Assembly: GCA_028753945.1 (NCBI GenBank)
Contig: JAPNXP010000015.1
Location: 2,976,001-3,040,000, forward strand
DNA length: 64,000 nucleotides
DNA from: Hexactinellida sp. DTS-2022
Lineage: Eukaryota > Porifera > Hexactinellida
Reading direction: 5' to 3'
This document shows positions 1 to 64,000 of the stretch, piece by piece. The notes under the pieces are model-generated. The model did no database searches, was not told where the DNA came from, and was given only the letters and a program-made list of their open reading frames with translations. The translations under genes were made by a program, and so were the position numbers. The stretch's first letter is position 1. Every line of letters begins with the position of its first letter.

Positions 1-1084
1 TCAAATTTCTAATATATTTCAGAGTCTTCATGAATTCCAATCGAGTTAAGTTCTCATATACACAAGTATCATACTGAAGGAAATCAAACACACGTCTCAA
101 AGCAGCAACATCAAAGCTAGAACCAACTCGCTTCGCAGAGTTACCTGTGTAGGATTCTATATTAACTATAAATGCTACTCCGTGTCTGATTCTGTTCATG
201 ACATAAACACGAGAGTAATGCTGAGGCAGTTGAAGTGTTTTTATTGATGTGTCGAGTGTGTCTACTTTTCGGAATGAATCCATTATATCATCACAAAAGT
301 CCAGTAGATGACGATGATAAACATCAGTTTTATATAAAGCAGCATAAAATCTAATTGCCCATTGAGGACCCTGGTTAAACATATCCATTAAAAACATTTC
401 TGACTTACTTTGGTCAATGGAAATATCCTCCATTAAAATGGTTGAGATTCTTTGAATTGTTAAAAGTCCATATGAGTATAGAACATTGTATAATCGTTCC
501 CACTTTAAATGTCTCGAAAACTCACCAAGATTATTGAATATAAAATGAGCAAACAGAGTGTTGTCACAGGAACTAGAGTCGAGAATAAGATCCTTCTTAC
601 CAAGATATTTCAATACATTTTTGAATTGGTTTAAACAACAGAATTTATTCTGATATGTAAGATTATCATGAAAAACAGTATTCAAACAAACGGTTGGATT
701 TGAATGATCAACCATTTCCAACAAAGATTGCTTATCACATGCAATTGTAGACAAAACTGTGTCCAACGACAAATGAGGTTTTTTGCCCTCGTCCAACTGA
801 GATAGAGTTTCACACGAATCACACACAAACATTACTTTAGCTAAATTACCACAGGGGATCAAGGTACTCTGGATTTCCACCATATAAAGTTGTAAAAATG
901 ATAAATAGTTTAGGGTCTCCGAGCAGATGTATTTTTCTTTTGGAGACTGCGCATCAATTGTAAAGAATTTTATCGAAATAAAAGCTTTATCAGCTACGCA
1001 TTCGAATGAAACCAACAGAGAATTACACACATAAAATATAGCACAATCATACCCTAGTGTAGATTTCGGTAATTTTTCGGACTC
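1..1084 (-). CDS. In-frame continuation of the Roco gene: COR end, CARD, caspase (partial)
   Basis: Directly after the TGA the same frame is open for 361 codons and leaves the window. The first ~80 codons continue the COR fold. At ~540-300 lies a CARD-like domain; its last helices carry the typical G-P-Q ... F-Y-A-A-L ... H-L-L-D-F pattern. From ~170 to 1 the start of a caspase p20 is seen: VAFIVNIESYTGN, KRVGSSFDVAALRRVF, then VYENLTRLEFMKTL. This is the CARD-caspase order of initiator caspases. The catalytic His and Cys lie beyond the window edge, so activity cannot be judged. The part has no convincing start of its own: its early codons sit inside a split COR domain. It is therefore read as the C-terminal third of the upstream protein, reached by readthrough or by an allele lacking the stop, or as a broken gene. 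Confidence 0.7.
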
Positions 1085-4000
1085 TCATCTCCTCAAACAC
1101 TTCTCTAGCAGTGTAAAGTAAAGAGATACAGGCAAGAATCCATCTGAGAAGAATAGAAAGAATTCAGATATCAAGCTGGAAAGAGGAAGTTGTTTTATGA
1201 GATCACTTAAGGAACCAGTTAGGAGATAAGGAACGTAAAAACTAGGATTCCCTCTTTCAAACTCACATTGAATTAAAATGCCATACAATTGGAACAATTC
1301 AAGAAGAGGTTCTCTTAAAGTGGACAAACCAATACAATCAAGTATAGAATCAAACAATCTAGCAGAGAGCATGCCTCTCTGATTACACGTAATGATATCA
1401 GCTTCAAACAGTTTAAAACATTCTTCTGTTACATTTTTAAGTTCTTTAACTTTAACAAATTGAGGAAATAGAATGTAATAAATGAGAGTAAGGAATCCTT
1501 GTATATCAATAATAATCTTTTCTTGCTTGTAGAAGAAGAATCCAATATCATTGAAGAAATGTAAGAAATACTGTAACTTTTCAGTACAACCTGATTTTTC
1601 AGCTAAATAATTAATGCGAGTTTCATCTAGAATGGGCTGTTTATCTTTTATAATGTCGTTTGCCAGTTTTAACCATTTAATTGGGATAGGTTCTTCAAAT
1701 GCCACTTGATCAGACACTCTTTTAATTGTGGATTTCAGTTTATTCATATTTACAAAGTAAGGAGAGTCTCTCTTACAACTCAATATAAACATTCCATCTT
1801 CCTCATGCACTAGACTGAATGAGTTATTTCTCTTTGACATGTGAGATCGGAGAGTGAGCAGATGCTCCCTGGCTATTTCTTCAGGATTATCCACCGCATC
1901 AGCTTTGCTAAAGACAAATATAATCTTAGCAGCACTGTAATACCCTTCTGCCAGTTGAGTTTTGCTAACTGAAAATATAGCATTAAGCCAAAACTCATAT
2001 ACTTTAATATAGGTAGTGGGAACTCCTGATTTCGATCGTGTGTCATGTCTATCATCTCTATGACGTTCTTGTATGTCTTGAGCTAACTCTTTAATGGTTA
2101 AATCAACCAAGAGTAGGTATACAGCCCTGGGAGAAAGGAAGAGGGAGTGGAAACAGTATAAATAGTTTTGACCTGCAAAATCCCAGGCAGTAAAGAAATC
2201 AGATTTACTTCGGAGGGATTGGATTCTATCTAAAGTTAAACTGACCTTCTCTAATGGATTATATTCGTCTGAATATGTCTCAGCGGGTACAGGTTGTGTG
2301 TCGGGTTTATCGACTCTTTCAATAGTAATCGTAGGCCTTGTTGCCTGTTCAAGTGAAGTGTTTGTAGTTTGTGAAAGTGCAATATCGACATTCTTTGTTT
2401 TATCATCATAAAAGTTACCAGATTGAAATAACATTTGTGCAACCAATTTCATTGCTAAATCCTGTCTCGTATCTTCTATATTCTTAATGTAAGTATTTAA
2501 ATCTTCAACGTTATTCCAGTCATGTGACAACTTTTGTATCTGCATAGTATAATGGTTAATGAATTGAGTGGTCTTTGGACCATTTTCATCGCTTGGAACA
2601 CTCAACCCTGTTAGAGCACTTAGGAGAGAGGTCTTACCAATACCCTCTGGACCTACAATCATTAAACGGAAGAATTTGAAAGATTCACTCCCTTCCTCAC
2701 AAGCTTTCTTGTAATGAGATTCGAACTCATCACCCTTCCTGTTCAACAGTTGTGCAATATGGCAATGATAGTTTACAAAGAAATTCTTCCTAAAACTATC
2801 TACTGTTTGTATGCAAGTGGACTGTGTAGAGTGTATGATAGAACTACGAAGGATTGAATGTAGTTCTGAGAAGTAATTCCTTTGGATTTCCGAAGAAAAG
2901 TTGATAATAAGTGAGTTACTAGACAAACAAGGTTCTATTGAGTGGACTATAAGCATGTGTTCATAATGTTGATGTACTATGGGTAGTGATACTTCGTTTG
3001 TCTCTATTATATGACTGAAAAAGATCACCTTTGGAAGTTTGGGAAAAGAAGTTGTGATATAATTTGTGAATGTATCTACATTCATTTGAGTTCCGTCTAC
3101 AAATGTGATTTGGTTAGCAGTGTCACCGCTAGTTAGAACTATGATGAATATTGAGTTATATTTTTGATAAAGGGTTTCGTTGAATGTAAGTTTTTTGTAA
3201 TCAGTTAATATTATATCTTGACCAATAGTGTAGTTTATTGACTCGAAGAGTTGCTTAATCAATTTTTGCAAATCGACCCATCTACTTTGTAACAAGGAAC
3301 TGCTATAAACAAAGAAGAAAAGTCCAAGCGATTGTTCCACAGACTCAGATTCCATTTCATTGTTTTTTGTGAGTAAATCAACGTATTTAATCAACACTGG
3401 ATATCGTAATGTGTTCTTTGAATAGAATGTTGTATTACTGTCATATCCACTTTTAACAATGTTAGGGAAATTGTTAAAATAATGATCCCTTGTTTCAGTG
3501 AAGAATTCAGTTAGCAACAGAGATTCATCTGGAGAATGCTTGAGGACTTCATATAGAGACAGTACTAATTGGTGTGGATACACTCCTTGTGGTAGGGAAT
3601 CAATGTTATTAGATGCATAACAGAAGAATGTGTCTGAACAGATATTCATGTTTGGAGGCGGCGTTGGGTCATTAGGAGATATCCAGCTATAAAGTACAAT
3701 AGCTGGCACTACATAGTATGACTGAGACAATGTTTTAGATATCAGAGCATTGATATCTTCTTCAAATATGACATTATTTGAATTATTTCTTCTTTTAAGA
3801 ATATAGCATAGTTTACCATCTGAATATTCCATTGGAGCTCTCTCGCCAATTATGAATGATATAAGATTGCTATAGCCTTCTGAAATGACCGAACTAATAG
3901 CTTCGCCAAATGCATTTCTAAATATTGCAATGGGATCACCCATGTCAGATGTAATAAAAATAAATTTGCATACAAAATTAAATTTCAGTAAACTCACTTG

Positions 4001-4207
4001 GATCTGTTGACAGAACTTATTTCCTTCTAATGTGTTGAACAAAACGAATAATGCCATACCTTTCGATTCTTCTCTCTCATCATACACACTCTTAAACCTC
4101 GCATACACATACTCTGTTCCTATTGAATCGTATTCCTCTTCCCTATAAGAGGGTGAACAAGTTAATTCTCTAGTTTTATATTTAAAGTTTATACGAAAAC
4201 TTCGCAA
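1085..4207 (-). CDS. Roco protein: two caspase-like pseudo-domains, ROC GTPase, start of COR
   Basis: The open frame is 1040 codons. Its first codon is TTG, so a real start may be the ATG at 4057 (residue 51), or an exon may begin after the pyrimidine-rich acceptor ending at 4143. Residues ~50-250 and ~290-440 each read like a caspase p20/p10 pair, but the catalytic segments are lost: the usual S-H-G is replaced by I-G-E and T-S-G, and the Q-A-C-R-G cysteine segment is missing in both. ROC follows: P-loop GPEGIGKTS (~522), switch DFAGQ (~676), SKAD specificity motif (~767). The COR domain starts at ~830 and is cut by TGA at 1085-1087; the same frame then stays open to the window edge. Roco proteins are large regulatory GTPases. 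Fusion to caspase folds suggests a cell-death sensor or scaffold, which is inference. ROC-COR is sure; the pseudo-caspase calls rest on pattern matching. Confidence 0.8.
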   Translation of the reverse strand: MRSFRINFKYKTRELTCSPSYREEEYDSIGTEYVYARFKSVYDEREESKGMALFVLFNTLEGNKFCQQIQVSLLKFNFVCKFIFITSDMGDPIAIFRNAFGEAISSVISEGYSNLISFIIGERAPMEYSDGKLCYILKRRNNSNNVIFEEDINALISKTLSQSYYVVPAIVLYSWISPNDPTPPPNMNICSDTFFCYASNNIDSLPQGVYPHQLVLSLYEVLKHSPDESLLLTEFFTETRDHYFNNFPNIVKSGYDSNTTFYSKNTLRYPVLIKYVDLLTKNNEMESESVEQSLGLFFFVYSSSLLQSRWVDLQKLIKQLFESINYTIGQDIILTDYKKLTFNETLYQKYNSIFIIVLTSGDTANQITFVDGTQMNVDTFTNYITTSFPKLPKVIFFSHIIETNEVSLPIVHQHYEHMLIVHSIEPCLSSNSLIINFSSEIQRNYFSELHSILRSSIIHSTQSTCIQTVDSFRKNFFVNYHCHIAQLLNRKGDEFESHYKKACEEGSESFKFFRLMIVGPEGIGKTSLLSALTGLSVPSDENGPKTTQFINHYTMQIQKLSHDWNNVEDLNTYIKNIEDTRQDLAMKLVAQMLFQSGNFYDDKTKNVDIALSQTTNTSLEQATRPTITIERVDKPDTQPVPAETYSDEYNPLEKVSLTLDRIQSLRSKSDFFTAWDFAGQNYLYCFHSLFLSPRAVYLLLVDLTIKELAQDIQERHRDDRHDTRSKSGVPTTYIKVYEFWLNAIFSVSKTQLAEGYYSAAKIIFVFSKADAVDNPEEIAREHLLTLRSHMSKRNNSFSLVHEEDGMFILSCKRDSPYFVNMNKLKSTIKRVSDQVAFEEPIPIKWLKLANDIIKDKQPILDETRINYLAEKSGCTEKLQYFLHFFNDIGFFFYKQEKIIIDIQGFLTLIYYILFPQFVKVKELKNVTEECFKLFEADIITCNQRGMLSARLFDSILDCIGLSTLREPLLELFQLYGILIQCEFERGNPSFYVPYLLTGSLSDLIKQLPLSSLISEFFLFFSDGFLPVSLYFTLLEKCLRR

Positions 4208-5040
4208 CCAAATATTAAATAATAACTTCCAAAGAAGTACAATAGACTCTCGTTAACACGAAAAAAATCCTCACAGACGGGATGGGAGTGTGCTTCTTCT
4301 GGTTGCACAGGCCGCACCTAATGTTTGATTTAAATATTATTTCAATATTCAAATTTTACATTTCATCTTAATCTTAATATTATATAATTTAATTAATGTT
4401 TGAATTGTAAAGATTTCAAATCGGTTAAGATTAACTATTACAAATAGAAATAGGAATAAGTGAAGTATTTACTTTGCAATTTTGAATAATACAATTGACA
4501 TCATCATCAACTGTAAAATGTTCCAAGTGTTTTAATTTCGTATGAAACATAATAGTCATTATCTAGCACAGTGGTTTTCAACCGGGGTTCCGCGACTAAA
4601 CCTCAAGGGTTCCGCGGGATTATTAGCAAATCGATGTAAATACATTAGAGACTCATAAGAGTCAATCGGAAATACAATCTTTAGCAGCTTATTGACTATC
4701 AGACCACGAATAAAAGAAATATGCAAAAGTAAACAATCACAGATCTCACATTGGAACTGTATCTGACAATACTAGTTAATTAATAAATGTAATTAAATTT
4801 GTTATAATATATTCGTAGAAGAGTTATAAGTGTAGGGGTCAGCGTGCTGCCACAAACAATTTAGGGGTTCAGTAGTACAAAAAAGCCCCTTACAAACGGG
4901 ATGGGAGTGTGCTTCTTCTGGTTGCACTTCCCGAATGTATAATTTAACTAGAACTTCAATATTTAAATTACATTTAATCTTAGTGTAATAGAATTTAATT
5001 AAGGTTTGAATTGTGAAGACTTCAAATGTTTAAATTAATT
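4208..5040. repeat. Dispersed repeats upstream of the Roco gene
   Basis: There is no coding sequence. The stretches 4259-4430 and 4885-5040 are copies of one family marked by CGGGATGGGAGTGTGCTTCT and a following AT-rich segment; other copies lie at 14275-14430 and, inverted, at 15650-15836. The part 4435-4580 matches 17045-17250 and, inverted, 15470-15660. From ~4570 a hAT-type terminus (CAGTGGTTTTCAACCGGGG) begins, but no matching right end is visible, so this piece is truncated. Confidence 0.6.
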
Positions 5041-5167
5041 AAAAAAAATCCAAAATTGCAGCCTGTGCCGACGCATTTCCCTTTGGAGGCACTACATTTG
5101 GTGGTTGGGTAACTAGTAGTGCCTCCAATGGGAATACTTTCGGCACAGGCTGCAATTTTGATTTTTT
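5041..5167. repeat. Hairpin (foldback) repeat, copy outside the array
   Basis: An imperfect ~125-bp palindrome running from AAAATCCAAAATTGCAGCC to its complement, with a short loop. It belongs to the hairpin family of the 20-33 kb array but lies in the opposite orientation: the GCCGACGCATG arm comes first, while array copies start with GCCGACAGCATG. Confidence 0.8.
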
Positions 5168-5273
5168 CGACATGTCATGAACGCCTCAAGGTGTTTACAC
5201 ACATTAATCAAGTTGTTACGGGATAAAGGATCGATTGATAAATTGGAATTTTGTTTCTATCTTAAACCATCTT

Positions 5274-5341
5274 AGGGGCGTGCTGGCCATACAATCGATG
5301 CGGGAATCCCGCATGGGCCCCCAAACCCCAGCACGCCCCTG
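5274..5341. mobile_element. Very short hAT-like MITE (68 bp)
   Basis: The ends AGGGGCGTGCTGG and CCAGCACGCCCCT are inverted repeats. The flanks carry the same AACCATCTT at 5265-5273 and 5342-5350, an 8-9 bp target duplication as expected for hAT elements. The paralogous site near 16219-16240 has the uninterrupted sequence. Confidence 0.75.
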
Positions 5342-5938
5342 AACCATCTTGCGTTTAATGTCATTCATTCATTATGTATCTATATATATAAAAGACAATG
5401 TCTGTCTGTCTGTCCTCACATCTCCTCTGAGATGCCTGAACCGATCTGTACCAAATTTTGCATATTATCTAGGAATTACCTCACCACCCCAGATAAGGAA
5501 TTTTTAAGAAAAATATTCACATCTTCCCATCCCCAAGGTGACAAAACCTTTAACCTATTAAATTCGAGGGTTGTCCCAGTATGGATTAGCATCTAGCATT
5601 CAATTAGTATAAAAGGATTTTTATGTCTCTATCAATTGTTAGTGTGCAGTATAGAATGCCTACTGAGACTGTAATTTAATTGGGCGAGAGTAAATTTATT
5701 CATCCAATCAGTTATTTGTATTCCGTTTGTATAGCTGTTGTGTTCCTATATGATTTCCCATAATATAAACAACAATTGAATAACATATAGACCAATAAAA
5801 TTCAACCTTACATTTGTGTTGTTGGACAATTTAATAGTCATTCCTATTGCTATATATAGATCGGGTTGACATATTTTTGCAAACTTCAGTCATTATTGTT
5901 GTCATAATAATTCCAAACCTGTTATTCAACTATTACGT

Positions 5939-7855
5939 ATGCCACTTAAAAAACGTTCGCGTGTTGGTAATGATTGTAAACAAACGTCCAATACAGCGAG
6001 AAAGCGAATAAAGCGTGATAATGAAAGTTACCACCAAAGACAACTCCGTCTTCAAATAGATCGAACAACCACTGCAGCTTCGAGAAATTGCGAATCTATT
6101 GAACGGATGCAGGCCCGTCATCAGAAAGATCGGATAAGAACTGCAACCTCGCGAAATTGCGAATCTGTTCTACAGACGCAGGCCCGTCAGCAGAAAGATC
6201 GGACAACTACTGCAACCTCGAGATCCAAAAAATGGGATAATCTCTCTGGCGCTGCTTTTTCATATGATGCCAATACTGATTATAAGAACCACCCCTCTCT
6301 GCTGATTAGTTCCATGACAGAAATATGTTCTTTTTGCAATGCAAAAAAATTTAAAGGAGAGACAGCAGGATTATGCTGTAGTAACGGAAAAGTACAGCTG
6401 CCCAATCTAGAACAGCCACCTGAACTGCTGGAATATTTAATGCTGGGAGAGACTGCTGATTCAAAACATTTCTTAGAAAACATACGCAAATATAATTCTT
6501 GCTTTCAAATTACATCTTTTGGATCAACAAAAAAATTAGCGAGTCCGGATATATGCCAACCTTCAAAATTCAAGGCCAAGTTTACCATACAGTCGGATCG
6601 TTGCTTCCTCTACCAAATGAGTGCCCTAAATTTCTTCAGATTTATTTCATGGGGGATGATATTGCGGAGGCCATTCAGAGGTGCAACACAATCCCTGGAG
6701 TTAGAAATCAAATAGTTCTTTCACTTCAAGATATGCTGCACAACAATAACAGTTATGTTACTTCATTCAAATCAGCTATAGAAAGAATGTCTAACGAGGA
6801 ATACAGAATTATAATTAAAGCTGATAAGATCCCTGAGGGCGAACATGAGCGAAGATTTAATGCTCCAGTCAGAAATGAGGTAGCCATATTGATTGTTGGA
6901 CAAGAATTCGAAAAACGAGACATAGTCTTAGAAAAGAGAAGCAGTGGCCTAATAAGAATTGCTGAAACCCATCGTTCTTATGATAGCCTTCAATATCCTT
7001 TAATCTTTTGGCAAGGAGAAGATGGATACAATTTTAAAATTCTGCAACAGGATCCCATTACCAAGGTCAAGAATCCTGGGAAAAAAGTTTCCTCTATGGA
7101 CTTCTATGCATATCGTTTCATGGTTCGTAATGACAACTTCAACATTATTCAACGCAGCAGGAATCTATTCCACCAGTTTGCTGTGGACATGTATGCCAAG
7201 GTAGAGACAGAACGGCTAACATTCATTCGACTGAACCAGAAGAAGTTACGTGTAGATGATTACATCCACATGCCCACATATTGATTTGGCTTAGAAAAAA
7301 AATCCGACCAACTATGATAGATCAATGCATCTGTGCAGAATTTCCTGACCCTGAAGAAGATCTCGAATTATACAACATCATAAGAAAACAAATGATTCAT
7401 GGACCGTGCGGAGCTCTCAACAAGAATTCACCATGCATGAAGGATGGCCGATGCACAAAAAAATTCCCAAAACGCTTAGTGGAGGAAACACAGTGTGGTG
7501 AATATGGATATCCCAAGTACCGAAGAAGAGCACCTGGTGAAGGTGGTTTCTCAGCAACTGTGCGACAAGGACAACTGGGAGAGGTGACTGTTGATAACAA
7601 ATGGGTAGTTAGTTACAGTCCTTTGCTGTGCAAAATCTTTAATGCCCATATCAACGTCGAGTTTTGCAACTCGATCAAATCTATCAAATATGTTTGCAAA
7701 TATATCAATAAGGGTACAGACCAGGCGGCCCCGCGGTATTCGCATTTGAAAAAGAAGGAAGGGATGAAATAACTGAATTTCAACAAGGACGATATATTAG
7801 CAGCAACGAGGCACTGTAGAGACTCTTCAGCTTTCCGATCCATGAGCGATATCCA
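5939..7855 (+). pseudogene. Helitron Rep/helicase protein, N-terminal half (broken, HUH segment deleted)
   Basis: The start ATG at 5939 opens a basic leader with three ~22-residue repeats (R-T-A-T-S-R-N-C-E-S type). The Helitron-like N domain follows. A frameshift lies at the A7 run near 6530-6536, so the reading frame moves to that covering 6540-7283. After DDYIHMP (about 7270) the sequence jumps to the K-K-I-R-P segment. The stretch that normally holds the Rep HUH motif, roughly 90 codons, is missing. The last Rep landmark, KYVCKYINKG with its two tyrosines, is present at ~7687. Another frameshift near 7733 and an in-frame TAG at 7817-7819 follow. This copy cannot encode an active rolling-circle transposase. 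Confidence 0.85.
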
Positions 7856-10044
7856 ACAGTTGTGCATCTCAGCGTTCATCTAGAAAATGGCCAACGTATC
7901 TATTTCACAGAAGAGACATTACAACAACAAATAGAAGCTCCCACCAACACCACACTTACAGCATTTTTTCAACTTTGCCAAGAAGACGACTTTGCCAAAA
8001 CTATACTCTATGTGGAAGTCCCAAAATACTACACCTGGGGACAGAGTAAAAGAAAGTTCAAGCGACGTACCCAAGGAGTAGCGGTAGAAGGATTTAACGA
8101 AATCAAGGCAAGTGATACACTTGGGAGAGTTTACACAGTCCACCCCAATAACTTTGAATGCTTCTGTTTGAGGCTGCTTTTACATCATGTTCATGGTCCA
8201 ACCTCATTCCAACACTTGAGAACTGTGAGTGGTCATGTTTATCCAACTTACAGAGCAGCATGCAACTTATTGGGTTTGTTGGAAGACGATTCTCATTGGA
8301 ATGATACCTTATCAGAAGCTGCTACGACTGATTCTTCGACAAAGCTTAGATATCTATTCTCCATCATGTTAGCAACATGTGGACTATCAAACCCAAAGCA
8401 ACTATGGGAAAATCATAAGGACAGTCTTTCAGAATATGTACACCGTCAAGTCCAGCAGAATAATCCTAATGTTGAAATAAACTACACTGATGACATCTAC
8501 AACAGGGCTTTGATATTGCTAGAAGATTTGGTCCTGTCCATAATTGGCAAAGCCCTTCAAGAGTTTGACTTACCGTCTCCAGTCCGCACCAACGCCCCAA
8601 TTGCCAATCGAGAAGTCTTGAAAGAAACGAATTACTGCATTGACCAATCGGAGTCATACATTCAGGATAACGAACCGCTGTTAGTGCCAGATCAAGCCGC
8701 TGCATATGATAGGATGAGACTAACTGTTCAGGAAGAGAGAGGAGGCATAATATTTTTGGATGCCCCGGGTGGAACTGGCAAGACGTTTCTCATCAATCTT
8801 CTCTTGGCAAAGATTAGAAGCCAGAACAAGATAGCGCTTGCAGTAGCATCTTCAGGCATTGCAGCAACTTTGTTGGAGGGAGGACGAACTGCTCATTCTA
8901 CATTTAAATTGCCTCTAAACCTGTCTCACGATGAAACTCCAATGTGCAACATTAAAAAGGGATCTGGTTCTGCAACACTCCTGCAAAAATGTCACCTTAT
9001 AGTCTGGGATGAATGTACCATGTCACATAAGAGTGCATTTGAGGCTTTAGACAGAACTTTGCAAGACATACGCAACAACAACCTTTTGTTTGGTGGTGTA
9101 ACTTTGGTGATAGCAGGTGACTTTCGCCAAACATTGCCAGTAATCCCACGAAGCACACCTGCAGATGAACTCAATGCATGCCTGAAAGCATCTTACCTTT
9201 GGCAACATGTCGAAAAATTAAGATTGACTACAAACATGCGAGTACACTTGCAATCTGATGTTGGTGCTGCGCACTTTTCTGAACTTCTCTTGCAAATTGG
9301 GAATGGTACTCTACCACTTGACCCTAAAGGTCAAATTATCCTGCCAGCAGGTAGTGGTAACATTGTCCATACGGACGAAGAGCTAAAGAATATGGTTTAT
9401 CCAAACATCATCCAACACTATCAGATTAAAAATGGCTGTGCGAGAGGGCAATTCTTGCACCAAGAAATGACAAAGTTGAATTAATAAACATCTCTTTACT
9501 AAAGCAACTACCCGGAACAGAAATATTGTACAAGTCTATAGATACCGTTGTTGATGCGAATAATGCTGTCCAATATCCAGCAGAATTCCTCAATTCATTG
9601 GATCCACCAGGGTTACCACCACACCACTTGGTACTCAAGATTGGAGCACCAATAATGTTACTTCGAAATTTAGATGCACCTAAATTGTGTAATGGTACGC
9701 GACTTTCAGTGAAATCTATGACGCCTCACGTAATTGAAGCCACTATTCTAACGGGACCAGCCAAAGGAGAAGATGTCCTCATCCCAAGAATTCCACTCTT
9801 GCCAGTGGATATGCCATTCGAAATCAAGAGACTTCAATTTCCGGTTAAATTAAGTTTTGCTATGACCATCAACAAGTCTCAAGGCCAATCTTTAAAGGTA
9901 GTTGGTCTCCACCTGGAAACGGGATGTTTCTCGCATGGCTAACTATATGTTGGGTGTTCTCGAGTTGGATCCAGCTCAAATCTCCACATATTAGCGAAGG
10001 ATGGCAAGACGATTAATGTTGTATATCCCAAAGCTCTACGATAA
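7856..10044 (+). pseudogene. Helitron PIF1-type helicase half (broken)
   Basis: This continues the Helitron protein. The PIF1 helicase core is well kept: Walker A APGGTGKT (~8765), the GIAATLL segment, Walker B VWDECTM (~9005) and AGDFRQTLPVI (~9115). A frameshift near 9425-9432 moves the frame to that of the 9526-9942 part. This part holds the INKSQGQ motif (~9870), typical of the C-terminal helicase lobe. TAA at 9940-9942 falls just before the conserved L-Y-V-G-C-S-R ending, which remains readable in frame to a stop at 10044. The helicase is diagnostic for Helitrons. The lesions show it is dead in this copy. Confidence 0.85.
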
Positions 10045-10865
10045 AGTAAATCTTCCTTAATAAATTAACTAGCCAGTAACCCGTCGCCATGGAACGAATT
10101 AGTCTCCATAAATCAATGTGCGTCCGAATATTAGGAAAAACGGAAGGGGTTTGGGATTGGGAAGCAAAATCAAATGTAGAAACAATAATTCAGTTAATAA
10201 TAATCCAGTTAGCAATAACCAATAGGATTAGTATCCCAGTTGGCAGTAGCCAATAGGATTATACCTTTAACAATAAGCTTATATATGCATAATAATACGT
10301 AAACACAAAATACTGTGTAATCCTGGAACTAACACCTTTTTGTGGAACCCGCATATATACAATTAGAAAAACTAGCAGAAAAGTGTACTAAACTAGCAGA
10401 AAAACACCGCCCTCCGTAGTAGATAATAAATGATATAAATGGTTAATTATTTTAGCAATGATATCCACTGTGAGTGAGTTAAGTAATTAAATTCCCAATT
10501 TAATTTAATTTGCTTTAATCCATAGAATATTAATATACAGTCGAAATCGGATTATTTTGTCCAATTCTTTTCATGGATAATTCGACAAAATAATCCGATA
10601 AGACAAATAAACCCGGTGGGATATCCATGCAAAATGGTATATACATATATCATAATTCTCCTCGAATATTAGGACAAAATAATCCGATAAAACAAAATAA
10701 TCCGATGACAAAATAATCCGATTTAGACTGTACTGTTAAAAATTGAAAATCAGCATACTTGTTCACTTAGAATGACAAAATGGATTAAGTTTATATTCCC
10801 ATTATAAATGCGTTATAAACCCCCCTTACACTCTAATACATTTCGGGCACCAAGCACACACATAG
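10045..10865. repeat. Repeat-derived spacer with a mariner-like MITE
   Basis: There is no gene. An element at 10538-10730 starts CAGTCGAAATCGGATTATTT and ends with the reverse complement of nearly the same sequence. It is flanked by TA on both sides, as in Tc1/mariner or pogo MITEs, and carries several internal copies of ACAAAATAATCCGAT. From 10785 a dispersed repeat begins whose second copy starts at 16243; it is interrupted at 10866 by the hAT element. Confidence 0.65.
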
Positions 10866-11117
10866 CAGGGCCGTAGGAGTAGGTGCGGCAGGTCCGGCAT
10901 TTGCCGGACCCAGGGAACTCAGGCGGATCACTTCAAGGACTGGCAGTGTCAAAGGGGACACAGGAAATATATGCTCATATGGTTATATTAAATTTTAATT
11001 TTCACTTAGTCTGCGACGAAATGTCCGTTAACTGTTCTAACCAGTTTGTTGGACATTTATACATTTATATCTCAATCTTACATATTAATTATCTTGTTAC
11101 CTAGTATTTAGCTTATT

Positions 11118-13539
11118 ATGGCATCTGGCTCAAATCAAAATTTATCTAATTCTAGCCTCTATTGTGGTCCTCATCGACCAAGAACATTTAATTTCCCATT
11201 TAGAATCTTTGGAAATGAATCAATCACGAAGAGATCATTTTTACCAAAATGGTTTGATACTTTACTTAGTTAGATTATGATGAGTCTAATGATTGTGTTC
11301 ATTGTTATATTTGCCGTCTTGCTTTATCTAAAAAAAAGTTAAAATTACCACAAAAAGACTTATCCTTTACTCATCTTGGATTTACTAACTGGAAGGATTC
11401 AACAGTTGGTTTTAGAACTCATGAAAAATCTAAATCTCATATTAACGCTGTTGAAGTCATGATGGTAACACATTCAAACACCACGTTAGATATTGGACGC
11501 ATGCTATCAGCAAACTATGAGGAAGAGAGAAAGGTTAACCGTGAAATGTTGCTTTTGATACTGAAGAATATTAGATTTTTAGGACGTCAAGGCCTTTCCT
11601 TAAGAGGCGATGGGGATGAAGTTAATAGTAATTTTATTCAACTATTAAAACTTAATGATCAGAATCTGAAAATCGATAATTGGTTAAAGAAGAAGAGTAA
11701 TAAATACACTAGTCCAGACATCCAGAATCAGGGGCGGATTGGGCCGCCGGGACACCGGGATAATGCCCGGTGGGCCGGTGGATCGATGGGCTGTGGCTCG
11801 ATGGGCGGTAGATCGGTGGCCCGGTGGATCGATGGGCGGTAGATCGGTGGGCCGGTGGATTCGGGCAGTGGGCCAGTTTCGCGAATTTGCCAGGGCCGCC
11901 TAAGTAGCCCAATCCGCCCCTGTCCAGAATGAAATATTAAAGCTCATGGCAATCAGTATTTTAAGAAAGATTGCCTATAGAATTCAGAAAGCTAAGTTTT
12001 TTACATTAATGTGTGATGAATGTACAGACGTAAACAATAAGGAACAACTTGTAATATGCTTGAGATGGGTTGAAGATGACAAATTGGAAGTACATGAAGA
12101 TTTCATTGGAATGTACGTGGTTCCTAATATCGCCGCAGATATTTTGTTTTCCACAATTAAAGATGTCTTAATACGACTGAATCTGAGCTTTACCCGTTGT
12201 CGTGGCCAATGTTACGACGGGGCGAACAATATGAGGGGTGCAAAAAATGGTGTGTCGAAACAAATAATGGATATAGAATCTCGATCGTTGTACACCCATT
12301 GCTATGGGCATAGCCTTAATTTAGCTGCAGGTGATGCCATTAAAGGTTGTAAAGTACTTCAAGACACACTTGACATAACATTTGAAATATCTCGACTAAT
12401 TAAATTTTCACCAAAGCGTAACAATATGTTTGACATTTTAAAGGATGAATTAGCACCTGAAACATGTGGATTTAGAGTACTCTGTCCCACTCGATGGACA
12501 GTTCGTGCAGAGAGTTTAAATAGTGTGGTTACAAATTATGAGGTGTTGCTGCAGTTGTGGGAAGATTGTCTTGAAACAAGGTTACAGTCTGATATAAGAG
12601 CAAGAATCATTGGAGTACAATCACAGATGGAATCATATAAATATTTGTATGGTGTTATGTTAGGTATTCTTATACTGAAACATTCTGACAATTTGTCTCG
12701 TTCACTGCAGAAAACTGATATATCAGCATCTGAGGGTCAATAAATAGCTTCTTTTACAGTCAAAACCCTGAAACTAATGAGAAATGAAGAACATTTTATA
12801 CTTTTCTGGCTAAAGGTGACTCAATCTGCAGAGAAATTAAACATTCAAGACGCCTTTTTACCACGTAGAATTAAAAAACCTAAGAGATACGAAGATGGAA
12901 TTTGTAGTGAACACTCAGCTACCCCTGAAGAGCATTATTTCAAGATTTATTGTCAAGCCATGGATCTAATAATTAATTGTATCGAACGTAGATTCAATCA
13001 GCCTGGATATCAAATCTATAAAAATCTCCAAGAGCTACTTTTAAATAGTGTGAATAAAAAAGATTTTAGTAAAGAGTTTGATGTAGTGATTAAAACATAT
13101 GGCTCTGATATAGATTCATTTAGATTACAAGCACAGTTGGAAACCTTAGCTGCTCAATTTGAGAGTAACAAAGTAACACGAACTTTCAATGATATTTTGT
13201 GTTTTTACAGCATCTTTCACCGGTACAAAGATCAATATTCTGTCAGATAGAAATAGTGGTTAATCTTATACTAGTAATGCCATCAACAAACGCAGTCAGT
13301 GAAAGGCCTTTTTCAAGCCTACGAAGGGTCAAAACATACCTTCGATCTACAATGACTCAAGAACGATTGAACAATTGTATGATATTAACTGTTCATAAGA
13401 AGAAACTGATCAATTGGAATTGTTAGATATAGCAAAAGATTTTGCTTTTAGTGATCACAGAAAAGTTATTTTTGGAAGTTTTTACAAGATACTTGATTCT
13501 GACCATTATTTTAGATTTAGAGCGGATGGAGTGCTTTAG
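11118..13539 (+). pseudogene. hAT transposase with N-terminal TTF-type zinc finger (broken)
   Basis: The ATG at 11118 begins a zf-TTF-like region with a C-V-H-C-Y-I-C pattern near 11298, reached only after a frameshift at ~11270. A 194-bp MITE interrupts the frame at 11729-11922; without the MITE and one duplication copy the frame reads through. The body (DUF4371-like, CDECTDVNNKEQLV) runs from 11946. TAA at 12741-12743 is an in-frame nonsense codon, followed by open frame from 12777. A further frameshift near 13200-13250 leads to the hAT C-terminal dimerisation signature (MPSTNAVSERPFSSLRRVK). A last one near 13400 precedes the C-terminus. Similar transposases are often labelled ZMYM1-like. 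This copy is inactive. Confidence 0.85.
11729..11922. mobile_element. hAT MITE inserted in the hAT transposase gene
   Basis: A 194-bp GC-rich element with perfect 16-bp inverted ends, CAGGGGCGGATTGGGC and its complement. It is flanked by a perfect 8-bp duplication TCCAGAAT (11721-11728, 11923-11930). The interior has short repeats of GGTAGATCGGTGG / GGATCGATGGGC type. Confidence 0.95.
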
Positions 13540-13739
13540 TTTGTTATACACACATCCTTTCTACAAATTTCTAAAATTCAAATATTCATTTATCTTTTAT
13601 AATCAATATATATTCTATTTTAGAATTTAAGACATAGGGTATAGCCGTATAGGGCAATTCCATAATATAATAAATAAACAGTGTTTTTTAAATAATAGAT
13701 TTTTGCCGGACCAGGGAAAATTTGCTTCCTACGGGCCTG

Positions 13740-16003
13740 CATAGACAAATATTAATACAAATAGATATTCCATCTCATTAATCCATTGTTTGAATATCAG
13801 AAATCGTTCTGAAATTGAATAAGTGTTGAGTGAAATTGAATTTTCACACAGGAGAAAACTTTAATACAACTATATATTAGAAATCGATTTATATAGTAGC
13901 AGCTATTGAATCGAATTGAATTATTCATTTACATATAATACTTTATTGTAACTATGATATCAGAAATTGATTTGTATAGTAATAGCTATTGAATGTAATT
14001 AATTATTCATATATACTAGAATTATTTATTGTAATTATGATCAACAATAACTTGAATCGAAATAACACTGAATCTAATTGAATTATTCATAAATAGTAGA
14101 TCTTCATCGAAACCACGAAATAATTGCATAATTGAATATTAATGAATTTACGATTTTAGAAAGTTAAGGGTGAATTGTGCCAACTTTGAGCTAATTATCA
14201 GTAAAGTGAGGACGAATTTAAAAAATCGTGAAGAGCTATCAGCTCCAAAATACTTTTCTGAAGCTAATGATTAAAAAAACCCCTCACAAACGGGATGGGA
14301 GTGTGCTCCTTCTGATTACACTTCCCAATGTTTAATTTAACTAGAATTTCAATATTCAAATTACATTTCATCTTAATGTAATACAATTTAATTAATGTTT
14401 GAATTGTGAAGACTTCAAATGTTTAATTAAACGAGCCCTTCGGTCTCGGTCGCTTCGCGACGGATCACTCTCTCACAAAAGTCGCTTGGCGACTTTTGTT
14501 CGTTCGTGTTAGACACTACGCGATACAATTAACGGCCGCTTCGCGGCCTTTCATTCCCCAAAAAGCAATCACATTAATAATGAATTTTAGTAGCTCAATA
14601 AATTTCAGTTGCACGATAAGAAAGCTCGAATCAAAATAATACTAAAAGAAAAACAGGCAATAGAATAGACTAATGATTGATTGGTTAGATGAATTTATTT
14701 TCAATCAATCAGATTGCAGCCTCATAAAATATTTCTATTATGCACAATCTATTTATACTAATTGATGAAATCTGCTAATCCATACTAACAAACCCTCGAA
14801 TTTAATTGGCTAACATATTTTGTCACCTTCAAATGTGAATATTTCTCTTCAAAAACCAATAGATCGTTGTCGCAGTATAAAATTACCCCTGTATACAAAT
14901 TTTCAGCTTTCTGGGACTCGTAGTCTTTCCAATTAATTCTGGACAAACTAACAAACAAACAAACAAACACACAAACACACAAACAAACAAACACATAACA
15001 ATTCCTCTTTTTAGTGTGCTTCTTCTAGTAAAAAACGTTATAGTAGGGTCCTACTATAGTTTTATACTATAAGTGCACACTATTGAATTTACCTCTGTCG
15101 GGCTTCCGGCCGGCCGGCCGTACGCGATGGCCTGACTAAACCATTGGTGATAGAGATTTAACATTGGACAGGAGATATAGAATTTCCTGAAGATGATCAC
15201 CTCGAAGCCCGAATTCTCAATTTCGCTTTTGTTCATCAGTTATATCGAAATTTGTATTCTGGTCCAGTGACTCTTTAATAATTCGAATTAGTTATTGAAA
15301 ATATAGAGGTTGTATTCTCCTAGGGATGTTCTTTTTATATATCAATTAAAATTATTAGGTCGCTAATCAATTCTACGTTTTATTAACGATTATTTACATA
15401 AATCAGCCATCTTCTCCATATTGTAATTACTCTATAGTATACTCAATACAATAGAACATATTACATAAGCCTACTATACTACCTGCTAGGATAATGACTG
15501 TTAATGATTGGTTTGTAAGTGAATATGTGTTTCATACAAGTGCAATTGAAACACTTGGAAGTTGGAATATTTTACAAGTTGATGATGATGTCAATTTATT
15601 ATTCAAGATAGTAACGTAAATACTAGCACGTATTCCTAATTTCTATTTGTAATAATTAATCTTTAATTAATTTAATTAAACATTTGAAGTCTTCACAATT
15701 CAAACATTAATTAAATTGTATTACATTAAGATGAAATGTAATTTGAATATTGAAATTCTAGTTAAATTAAACATTGGGGAAGTGTAATCAGAAGGAGCAC
15801 ACTCCCATCCCGTCTGTGAGGGGTTTTTTGTTATTGCTTTTATTTTCTTATGGGGCAAAAAAAGCTGAGTCCCGTTAAAAAATTTCCTAAGTCGAAATTA
15901 AAAATTCCGGCCACGAGATGCACATTAATCAACAACCAGACATCTATCCTGAAAATCTTAGAGCTCTAGCATATATGGTTTAGCCTGTGGAGGCGACACG
16001 GAG
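13740..16003. repeat. First copy of a ~750-bp dispersed repeat, split by a large composite insertion
   Basis: 13740-14275 and 15837-16003 together match the intact paralogue at 16321-16990. Between them lies an insertion (about 14275-15836) whose outer ~155 bp are inverted copies of each other (ACGGGATGGGAGTGTGCTCC on both). Inside sit two further elements. One is a Helitron-like piece (~14427-15010) with hairpins such as CAAAAGTCGC-TTG-GCGACTTTTG and an (AAAC)n end. The other is a repeat (15012-15490) that recurs inverted at 33262-33717 and in part at 18314-18690. No genes were seen. Confidence 0.65.
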
Positions 16004-16132
16004 AAAAAAATCCAAAATTGCAGCCTGTGCCGACGCATGTTCCTTTGGTGGCACTATATTTTGGTTTTGGTCTATTGATAGTGCCTCAAATGGATCATGC
16101 TGTCGACACAGGCTGCAATTTTGGATTTTTTT
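16004..16132. repeat. Hairpin (foldback) repeat, inverted copy
   Basis: Same ~125-bp hairpin as in the array at 20-33 kb, with the arm order reversed, like the copy at 5041. It directly follows the GGAGGCGACACGGA end of the dispersed repeat. Confidence 0.8.
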
Positions 16133-16242
16133 CGCCATGTCATGAACATCACATGGTGTTTAGACTCATTTAACAATTTGTACGGGACAAACGAATGATT
16201 GTTGAATTCGAAGTTTATTTCTATCTTAAACCATCTTGAGTT

Positions 16243-16990
16243 TAAGTTTATATTCCCATTATAAATGCGATATAAACCCCCCTTACGCTCTAATACATTT
16301 CGGGCACCAAGCACACACATAGACAAATCTTAATACAAATAGATATTCCATCTCATTAATCCATTGTTTGAATATCAGAAATCGTTCTGAAATTGAATAA
16401 CTGTTGAGTGAAATTGAATTTTCATATAGGAGAAAACTTTAATACAACTATATTAGAAATCGATTTATATATTAGCAGCTATTGAATCAAATTGATTTGT
16501 ATAGTAATAGCTATTGAATGCAAATTAATTATTCATATATATTAGAATTCTTTATTGTGATTATAATATCAACAATAACTTGAATCGAAATAACACTGAA
16601 TCAATTGAATTATTCATAAATAGAGATCTTCATCGAAACTACGAAATAATTGCATAATTGAATATTAATGATTTTACGATTTTAGAAAGTTAAGGGTGAA
16701 TTGTGCCAACTTTGAGCTAATTATCAGGAAAGTGAGGACGAATTTAAAAAATCGTGAAGAGCTATCAGCTCTAAAATACTTTTCTGATACTAATGATTCT
16801 AAATTTTTTCTTGTTATTGCATTTATTTTCTTGTGGGACAAAAAAGCTAAAAGTCCCGATAAAAATTTTCCCAAGTCGAAATTGAAAATCGGGCCACGAG
16901 ATGCACATTAATCAACAACCAGACACCTATCCTGAAAATCTCAGAGCTCTAGCACTTATGGTTTAGCCTGGGGAGGCGACACGGATAAAT
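16243..16990. repeat. Second, uninterrupted copy of the ~750-bp dispersed repeat
   Basis: Begins TAAGTTTATATTCCCATTAT like 10785 and ends GGAGGCGACACGGA like ~15990. It lacks both the hAT element and the composite insertion present in the first copy, so it serves as an empty-site reference. It is followed at 17013-17047 by one inverted copy of the ACTATACTATAGTATAGT palindrome unit. Confidence 0.75.
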
Positions 16991-17240
16991 AACCAAGGCA
17001 GTGAGATTAGAACTGGGCCACTATACTATAGTATAGTCGGCACAGTAATTAATTATTACAAATAGAATTAGGAATACGTGTAGTATTTACGTTACTATTT
17101 TGAATAATAGAATTGACATCATCATCAACTTTGTAAAATGTTCCAACTTACAAGTGTTTTCATTGCACTTGTATGAAACACATATTCACTTACAAACCAA
17201 TCAATAACAGTCATTATCTAGCAAGATAGTAGGCTTATGT

Positions 17241-18313
17241 GATACAAGCTGCTCGTCCGCGCTACGCGCGTTCTTACAACTTGCACTCGGGCCTGCGGCC
17301 CTCGCTTGTATTTCAAAACACATGCCTTTTCAAATTAAATGTCCGTTGTATTTAATTATATACTCCAATAGACTTAAACTGAATCTAGGCTCCTATAAAA
17401 ACTTTCGATTATGGACGAAAAAATGAAAAATTATATACCCCCTCCCTACATCACGCTTTTTGTCATTTTGTAATAAAAAGGACGGGTTGTAACACTTACC
17501 CCCTTGAGCATTACTTAAATTCAAAAGCACAAATTGATTATATTACGGGAATCATATGGGAAATATTTAGGTGACCGCTAGTGACCCACGTAACAGTAAA
17601 GCTATTGTTTCAGAGTAGGGCTGTGCCCCCCTAAGCTGTCTATATCCGTGGGCCCCAGCCATAGGTATATACGTATAAGGACAGAAAAAATAAATTGGGA
17701 AATACTAATCAGCGCCTGTACTGTTGAATATTTATGCTAGTTAGAACTGACAGTTTTCTAGATAATAAGCATGACGTCGCATGTCCGTGTATATATTAAT
17801 ACACTAACTCCAAATAGAAAATTAATATCACTAACAAACTCTACAACTCTGTGGACCCCTAACTTTGGACTGTGGAGAAGTTATTGTATTGATTGGTAAT
17901 AATCAAATAGACACAATGGAAAGTTATAAATCTATGGGAGACAGACGGAACACAATAACTGATTGGATAAATGAACTTCCTCTCGACCAATTAAATCACA
18001 GTCTCAGATAGGCATTCTATAATTCACACTTAACAATTGATAGAGACTCTAAAATCATTTTATACGAATTGAATGCTAGCTGCTAATCCATACTGGAAAA
18101 CCCTCGAATTTAATAGGCTAAAAGTTTTGTCACCTATAGGGAGGGAAGATGTGAATATTTTTCTTAGATATTAGAACTTGTTTCTAGATACACTATTTCC
18201 CACCCCCCTGCCAAATTTCAAGTCTGTAGCTCTTACCAGTTCCTCAATCAATTCTGAACAAACAAACAAACAAACAAACAAAAAAACAAATCATTGTGAT
18301 TTAATATATAAGA
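17241..18313 (-). mobile_element. Non-autonomous Helitron-like element
   Basis: On the minus strand it starts TC (18313-18312) after an A, then TTATATATTAAATCACAATG, a (GTTT)n run, and ~350 bp shared with the leader of the autonomous Helitron at 5379. The other end holds two GC-rich hairpins, GGGCC-GCA-GGCCC and CGCG-TAG-CGCG, as in Helitron 3' ends. The exact 3' end is unclear. A second copy lies at 36676-38503. Confidence 0.65.
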
Positions 18314-19109
18314 TGTTCTATAATTCAGTATACTATATAGAGTAATTACAATATGGAGAAGATGGCTGATTTATGTAAATAATCGTTAATAAAACCTAGA
18401 GTTGGTTAGCGACCTATTCATTTTTATTGATAAATAGAAAGAACATCCTTAGGAGAATACAACCTCTATAATTTCAATTGATAATTCGAGTAATTAAAGA
18501 GTCACTGGACCTGAACACAAATTTCGATTTAAATGACGAACGAAAACGAAATTGAGTAATCGGATTCGTATATAGAGGTGCACATCTCCAAGAAATTCTC
18601 TATTTCTTGGAGATTCTATATTAGTGTGCTTATCTAGTAAAAAACGTTATAGTAGGGTCCTACTATAGTTTTATACTATAAGTGCACACCACTCAACACT
18701 CACATAAAAATTCTGACTCATCACTAATTATATTCTACTGAAACTAGAATATCTTTGAAATGAAGTGAGCTAAAACGAAACTTCCAACTCACTAAGGGTC
18801 GTTTCTTTTTGAACACCTTTCTGAAATAATTTATGTGATTTCTTGAATCAAGACTATAATTTGTGTACTTTCTTAAATTGATGAGTAAATAAATAATATA
18901 AATGAATTAACATTTCTGAATACAACCGTCTGTATTTTAATTGTCAAAGTAGAAGAAAGAAAGAAAGAAACCATTAAAAATGCATTGTAATAGTCAAGTC
19001 AAGATCAAAGGGTAGTAATTCTGTCATGTAAGGTAGTAAATCTGTCATGGATAGAGAACATCCATGGTAATAGTAATAGAGGTGTAAGTCTGTCATGGTA
19101 GTAAACTGT
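18314..19109. repeat. Repeat-derived spacer
   Basis: 18314-18690 is a partial copy of the repeat found at 15012-15490 and 33262-33717 (TAGTAGGGTCCTACTATAG end). The remainder holds a GAAA microsatellite near 18955 and short AGTAATTCTGTCATG-type repeats at 19010-19100. No gene was seen. Confidence 0.55.
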
Positions 19110-19129
19110 CATACAACAGTGCTTTGGTT

Positions 19130-19520
19130 GGTAATTACTGTGCCGACTATACTATAGTATAGTGGCCCAGTTCTAATCTTAGTGCTTTGGTATATTATTA
19201 TTACTGTGCCGACTATACTATAGTATAGTGGCCCAGTATTGGTCTTAGTGCTTTGGTTTGTTGTTATTATTACTGTGCCGACTATACTATAGTATAGTGG
19301 CCCAGTTCTAATCTTAGTGCTTTGGTTAGTTATTACTGTGCCGACTATACTATAGTATAGTGGCCCAGTTCTAATCTTAGTGCTTTGGTTAGTTATTACT
19401 GTGCCGACTATACTATAGTATAGTGGCCCAGTTCTAATCTTAGTGCTTTGGTTAGTTATTACTGTGCCGACTATACTATAGTATAGTGGCCCAGTTCTAA
19501 TCTCAGTGCCTTGGTTATTA
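19130..19520. repeat. Minisatellite with perfect palindromes
   Basis: Six units of ~60-70 bp, each holding ACTGTGCCG, then ACTATACTATAGTATAGT (a perfect 18-bp palindrome), then GGCCCAGT, separated by variable T-rich spacers ending AGTGCTTTGGTTAGTTATT. The unit is open in one minus-strand frame, giving a repetitive 144-codon frame judged non-genic. Further copies of the palindrome unit lie at ~20726, 20787, 20862, 20917, 21838, 23333, 26517, 26576 and 26644, usually right beside the hairpin. Confidence 0.9.
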
Positions 19521-20594
19521 TTTTCCTTCCGTATCCTCTCCACAGAACAGAGTTTAATTAACTAAGAACCTAAATTTTCAGGATATGTGTCTCATGGGTT
19601 ACAGATGTGCACCTGGGGTCACGATTTTTGATTACATTTTTTTGGACACATTTTTAAACCTGTTTAATGTTAGAAAAGGAACAATAAATGGTGCCCAAAT
19701 ATTCTATTTATATGCATTCGATAGAGAATTAAATTCTACACCTTTTCACAGTGCACGAATTTTTAAATTGGGCTTGGTTTGTGCCACAATTGACTTGCAA
19801 GTTTCCTTTGTTTACTAACACTTCAGTTCAATTGAAAGTGTTAAATCTAATTCTATTGTTTCAATGCGTTATTATTATATTGATTCAACGTGTGAGATCG
19901 AGTAGGCTTCTAATTTCTAATTGAAAACTAAGATTTTACATTCCATAACAACGACAGATTAAGTGATTATATTTCCTTCTGCAAGAATACTCTTGCACTG
20001 TTGATATACTGACGTAATTAATTCTAATTAATTCAGTCAGTATATGACTTATATAAATGTTTCCAATTTGTTTATTAGGGGTTATCGAGGGTGCGGAATT
20101 GAAATTTGATAGCCAAATTAATTAATTTATTATCCATGACAAAATAATTAAACTTAATAAATATAAGTTGACATTGAAATTGGTGTTAAATTATTATTAA
20201 ATAAATAATTATTTATACTAATATGATAAATAGCATTAATCTCAGAGATTATACAAGATAGAGAAAAACTTCCAATTTATCAATTGATCCTTATGCCACG
20301 TAACAACTCTACAAATGGGTTATGACACCTTGAGGTGATGATGACATCGTCAAAAAAATGTGTTTTTACAATTAAGTGAATTATATATTTCGAATGGGTT
20401 TGTTGGTTTTGGGTGATCACCCAACACCCACATAAAAAATGCTGACTCGTCACTTATTATATTCTACTGAAAATTGAATATCTTTGAAATTAAGTGAGCT
20501 AAATGGAAACTTCCACCAGTCTAAGGGTCGTTGCCTTTTGAAACACCTTTCTGAAATAATTTAACACCTTTATAGTGATGATGACAAGGCGAAG

Positions 20595-23500
20595 AAAAAA
20601 TCCAAAATTGCAGCCTTTGCCGACAGCATGTTCCATTGGAGGCACTATCAATAAACCACCAAAAAAATATAGTGCCACCAAAGGAACATGCGTCGGCACA
20701 GGCTGCAATTTTGGATTTTTTATTACTGTGCCGACTATACTATAGTATAGTGGCCCAGTTCTAATCTTAGTGCTTTGGTTAGTTATTACTGTGCCGACTA
20801 TACTATAGTATAGTGGCCCAGTATTAGAATCACTGCCTTTATTATTATTATTATTATTTTTACTGTGCCGACTATACTATAGTATAGTGGCCCAGTTCTA
20901 ATCTCACTGCCTTTATTACTGTGCCGACTATACTATAGTATAGTGGCCCAGTATTGGAATCACTGCCTTTATTTATATTATTATTATTTTTATTTTTTCT
21001 CCGTAGACGGTGCCCTGGCCTGAGCTTTATAGTTGATGGGCTGAAACTTGGCATGTAGGTGCGTATGGACCGTCTAATTTGCACCTGGGGCTACGATTTT
21101 TTATTAACAAATTTTTGACACATCTTTAACACCTTTCAAAATTTGTCTGGTCCATAGCTAGAAAAATGTTTTACTAAACCCCCAAATTTTATTTCACATT
21201 TGGATTCACCATAAAATTCTGCGTCTGATGGGAGAAGAAAATTTGTTAGAATTGGTTTAATTTCTGCCATAAATGGGGGTTGAAATTCCTTTGTTTACTC
21301 AACACTTCAATTTCAATAAAACTGTGAAATCTAATTCCATTGTTTCAACTTGTAATAATTATATTGATTTAACTTGTTAACGCTTTCACTATTGTTTCAA
21401 CTTGCGATAATTAAATTGATTCAACTTATAAATTCCAGCTGGCTTCTATTTAATTCTAGTATTACTATACAATGGATTAAATAAAATAATATAATATAAG
21501 GAATTTGTTGACTAAACTCAAATCACCGTGGATAACATTGCTAAAATAACTAACTAATAATATAATTCATTATCAATACATAATGAATGAATGGCATTGA
21601 ACTCTAGATGGTTTATGATAGAAACAAACTTCAAATTTATCTACCGTTCCTTGTGACTCGGACCAAATAACAAATGCTTCTTCACACCTTGGGCGTAGAT
21701 GACTTGGCGAAAAAAAATCCAAAATTGCAGCCTGCGCCGACAGCATGTTCCTTTGGAGGCACTATCAATAAACAACACAAAAATAGAGTGCCACCAAAGG
21801 AACATGCGTCGGCACAGGGTGCAATTTTGGATTTTTTTTACTGTGCCGACTATACTATAGTATAGTGGCCCAGTATTGGAATCACTGCCTTTATTTTTAT
21901 TATTTTTATTTTTTCTCCGTAGACGGTGCCCTGGCCACACCTTTATACATAGAGAGCTGAAACTTGGCATGTAGGTGCGATGGGAGCGTCTAATTTGCAC
22001 CTGGGGTTACGATTTTTTATTGACAAATTTTTGACACATCTTTAACACCTTTCAAATTTTGTCTGGTCCATAACTCTAAAATTGTTTTACTAAACCCCAA
22101 AATTTTATTTCACATTTGGATTCGCCATAAAATTCTGCGTCTGATGGGAGAAGAAAATTTTCAATAAAGGGATCAATTTCTGCCATAAATGGGGGTTGAA
22201 ATTTCTTTGTTTACTCACACTTCAATTTCAGTAAAACTGTGAAATCTAATTCCATTGTTTCAACTTGTAATAATTATATTGATTTAACTTGTTAAATCCT
22301 ACTCTAGTGATTCAACTTGCGATAATTATATTGATTTAACTTATAAATTCCAGCTGGCTTCTATTTAATTGTAGTATTACTATACAATGGATTAAATAAA
22401 ATATTATAATATAAGGAATTTGTGGACTTAATTCAACTTAACCGTGGATAACATTGCTAAAATAAATAACTAATAATATAATTTATTATCAATACATAAT
22501 GAATGAATGGCTTTAACTCAAGATGGTTTATGATAGAACCGTAAGATTTACATTCCACAACAACGACAGATTAAGTGAATATATTTATTTCGGCGAGAAT
22601 ATTCTTGCACAATTAATGTACTGACGTAATTAATTCGAATTAATTCGCTCTGTGTTTAACGTATAGAGACGGTTCTAAATAGATTATTGGGGTTATCGAG
22701 TTCGCTGAATTCAAATATGATAATGAAATTCAATTTAAATTAATAATTATTGCAAATAATTGAACTTAATTTATTTTGATGTACATAATTTTGGTGATAA
22801 ATTATTAATAGATTAATTAAATTTTTATACTAATTAGCTAAATTTCATTAATCTCAGAAATGATACAAGATAGAAAGAAACTTTAAATTTATCAATTGGT
22901 CCTTATGACACGTACCACCTAAACAAGTGGATCTTGACACCTTAAGGTGATGATGACATCGTAAAAAAAATGAATTTTTCCACTTTTGTGAATTAAATAA
23001 TTCGCATGGGTTGGTTGGAGTTGGGTAAACACCCAACACGCACTTAAAAAATGCTGAATCATCACACATTATATTCTACTGAAACTTGAATATCTCTCAA
23101 ATAAAGTGAGCTAAATGGAGACTTCCAACTCACTAAGGGTCGTTGCCTTTTGAAACACCTTTGTGAAATAATTTAACACCTTCATAGTGATGATGACATG
23201 GCGAAAAAAAATCCAAAATTGCAGCTGAGCCGACAGCATGTTCCTATGGAGGCACTATCAATAAACCACCACCAAAATATAGTGCCACCAAAGGAACATG
23301 CGTCGGCACAGGCTGCAATTTTGGATATTTTTACTGTGCCGACTATACTATAGTATAGTGGCCCAGTATTAGAATCACTGCCTTTATTTATATTATTATT
23401 ATTTCTCCGTAGCAGGTGCCCTGGCCACACCTGTATACATAGAGGGCTGAAACTTGGCATGTAGATTCGGAGTCGACGTCTAATTTGCACCTGGGGTTAC

Positions 23501-26500
23501 GATTTTGTATTAACAAATTATTGACACATCTTTAACACCTTTCAAAATTTGTCTGGTCCATAACTCAAAAAATGTTTTACTAAACCCCAAAATTTTATTT
23601 CATATTTGGATTCGCCATAAAATCCTGCGTCTGATGGGAGAAGAAATTTTTCAATAAAGGGGTCAATTTCTGCCATAAATGGGGGTTGAAATTTCTTTGT
23701 TTACTGACACTTCAATTTCAGTAAAGTGTTAAATCTAATTCTATTGTTTCAACTTGTAATAATTATATTGATTTAACTTGTTAAATCCTACTCTAGTGAT
23801 TCAACTTGCGATAATTATATTGATTTAACTTATAAATTCCAGCTGGCTTCTATTTAATTTTAGTATTACTATACAATTGATTAAATTAAATAATATAATA
23901 TAAGGAATTTGTTGACTCAACTCAACCAACCATGGATAACATTGCTAAAATAAATAACTAATAATATAATTTATTATCAATACATAATGAATGAATGGCA
24001 TTAAACACAAGATGGTTTATGATAGAAACGAACTTCAAATATATCTACCTTTCCTTGTGACTCCGACCAATTAACAAATGGTTCTTGACGCCTTGAGGCG
24101 CTGATGACTGGGCAAAAAAAAATCCAAAATTGCAGCCTGCGCCGAGAGCATGTTCCTTTGGAGGCACTATCAATAGACAACCAACAAAATATAGTGCCAC
24201 CAAAGGAACATGCGTCGGCACAGGCTGCAATTTTGGATTTTTTTTTTTTTTTTTTTTCTCCGTAGACGGTACCCTGGCCAGAGCTCTATAGTTGATGGGC
24301 TGAAACTTGGCATGTAGGTGCGGTGGGACCGTCTAATTTGCACCTGGGGTTACGATTTTTTATTAAGAAATTTTTGACACATCTTTAACACCTTTCAGAT
24401 TTTGTCTGGTCCATAACTCAAAATATGTTTTACTAAACCCGAAAATTTTATTTCATATTTGGATTCCCCATAAAATTCTGCGTCTGATGGGAGAAGAAAA
24501 CCTTCAAAAAAGGTTTTATTCCTGCCATTAATGGGGGTTGAAATTTCTTTGTTTACTCACACTTCAGTTTCAATAAAACTGTTAAATCTAATTCCATTGT
24601 TTCAACTTGTAATAATTATATTGATTTAACTTGTTAAATCCTACTCTAGTGATTCACCTTGCGATAATTATATTGATTTAACTTATAAATTCCAGCTGGC
24701 TTCTATTTAATTCTAGCATTACTATACAATGGATTAAATTAAATTAATTTATATAAGGAATTTGTTGACTTTACTCAACTCACCGTGGATAACATTGCTA
24801 AAATAAATAACTAATAATTTAATTTATTATCAATAAGTAATGAATGGCATTAAACTAAAGATGGTTTATGATAGAACCGTTAACATTTTACATTCCACAA
24901 CAACGACAGATAAAGTGATTATATTTATTTCGCGAGAATATTCTTGCACAATTAATGTACTGACGAAATTTATTATAATTAATTCCTTTTGTATTTAACT
25001 TATAGACGGTTCCAATAGGATTATTGGGGTTATCGAGTGCGCTGAATTCAAATATGATAGTGAAATTCGATTTAAATTAATAATAAGTGCAAATAATTGA
25101 ACTTTATTTATTTTGCTGTACATAATAATGATGTTAAATTATTAATTTATTAATTAAATATTTATACTAATTAGCTAAATTTCATTAATCTCAGAGATGA
25201 TACAAGATAGAAACAAACTTTCAATTTATCAATTGGTCCTTATGCCACGTACCACCTATACAAGTGAGTCTTGACACCTTGAGGTGATGATGACATCGTT
25301 AAAAAAATGTGTTTTTACAATTTTGTTAATTCGATATTAAAAATGGGTTAGTTCATGTTGGGTGATGACCCAACACTCACATAAAAAATGCTGAGTCATC
25401 AGTTGTTATATTCTACTCAAACTGGAATATCGCTAAAAGGAAGTGAACTAAAACGAAACTTCCACCACTCTAAGGGTCGATGCCTTCTGTAACACCTTTT
25501 TGAAATGATTTAACACCTTTATAGTGATGATGACTTGGCGAAAAAAAAATCCAAAATTGCATCCTGTGCCGACAGCATGTTCCATTGGAGGCACTATCAA
25601 TAAACCACCAACAAAATATAGTGCCACCCAAGGAACATGCGTCGGCACAGGATGCAATTTTAGATTTTATTATTATTTTTTTCTCCGTAGACGGTGCCCT
25701 GGCCTGAGCTTTATAGTTGATGGGCTGAAACTTGGCATGTAGGTGCGATGGGACCGTCTAATTTGCACCTGGGGTTACGATTTTTGATTAACAAATTTTT
25801 GACACATCTTTAACACCTTTCAAAATTTGTCTGGTCCATAACACAAAATATGTTTTACTAAACCCCCAAATTTTATTTCACATTTGGATTCACCATAAAA
25901 TTCTGCGTCTGATGGGATAAGAAAACTTTCAATCAAGAGTTTTATTTCTGCCATAAATGGGGGTTGAAATTTCTTTGTTTACTCACACTTCAGTTTCAGT
26001 ATAACTGTTAAATCTAATTCCATTGTTTCAACTTGTAATAATTATATTGATTTAACTTGTTAAATCTTACTCTATTGATTCAACTTGCGATAATTAAATT
26101 GATTTAACTTATAAATTGCAGCTGGCTTCTATTTAATTTACCATACAATGGATTAAATAAAATAATATAATATAAGGAATTTGTTGACTTAATTCAACTC
26201 AACCGTGGATAACAATGCTAATATAAATAAATAATAATATAATTTATTATCAATACATAATGAATGAATGGCATCAAACTCAAGATGGTTTAAGATAGAA
26301 ACAAACTTCAAATTTATCTACCGTTCCTTGTGACTCGGACCAATTAACAAATGCTTCTTCACACCTTGGGCGTTGATGACTTGGCTAAAAAAAATCCAAA
26401 ATTGCAGCCTGCGCCGACAGCATGTTCTTTTGGAGGCACTATAAATATACAACCAACAAAATATAGTGCCACCAAAGGAACATGCGTCGGCACAGGCTGC

Positions 26501-29500
26501 AATTTTGGATTTTTATTACTGTGCCGACTATACTATAGTATAGTGGCCCAGTATTGGTCTTAGTGCCTTGGTTATTACTGTGCCGACTATACTATAGTAT
26601 AGTGGCCCAGTTCTAATCTTACTGCCTTGGTTAGTTATTATTACTGTGCCGACTATACTATAGTATAGTGGCCCAGTATTAGAATCACTGCCTTTATTTA
26701 TATTATTATTATTTCTCCGTAGCAGGTGCCCTGGCCACACCTGTATACATAGAGGGCTGAAACTTGGCATGTAGATTCGGAGTCGACGTCTAATTTGCAC
26801 CTGGGGTTACGATTTTGTATTAACAAATTTTTGACACATCTTTAACACCTTTCAAAATTTGTCTGGTCCATAACTCAAAAAATGTTTTACTAAACCCCAA
26901 AATTTTATTTCACATTTGGATTCGCCATAAAATTCTGCGTCTGATGGGAGAAGAAATTTTTCAATAAAGTGGTCAATTTCTGCCATAAATGGGGGTTGAA
27001 ATTTCTTTGTTTACTCACACTTCAATTTCAGTAAAAGTGTTAAATCTAATTCCATTGTTTCAACTTGTAATAATTATATTGATTTAACTTGTTAAATCCT
27101 ACTCTAGTGATTCAACTTGCGATAATTGTATTGATTCAACTTATAAATTCCTGCTGGCTTCTATTTAATTGTAGCATTACTATACAATGGATTAAATTAA
27201 ATTAATTTATATAAGGAATTTGTTGACTTTACTCAACTCACCGTGGATAACATTGCTAAAATAAATAACTAATAATTTAATTTATTATCAATAAGTAATG
27301 AATGAATGGCATTAAACTAAAGATGGTTTATGATAGAACCGTTAAGATTTTACATTCCACAACAACTACAGATTAAGTGATTATATTTATTTCGGCAAAA
27401 AAATTCTTGCACAATTAATGTACTGACGTAATTAATTATAATTAATTCCTTTTGTATTTAACTTATAGACGGTTCCAATTGGATTATTGGGGTTATTGAG
27501 TGCGCTGAATTCAAATATGATAGTGAAATTCGATTTAAATTAATAATAAGTGCAAATAATTGAACTTAATTTATTTTGCTGTATATAATAATGGTGTTAA
27601 ATTATTAATACATTAATTAAATTTTTATACTAATTAGCTAAATTTCATTAATCTCAGAGATGATACAAGATAGAAATAAACTTTCAATTTATCAATTGGT
27701 CCTTATGGCACGTGCCACCTATACAAGTGGGTCTTGACACCTTGAGGTGATGATGACATCGTCAAAAAAATGTGTTTTTACAATTTTGTTAATTCGACAT
27801 TTAAAATGGGTTAGTTCATGTTGGGTGATGACCCAACACTCACATAAAAAATGCTGAGTCATCAGCTATTATATTCTACTCAAACTTGAATATCTTTGAA
27901 ATGAAGTAAACTAAAACGAAACTTCCACCACTCTAAGGGTCGATGCCTTCTGAAACACCTTTTTGAAATAATTTAACACCTTCATAGTGATGATGACATG
28001 GCGGAAAAAAAAATCCAAAATTGCAGCTGTTCCGACAGCATGTTCCATTGGAGGCACTATCTATAAGCCACCACCAAAATATAGTGCCACCAAAGGAACA
28101 TGCGTCGGCACAGCTGCAATTTTGGATTTTTTTATTTTTGGTCCGTAGATCGTCCACTGAACAGAGTTTAATTAACTAAGAACCCAAAATTTCAGGACAG
28201 GTGTCTCATGGGTTACAGATGTGCACCTGGGGTCACGATTTTTTACTACATTTTTTTGGACACATTTTTGCACCTGTTTAATATTAGAAAAAGAACAATA
28301 AATAGTGCACAAATATTTAATTTATATGCATTCGATAGAGAATTAAATTCTACACCTTTTCACAGTGCACGAATTTTTAAATTGAGTTTCGTTTGTGCCA
28401 CAATTGAGTTGCAAGTTTCCTTTGTTTACTAACACTTCAGTTCAATTGAAGTGTTAAATCGAATTCTATTGTTTCAACTTGTGATAATTACATTGATTCA
28501 ACTTGTGAGATCGAGTAGGCTTCTATTTTCTAATTGAAAACTAAGATTTTACATTCCATAACAACAACAGATTATGTGATTATATTTATTTCTGCTCAGA
28601 ATATTCTTGAACAATGGATACATGAGATATTTAATTCTAATTAATTCGCTCTGTGTTTAACTTAGAGAAACGGTTCCAATTAGATTATTAGGGTATCGAG
28701 TGCGCTGAATTCAAATATGATAGTGAAATTAAATTTAAATTAATTATTATAGCAAATATTGAACTTAATTTATTTTGATGTAAATAATATTGGTGTTAAA
28801 TTATCTTAGATTAATTAAATATTTATACTAATTGTCTAAATTTCATTAATCTCAGAAATGATACAAGATAGAAACAAACTTTAAATTTATCAATTGGTCC
28901 TTATGGCACGTACCACCTATACAAGTGGATCTTGACACCTTGAGGTGATGATGACATCGTCAAAAAAATGTATTTTTACAATTTTGTGAATTATATTATT
29001 AAAATGGGTTAGTTGGAGTTGGGTGATGACCCAACACTCACATAAAAAATGCTGATTCATCACTTATTATATTCTACTGAAACTTGAATATCTTTGAAAC
29101 GAAGTGAGCAAAATGGAAACTTCCACCACTCTAAGGGTCGTAGCCTTCTGAAACACCTTTCTGAAATAATTTAACACCTTTATAGTGATGATGACTTGGT
29201 GAAAAAAAAATCCAAAATTGCAGCCTGTGCCGACAGCATGTTCCATTGGAGGCACTATCAATAGACCACCACCAAAATATAGTGCCACCAAATGAACATG
29301 CGTCGGCACAGGCTGCAATTTTGGATTTTTTATTTTCCTTCCGTATCCTCTCCACAGAACAGAGTTTTATTAACTAAGAGCCCAAATTTTCAGGATATGT
29401 GTCTCATGGGTTACAGATGTGCACCTGGGGTCACGTTTTTTTATCACATTTATTTGGCCACATTTTTGCACCTGTTTAATATTAGAAAAAGAACAATAAA

Positions 29501-32500
29501 TATCCGCGAATATTTAATTTATATGCATTCGATAGAGAATTAAATTCTACACCTTTTCACAGTGCACGAATTTTTAAATTGGGCTTCGTTTGTTCCACAA
29601 TTGAGTTGGAAATTTCCTTTGTTTACTAACACTTCAGTTCAGTTGAAAGTGTTAAATCTAATTCTATTGTTTCAACTTGTGATTATTATATTGATTCAAC
29701 TTGTGAGATCGAGTAGGCTTCTATTTTCCAATTGAAAACTAAGATTATAGATTTCAATAACAACGACAGATTATGTGATTATATTTACTTCTGCAAGAAT
29801 ACTCTTGCACTGTTAATATACTGACGTAATTAATTATAATTAATTAAGTCAGTATATGACTTATATAGATGCTCCCAATTTGTTTATTAGGCGTTATCGA
29901 GTGTGCGGAATTCAAATTTGATAGCCAAATAAATTAATTTATTATTTATGACAAAATAATCAAACTTTATAAATATAAGTTGACATTGAAATTGGTGTTA
30001 AATTATAAATAATATTAATAATTATTTATACTAATTAATTAAATATCATAAATCTCAGAGACTATAGAAGATAGAAACAAACTTTCAATTTATCAATTGG
30101 TCCTTATGGCACGTGCCACCTATACAAGTGGATCTTGACACCTTGAGGTGATGATGACATTGTTAAAAAAATGTGTTTTTACAATTTTGTTAATTCGATA
30201 TTTAAAATGGGTTAGTTGATGTTGGGTGATGACCCAACACTCACATAAAAAATGCTGAGTCATCACCTATTATATTCTACTGAAACTTGAATATCTCTCA
30301 AATGAAGTGAACTAAATGGAAACTTCCAACTTTCTAAGGGTCGTTGCCTTTTGAAACACCTTTCTAAAATAATTTAACACCTTTATAGTGATGATGACTA
30401 GGCGGAAAAAAAATCCAAAATTGCAGCCGGCGCCGACAGCATGTTCCTTTGGAGGCACTATCAATAAACCACCACCAAAATATAGTGCCACCTAAGGAAC
30501 ATGCGTCGGCACAGGCTGCAATTTTGGAATTTATTATTATTATTCTTCCGTAGCCACTCCACAGAACAGAGTTTTATCAACTAAGAGCTCAAATTTTTTT
30601 GATGGGTGTCTCATGGATTACAGATGTGCACCTGGGATTACGATTTTTTATTAACAAATTTTTGACACATCTTTAACACCTTTCAAATTTTGTCTGGTCC
30701 ATAACTCAAAAATTGTTTTACTAAACCCCCAAATTTTATTTCACATTTGGATTCGCCATAAAATTCTGCGTCTGATGGGAGAAGAAATTTTTCAATAAAG
30801 GGATCAATTTCTGCCATAAATGGGGGTTGAAATTTCTTTGTTTACTCACACTTCAATTTCAGTAAAACTGTGAAATCTAATTCCATTGTTTCAACTTGTA
30901 ATAATTATATTGATTTAACTTGTTAAATCTTACTCTAGTGATTCAACTTGCGATAATTATATTGATTTAACTTATAAATTCCAGCTGGCTTCTATTTAAT
31001 TCTAGTATTACTATACAATGGATTAAATAAAATATTATAATATAAGGAATTTGTTGACTTAATTCAACTTAACCGTGGATAACATTGCTAAAATAAATAA
31101 CTAATAATATAATTTATTATCAATACATAATGAATGAATGGCTTTAACTCAAGATGGTTTATGATAGAACCGTTAAGATTTTACATTCCACAACAACGAC
31201 AGATTAAGTGATTATATTTATTTCGGCGAGAATATTCTTTTTGCACAATTAATGTACTGACGTAATTAATTATAATTAATTCCTTTTGTATTTAACTTAT
31301 AGAATTTTCCAATTGGATTATTGGGGTTATCGAGTGCGCTGAATTCAAATATGATAGTGAAATTCGATTTAAATTAATAATAATTGCAAATAATTGAACT
31401 TAATTTATTTTGCTGTACATAATAATGTTGTTAAATTATTAATTTATTAATTAAATATTTATACTAATTAGCTAAATATCATAAATCTCAGAATTCAAAA
31501 AAGATAGAAACAAACTTCCAATTTATCAATTGATCCCAATGTCACGTAACACCTCTACAAATGGGTATTGACACCTTGAGGTGATGATGACATCGTAAAA
31601 AAAATGTGTTTTTACAATTTTGTTAATTCGATATTTAAAATGGGTTATTTGAAGTTGGGTGATGACCCAACACTCACATAAAAAATGCTGAGTCATCAGC
31701 TATTATATTCTACTCAAACTTGAATATCTCTAAAATGAAGTGAACTAAATGGAAACTTCCGCCACTCTAAGGGTCGATGCCTTCTGTAACACCTTTTGAT
31801 ATATTTTAACGCCCTCATAGTGATGATGACATGGCGAAAAAAATCCAAAATTGCAGCTGTGCTGACAGCATGTCCCATTGGAGGCACTATCAATAAACCA
31901 CCACCAAAATATAGTGCCACCAAAGGAACATGCGTCGGCACAGCTGCAATTTTGGATTTTTATTATTATTCTTCCGTAGCTCATCCACAGAACAGAGTTT
32001 GATTAACTAACAACCCAAATTTGCAGGACAGGTGTCTCATGGGTTACAGATGTGCACCTGGGGTTACGATTTTTGATTAACAAATTTTGGACACATGTTT
32101 AACACCTTTCAAAATTTGTCTGGTCCATAACTCAAAGAATGTTATACTAAACCCCCAATTTTTATTTCATCTTTGGATTCATCTTCAAATTCTGCGTCTG
32201 ATGGGTAAAGAAATTTTTAGTAATGGGTTTAATTTCTGCCATAAATGGGGGTTGAAATTTATTTGTTTACTCACACTTCAATTTCAGTAAACTGTTAAAT
32301 CTAATTCCATTGTTTCAACTTGTAATAATTATATTGATTAAACTTGTTAAATCTTACACTATTGTTTAAACTTGCGATAATTATATTGATTCCACTTGTG
32401 AAATCGAGTAGGCTTCTATTTTCTATTTGAAAACTAAGATTTTACATTCCACAACAACGACAGATTATGTATTATATTTACTTCTGCATAGAATATTCTT

Positions 32501-33229
32501 GCACAATGGATACATGACATATTTAATTCTAATTAATTAGCTCTGTGTTTAATGTATAGAAATGGTTCCAACTTCCAAATAGATTATTGGGATTATCGAG
32601 TGCGCTGAATTCAAATATGATAGTGAAATTCAATTTAAGTGAATAATTATTGCAAAAGATTGAACTTAATATATTTTGATGTACATAATATTGGTGTTAA
32701 ATTATTAATAGATTAATTAATATTTATACTAATTAATTAAATATCATAAATCTCAGAAATCAAATAAGATAGAAACAAACTTTCAATTTATCAATTGATC
32801 CTTATGCCACGTAACACCTCTACAAGTGGGTCTTGACACCTTGAGGTGATGATGACATCGTAAAAAAAATGTGTTTTCACAATTTTGTGAATTATATAAT
32901 TCAAATGGGTCGGTTCGTTTTGGGTGATGACCCAGAGCTCACATAAAAAATGCTGAGTCATCAGCTATTATATTCTACTGAAACTTGAATATCTTTGAAA
33001 TGAAGTGAGCATAAAAGAAATTTACAACTCACTAAGGGTCGTTGCCTTTTGAAACACCTTTCTGAAATAATTTAACACCTTCGTAGTGATGATGACATGG
33101 CGAAAAAAATCCAAAATTGCAGCCTGTGCCGACAGCATGTTCCTTTGGAGGCACTATCAATAAACCACAATCAAAATATAGTGCCACCAAAGGAACATGC
33201 GTCGGCACGGGCTGCAATTTGGGATTTTA
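20595..33229. repeat. Hairpin family inside the array (11 copies)
   Basis: Copies at ~20595-20721, 21710-21839, 23204-23331, 24114-24240, 25541-25668, 26387-26515, 28005-28133, 29202-29331, 30406-30533, 31837-31961 and 33104-33229. Each is ~125 bp: A-run, ATCCAAAATTGCAGCCTG, GCCGACAGCATGTTCC, TTGGAGGCACTAT, a loop of CAATAAACCACC type, then the complementary arm with GCATGCGTCGG order and a T-run. The arms differ in a constant way (CAGCATG left, CGCATG right), so orientation can be read; all array copies point the same way. Confidence 0.9.
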
Positions 33230-33717
33230 TTTACTAGAAGAAGCCCACTAAAAAGGTTGAAAACCACTGATTTAACAGTATAGTAGGCTTACGTAATATG
33301 TTCTATACTATAGTATCAGTATACTATAGAGTAATTACAATATGGAGAAGATGGCTGATTTACGTAAAAAAACGTTAATAAAACGTAGAATTGATTAGCG
33401 ACCTATTCATTTTAATTGATATATAGAAAGAACATCCTTAGGAGAATACAACCTCTATAATATTTTCAATAGCTAATTCGAATTATTAAAGAGTCACTGG
33501 ACCAGAACACAAATTTCGATATAATTGACGAACAAAGACAAAATTGAGAATTCTAGTTGCGAGGTGATCATCACCAGGAAATTCTCTATCCCCTGTCTAA
33601 ATTTCAAATCTCTATCCCTAATGGTCTAGTCAAGCTATCGCGTACGGCCGGACGGAACTCTATCAGAACGAATTCAATAGTGTGCACTTACAGTATAAAC
33701 TATAGTAGGACTCCACT
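33230..33717. repeat. Dispersed repeat, copy of the 15012-15490 element
   Basis: Matches 15012-15490 in inverted orientation, and 18314-18690 in part. At 33249 it begins with a hAT-type end (CAGTGGTTTTCAACC, reverse strand). The right part is interrupted by the MITE at 33718. Confidence 0.6.
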
Positions 33718-34024
33718 CAGGGCCGGATTTACCCTTGCGTGGCCCGAAGGCTGAACCACACGAGTGGCCCGAAACATGACCGACATTGTTCGAGTCCCCA
33801 AATTTCAATTGTTTAACAAACTAAAAAGTGCCATCTTGTATAGTGCAGGGGTCTCTGTTAATATTTTTGTTTAGGTTCGAATGACAAATATATTTATAAT
33901 ATATAGAAGTAAGAAATTTTAAGCTTTTCAATCTCAAAGAGCGACACTTCATAAGTGTCCGTCACCTGGTGTGGCCCTAAGCTAAGGCTATAGCCTACTT
34001 AGCCTAATGGTAAATCCGGCACTG
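33718..34024. mobile_element. hAT MITE (307 bp)
   Basis: The ends CAGGGCCGGATTTACC and, inverted, CAGTGCCGGATTTACC differ at one base. The flanks ACTCCACT (33710-33717) and ACTCTACA (34025-34032) are an 8-bp duplication with two mismatches. It splits a repeat whose intact form is seen near 15040. Confidence 0.8.
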
Positions 34025-35295
34025 ACTCTACAATAACGTTTTTTCTAGAAGACACTAAAAATCGGATAACTTACTTAGGAGTATAAGGTGTAATTCTCCT
34101 AGCTATAGAAATGCATGCAAGCGACTCCGGTGTATACGAATTACTGGATATTACGAAAAAATTCAACAACACCTGGTATTCGTATTAACGAGAGTCTACT
34201 GAATATAGCTATAGATCATTACAACATACTATTAACTAATAAAACTAATAATCCCCTAAATACATTTGACTTTATGAGTATAAAGATCATAATTGTTTCC
34301 AATTTCTATAAATATGAGCCCTTTGGTCTCTTTCGCTTCGCGACGGATCATTCAACCTTATGCAGTCTCGATTTTTGCATTTATAAATCACAACAATAAA
34401 TATTCAAATTATAAATCTATATCATTAAAACTCGATTGTTTGCTGTTTGTTTGTCTGGATTGTATTAAAGAGATAGGGGTAGAAACCACATTTCTAAACT
34501 AACCTCCAAATGTTATAATAGTTAAACAAGTATGCTGATTTCGAATTTCTAATTTCTAATTTCCTAATATGAATCTTTATTGTCGTAGTTTACAAAAATA
34601 TTTAAAGAAAATATTCATAATTTAAAATGAATCTGGAGGCTAGCTTCCAACGGGTATTATTACAGTAGAGCCTCTGAATAACGGACACTTTGGGACCGGA
34701 GTAGTTGTCCGCTATTTGGAGGGGCCGTTATGGGGGCTCCACTGTATATGCAGGGTTTCATACAGGGGGTGCACTTGCCCCCTGCTCCTTCAAGTGCCCC
34801 CCTAGAAAATCCACTTACACACCGAAGTTTTAATTTATGCCCCCCTTGAGAATTTACATATCCCAGATTGTCCCCCCTTGCATGCTAATCCTGTATGAAA
34901 AACTGATATGTAAACAAGTACTATGCTAAACACAAATTCAATTTTTTTCAAATTTGTAATTTAAATATTTATTGTCTATTGAAAAAGCAGACCGCGTAGC
35001 CGTAGCGGATGAGTTATCCGTCGTGTAGCGACCGCGACAGAAAGGCTCTAAATCCCAATCGGCCGCCTACGAATAAAAACATTCTGAAGTTAGCTTGCAT
35101 TTCAATATAAATGCGGTTTCTAACTCTCTCTTAATTAATACTACATCCGGAAAGACTAATATATAAATGTTATAATAGCTTAATAGGTAAACAAGTGTGC
35201 TGATTACGAATTCAATGTTTATAGATTTCTAAAATGAATAATTATAGTTGTTATTTACAATTGGGACAAAAGCGAGACCGAAGAGTTCGTATAGA
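34025..35295. repeat. MITE-rich spacer
   Basis: 34663-34744 is a short TA-flanked MITE (CAGTAGAGCCTC ... GGGGGCTCCACTG). 34751-34905 is a 155-bp element with ends CAGGGTTTCATACAGG and, inverted, CAGTTTTTCATACAGG, flanked by a 5-bp ATATG duplication. The GAGCCCTTTGGTCTCTTTCG segment at ~34315 recurs at 14427. Short open frames here show no domain and are not called. Confidence 0.65.
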
Positions 35296-35919
35296 TTAAC
35301 TTCCAATAGACCCATTTACATACCGCTGCCGTATATCATTTCCTTGTGGAAGAATTTGCATTTTAAAATTACTCTGAAATTCAATTTCACTCATTCCTGA
35401 GAATACATCATTATACTGTTTAAACTCCTCTACTACTTCTCTTCTGTTAATTGCTGCCATAATTTTTGACAGTTTAACCAGGTCTCTCTCTATCAATCCT
35501 TTTTTCAATAGCTCACACAGTACAGTATCAGTACTAAAATTCTTCATTGAATTACTTTTTATTCCTATACAAATAATTTGCCAGCTTTCATTGGGTATTT
35601 CAGTTGTTAGTAAGTCGATTAAGGTTTTAATTGACAAATCCTCCCGGGCCTTATCTCCGCTAGCGCTAGGAGATGACACACAGAGCCAAGGAATCTTACA
35701 AGCTATGGGTATAAGGTAGGGTAGTTTCATTGTCTGGAGTGCTTCATAGAATAGGTAGGGGTCATGTCCCTTCCAGCGTTTCAGTGCTAATATAAAATCT
35801 GAGCTAGAGTGAATATCTTGAAACAATCCAGAAGGCACTCCTAAAATTATTTTTAGCTTCTCAGTATCTTCCGCAGTCAGCGATTTAGATAACTCGAATA
35901 AACTACCCATTTCATCCAT
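35296..35919 (-). CDS. Tandem death-effector-domain-like protein
   Basis: A single-exon frame of 207 codons with an ATG start at 35919. Residues ~5-75 match the six-helix DED pattern (L-F-E-L-S-K-S-L-T-A-E-D ... L-K-I-I-L-G ... L-F-Y-E-A-L). Residues ~92-168 form a second such fold (T-L-I-D-L-L ... E-L-L-K-K-G-L-I-E-R-D-L ... I-N-R-R-E-V-V-E-E-F). A ~35-residue tail without a domain follows. Tandem DEDs are the layout of caspase-8/-10 prodomains and c-FLIP; without a protease part this would be an adaptor or decoy in death-receptor-type signalling. The second domain could instead be a Death domain, since both share the fold. More exons upstream cannot be excluded. Its neighbours are repeats, so there is no operon-like context. 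Confidence 0.65.
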   Translation of the reverse strand: MDEMGSLFELSKSLTAEDTEKLKIILGVPSGLFQDIHSSSDFILALKRWKGHDPYLFYEALQTMKLPYLIPIACKIPWLCVSSPSASGDKAREDLSIKTLIDLLTTEIPNESWQIICIGIKSNSMKNFSTDTVLCELLKKGLIERDLVKLSKIMAAINRREVVEEFKQYNDVFSGMSEIEFQSNFKMQILPQGNDIRQRYVNGSIGS

Positions 35920-36448
35920 TTCAACTTACAATAGCTAATTATAAAATAAAATCAGACATTATTTCCTTTCTACAAATAAAGTATAATTCCTACCATCAGT
36001 CTGAAATGAATTATGCTGGTAACTCGGTATGGAATTTTTACAATTACATTACGAATTTACGACTAATCATCAATGTATAATACTTCCGTTTTGCTAAGAT
36101 TGATATCGATAACATATCACGGATACCGAGGATTTTGTAAGATATAATTTTAACTATTATTAATCCCAAAGAGATCAACTGACCTAGTATTCAGTATTGC
36201 TTCAAGTTAGAACTTACTGAACTTGAATAAAATTTGAAAGCAATCTAAAGAATGAGATAACTTATATGTAGACCGTCTATTTATAGACCAGGTTTTCTTA
36301 CATATACATTAGTATTACCCATAAAAAGCAGGGCAAGTGGTCTACAGAATTTATAGACGGTCTACAAATTTTTGGCTTATTTGTATGGGCTTTTATAGAC
36401 CGTCTAGAAATAGACCGTCTACATATAAGGATGCTCTCTAAGAATTCA
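35920..36448. repeat. Spacer with a small inverted-repeat element
   Basis: 36261-36429 carries ends of CTTATATGTAGAC-GTCTATTT type in inverted orientation plus internal TAGACCGTCTA motifs, probably a MITE. No target duplication is clear. The rest is unremarkable AT-rich DNA upstream of the DED gene. Confidence 0.5.
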
Positions 36449-36675
36449 CTTATATAATGGGAAAATTCCAAAAATACTCAAGTTTTAAAAAAAATTCCAA
36501 ATATACTCAACAATACTCAACTAATTTGTAAATATACTCAAGTTTTTCCAAATATACTCAAGTTTTACCGGATTATTCCAAATATACTCAAGTTTTATTG
36601 GATTATTCCAAATATACTCCAGTTTTATTGGATTATTGAAACTAGTATGGAGACCCCAACCACAAAAAATATTTA

Positions 36676-38503
36676 TTAGTACAATCTGCTCGTCTGCTCT
36701 ACGCGCGTCCTTACAACTTGTACTCGGGCCTACGGCCCTCGCTTGTATTTAAAGCATCTCCTTTTCAAATTAAATGTCGTTCTTGATGAGTGGCCGCTAG
36801 CTGTCTATTTATATCCGTTCATCCTTGCTACAGGTTTCTATAAGGACAGATTAAATAATTTGGATATTTATGCAAATTTGAACAGATAATTTTCTAGATA
36901 TTAAAGCTCGTCCGTGTATAATAATATACCAACTCCAATAATAAAATTAAATATCACTAAGAAACTGTACCAGTGGACCCCTAACTTTGGGATGTGGAGA
37001 AGTTATTATATTGATTGATAATAATTTGATATCAAATAACACAATGGAATGTTAGAAATGTATGGCTAGACCATAGACTCCTTAAGTAAAGGACTGGAAC
37101 GTCGCGATGTCGGGGGTTTTAACTTGAGTCTGAGAGGCTCCAATTATAAAAATTGATAAAGCATTAAGTTTCCGGTCTCCAAATGTGATTTTTGGCATAT
37201 AGGGGTAACTTTTGGCACCCGTCAACAATTTTAGGTTTTCACTCAAATTTATCACACCTCGACAAGTTATGACGTCATTGTCACATTTCGAGAACCCTGA
37301 AAAGTCACTTAATCGCACATAATTCGCGCACTAAGAGATAAAAAACTGAAAATTTAATAGAACATGCACATTAATGATGCGGACACTTTGGTAACACCAG
37401 ATTGCCAATATGCTTACTCATTATCACATGATGACGTAATCACTAAAATTTCACATTTTTAAATTTGACTATTTAGGCCTATTTACGCTTTATAATCAAT
37501 GTTAGAAGTGTATAAACCATACACCAACCACGAAGCGGTTGGTGTGTGGTTGGGTTCTGCCGCGAAGCACGCTAGTATCTATATAGATTGATGCTACAGT
37601 ATATCTATATATACTAGTGCGCTTCGCTTGCTAGGTCGCTTTGCGGCAGAACCCAACCACACACCAACCGCTTCGTGGTTGGTGTATGGTTTATACACTT
37701 CTAACATTGATTATAAAGCGTAAATAGGCCTAAATAGTCAAATTTAAAAATGTGAAATTTTAGTGATTACGTCATCATGTGATAATGAATAAGCATATTG
37801 GCAATCTGGTGTTACCAAAGTGTCCGCATCATTAATGTGCATGTTCTATTAAATTTTCAGTTTTTTATCTCTTAGTGCGCGAATTATGTGCGATTAAGTG
37901 ACTTTTCAGGGTTCTCGAAATGTGACAATGACGTCATAACTTGTCGAGGTGTGATAAATTTTGAGTGAAAACCTCAAATTGTTGACGGGTGCCAAAAGTT
38001 ACCCCTATATGCCAAAAATCACATTTGGAGACCGGAAACTTAATGCTTTATCAATTTATATAATTGGAGCCTCTCAGACTCAAGTTAAAACCCCCGAGAT
38101 CGCGACGTTCCAGTCCTTTACTTAAGGAGTCTATGGGCTAGACAGACAGAACACAAATAACTGATTAGATGCCTGAACTTCCTCTCGATCAATTAGATTA
38201 CTGTCTCAGTATTCTATAATGCATCTTAACATTTGACAGACACTAAAGCATTCAATTATACTAATTGAATGCTAGCTGCTAATCTATACTGGAACAACCC
38301 TCGAATTTAATTGGCTAAAGGTTTTGACACCTTTTGTGATGGAAGATGTGAATATCTTTTTAGATATTGAACTTGTTTGTACATACAGTATTCCCCACCC
38401 CACTGAAAATTTTTAGGTCTGTAGCTTTTACCAGTTCCTCAATCTATTCTGAACAAACACATAAACAAACAAACAAAAAATCATTGTGATTTAATATATA
38501 AGA
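36676..38503 (-). mobile_element. Non-autonomous Helitron-like element, itself interrupted
   Basis: A second copy of the element at 17241-18313. On the minus strand it starts TC (38503-38502) after A and ends CTAA before T (36676), which agrees with Helitron insertion between A and T. Without the palindrome insertion it would be about 750 bp. It contains the same GC-rich hairpins near its 3' end (36690-36745). Confidence 0.7.
37071..38136. repeat. Large near-perfect palindrome (~1.07 kb) inserted in the Helitron-like element
   Basis: The arms of ~480-500 bp run from 37071 to ~37580 and, inverted, from ~37605 to 38136, with only scattered differences and a ~14-bp extra stretch near the centre of the right arm. 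GGCTAGA flanks both sides (37064-37070, 38136-38142; the right copy shares one base with the arm end). The homologous site in the copy at 17241-18313 (~17930) is continuous. Each arm has an ACCAACC-ACGAAGC-GGTTGGT hairpin and ends near the centre with a CTAGT motif. Confidence 0.85.
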
Positions 38504-38979
38504 TAGACTAAATATAGCCTTTCTAAACTTGAGTAGATCTGTGGATTTACTGAAAAGTTGAGTAGATTTGGAATTTATTGAAAATACTTGAGCAGAATTG
38601 GAATTATTCTGAAAAACTTGAGTAGATTTGGAATTATTTTGAAAAACTTGAGTAGATTCGGAAAGATCTAGTTTTATATTTGAGTATCAGTAAAAAGTTG
38701 AGTATATTTGGAAATTTTTAAAAAACTTGAGTATTTTTGGAATTTTCCCCTTATATAATGCTATAATTGAAGGGCAAACACTGCTGAACTAAGTTCTATT
38801 GAATTAAAAGTGAATCTCAAAAAAATAAATCTCAATATGGGCCGATAAGTGATTCGAATTATAACAAACATATTCTTCTGTCAATGAACCACTACCGAAC
38901 TGATTAGAGTACAACTATCACAATTAGTAGGGCACCGTCAAATTTGTTCTCATTATCTTTAGGGAATTAAACCTTGTAC

Positions 38980-41900
38980 CATAGCATTCTATACTCTAAG
39001 GCAATGCCGCGGTTGAATGGACTTGGACCATGGACGAACTAGTATAGTTATCGATTTTATTTAAATAATTAGATTACATGCAACTATGCTAGTAATTTAG
39101 GGAAACTAGGAGTTTTATCAATCCACCACCCATTATAAAACTATAGAATCACTTAAGAAGAATATATTTTTTATTCATATTCTCAAAACAAACACAAGTA
39201 CGTATCAGAATATTAAATAGTATAGCAAAATAACAAGAACGAAGTATTCAAGAGTAGAGTAATTGCTGAGCTAAGTGTCATCATAACAAGTCCATCTCTA
39301 AGTGTTGGTAGTTAAGTGAAAGAGTAGTGCATCAGGATGTTACTTGAACTGGATACCTAAAAGTTAAAGAGAAAGAGAAACTAGGAACTGAATTTCTTGA
39401 GCTTGGCATTATTGCGGCCAACAACCATATCATTAAAATTTCTCACTTTCTTTGATAAAATACAATTCGCCACAGTTGTAAATATCTTTTTTAGAATTTC
39501 CCATTTCGAATTCATACAAATACACCACCCCCTCCAAATTTCACTCTGATTCATTTCGACATCGAGTATGGCTAACTGAACTAAATTTCGGCGACAGGAA
39601 CCCTCATAAAATAATCTACTTAAACGTGAACTATTATCAATCTTTAGAAATATTTCATAAATAATTAAAACAGATTCAAAAACACTCTCTGATGGATATT
39701 TAAGGGAACCTCTGTCCAGCAAATCGATCAATGAAAATCCAGTGTCGTTGTCAACTTCAATATCTTTGGGGGAAGTTAAAAAGTTCTGACAGTCTGTGCA
39801 ATGTGCAGATAGTTTCAAATAAGAAAATACTGCATATCCAGCAACATAATTTAAGCAGTCTATTTGTGAATTATCAAATATGGGGCAAACAATATTGGAT
39901 AATTCATTAGTAAAATATTCAAAATTAATTTCTGAATGCATTCTATCGACATTATCATCCTCTGTGAAAGTTTGTAAATATTCCTTAAGAGAAATGGTAT
40001 CACTTTGTTGTTTAATATAAAAGAACTTAAGAATATTTGATAACTGAAGGCGACGTTCACTCTCTAAAATTTGAGAGTAAGATATATTATAGTTGGAGCC
40101 AGACATTTGACGATATAGTCCAAAGTGGTGTTCTAATGGATCATTTTGTAATTTGTACCCGAGATGTCAACAAATATTCAAAACCACATTCTACGGTCAA
40201 TCTACGAACTAAGAGTGGGAGAGCAATACAGGTGTGTCTAAAACTTGTAAATGTTTGCGGTGTAAGCTTCCCACTGGATGTAGGCATAGCCCTCCAAAAA
40301 TCTAGCCATTGTACAACATTATCCAAGAAAGACAATCTCTGGTCGTTAAGATGGAGCGGAGCTAGTAATGGGTTATTGAAACGAATATCTTTTCCGACCC
40401 AGTTGACATTGAAAATGTTCCAAATTCGATTTATCAGGTTTATGAATTCGACAGTATGACAGTTTTCACCTGTTGTATTCTCATGATTGAAACTTGAGAG
40501 CCCCGCTGCTGTAGATTCATGAAAAACCTTTAGAGCCAATTTTACATTTTGGCGTTCTAAGTGAGATGGCCAACATGCTTTAGATGTCAATTTTGGGGCT
40601 CTCTTAATTATGGAGAATTTGTCGGCTTTATACAAAACACGGAGATCGTCAAATGCTGCGTAATTGATTGAAGGATAATTTGACTTGGTGAATTCGGCAG
40701 AATTTAGAGAAATGTTAGCAATGGGTAAAGATATTTTTAACTGAGTGCAAGGTAGATTGACTGGATGAGACTGTTTAAAAGTGTAGTCCTCAAATTTGGG
40801 ATACATAAAGGTTTTCTCAAAATCTTTCAAATTCAACCAGTTATTACGGATTGACTTAATGATATGGACAATGTCAAAAAATAATATAAGATTTCGAGCT
40901 GGATCACATGGATGTACAACCTTAGGATGCAATACTTTTCCATCATCTGACAATAATTTATACAAGCTAACGTTCAAAGGATAATTATCGGTACATATTG
41001 CTTCTACAAATAGACCACAGCTCTCGATATCAAATATAGTTTGTCTAACTATTGGGTGTAGGTAAGCAGCAGAAGAAGACCCCAGTGGTATTAAACGTAC
41101 AATGGTGGAAAATCTTTTCATTAAACTCGAAACCATCATTGAAAATACAGTTGTAGGGGGGTCATTTGGGTTGTCAATTGAGCCCAGAATCTTACCTCCC
41201 TTATAGGATGCATCACTGCGGATATGGACTTCGTCCATTTGAAGGATTACATGACGTTCTCGGGGACTGAACTTAGATGTTATTTCCTTAAGTATTTGGA
41301 AATACTCTCCACCTATACCTAACGTGTTCTTTATAGCAAGTAATTTTCGCTCGTGTGGTAAAACTAAGCAATTAGATGAATGAATAAATCGGTAACAAGC
41401 CGGTGATATCCCATAAATTTTAAGTGAGAAAACCTGCGTTAAAATGTTATAACGTCGATTATTTTTCGAATTTGTCAAATTAGTAAGTTGTCCTATAAAA
41501 AAGTGAAGTGATATTTTCAAAGATTCACTATTGGAATTTGAACTGTCATCATTGTCTAAATCTAACGAATCACCTTCAATAAGTTTAATTGCGTTTTCTA
41601 GCTGACGGATGGCAATGTTGACAAGATTGTTAATTGAAAGTTCAAAAGGAGAGGAAACAGTTTCTAATATCGGCGAAAACTTGTCAACTTCATAGAGTAG
41701 ACTCTCAATTTGGCGAGTATCATTAATTGATATTCTCGAAAGTGAAATTGAAAGGTTTTTATTATCGAATGCTTTAATAAATAAATCATTGTCAACTGAT
41801 AATGATCGTTCAATGATTGGCCCGGAATCCGAAATAACAATTTTCATAAAAAATAAAGGGCTGTTTTGAGAATTGTGTAATATCCAGCCGTTCGGAATGT

Positions 41901-42774
41901 CAATTAAATTTAACTTTGAAATAAGGTCAAAATAAGAATTAACTAGGAACTTATCAACACAATCTTCATTGTCAGTCAAACTCTGTGAGTAGGCAGCTTG
42001 AATCATCAATTGTTCTTTGTCGTCTTTGGAGAGTCTCTTTGGTCTGGAGTTCCAATCAGACAGGTAGGAAGGACAGTTGGGGAAAATTGTTGGTACTGCA
42101 TCTTTCTTCAGGGAAACTCTTTCTCTGGGAACTGTAACTGTTCTTTGCCCGTCAAAAAAATCAAATGCACTTTCAATGTTATCAGCTTTGAAATGATGTA
42201 TGCATACCTAAGGAAGAAGAACGAATTGAATGCATGTAAATAAGAAAAACAATATAAAGAATGAGTATTACCTTCATTTGTTTGTTGTTTTCATAATCTT
42301 TCCTTGGTCTTGGAATTGATTTGAACCATTGTTCACGTAAATTCAAATCCTTGGGAAAGTTGAAAGCGGTGGTGAATTCTCCCTGGCCTTTATAATTTGA
42401 TTTACAACCTGGAACAAGACAGCTCAGAGATAGAATGATTTTCGATGCTGTAAAATATCTTCAATGCGGGTAGTATAGAATGAAACAATGATCTCACTGT
42501 GTCAAAGACTATATAATCGATGTAAATATTATGTTTATGGGTGGTTTTAAAAATTGTATATTGACACATAAAATTAGTTCCGTTGAGCCCAAGTCAGTAC
42601 AATAAGAATTCCCTAAGACTACCTATTATATACTTCAGTTTATAGTACTTAATTAATTCTGGCGACAAAATTCAAATTTGAAACAATTTTTGGCAATAAT
42701 GTATAACTATACTAGTTCGTCCATGGTCCAAGTCCATTCAACCGTGGCATTGCCTTAGAGTATAGAATGCTATG
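38980..42774 (-). mobile_element. P-element-like DNA transposon
   Basis: The ends CATAGCATTCTATACTCTAA (38980) and its complement (42774) belong to inverted repeats of ~75 bp with one or two differences. The flanks carry CTTGTAC on both sides (38973-38979, 42775-42781), a 7-bp duplication close to the 8 bp usual for P elements. The interior encodes a THAP-domain P-type transposase on the minus strand. The element lies ~250 bp past the 3' end of the ankyrin gene. Confidence 0.9.
39381..42447 (-). pseudogene. P-element/THAP9-like transposase (frameshifted)
   Basis: The THAP zinc finger is split by a 64-nt GT-AG intron (42208-42271). The exon at 42272-42447 (acceptor before 42447) gives C-L-V-P-G-C; the exon from 42207 gives V-C-I-H-H-F, completing C-x4-C ... 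C-x2-H, with the AVPTIF landmark nearby. The long frame to 40141 holds P-transposase features: QMDEVHIRSD (a likely catalytic aspartate region), FDIVHIIKSIRNNWLN and GKLTPQTFTSFRH. Around 40145-40155 a 7-nt direct-repeat-like insertion breaks the frame. The next frame resumes at once with the N-D-P-L-E-H-H-F-G segment and runs to the stop at 39381. The first coding exon, with the start codon, was not found. Apart from the 7-nt lesion the gene looks fresh. Confidence 0.85.
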
Positions 42775-43026
42775 CTTGTACTTATCCATGTTCGTATTAA
42801 CGAGTTTACTGTATTTGATTAGCGAGGGTGACTCATTTCTATTAAGAGTTGTTTACGCAACATATTATAATGTTTTCAGAAGGAACAAGCCCTATACTAG
42901 CTAACATTGTATGGCAATGTATGCCCAAATTAATTACGGATTGTAAAGAATTATTTTATTTTATTTATGAGCACAATATAATATAAAACTACATATACAA
43001 ATTCAATATCTAAAATTAGTGCGGGA

Positions 43027-45180
43027 TTAGATAATTCCTGGATTGAATTTAACTCTAACTTCCGTCGCGTCACCATCTGACTCCCCTTCAGGCAATTTGA
43101 TAGTTCTGAAAAATATTTGTTCTTTGCTAGGACTGCTCTGCTTTTTAAAATTCGGTTTTGGGATCGATTTACGAACTAATTTTGATTGTCGTTTGCTTTT
43201 CTGTACTAATTCAACTATTTCCTGTGTGGACTCCGTTTTTTGGTGCAACAGAATAAAGTGGAGTATATTGTGAGGAGGATTGAGATTTTGTAGCATCTGT
43301 GGCGGCCATTTTGATATGACAAGACCTGATAGAGTGCGTAGTGAATAAGGCTTTGATAAATAATGTCGGAACTTTTCAATAGATTTCAAAATATTTACAT
43401 TTTTCTGCGAAATTTTATCTGAATTAATTCCCTCATAAATATCGAGAAAATTAATTCCATGTGAATTTAAGGCGAATGGATATGCTCCTAAATAATCCAA
43501 TAAATACTGCATACAGTCCTCACGTCCTAACTTGGCTAGAATATGAAGACAAGTGTTATTTTCTGTCTCATCGCGATTGTTGACTTGGAAAGATAAACCT
43601 TCTAGTACTTTCATTAAAATATGTATTTTAGATTTCAAACAAACATTCTGTTTTTCTAATTTTTCTGGTTTATTCCAAACTGATGTTAATTCACCGTGTT
43701 GTATTGGAAAAGAAGTTTTAATGCAAATTATATCGAAAAGATTGAAATTTTGAAGAAAGTAGTGAGCTAGTGTATTATAAGTGAACACGTCAGATTTAAT
43801 TAGTTCTTCTTTCAAGTGATACACTCTTGACTCATCAATGGGACGATGTAATATCCATAACTCCAACAGTATTAAGTATCGCACTAGCAAGTATTGGATC
43901 TTAGAAGCGAGTTCACAATTGGGATCTATTCTGGCAATAAATTCTATGAAGAAAGGTCCAATTTGTGAGACATTAAAATCAGGTTTGTTGATTAGAAACT
44001 GGAATAATGAAAATATGCCTTTTAATTTAGAAAAATAACCATTCACTTGAGACGGCATTACCCAGTTGAGTATAGAATTGTTATAAAGGTATAGCAGGAG
44101 ACTGGATATAGAGAATATTTCAATTTGTCCGAAAACAGGCGAAGTGAAAGTTAAAATCAAACAACTTTTAAGAGGAAATTTTCCAATCCCTTTCAGTTCA
44201 GAATTAAATCGAAAATATAAGAGAAAACTATCCAAATCGAAATATTGCATTGCTTGTATGGCGGTTTTTAGTTCATCGCTAACTTGGAAACTTTTGGCTC
44301 CACCACTAAAAAACTGATGCGGCAATTCATGTACGAAAGTGTAACTCAATTGAGCATTCCTATGTACCGCCATGGTTACCAATTCATTTGTTTTTAATAC
44401 ATTCTGTAAACCATGCTTTACTGAAATAATATTTAATCGCGACGAAATCTGAAGGTTAATCTCGAATACGTTTCGAACTGAAATTGAAAAATGCTCCAAC
44501 AGTAGGTGTGAGATTTCGCGATAATATTCCTTTTCTGATTCTGGTCCTGGAAACACATTAATTCTAGAGGCCAAATTTGAGGCAATCATAACTGGATTGA
44601 ATCCATTCAAATCAACCAAATTAAGTGCACCGCGACTCAATAATAGTTTTACAATTTCTATTTTTCGTCTGAACACAACATCTATTTTGTCAATCGGTAT
44701 CCTAGATAGGCTCATTCCCTCTATTGTATCGCACCGAAATTTAACATTCGTAGCTTTCTTAGAATCATAGTCTATCCAACCGACCATTGGATTCAGAACA
44801 TAATGCAATGCTGTTGTATTGTATCTATAATTATTTTTAAGATTTATTTCACATCCATTGTCCAAAAGGAATAATAACATTTCATAGAACTTCCCATCAT
44901 ATTTAGCTAATGCATTATGTCGTGGCATTTGATACTGAATACAACGACCTACAAGGGAATAGCCAGCGCTGTCAAATATATTTGGATTTCCTGTTTTGAA
45001 ATAAACTTTCAATACTTCATAATTCAAATCGTAAAGTGCCTCCCATACTGAGAGGTTTGATTCTGGTCCTTTTGTGTTAAATTCGTATTCAGTCGCGAGC
45101 GTTAAGTTTTTTGAAAAATGGAAAGAAAGATTATTGCTGTCTTTGTTAGGGAATTGTATTTGTTTGTTTATTCGTAACAT
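43027..45180 (-). CDS. Ankyrin-repeat protein with C-terminal SOCS/VHL-box-like motif
   Basis: An intronless frame of 717 codons, ATG at 45180. Divergent ankyrin repeats lie at ~residues 25-200 (Y-E-M-L-L-F-L-L-D-N-G-C-E-I-N; T-A-L-H-Y-V; V-K-L-L-L-S-R-G-A) and again at ~540-590 (T-C-L-H-I-L-A-K-L-G-R-E-D-C-M-Q-Y-L-L). The middle is helical and unrecognised. At ~607-645 the segment P-Y-S-L-R-T-L-S-G-L-V-I ... L-N-P-P-H-N-I-L-H-F-I resembles the elongin-binding and cullin-binding parts of SOCS or VHL boxes. That layout is used by ASB and FEM1 proteins, substrate receptors of CUL5/CUL2 ubiquitin ligases. Which family it belongs to is unclear. The tail (~650-717) is basic and unstructured. AATAAA-type signals (minus strand) lie near 42953-42965. 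Confidence 0.6.
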   Translation of the reverse strand: MLRINKQIQFPNKDSNNLSFHFSKNLTLATEYEFNTKGPESNLSVWEALYDLNYEVLKVYFKTGNPNIFDSAGYSLVGRCIQYQMPRHNALAKYDGKFYEMLLFLLDNGCEINLKNNYRYNTTALHYVLNPMVGWIDYDSKKATNVKFRCDTIEGMSLSRIPIDKIDVVFRRKIEIVKLLLSRGALNLVDLNGFNPVMIASNLASRINVFPGPESEKEYYREISHLLLEHFSISVRNVFEINLQISSRLNIISVKHGLQNVLKTNELVTMAVHRNAQLSYTFVHELPHQFFSGGAKSFQVSDELKTAIQAMQYFDLDSFLLYFRFNSELKGIGKFPLKSCLILTFTSPVFGQIEIFSISSLLLYLYNNSILNWVMPSQVNGYFSKLKGIFSLFQFLINKPDFNVSQIGPFFIEFIARIDPNCELASKIQYLLVRYLILLELWILHRPIDESRVYHLKEELIKSDVFTYNTLAHYFLQNFNLFDIICIKTSFPIQHGELTSVWNKPEKLEKQNVCLKSKIHILMKVLEGLSFQVNNRDETENNTCLHILAKLGREDCMQYLLDYLGAYPFALNSHGINFLDIYEGINSDKISQKNVNILKSIEKFRHYLSKPYSLRTLSGLVISKWPPQMLQNLNPPHNILHFILLHQKTESTQEIVELVQKSKRQSKLVRKSIPKPNFKKQSSPSKEQIFFRTIKLPEGESDGDATEVRVKFNPGII

Positions 45181-45780
45181 ATATACAACTAAGGCGTGGG
45201 AAATAGTTCTAAATACAATACAAATTTAGTAATATAATTTAGCTCCACTGTAGCCAAGTGACAATCAACTATACTTTTATAGCAGCCAAACAAGGGTTGG
45301 AGTTATTTGTTACTTGCAGAATTTATGTCCTCGAATGGTGACGAAATTGGCTGTATGTGAGATAATGCGTTTTTGTAAACAAGACAAAATTTCCCACTTT
45401 TGATACATTTACTGGACAGTGTGTGCATTTTAAGCAAAATGTTGGACAAATTGGCATGAAATAATAATGATGAAATACAATATAGTACTACAGTAGAATT
45501 CGGTTATAACGTACCTGGGTTGGGTTTGACGTACTTTGGCATATTACGTACTACTATTTTTTACCAAGTTTAGAAAGCAGTATGTATTTCTATGTAGGCT
45601 ACACTCGGTTAGTATGTACCCTCGGATAATACGTACTTATTTCCACATTATAACATTATATTGTATAGGAAAATAGGGTGTGGACTTGTAATAATAGATA
45701 ACAATTGTTGTTATTAAACATAAACATCTGAAAGAAGAGATACTGAATAGAATTGTGACTGTAACACAGATAATAATGAA
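45181..45780. other. Intergenic spacer between the ankyrin and BRIP1-like genes
   Basis: About 600 bp. It probably includes the 5' region of the ankyrin gene and the 3' end of the helicase gene. A pogo-like MITE end (CAGTAGAATTCGGTTATAAC) starts at 45491; GTATGTAC and ATACGTAC motifs follow, but no clean right end is visible. Confidence 0.5.
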
Positions 45781-48700
45781 TTAAAACTGTTCTATATCAT
45801 CGATTATATTAACCCCAGTTCTTGTACTAATAAACTCAGTTAAAGAATCATGTGCGGATTTGAAATCAACAAAATTCCTCGCTTTCTCTCTCGCCCATTT
45901 AGACAGAGACCCTAAATACGAGTTTCCACTAATCCTAGCATCAACTAGTATAATAGAACCCCAGTCATTTCTATGTCGGATACAACGCCCTAGCGCCTGG
46001 TTAAGAGCTCGGAACGCTTCTACCTCGTACCATTGCGACCCGGAGAGCAGATTGGAATGTCCCGACCGTCTCTTACGATCGTTATACTCTCTCTTCTGCT
46101 GCACTTGAGGGTCTTTCCAATTGGGGAATGGTATCCCAACGCACATAACAGCTCTGGCTTGTGCGTCTGCGAAATCCACCCCCTCGGACACCTTGCCCCG
46201 ACACACGCCCAACAACAGACTCCCTCTCCCACTCGTGATGGACTCGAAGTAGCTGTTCATGTCCTCTTTGAATGTGCTGCCCTTACCGGAACCGCGGGGC
46301 TCCCACACTATGTGCTTTAGCTACAGGACAGTAGATAGAACCAATTTATATAGTCAGGTCTCTTATACGCAGTGTATTATACAGCCATTTGTAAATACGC
46401 TCATAATAAGGTCTGATCCAGTTTTAATGTGCCTAAATCACAAATTAGCGTTATGGTATAGGAGAAGATTCCAAATTTTTGCGCTCCTAAATTAAAATTT
46501 TCCAAAAATTATGCTCCAAAAGAGCGTATCGCGCTCCTGGATAATTATTTGATAATACGTATGGGTGACTTTGGTTCGAGGGTAGTTTGACCCAATTAAA
46601 CGAAAATATTATATGTAATTCTGTCCTGTAAATCCTGTGAAATGTAACACAATTAACCGTGGCTCTATTTAGCAGAATCTCTCTAATAGTACTCAAGAAT
46701 AAAATTAAAAATATAAACTATAACTCACATCAGAGAGCCTGCTAGTTACTCCATTGATATCCCATCTGTCCTTCAGTTTATCCATAACAGAATAGCTAGG
46801 CAGGAAACAGAGAACTCCATCTGGCACTTCCTCGCACACACTCACCAGCACTCTGCCTATCTCATCCTGCACTGACAGCTGTTCCATGCCGCGGTAGCTA
46901 GCCTCGATTCTAACGCCAGTAGGCCCAGTGCCTACCAACCCGATCCACACCTGCTCTGGCTTAATAACATGGTTGGCAATGGCTTGGTATTTGAATTCAC
47001 AGCCGAGTTCTGATACGAATGAGGTCATAGGCGTTAGTGTACCTGAAGTTAGGATAATGCTATTAGCCGTGCTTGTCAAGGCTTCAAATGCTACAGCTGG
47101 GTTAAGGCAACAGAAATTAATTGTTCTCTCCCACGTCTGTTTCTTAGTTGACAGCCAACCCCGATTCTTCTCTGCCTGCTTTTGACTATTAACAAACGCA
47201 GGTTTTTTTGTGATAGAAACGATGTAATCTGAAGTGTATTTCCTATCCGCACTCAGGAGTTTGTTAAGAACTTCAAATAACCATTCAAGCAGTGTTATTG
47301 TATTGCTAGAGAGCAGCTTAGTGGGAATATCATTCTCGTCATCTTCTTCGGCTCTGTCGTTGCTGAATAGAAACTCTAATAGTGTCTCTAGTTGCTCCTA
47401 CAGTATACTCTAATAAACTAGTTGCTCCTACAGTATACTCTAATAAAATAGCCCACCCCCAAATTAGCAAATATAAATTTACTACGGTACCCTGAGTAAA
47501 TTTCTTTATCTAATATTAGTCGCAATACAATTATCAACCGACTATACTAAATTAATTGTATAAAAATCTGATATTCTCGAAAAGTCACAAAAATTATTGG
47601 TCAGAAAATGGCCTAAAAAACAATAATCGCCTAGGCTACTATTCGAATAAATACGGTATATATGCATACAGTAGAATCTCGTAGTACGAACACGGTTAAT
47701 ACGAATTTCCGGTAAAGACGAACAAACAGTGCCACAAAGTTAGGTCCTACAATAGCTATTCAATGGTTATTAGTCTGGTTAATACGAACTCCGGATAAAG
47801 CGGACAAATTTTTAACGTCCGTTGAATTCGTATTAACGAGGTTCTACTGTAGTATAGTATTCAATTATTCATATACTGGATGGTAGAATGAGTCATATTT
47901 TGAAAGGAAATTTGTATTATGTAATATATGGCGACCCATAGTATCTTGGTATACCAGTTAAATCTAAAGTCCAAGTATAAATAGCAGTTTGTCAATTTAT
48001 CTTTACTACTCACGCAGTGTATTATACAGCCATTTGTAAATACGCTCCTAATCCTTGTCTGATCCAATTTTAATTTGCCTAAATCACTAATTAATGTTAC
48101 GGTATAGGAGAGAGTCCAAATTTTCGGCTCCTAAATTCAAATTTCCAATAAATCATGCTCCAAAAGTAGCGTATCGCGCTCCTGGATAATTCCTTGTACT
48201 CACGTTATGTAGTTGTATTGTACTGTGTGTTAGTCCAAACGAATCGAACTCCTTAACGATATCAACTCCTAGCCATGAGTTAGATAAGGATTCGAACCCT
48301 TCCGTTTTCAGGAATGTGTCCTGTCCACACACCCACGCATTAAGGTTCATAAGCATAGCACTCAGGTGCCTCAAGGTGCATATAACATCCTCGCCTACTA
48401 GGCTTCTTCGCTGCGCAGAATCCAATTCATTAACAGCTGCCTCCAGCTGAGACTGAGTGCATTGAGTTGAGGCTGCCTCTCTCGATATGTTCTCTATGTT
48501 GTGTGCCTCGTCAAGTATGATTATCTAAAGTGCCATAAGATAACTCCATTTAGTGGGACAAGGACAACATGTATTAGTATAATGTCATGATATACCAATA
48601 TACAGTAGAACACTTTTTCCGGGTAATACGTTCATTATTTCAGTCCCATCAAAACCTTTTCAATACAAAGAAACAGGTTAATACGAATTTCGGACAAAAG

Positions 48701-51700
48701 GAGTACACATTTTACGGTCCCCTAGTGTACGTATTAACGAAGTTATCCAGGAATATAATAATATTTCGGAAAATCAATCATTCTACGTATAATGACATCT
48801 GTTAAATTCAAATTTGTCTAGTAAATTATAAGTGAACTATTCCTATATACTTCTTGAAATAATAATTTATTTGTTTATAGTGAAGATAATTAGTAGAAAT
48901 GTAGGTAGGGAGTTAATTAAATTACGATAATTGATGCAAAATTTGGTCACCCAAAGGATTACAATTTAGTTATACAAAACGATCAAACAAACATACATAT
49001 AAACTAACTAACTAATTATTGTTCTATGCTAAAGTAATGTCGGACAGTAAACCATATATTAACTACATTACATTATAATGTATTTTATTGCATTGATAAG
49101 TAGGTATGAATCTAACAAGTGTATGAACTAAGTGAATAAGAAAATAAAGCTAAATAAATCAAAAGTTTGTAGCAGATATAATTGTAAACAGTTTTAAATT
49201 AGTTGGAAATAGCACTTTTTTCATGACTTTTTTTAAGAAACTTCGCTCTCTCTAAATTTCTCATCCTTCTAGGGTTGTGGGCTGACGAATAATGGTTTAC
49301 CAAACATTTAGCGAATATATAAGAATGACTGCAAAGAGGACATCCATACAATTCTGTTGTTGTATCAAGGTGCGTAACTAAATGTGAATATTTATCCTCT
49401 CCTCGGAAATACTTTTTGCAGTAAATACAGATTGATGAGTAAGGAGGCGTCTTCTCAGTACTAAACGTAATGTCTGAATTTATTATTTCTGGAGAGGAAA
49501 TGAGATCTTTGAAATTTATAAAATTATCAGCTGTTTCTATTTCAGTGGGTAGAATAGCTTGTTTTATAGCCAGTGGAGTCATTAATTGTGTCTCAATTGA
49601 ATTTGGTTCACTGACATGTGGAGAGATATCAGGTTTTTCGATCAAATCTGTTTTATCACTTTTACTTTCGTAATTCGTTTTGTTGAAAAACTTCGTTCTG
49701 CTCTCAAAATGCTCAAAACTTCTCAATCCCCTCAATTGGTTGGCAGAGAGAGGAGGTAGTATAGAATCTTTCAAATTCTGTTCAATATTAAATATGTGTG
49801 AATTGAAGAATTGTTTGTGTTTTTGATTTATATGATAGATAATGAGATTTCTGTTCCATATCCTGAAATCGCATTGTGGACATGTATAATACTCATTGTT
49901 TATTTGGTGCGATGTTATGTGAACAAGCCATGAAAACTTGCCAATAAATGAACGAGAACAGTAAAAACATTTATAATTAATCTTATGAGCTGGTATAAAA
50001 TCTAATGGTTTGATGTTTTTAGAGCTTTTGACATCTGTATTTAGAAGGTTTCGGGATTTAATATTATTATTTCGATGACGTCTCTCGTGGTATTTGAGTC
50101 CATTGTCAGTATTATACGGTCTGTAACATACACTGCAATGGTAAATGGGTGTCAATAGAGATTTATCTCTATACTTTTTTTTGCGAGATATTTTAGTGCT
50201 TTTAACAGGTGGAAATATTAACTCAGTTCCTCTATGTGTGTTCAAATGGCATTCGAGATCACTTGATGTGTTAAAGCGAGTAGAACAGAAATCACAAGGG
50301 AATAATGCTTTTTCTGGAGTAACAGTAACACTTTGTTTTTTCTTAGATTTATTCGATGATAAGCTTTCTCCTGAATTTGATGACGAACTTTGTTTTAGTT
50401 GTTCTAAATCGCTGAATGAGTGAGGAAGGCTGTGGCTGTCACTCAAATGATACGATACTCCATCTATATCAGAAGAAACATCGCTGTTTAGGCTATCAAG
50501 TTCATTGAGATTTAAGCGTTTTGAGCTATGGTTCTCACTGACGTAGAGTATATTGTACTCAATCGAGTCATCTGGAAATTTATCTTTCTCAATACAATCT
50601 TCTCGCGACAACTCACACTCGATTGCGTCATCACTCAGTACTGATGAAGTGTCACATTCCGCGAAGTTACACTCCCAACCATCTTCGCTGGATTGAGAAG
50701 ATTTATCCACTATAACCTCACAAATAGCATAGTCATTTGAGGAAGGTAGATATTCTTCAGACGGTGTATCCCTCACAAAGTATTGCTCACTCGGAGTATC
50801 ACCTATTGTATTTGTATACTGGTTAAGCGGACCGATTTGTATTGGGCATTCAGTTTGTAGCTTCCCACATTCAACCAATGCTTCACCACGAGACTCAGAA
50901 TTATCTTTTACGAATTCACAGTTGCCTGTCTCTACAGTTTGATTAGTGACTGTATTAGAATCAGTCGGGGTTTCTAATACTTTGTCATTGATAACAGTAT
51001 GGTCTCCATCTTGTTGTGAGTGTGTTGATTCATCGGAAGCATGAGGGTTCGTCTCTTCTGAAAGTTGCCTTGTTTGTTCTTCTCTCACTGATTTGCGTAA
51101 TTCATTCAATAGCATTTGTTGCTCGAGAAAGAATGGGAAATATTTGTCAAATAATTTGACACTTTTCTTATTCTGGCTCTCACAGCTTGTCCTAGGAACT
51201 TTTGTAGAACTCAAACTCTCCTTGGGAGGGCCTGGCCGCTTTCTGAGCTGACGAACATCTTCGTTTGCATCTGTTTCCATTGCAAGTGTGTTTACAGAGA
51301 ATTAGCTAACACATGTTCTATGTAAATACAATAATTTGTAAATTATAAGAAAATGTATACGTAATTACAGTAGACTTTGGATTTCCTTCCAAGGTATTTA
51401 ATATAATTTGGCGTAATAATAATAATTCAGCAAATTTTAGTATTCTCCAAATTTGTGTTACGCCAAATTACGTTATGCAAAATAAAATATATACAATAGA
51501 ACCTCGTTAGTACGAACACGGTTAATCGACGAATAATCGTTTTCCCGGTTAATACGAACACTATTTCAGTCCCCTTCAAAGCTTTTCAATACAAATGACA
51601 ACGGTTAATACGAATTCCGGATAAGGCTACACATTTTGACGGTCCCCTGGTGTTCCTACTAACGAGGTTGTACTGTAGTCTACTACCTATAGAATGTGGG

Positions 51701-54700
51701 CAAGAGGATTTGAAGGCTAGAAAGCATTCATTATAAGCCTCATTGCCTTGTATGGTTAAAGTTATATAAATATTTCTACTTACAGGAAAATCCTGTTAAA
51801 ACGAATACCAGGGAACCGTCGATATTAGCATTAATTATTAATAGGTGTCACTGGTTTATAAAGTCTTAAAGGATGATAGAATTTGAATGTGTAGTGTAAT
51901 ACAGTATGTATAAAGAGAATAAGAGTATAATTAATAATAAGACAATTTTAATTAGTGAGATAATATTTGAACTTAATTTGTGATTGACAACTCTACACTA
52001 GAGTCTACAGATAATTAATAACACTAATTAATTAATTAACCATTTATGTAAATGCATTCGATTCAAAAAAATCGTAAATTTACAAATTTAGTATATTTCA
52101 CAAAGTATTTCGGTTTTCCTCATTAACAGGATAAAGAGTTTATTTTTATAGAAATTAAATTGAAAATACAAGATCCGTATTACAAATGTGCATATGTGCA
52201 ACACAATAGACTCCTTATACAATATAAGCTCTGAATTATCTGAACACCAGATTATAAAGTGTTAGTATTATATAGGTTTTACTGTGCGTAACAAACTCCG
52301 CTTAATTGTGTTACTTAGTATGTTTTGACCCAATCAGTTGAAATATTGCAAGCCAGTATACAAATTTATTCCGTAAATATTGCATAATGTTGACCCAATT
52401 AACCTGTAGCTCAATTAAGTAATTTTACTGTCAAATTAAAAGTATTTCTTATTAAAATATATTGGTATAATGAGATGTACAAAGATATAATAATTAATAC
52501 TTCTGTCCTTGAATATGTAAAATTATAGCGATTGAATAATTAATCAATAATTAGTCGATAGTTATCAAAATTTAATTATAGGCTAGAGTGCAAAATTTGA
52601 TACTGGAAAATATAATATACTTTTGCATGGTTAATACGGCAATCTGGCTATGGTTGGTCCCTTTCAAAATATGAATAAGGCGAACTATTTCGACGATCTC
52701 TCGTGTTTCTACTAACGAATAATCAATTGTACCCATTTCACCTTAAATATTAGTAAATTTGCTTATAGCAGTTTAGACAAAGATGGAATAACAAAATTAG
52801 AATATTAGGAAATTATTGAATATACGATTTATTTGTTAAACTGTTTTTTAACAAGAATAGAAAAATTTCCTGAGAAATAAATAAATAATTTGTAAACAGA
52901 GGAATTACTTAAATATTTTAATAAATATAAGATAAATATGCGCAATACTCATAAATGTTAAAATTATATCATTTATAGAACTCTTATACAACTATGCCAA
53001 AAACTTAATTTAAATTAAATGAGAATGCAGTATAGTAAGCCTAAAATCCTAAACAATGCAGTTATATTCAATGAATTACAATATTATTGAATGACGCTTA
53101 TAAAACAGAATTGAAAGTTTTGTTTTAATCCTTACTAAAATTTGTAGTGTGTCTTTTAAATAAAATATATTTCTTACAAATTATATTTTAACGTATACTT
53201 GATCGTGTGTTAATAGATACGTACTGAGTCGAAATGAAACTTAGATTATCACATTTCCCGAATACTCAATACAATTTTTCCCGCTGAAAATTAAAGTTTT
53301 GGCAAACAAATTTCCTGATAATATTTGAAAAAAATAAAACACAGATACAACTAAGAACGATTAAAAGAGTATAAAAGTCGTGAATCTGAGTTTTAAAATA
53401 GAAAACAAAAACAAATAAACAAACAAAAGAAATGAACAAAGTAACACTTCAACTTAAAAAACGAAAGTCGGACGCTGCACTAATAAGCTCACTCCCTTGG
53501 ACGGAACTCGAGTTAGCCGATACAAAACTCGAAAAAGTTCGCCGCTATTTGTACAGCAATAACTACTCAGATGCAGACTTAGAAAGAGTAATAATAGTCA
53601 GGCAAAAGAGAATGAATTGTGAGTACACGAGGAAATGCAGAAATAAAGTTAAAAAATTAACGAAACAACGAGACGCGTTGGTTATAACAAAAGAAAATTT
53701 ATTGAAAGAAATAACTGAATTGAAATCTCTCTCGTAAAGTAATGCAAGCTCTTAATAGCGGCTAATACTTCTCAAGTGCTAAAACAAACTACAATACATA
53801 AACATCCATAGTCCAAAGCAAATAATGCAAGCAATCTGCTTTCTATGAGTTTCTATGAATTCTATACAGCTTTAATATTAAATAAATGATTTTATTAAAA
53901 TAAATAATTACATGACAGGCTACTCTAATAAATTAATGCAAGCTTGTTTTATCAATTGTCAAATCAATGAACCAATAAATACACAATATACACAATATAT
54001 TTATATAAAACTATACCTATACATAATTTCCGGGATTAGCCCATAATAACCGGAATTTCTCAAGGGCTTTCTTGTAAAACAGCCAAAATTGTTTAAATAT
54101 ACAAACTCGGCTTCAAAAAAGTGTATTTTTATGTTAAAAAAATTACTTTGCCAAGGCCTGAAAATTAAATTAGAAAAAGTAACGGATGTAGTATAATTAT
54201 AAGTGGTGTTCGAGTAATAGCAAGTTACATTTTTGGACGAAATTTGATTGCTAACAGCCGAACTTTCTAATAGAGGAACAAAATTAATATTAAATGCTCG
54301 CTTTGGGACTGAAAGTAACTTGTTAATAGAGCAATTGCTATTAGACGAACACCACTGTATCTCATTATTAAACATGTACGCAAAATAGAAAGAAAAATAA
54401 CACAGAAAAATAATCAAAACATAACAAACCTGTCCATCCAGCTGCAATTTCATTTCCTTCTTAATAATAGGATCAATAAGGTAGTTGTAGGGACAGAACA
54501 CAATCAATGCTTCCTCTAACAAAAAACGAGTAGCATAGTAAGGACATGCCTTTTGCTTTTTGCCTTCCTTAACCAAATCTTCTATATCCCAACTAGTATT
54601 AAGATGATGTCTCTTTAAACAATCCTGTTTTCCAAATGTAGTAGCTAATAAGTAGTATTGACACTTTCTGAATTTAACCGCTTCTCTACATGCTTCTGTC

Positions 54701-56379
54701 CTATCTGCGCTTTTTAACACGCTTGGGTTAACACACAGATGGTCTCTGGAAGCTAGAATAGTCATTGGTGTGTGTCTATACGCGGTTGTTGACAGCTCCC
54801 TCACAACCTGCTTTATCTGCTGGTGAGTACGAGTGCCGTAGTATATCTTAGGAGTTCTGTGAATCGCGGCTTTTACCACATCGAAATCATTCCACGCCTC
54901 TATGGGAGGCGAGGCGGTAGGGCTTGCTACCGCACTGCAGTTAGAATCTATTTGTAATATAAGGAGTTAAGAATCCGATTAATACAGTCAGGTTCTTTAA
55001 GTATGAACAGTCAAGGGACCAAAAATTGTGTATATAATAGAGAGACTTCATAGCAAGCGAACTCAACTTAATACAAACCTTATGTAAGTTGTTAATTTGA
55101 GACCATTGGGCTTGCTCATAATAAATAGTTTATACGAAAATATTGCTCTATATTTTATGATATAGAACAATGTTTCGTTTTTATTTTTTTAAGGACAGTT
55201 CGCTTTATAAAGTCCTTGCATTAAACACAATATTTGATCATTAAAATTGTATACTACAAAAAGCTAAAATAAAATTGGGTTCGCGTAATAGTAAGTCGCA
55301 TTTTGCACTAAATTTGCTTGCTCATATCCGAACTTGTTATTAGAGGAACATAATTCATATTAAATGCTCGCTTGGGGACTGATTATAACTTGCTAATAGA
55401 GAAATATGTATAGATATAGAGTATAACCTAGTTAATACGCGTATGGTTAATTAATACGAATTTCCAGATAATACGAACACTATTTCAGTCCCTATTCCAA
55501 CCTTTTCAATACAAATAACACCGGTTAATACGAATTCCGGATAAGGCGAACGCATTATGACAGCCCCCTGGTGTTCATACTAACGAGGTTCTACTGTAAA
55601 TAATATTATTGCTAGTTAATTGAATCTAGGAATATATTGAGAAACTCACTTGTTGGAGGCATTGATTCCATCGCTGAAGATTTAACTTCCATAGGAACTT
55701 CACAGCTCTTTTGACATTCCAATGCACACATAGAGTTGCTAGAGTCGTCTACAACAATAGGCTCACCAGCTGACGAGGGCATGCGAGGGGGCGGAGTGGC
55801 GGCATAGCCCAGGAGCTTATCAATACAGCCATCTTTCAATTGAATCTCTTTTGTATTAGAAGGAACAGATGATTTCTGTTTCTTAGAAGGACGGAAATCG
55901 TCATCACTATTTTCTGAGTTTAGGAATGTGGGTAAGCGCTTCTTCTTACCGGAATTAGAAAGGTTGGAATCTTCAGAATCTGTTTTGACAGTGACAGGGT
56001 TGTTGTTGTTGTTGTTTTGTTCTGGCTTCACGGAGACATCAATACGTTTATTCCTGAGTTTCTTCTCCCAAGCAGCTGACAAGTTACGCTCTAACTCCTT
56101 GAGTTGCCACGCGAGAGTAGAACACAGCAAAGCGAGGGACTTACCAGTGCCAGTCGGACTCTCCAACAGAGAATTCTTTTTTTCCTTCAAACTCAGGAGA
56201 ATCTTGTACATGAGCACTACCTGGGCTGGATACGGAGTGAATGGGAAATCTATCTCATAGCCCGCAATGCATTTCTTACAGTTACGGCCGTGCATACTGT
56301 CGGATGCCTCTATGTAGATAGGAAGCTTTTTAGGCGTAGCGGCCTTCTTGACGGGGAAAAATGGAATTCGCTTTTGCAT
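45781..56379 (-). CDS. BRIP1: BRIP1/FANCJ-type iron-sulphur DNA helicase, five coding exons
   Basis: Exons: 55650-56379, 54430-54926, 48204-48524, 46729-47397, 45781-46320. Lengths 730+497+321+669+540 give 919 codons, and every junction keeps frame. Donors are GTGAGT, except GTTTGT at 54429. ATG at 56379; the TTG before it is not a start. XPD-family motifs appear in order: ESPTGTGKS (I), GTRTHQQ (Ia), four FeS-cluster cysteines within exon 2, DEAH (start of exon 3), TSGTLTPM (III), VSEGVDF (V), [12 protein letters not shown] (VI). Wording around these ([23 protein letters not shown]) favours BRIP1 over DDX11 or RTEL1. In animals FANCJ unwinds forked DNA and G-quadruplexes in crosslink repair. 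The long vertebrate C-terminal BRCA1-binding tail is absent. Introns 3 and 4 carry copies of one ~180-bp repeat. Confidence 0.88.
46366..46549. repeat. ~180-bp repeat in helicase intron 4 (second copy 48010-48191 in intron 3)
   Basis: Both copies begin CGCAGTGTATTATACAGCC and end AGCGTATCGCGCTCCTGGAT with ~85-90% identity by eye. The copy in intron 3 ends a few bases from the exon 3 donor (48203). Confidence 0.75.
47388..47447 (-). repeat. 30-bp tandem duplication spanning the exon 4 acceptor
   Basis: The unit CTAGTTGCTCCTACAGTATA plus ten bases occurs twice. It duplicates the 3' splice site (ACTGTAG before GAGCAACTAG, minus strand). The inner site (exon start 47397) keeps the frame. The outer one (47427) would add an in-frame TAG after five codons. 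Confidence 0.85.
47669..47849. mobile_element. pogo/mariner-type MITE in helicase intron 3
   Basis: The ends CAGTAGAATCTCGTAGTACG and the inverse of CAGTAGAACCTCGTTAATAC lie between TA dinucleotides. Related copies: 48603-48749 (intron 2, decayed right end), 51494-51675 (intron 2), 55418-55596 (intron 1). Confidence 0.8.
49199..51280 (-). CDS. C2H2 zinc-finger protein nested in a helicase intron
   Basis: A single-exon frame of 693 codons, ATG at 51280, on the same strand as the host helicase and lying wholly within its intron 2. Residues 1-310 are acidic and serine-rich with no domain, apart from a basic start (L-R-K-R-P-G-P-P-K) that could be a nuclear signal. Six C2H2 fingers follow at ~325 (C-D-F-C), ~381 (C-S-V-C), ~438 (C-F-Y-C), ~463 (C-P-Q-C), ~616 (C-I-Y-C) and ~645 (C-P-L-C). 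They are spread out, without the TGEKP linkers of tandem DNA-binding arrays. Probably a nuclear protein; no orthologue recognised. Lack of introns and position inside an intron fit an old retrocopy, which is inference. Confidence 0.8.
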   Translation of the reverse strand: METDANEDVRQLRKRPGPPKESLSSTKVPRTSCESQNKKSVKLFDKYFPFFLEQQMLLNELRKSVREEQTRQLSEETNPHASDESTHSQQDGDHTVINDKVLETPTDSNTVTNQTVETGNCEFVKDNSESRGEALVECGKLQTECPIQIGPLNQYTNTIGDTPSEQYFVRDTPSEEYLPSSNDYAICEVIVDKSSQSSEDGWECNFAECDTSSVLSDDAIECELSREDCIEKDKFPDDSIEYNILYVSENHSSKRLNLNELDSLNSDVSSDIDGVSYHLSDSHSLPHSFSDLEQLKQSSSSNSGESLSSNKSKKKQSVTVTPEKALFPCDFCSTRFNTSSDLECHLNTHRGTELIFPPVKSTKISRKKKYRDKSLLTPIYHCSVCYRPYNTDNGLKYHERRHRNNNIKSRNLLNTDVKSSKNIKPLDFIPAHKINYKCFYCSRSFIGKFSWLVHITSHQINNEYYTCPQCDFRIWNRNLIIYHINQKHKQFFNSHIFNIEQNLKDSILPPLSANQLRGLRSFEHFESRTKFFNKTNYESKSDKTDLIEKPDISPHVSEPNSIETQLMTPLAIKQAILPTEIETADNFINFKDLISSPEIINSDITFSTEKTPPYSSICIYCKKYFRGEDKYSHLVTHLDTTTELYGCPLCSHSYIFAKCLVNHYSSAHNPRRMRNLERAKFLKKSHEKSAISN
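51281..53366. other. AT-rich intronic spacer
   Basis: This is part of helicase intron 2 between the zinc-finger and bZIP genes. It holds the pogo-like MITE at 51494-51675 and a weak relic around 52620-52730 (GGTTAATACGGC ... CTACTAACGAA). Otherwise nothing is recognisable. The bZIP gene's promoter should lie at its right end. Confidence 0.5.
53370..53377 (+). promoter_or_regulatory. Candidate TATA box of the bZIP gene
   Basis: TATAAAAG about 55 bases before the ATG at 53432. This leaves a leader of only ~25-30 bases if transcription starts at the usual distance. AATAAA at 53881-53886 would be the matching poly(A) signal. Confidence 0.45.
53432..53737 (+). CDS. Small Maf-like bZIP protein nested in a helicase intron
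   Basis: 101 codons, ATG at 53432, opposite strand to the host helicase. Residues ~55-72 form a basic region with R[15 protein letters not shown]. The N, Y and C-R-x-K spacing is that of Maf proteins (N-R-G-Y-A-x-x-C-R-x-K), although the R and A of the core are replaced. The preceding stretch (E-L-E-L-A-D ... L-E-K-V-R-R-Y-L ... L-E-R-V-I) resembles the Maf extended homology region. A short leucine zipper follows ([19 protein letters not shown]). Small Mafs lack activation domains and act as dimer partners on DNA, which fits this size. Clean context (TATA box, short leader, poly(A) signal) supports a real gene. Confidence 0.65.
   Translation: MNKVTLQLKKRKSDAALISSLPWTELELADTKLEKVRRYLYSNNYSDADLERVIIVRQKRMNCEYTRKCRNKVKKLTKQRDALVITKENLLKEITELKSLS
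54202..54357. mobile_element. TA-flanked MITE in helicase intron 2
   Basis: Left end AGTGGTGTTCGAGTAATAGC and right end GCTATTAGACGAACACCACT are inverted repeats between TA dinucleotides. A truncated relative lies at ~55276-55410 (intron 1), and related TTGCTAATAGGGGAA-type sequence at 57184-57450. Confidence 0.7.
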
Positions 56380-56382
56380 CAA

Positions 56383-57781
56383 ATAAGAGAGTTGTTTGGT
56401 ATAAGTATATAATGAATCCTGTGAATTCTGACAGTTATTATTAATGTTATGATCGAATTAGTATTTTTACCTATATTTTAGCACTTATAGAGGCACCTAT
56501 AAGTGCCAGCCCATCATGGAAATAAAAATCAAGGTGCCCGCTTTGATTCTATTTAGGTGCCGAGATATTAAAGTACAAAAATGGCAATTTACAACTGTTT
56601 TGAAACAGTTGTAAATATTTGGGAAATAATCTTCCTAAGAAAAGTGCCGGCCTAGTAAATCCTGGATAAACTCCTGATTCTAACAAATAGAGCTGAAAAT
56701 GCTAATTTTTATAGTACAGTCAACTCCCGTTATAACCAAGTCGGATATAACGAAGTACCTGCTTATAACGAAATCATTCAATGGTCCGGAAATCTTTCTA
56801 TCTTATTACATTATTAAAACTTCGGTAACAACGAAATGGATATAACGAAACTCCGCTTATAACGAAGTGATTTAAATCCCATATAGCCTAGAAGCTATTG
56901 ATTTTACTCCGGTTATAACGAACTCCGGTTATAACGAATTCTGCTTGTAACGAACTCCGGTTATAACGAACTCCGGTTATAACGAATTCTGCTTATTACG
57001 AACTCCGGTTATAACGAAATCCGTTTATAATAAACTCCGGTTACAACGAAATTAAATTTGTAATGAACTCTTTTTAGATCGAACTCCGGTTATAACAAAC
57101 TCCGCTTATAACGAAATGAAACAATGGTCCCGAGCACTTCGTTATAACGGGAGTTGACTGTAATTCATTATTTTATATCTGCGAGAAATGTAATTGCTGT
57201 TCGTCTATTAGTAACTTTGAGTTGCTTAAAAGTGAACTTTTTTGTTTGTCAATTTGCAACTATGAGTTGCTTATAGGGGAACAGATCTACAATTGGGACC
57301 AGAAATAGGTTGCTAACAAACGAATATTGCTATTAAGCGAGTTGCTAATAGGGGAACTTGAATGTATAAAATTTCCATGCTTTTGATCGGGACCTGTAAA
57401 TTGGTTGCTAATAGGGGAGTTGGTAATAAAGCAATTCCACTGTATTAAGAAAAGTTATTGAGCATTTGCCATTAGAGCATTAGGCCAATTGTATGAATTG
57501 AAATTTTACCATAAACAAAGTTACTTGAGAAATCTGGGTAGTTATCAATGCAATGTTGATGCCTATATAGTTAGTATACTAACTAGTATCACGGGGGCGA
57601 CAGAGAGCTTTAAGCGAACACTACTGTATCCATTGAAGGAAAAGATCCTCAATATTATATGATTCCCAAAATAAGAATGAGCACACAAACAAACACAAAT
57701 TTTTGTTCATTTATATTACACATCAAATATTCTATCGTATATTATGCATTACTTTCAATAAACATTTTGCTAATGAGAAAA
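56383..57781. repeat. Spacer with a pogo-like MITE
   Basis: The 5' flank of the helicase gene and 3' flank of the membrane-protein gene. 56717-57160 is a TA-flanked element with ends CAGTCAACTCCCGTTATAAC and complement. Its interior is a degenerate tandem array of GGTTATAACGAACTCC / GCTTATAACGAA units, in effect the terminal motif repeated many times. The rest holds relics of the family at 54202. Confidence 0.75.
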
Positions 57782-58894
57782 TTAATTATATTTAATTAAT
57801 AACTCTTCCAAGTCCTTATTTGCAGTAGTATACTGTTTTTTCTTTGTGCCATAAATAAACTTATAAATATGTTTGCTCCAAATACAGATTGTGACGAACA
57901 CGAATGGCGACAGGATTATTGACAGTGATAGAAAGAAAATAACTCTGACAACCAATTCCGTATATTGCATTACTTTGAAAAATGTTTCACCAGTTTCTTC
58001 AGTTTGGATAACATAGTTTAACGAAGTGAACAAATTAAACGGGAAATAACAGTCTCCATAGAATAATGCACTAATCAATATTTTTTGAAGATCGATGAAT
58101 ACCTCTGATATCATTATGAACAGATATCCCCATGATATAATATAAATAGTGTGCTTGCAGTATCTGTACTGTTTCATCTCTTCCTTGTTGGAACCGTGTT
58201 GTGTGAGTCGCTCCAAAGCTCTCTGGAGCAAGGCACATTTGAATCGTTTGGAAGTGCGAACAAATATACAGAGATATGTGAATACAATAACGAAGAACAT
58301 TACGGTACTAATAACTATGGTATATTGTATAAACCCAGTTACGATAATGACTGTACTTAGCAAGGTAGTTATAATTAAGAACAGCCGAAAATTCAATGTG
58401 TTGTACGGTTGTTTGATTTTCTTTATGCGAATAATTAAATAATTCATCAAACTTATACTGAGAACAAACACAAATAACTCAGCAGATTTCGCTATGGAGT
58501 CAAGTCCATTTAAGAAAGGAATTTCCGTATATACAATATTAACTGCAGGCTTGTGATAACTGGAACATTCAGTGAATGGTAAAGTGAGTGTATTATTACT
58601 TACTTTATGGTAGGTAAGGGAATGTCGTATGGTATTTGATGTGAAAAATAATATAGTAGTAATATTCTCAGAAAAAGTGATCAAGATTAATAGAGAATTT
58701 TTCCATATTTCAGTTTCATAATGATAATAAAATTGTTTATTTAAATAACCTGAATCACCTGAGAGCCATCTCGCTACTCCTCTCTTGTATTTTCTGCAGC
58801 AATGGATTCTCCTGGCGAAAACTAACCCCCAGTATCCACTGAATATTATGAAAATTGATAAAAACACTGAGTTTAAGATGATTGCAAATATCAT
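57782..58894 (-). CDS. Orphan multi-pass membrane protein, about seven TM segments
   Basis: A single-exon frame of 370 codons, ATG at 58894. Hydrophobic stretches lie near residues 3-25, 65-85, 132-155, 168-190, 190-213, 248-270 and 325-350, suggesting seven membrane passes. Basic loops (H-C-C-R-K-Y-K-R; R-I-K-K-I-K) suggest cytoplasmic sides. Four N-linked sites (N-I-T, N-N-T, etc.) cluster at ~78-105, which suggests an extracellular loop there. There is no DRY, NPxxY or other family signature, so a GPCR is possible but not shown. The leader is AT-rich with no signal peptide beyond the first TM segment. No related gene was seen in the window. Confidence 0.65.
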   Translation of the reverse strand: MIFAIILNSVFLSIFIIFSGYWGLVFARRIHCCRKYKRGVARWLSGDSGYLNKQFYYHYETEIWKNSLLILITFSENITTILFFTSNTIRHSLTYHKVSNNTLTLPFTECSSYHKPAVNIVYTEIPFLNGLDSIAKSAELFVFVLSISLMNYLIIRIKKIKQPYNTLNFRLFLIITTLLSTVIIVTGFIQYTIVISTVMFFVIVFTYLCIFVRTSKRFKCALLQRALERLTQHGSNKEEMKQYRYCKHTIYIISWGYLFIMISEVFIDLQKILISALFYGDCYFPFNLFTSLNYVIQTEETGETFFKVMQYTELVVRVIFFLSLSIILSPFVFVTICIWSKHIYKFIYGTKKKQYTTANKDLEELLIKYN

Positions 58895-60103
58895 TTTGAA
58901 TTATTTATATATATTATGTATTATGTCTTTTATACTAAAATATGAATCTTTAATTTAATCCAACTAGCATTACATATTACATATAATGCAGATTAAATCA
59001 CATATTGAATAGTATGTATGTTTTGAGATAACTTAACATTTGATGTAATTTTAAGTTCCCCGTCGGGTAAATTCAAATTTTACTTCGCCCTATAAAATAC
59101 AATTGAACTTTCCACTGGAGAAAATGTAAATCTCCCTTATGGTCATCCTAATTCTAAGTTCCCTTGGAGTATAGAATATCCATGAATAGGTTCTTATTGT
59201 ATACAGTTAGAGAAGCAATTCTCAATCTTTTTCATCCGTGGACTCCCTGTAACAAATATTAGACATTCTGTGGACCCCCTTCCATTGACCGTAGTACAAA
59301 TTTTCAGATCCTGTATTCCTGTGGCCCCAGGTTTGGAACCACTGAGTTAGAGAATGTTTCCAAAGGGGCTTTTATCTGGCCTATTTGACAAATTATATTT
59401 CGGATTCGGTAAACCCAAATTCCCTAGTTACATTTCAAAATCTCGAAGATCATATTAATTTATGGAGAACAAATAAAATTATAACAAACAATGGGGTTTT
59501 AAATTTGAAAATATTTTTTCTATTTTCGGGAAATTCGAGAGATGCTCCCTCAACATAGCAGGGGCGGATCCAGGATTTATTCAAAGGGGGGGGGGGGGGG
59601 GTTGTCATTTTAGAATAATAAAACACCACCAGTGGGGTGTGGGGGGCGCTATAAGTCCCCCCAGTGGGGTCCAGGGGCGAATTCCCTGGAAACAAGTTAC
59701 GATATAATGCTATTTACCCAATTTTAAATACCTAACGAATGCGATACATAGTAGATTATTCAAGATATTTCGAAAATTCACGATATCATAAGCCACATTG
59801 TGCCCCCAAGGAGTGAACATCGTTTCTTAGGATGGCCCAAATTCCCAGCAACGGTTCTGGAGGGCGATTTAAGATCCCCATTTTGGCAGAGGAGGAATTT
59901 GTTAATTAAAGGCAATTTTTTGGTAAATGTCGTAGGACTGCGGGAATTAGACGGAATTAAGTTTGAATCAACCGTGCTAATCTACAGAATTTATAGGTCT
60001 AAAATTTTTTGGCTTAGTTTAGGCAGTAATTTAATTGGTCGAGAGTATATTCATTCAACCAACAGTTATTTGTGTTCCATCAGTTATTTTTAGCATTTTA
60101 TTT
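58895..60103. repeat. Repeat-bearing spacer
   Basis: 59213-59344 is a 132-bp hAT-type MITE: left AAGCAATTCTCAATC, right GGTTTGGAACCACTG, flanked by a perfect 8-bp AGTTAGAG duplication (59205-59212, 59345-59352). At 59559 another hAT-type end (CAGGGGCGGATCCAGGATTT) begins, with a G-run at ~59587-59600; it probably ends near 59691. 60015-60080 matches part of the Helitron leader. No gene was seen. Confidence 0.65.
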
Positions 60104-60190
60104 TTTAGGCACTATTAATCAACTAAAGACCAAATATAGTGCCTCCCAAAGGACATGCTGTCGCCACAGCAGTAATTTTAGATTTTTAAA
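60104..60190. repeat. Degenerate copy of the hairpin repeat
   Basis: GGCACTATTAATCAACTAAA ... AAATATAGTGCC, then CATGCTGTCGCCACAGC: the loop side and one arm of the hairpin family, the only copy right of the array. Confidence 0.6.
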
Positions 60191-60689
60191 ATTTATATTA
60201 AATGAAAAAATAAAGCCATTTATGAGAGGTACAGAAGCAAGCTGTGAAGAGAAGAGAGGCTACCTTTGCTCCAACGACTACTCTAGTTAAATTTGTTTTT
60301 GAAATTAAATAGATTGAAGGAAATGTTAACCTTCTATTCATTATGGCTTTCGTTTATAATATTTCTTAATAAGCAATATTGACTTTTGTCAATGATGTAT
60401 CAAAGAGATTTAAAATATTTAGAATTTAATCTCTATGAATTTGAACGTTTTTGCCCGGATGAATGTAAAAGTCTTAATAGGCACTTTTAATAATATAATA
60501 AAAATATATAAATAACATAACGTCCATAACTGACAACAAAAATATGTACATAAAAAGTTTACAGATTTATTTATACAAAAAATATCACTTCAAACATACT
60601 CCTAAATATTACAAAAAAACAGACAGGCACAGCAACACTTTCATCTAAGGATAGAGTATAACTTACACATGCTGGTAAGTACTTTATGA

Positions 60690-61354
60690 TTACACGCTAG
60701 AAGAGTCAGGATCCTCCATAGACTGAGCTTTGTCAGAAATAATGCTTGCTTCGTCACTGTCGCCACAAATTTCTTGGTTTTCAATGACGACATTTTCAGG
60801 TATCCCAATGCTTAGTATATCACTGTCGCCACAAATTTCTTGGTTTTCAATGACGACATTTTCATGTATCCCAATGCTTAGTTTGTCACTGTCTCCACAG
60901 ATTTCTTGGTTTTCAATTATGACATTTTCAGCTATCACAATGCTTAGTTTGTCACTGTCGCCACAAATTTCTTGGTTTGCAATGACGACATTTCCAGGTA
61001 TCCCAATGCTTAGTTTGTCACTGTCGCCACAAATTTCTTGGTTTTCAATGACGACATTTAAAGGCAGCGACTTTTTTGTGTGTGTAGGGCTGACTCCATA
61101 CCTGCTCTCGATTTCAGACATTATGTCATCGCTGAAAAGAGAGGTACGTTTCTCCATCGATTCTTTGTGCATGAAACTAGTTGATTCGGTAATTCCTGAC
61201 GAGAAAGGATTGTCAACCTTTGATTCAAGGAATTTTAGCTCTTCGTAGTCATTATCGCATACAATGTTGTTGTAACCAAACGTTAATTCCTTTTCGGGAA
61301 CTTCGGGGAGTTTTTCATTTGCATAGCGGGTGGCTCCTTCGTTGGAATCTTTCG
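60690..61354 (-). CDS. Repetitive cytoplasmic tail, probably of the adhesion GPCR (out of frame)
   Basis: From about 61365 a frame is open on the minus strand (P-I-Y-D-E-E-I-A-K-D ...) down to a stop at 60690, overlapping the end of the receptor frame by a few codons. It begins in the middle of acidic, polar sequence like that of a receptor tail and has no start codon near its beginning; the ATG at 61172 would give 160 codons. Residues coded at ~60750-61070 are five tandem 22-residue repeats of N-V-V-I-E-N-Q-E-I-C-G-D-S-D-K-L-S-I-G-I-P type (66-bp DNA unit). A single indel or a sequencing error near 61370-61390 would join it to the receptor. The poly(A) signal (AATAAA, minus) lies at ~60565. 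As a separate small gene it would be of unknown function. Confidence 0.55.
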
Positions 61355-64000
61355 CTATTTCCTCATCGTAAATAGGATTGGAAACCCAATGTTGTCATTG
61401 ATAGCTATTGGTTTATCGAACGATTTCAACGAAATGGGAAATTCTACAATGGACTCTTGATCAATTTCTCCATCTTTCGGTTTTCGATTCTTACAGAAAC
61501 GTAGTCGAGACCGAATTGTATCATTACGAATAGCATAGAGGATAAAAAAGAGTATTCCCTGAAAAGCAATCAAGCTAGCATACACCCACCTATAGTATGG
61601 AACCGGTACATACATATTGACTATGGTGAGGACCCAAGGGGCTATAACGAACGGAGCTAGGAGAATATGACCGGACAGAGCGGATCGTGCAATGCGTACT
61701 TGTTCAATCTTTTTGGATGTGCACCATCTGATGATTGATACTAGCATGCCAATTAATGCAATGAAGAAGATAACGAGAATCGGTTCTGTCATAGACCAGA
61801 TGATAGAGTTTTGGCTGGACAGCCAACAGTACTCGTCTTGGACTCCGAGATTGTTCATATCTGACACAACGCGAAACACAGCCAGAGGTATAGGGACAAT
61901 CCATCCGAGAGCTATTAGGAGGATATGAATTCGTTTTTTCACCTTCATTAGTACGAACCTGAAGCAAATGGCAGCGCCTTCCGCGAGGAAACAAGTGACA
62001 GAAGCGAGTGAGAAGAAGTACACGACTTCAGCTACAATATTGCAGTACTCACGAATCGGTGCATAACTTAACAACCCTACTACATGGCTAATTACAGAGA
62101 GGGTAATGGCAAACCCCAAACTGAATTGAGCAATGTATATATCGCTCTCAGCTAATTTCCTTCCTAGCGAAATAATAAGGAAGATTGCCACAATCAAGCA
62201 CAGCACAGAAGTTCCACACACAGCATAAATGACGTAGGTGAGAATTCTATCGATTGGATTGGATTCTAATATGGTCTCAGTTAGTACCATAAAAGTGGAT
62301 AGATGGGTGCTGGAGCAGGTAATTGAATCGCGGTTTCTCTCATACACACTCAATCCGTGCTCGCTCCATCCTTGTGTAGCGGTATCCCAGTGGACGCAGT
62401 AGGCATTGTAGTTACCATGCTCGGTGTTAAGAATGGAAAAGTTAAGATGAATAGGATCAATCAGTTGGTTTGGTAAATCTGTAGCCAGTTCTACCATTGC
62501 GAGTGTGCTACCAGGTTCGTATTTCCCAAACGAGCCTGATGAGGAGCTGGTAAATATCTGGCCAAGTGTGTTGCTGTACAATACCGATACACCCAATCGT
62601 GCATTGCTATCAAAAAGTGCGTTGGTTAGTGATGGTGGAAACGAAATGCTATTTCCTTCATAGGTGGTGATGGTTTGATTGCAATCAGAAATGACATTAA
62701 AAGAAGAATTATTCATTTTAATTTCGATTTCTTGCACGGTCAACTGGACGTTGTCACTCAAAATGGAAGTGCAGGTGTCATTTGGCATTTTGATGTACGT
62801 TTGAGCACTCATGGTAGCAAACAATTTCAAAGTATTAAACAGACTTAGTGTCATATTTTGATAATTTCCCGAGAAGAATTCTACATTTTGCATGCTAGCA
62901 ATTGCGGAGAAAACACAAAGGAATCTTTCACTCAATGAACTAACGAGATTGGATTTCTCTTCACCATTATTCAAATTGCTTATTGAATTGAGGGCGTATT
63001 CTGTGAGGTTTAGAGACAACATGATTTCTTGCGGACTCAATATTGATCTTCCACACACAGTGTATGCAGTGCTCCGTACCACATCTGTAATGTTATTGAT
63101 ATCTATCTGAGTGGACTCCCCAAATATATCATCGTAATCGTGTAGATGAGTAGAAAGCAACTCAAATTGGGTCCTTATGCACTCTGCCATTTGGGGTGAC
63201 TCCCAGATTCCTGATTGAGAACATTTCCGAGATGTGTTGCCAAATACAAAGGATGGATCAATGTATTGACAAGGCATTACAGCTGTTTTGGAGTATCCTG
63301 TGGCCGGCCATTTTATTCGCGATATGGTTTCACTTTCACATGTCAACTCTTTGCCTGGGTATTGGCAATACCTGCCCTTGTATCCAAAGTAACAGGTACA
63401 ATCGAATTTTGTGACTCCATCGAGACACTCTCCTCCGTTTTCACATACAACATCTGCACAGTCGTTGATATTAATGTCACAGTTGTCCCCTTTGTATCCA
63501 TTCTCACATGAACAGACATATGTATCCTGGGTCGGATGACAAGTACCGTGTTGACAGGGGCTTTCGAGACATTTGTTTGGGTATTCGCAATCTGGTCCCA
63601 AATACTCATCAGTGCAGAAACATTCGTAATCATTTATGTGATCAATGCATGTTCCTCCATTTTGACAAGGCTCTGATGAACACTCGTTCAACTCTACTTC
63701 ACAGAATCGACCTGAAAATCCAGGGTAGCAATTGCAGGTGTAGTTGTTAATTTGGTCAATGCATTCACCGTGTTCGCATTCATGTGAAGTACACTCATCT
63801 ATATCATTCTGACAAATGACACCATCATAACCTGGTACACAATCGCAGGTGAATTCATTGGTATTTTTCGGTTTGCAAACGGCCTCATTCTGGCATGGAT
63901 CTTTTTCATAAGAACTGAAGTACCCGAAGCATTTGAGTCCCTCAGGGGATGTCAGAGCTTCAAGGGGTTCAGAGTACGGACCGTAACCAGCGCTTGTCAT
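61355..64000 (-). CDS. Adhesion GPCR: EGF x5, HRM, GAIN/GPS, 7TM (5' end outside window)
   Basis: The open frame runs 881 codons from the window edge; its first residues (G-Y-G-P-Y-S-E-P) look like the end of a fibronectin type III domain, so the gene starts further out. Five EGF modules cover ~residues 24-220; the second has the calcium-binding D-I-D-E-C start. A hormone-receptor motif (HRM) lies at ~222-280. The GAIN region ends in a GPS motif at ~527-568 (C-V-H-W-D ... G-W-S ... C-S-S-T-H-L-S-T-F): the H-L-S cleavage site is kept but two of four cysteines are missing. Seven TM helices follow (~577-825) with the family-B2 C-W-L-S loop. It would act at the cell surface in adhesion or mechanosensing. 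The frame ends in T-M-R-K just after the TM region; a polar tail continues in another frame. Confidence 0.88.
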   Translation of the reverse strand: MTSAGYGPYSEPLEALTSPEGLKCFGYFSSYEKDPCQNEAVCKPKNTNEFTCDCVPGYDGVICQNDIDECTSHECEHGECIDQINNYTCNCYPGFSGRFCEVELNECSSEPCQNGGTCIDHINDYECFCTDEYLGPDCEYPNKCLESPCQHGTCHPTQDTYVCSCENGYKGDNCDININDCADVVCENGGECLDGVTKFDCTCYFGYKGRYCQYPGKELTCESETISRIKWPATGYSKTAVMPCQYIDPSFVFGNTSRKCSQSGIWESPQMAECIRTQFELLSTHLHDYDDIFGESTQIDINNITDVVRSTAYTVCGRSILSPQEIMLSLNLTEYALNSISNLNNGEEKSNLVSSLSERFLCVFSAIASMQNVEFFSGNYQNMTLSLFNTLKLFATMSAQTYIKMPNDTCTSILSDNVQLTVQEIEIKMNNSSFNVISDCNQTITTYEGNSISFPPSLTNALFDSNARLGVSVLYSNTLGQIFTSSSSGSFGKYEPGSTLAMVELATDLPNQLIDPIHLNFSILNTEHGNYNAYCVHWDTATQGWSEHGLSVYERNRDSITCSSTHLSTFMVLTETILESNPIDRILTYVIYAVCGTSVLCLIVAIFLIISLGRKLAESDIYIAQFSLGFAITLSVISHVVGLLSYAPIREYCNIVAEVVYFFSLASVTCFLAEGAAICFRFVLMKVKKRIHILLIALGWIVPIPLAVFRVVSDMNNLGVQDEYCWLSSQNSIIWSMTEPILVIFFIALIGMLVSIIRWCTSKKIEQVRIARSALSGHILLAPFVIAPWVLTIVNMYVPVPYYRWVYASLIAFQGILFFILYAIRNDTIRSRLRFCKNRKPKDGEIDQESIVEFPISLKSFDKPIAINDNIGFPILFTMRK

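Follow-up and report, generated by a model that had tools for sequence, protein, structure and literature searches.

A putative GTP-switched, initiator-caspase-like Roco encoded by Hexactinellida sp. DTS-2022

In the usual account of animal death signalling, the scaffold with its nucleotide switch, the adaptor and the protease are separate parts. The CARD initiator caspases (caspase-9, caspase-2, CED-3) carry a CARD that is followed by the start of the caspase p20, and the gene described here, from a window of 64,000 nucleotides, has the same arrangement. Here, the CARD-caspase unit hangs on a ROC-COR module, and its catalytic residues would lie past the window edge. A second parallel is provided by cFLIP: It is a pseudo-caspase with replaced His and Cys, as is probably the case for one domain in the N-terminal half of our gene (domain 2), and its leading tandem DED may have a counterpart as well if an exon at 35.3-35.9 kb belongs to the Roco gene. 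cFLIP is not known to have a GTPase, a CARD or a second caspase.

Several Roco proteins come close to this layout. DAPK1 is similar in being an animal Roco that is described, in the part of the source used here, as lacking an LRR and having a death domain at the C-terminus (PMC6337361). It differs by the kinase ahead of ROC-COR and by having no caspase. In Trichoplax adhaerens, there are at least 17 putative Roco genes, and the partners of ROC-COR include CARD, death and TIR domains (PMC4104024). Like the present gene, Rocos of this animal thus combine ROC-COR with a CARD; unlike it, they are presented in the relevant passages of that paper with no mention of a caspase domain. The same passages describe Entamoeba proteins composed of an inactive myotubularin, LRR, Roco and kinase, in which a dead enzyme also stands N-terminal of ROC-COR and an effector behind it, the difference being a phosphatase and a kinase where the present gene has, or probably has, caspases. 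Finally, caspase is one of at least 24 C-terminal effector domains of the bacterial AP-GTPase/COR conflict proteins, which share a ROC-COR-type GTPase and a caspase effector with the present gene and differ from it by N-terminal LRRs; neither a CARD nor an N-terminal pseudo-caspase is mentioned in the part of the paper on which we draw (PMC8195603). Since a strict Cys-motif pattern detected no caspase in our own sample of 115 prokaryotic Roco ORFs, the prokaryotic precedent for a Roco-caspase comes solely from that paper. The original prediction had regarded the layout as new. We found no published ROC-COR-CARD-caspase in one animal chain in our literature search; the published combinations of Roco with CARD in Trichoplax and of Roco with caspase in bacteria make the layout less surprising.

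ROC, COR, CARD and caspase start

A single frame on the minus strand, running from 4252 to 2, encodes ROC, COR, a CARD and then the first approximately 60 residues of a caspase that is ended by the window edge. ROC, the part of COR in front of an in-frame stop codon, the CARD and the caspase start score above controls and stand in this order, which bears out the central part of the original prediction. The ROC GTPase domain (1703-2686, minus strand) is recognized by the Pfam Roc model with E=6.8e-9 (36.4 bits, passing the cutoff of 27), and it reaches 50.7 bits with a prokaryotic ROC-COR profile, as compared to 5.7 for the top one of 2000 shuffles. In the PDB, this region is matched best by chains of LRRK2, with E-values from 2e-4, and by chains of prokaryotic Rocos (E=6.7e-4). 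The domain contains the P-loop GPEGIGKTS (2627-2653), the ROC motif WDFAGQ (2168-2185) and, in the place of G4, SKAD. An insert of about 110 residues precedes WDFAGQ. Side matches to ABC, AAA and similar proteins are cross-matches of the P-loop.

COR lies directly behind ROC, at 773-1705 of the minus strand, and this is shown for its pre-stop part: 1088-1705 is assigned by profile, the post-stop part by position and spacing. Taken alone, pre-stop COR (aa 850-1055) scores 18.2 bits with a profile of 87 prokaryotic Rocos, a value that none of 2000 shuffles reached (top 5.6), and the Pfam COR model reported neither COR fragment at E up to 10 with the HMMER filters on. With ROC present and COR behind it, the gene appears to belong to the Roco family, as does the Parkinson's protein LRRK2. 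The caspase, the CARD and the genes nearby fit an animal source.

For the CARD (293-532, minus strand), the Pfam match covers model positions 7-82 of 85 at E=0.019, under the gathering cutoff, and a home-made CARD profile gives 19.6 bits, with no shuffle out of 2000 exceeding 8.2. Moreover, in a CARD scan over the 1322 ORFs of the window the Roco frame ranks first, with 17.2 versus 4.8 for the runner-up. The caspase p20 start (2-190, minus strand) matches Pfam Peptidase_C14 with E=1.2e-7 at positions 2-56 of 233, the rest lying beyond the window edge, and PDB caspases with a best E of 0.002. What is visible is a stub: The catalytic His and Cys and the p10 part, which the "executable protease" of the original prediction would need, would fall past base 1. 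By eye, the stub retains the conserved Arg of the N-terminal p20 part (AKRVGSSFD, 110-136).

Relatives of the frame were found neither in viral_contigs, searched with either piece, nor in genome_contigs and plasmids, searched with the long piece. There is no paralogue inside the 64-kb window, the second match (E=0.17) being noise. The PADLOC and NCBIfam scans gave nothing useful on the Roco locus, and single-sequence AlphaFold models of the two pieces were unusable (mean pLDDT 36.2 and 35.3).

The N-terminal half and a possible upstream exon

Two inactive caspases had been proposed to precede ROC, and one at best is retained. Domain 2 (2678-3355, minus strand; aligned stretch 3020-3259) is probably a pseudo-caspase, with a p20-like half that scores above chance, if weakly so. 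With four home-made caspase/p20 profiles it obtains 10.0-13.4 bits, scores that were reached by 0, 2, 1 and 1 of 3000 shuffles, respectively, and by none of 690 natural segments; on two p20 profiles the values are 12.4 and 13.4 bits, each reached by one shuffle in 3000. A separate run, in which one of 2000 shuffles equalled or exceeded the score with each of two profiles, and class-preserving shuffles (0 and 1 of 3000) gave similar results. The margin was slight in the window-wide scan (7.6 bits, noise 6.0), the p10 half scored no higher than shuffles with the home-made profiles, Pfam C14 reported nothing on this domain, and the hhalign probability was 5.6-8.1%. By eye, the alignments show S in place of the catalytic His and I in place of the Cys, and the Arg loop is missing.

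The other proposed pseudo-caspase, domain 1 (3353-4075, minus strand), is an alpha/beta-looking region with an order of strands and helices that, by eye, plausibly fits a caspase. It has no Pfam or NCBIfam match up to E=10; the caspase profiles gave it either no score at all or -2.5 bits, a value within the bulk of the shuffles. We therefore do not count it as a demonstrated caspase. The idea that the two domains are recent duplicates was likewise discarded because BLASTP aligns them out of register (best E=2e-4).

The replaced catalytic residues of domain 2 would also suit an ordinary Roco with death-fold adaptor domains, in which all caspase-like pieces are inactive remnants and the protein serves as a scaffold rather than a protease, and Rocos with CARD or death domains are indeed described for Trichoplax in the passages cited above (PMC4104024). 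We consider this unlikely, if still a serious competitor: In the window-wide caspase scan the C-terminal caspase start matches far better than domain 2 (22.3 versus 7.6 bits), and by eye it retains the conserved Arg.

The frame had been predicted to start at 4207. Instead, the exon probably begins at 4142, behind a likely splice acceptor (4143-4160, minus strand, TTGTTCACCCTCTTATAG/G); the coding hexamer signal starts at 4153 in a scan that had the Roco exon in its training set. The first in-frame Met is found only at 4057-4055, where the first claimed domain begins, and this makes a further exon upstream likely. A candidate at 35324-35919 of the minus strand, 31 kb upstream, may encode a DED, perhaps in tandem (Pfam DED, E=2.4e-5, under the cutoff); among 3000 shuffles, 3 scored at least as high as its first half and 28 at least as high as its second half. 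With 2 nt left over, the donor GCG/GTATGT is phase-compatible with the acceptor at 4142, and the joined frame is open until the TGA at 1085-1087. The hexamer exon scan of the interval from 4.1 to 35.3 kb was weak: The segment 1084-2 is absent from its top 30, and the Roco exon was part of the training set, so that further exons may lie in this interval. A full chain that starts with DED-DED and continues with one or two pseudo-caspases, ROC-COR, a CARD and an active caspase is an unlikely reading.

The stop codon inside COR

From 4252 to 2, the Roco frame is interrupted once, by the TGA at 1085-1087 (minus strand), which lies inside COR. It separates two open stretches of identical frame and strand, 4252-1088 (1055 codons) and 1084-2 (361 codons); the original prediction divided its reading at this point (1088/1084) and did not discuss the TGA. 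Codon usage points to coding on both sides: With a training set that did not contain the Roco gene, the log-odds are 0.070 per codon before the stop and 0.055 after it, the latter being the best of the six frames.

The TGA could mean that the Roco gene ends here and that a neighbouring CARD-caspase is in frame by chance, or that the fusion is a decaying pseudogene. The stop is in frame, and the segment right behind it has no independent match to COR: Alone, it gives no hmmsearch score, and hhalign yields 11.9 as compared to up to 25.1 among 200 shuffles. Both points count against one continuous chain. A long hhalign alignment that runs through the TGA was not accepted as proof of COR since the post-stop piece alone scored below shuffles. 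However, if the gene ended at the TGA, COR would terminate within its second half, nothing but a stop codon separates the open stretches, and a further 361 stop-free codons with coding-like usage follow in the same frame. When the TGA is read through, 27 residues separate the P of FLP and the aromatic residue in the following strand, and this falls inside the range of 21-31 seen in 41 of 115 prokaryotic Rocos (the 41 that match the search pattern). The spacing, the single stop in 1055 + 361 codons and the codon usage beyond it argue for one continuous chain, and we regard two genes or a dead fusion as unlikely, though well worth bearing in mind. Given the stop inside COR, the copy found here may represent a null allele or a pseudogene of recent origin, or the stop may stem from an error in the assembly. 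Least probable is a short intron that holds the TGA and leaves the mRNA continuous: In the range scanned, 24 phase-compatible splice pairs with GT or GC donors would excise the TGA and keep the frame open, but the sites are weak by eye, and removal of the shortest (45 nt, 1098-1054) would reduce the FLP-to-aromatic spacing to 12 as compared to the 21-31 mentioned above.

A proposed mechanism and its meaning

Our best reading is a GTP-switched, self-scaffolded initiator-caspase-like Roco: an N-terminal half with probably one dead caspase-like domain, a GTP-controlled ROC-COR, and a C-terminal CARD and caspase. Including the mechanism, we assign it a probability of about 0.5. A bacterial Roco is mainly a dimer when empty or GDP-bound and becomes a monomer upon GTP binding, according to the part of the report used here (PMC5714945). 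By analogy with this protein, nucleotide turnover by ROC-COR would shift the oligomeric state, and this change would move the CARDs and the caspase domains of several chains closer to one another, or further apart. The caspase could then fire through induced proximity, and a separate Apaf-1-like scaffold would not be needed. The N-terminal pseudo-caspase may dimerise in the manner of cFLIP and thereby damp or license the C-terminal protease. The ancestral chain would have been continuous, with the stop inside COR belonging to the present copy. The mechanism rests on analogy, and to call the protein an "all-in-one apoptosome", as was originally done, is an inference.

If the DED start is real, one polypeptide would unite an inhibitor of the cFLIP kind with a GTP switch and a CARD initiator caspase, and the DISC-like and apoptosome-like halves of animal cell-death control would be placed under one Roco switch. 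If the single Roco-CARD-caspase chain is real, animals, too, would have built a GTP-controlled caspase, as bacteria apparently did with the AP-GTPase conflict proteins. Such a chain would also be a natural fusion for testing how the nucleotide state of a Roco controls its effector, a question that has its parallel in LRRK2 and its kinase.

The Roco frame and its stop codon

The minus strand of the window carries a real, unusual Roco gene with a stop inside its frame and a caspase part that is unfinished in view. Positions 4252-2 (-) form a single frame whose sole stop is a TGA at 1085-1087 within the COR region; 1055 open codons precede it and 361 follow up to the window edge. The coding exon probably begins at 4142, after the acceptor TTGTTCACCCTCTTATAG/G, and in a hexamer scan whose training set included this exon the coding signal sets in at 4153. 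Since the earliest in-frame Met (4057-4055) appears only where the first claimed domain begins, a further exon upstream is likely.

The predicted succession of ROC (1703-2686, -) and COR (773-1705, -) was borne out. Pfam Roc matched above its cutoff (E=6.8e-9), and the top PDB matches of ROC were LRRK2 chains and prokaryotic Roco chains. Among at least 115 prokaryotic loci with the motif WDF[AG]GQE, the 87 of 115 with enough flanking sequence on both sides were used for a ROC-COR profile, which scored 71 bits on the Roco frame (aa 503-573 and 687-988) as compared to 5.5 bits for the runner-up among 1322 ORFs of the window. Tested alone, ROC reached 50.7 bits (best of 2000 shuffles, 5.7) and the COR part ahead of the stop (aa 850-1055) 18.2 bits (best of 2000, 5.6), with no shuffle equalling either. 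The Pfam COR model matched neither COR fragment at E up to 10, and the piece behind the stop, taken alone, was not matched by the profile. The assignment of the last part of COR thus relies on its position and on how far FLP lies from the following strand: the distance of 27 residues falls inside the range of 21-31 measured in those 41 of the 115 prokaryotic loci whose sequence fits the pattern.

Codon log-odds, trained on the window's other genes, lie above zero both before (0.070 per codon) and after the stop (0.055), and on either side the Roco frame is the best of six. This is modest evidence, as the genome shows little codon bias: of ten ORFs scored, one is negative. That 1417 codons contain a single stop makes an old pseudogene less likely than a recent loss, an allele or an error. 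It is also possible that the TGA sits in a short intron, as 24 phase-compatible splice pairs lie within the range scanned; however, removing the shortest candidate (45 nt) would shrink the FLP spacing to 12 residues.

CARD-caspase end and a probable pseudo-caspase

Behind COR, the original prediction of a CARD and a caspase holds for the CARD and for the start of the caspase. The CARD region (293-532, -) scored 19.6 bits against a profile of seven CARDs (best of 2000 shuffles, 8.2), and frame 2-1084 ranked first among the 1322 ORFs both for CARD (17.2; runner-up 4.8) and for caspase (22.3). Pfam CARD stayed under its gathering score (E=0.019), and Pfam caspase (E=1.2e-7) covered only positions 2-56 of 233, as the window edge cuts the domain (2-190, -) ahead of where the His, the Cys and p10 would lie. 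The conserved Arg past the first caspase strand is present in AKRVGSSFD.

Of the two inactive caspases proposed in front of ROC, at most one is supported, and weakly. Scored with four profiles of caspases or p20, the second (2678-3355, -) gained 10.0 to 13.4 bits. Such values occurred in 0 to 2 of 3000 shuffles, in none of 690 natural segments and, in a separate run, in 1 of 2000 shuffles; when shuffling preserved the hydrophobic pattern, 0 or 1 of 3000 reached them. The window-wide margin was small (7.6 vs 6.0 for the next ORF), the p10 half did not exceed shuffles, and the domain was absent from the Pfam results, with an hhalign probability of 5.6-8.1%. Aligned by eye, it has TSG for SHG, SHI for QAC and no Arg loop, which resembles cFLIP. 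The first (3353-4075, -) was indistinguishable from shuffles in every caspase profile test. AlphaFold models computed without an alignment were useless for the Roco frame.

A possible DED extension and the neighbourhood

On the same strand, an exon-like ORF (35296-35919, -; possible exon 35919-35324) carries a DED (Pfam E=2.4e-5, under the cutoff) and perhaps a second one, for which the match is weak. With two bases left over, the donor GCG/GTATGT of this ORF is in phase with the acceptor at 4142, a fit with random odds of one in three. The putative 31-kb intron would contain a Helitron and a DUF4371 transposase. We regard a 5' extension of the Roco gene as a lead; the ORF could equally be a separate gene ending at 35296.

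Directly upstream of the Roco exon lie Helitron remains (5939-9942, +; Helitron_like_N and PIF1 helicase, split across several frames), followed by DUF4371 transposase-like ORFs (11459-13250, +; domain at 11946-12743). A MITE-like imperfect inverted repeat, seen by eye, flanks GCAGCCTGTGCCG at 5045-5165. Tandem arrays at 19118-19517, 20715-20992 and 26512-26681 share the palindromic core CTATACTATAGTATAG, and two copies of a 52-bp repeat with a nearly identical unit occur at each of six sites (23727, 24580, 26002, 27038, 30869 and 32288). Further along are a TNP-like (P-element-like) transposase (39381-42009, -; RNase H and GTP-binding insertion domains in 40141-42009), exons with DEAD_2 and Helicase_C_2 (45781-56382, -), probably of a FANCJ/BRIP1-type helicase gene, and an adhesion-type GPCR with EGF repeats, a GPS motif and 7tm_2 (61355-64000, -). 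A minisatellite at 60690-61172 (-; 66-bp unit, 4.8 copies) is in frame within a 160-aa ORF, the opposite strand being likewise open.

Known systems and a proposed mechanism

Caspase is one of at least 24 C-terminal effector domains in bacterial AP-GTPase/COR proteins (PMC8195603), a dead enzyme ahead of ROC-COR is already known in Entamoeba (PMC4104024), and a placozoan has a CARD plus a caspase-like domain in two adjacent genes as well as twelve Apaf-1 homologues, counting death-like domains as CARDs (PMC6321704). ROC-COR-CARD-caspase within one animal chain was not found in the literature covered, which excludes most subscription journals, and this absence is no proof of novelty.

The domain order is observed directly; the rest of the mechanism draws on the literature and on inference. 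One bacterial Roco protein is described as mainly dimeric when empty or GDP-bound and as monomeric once GTP binds (PMC5714945). By analogy, ROC-COR would govern the proximity of the CARD-caspase parts among several chains, and the dead caspase domain may serve as a built-in partner.
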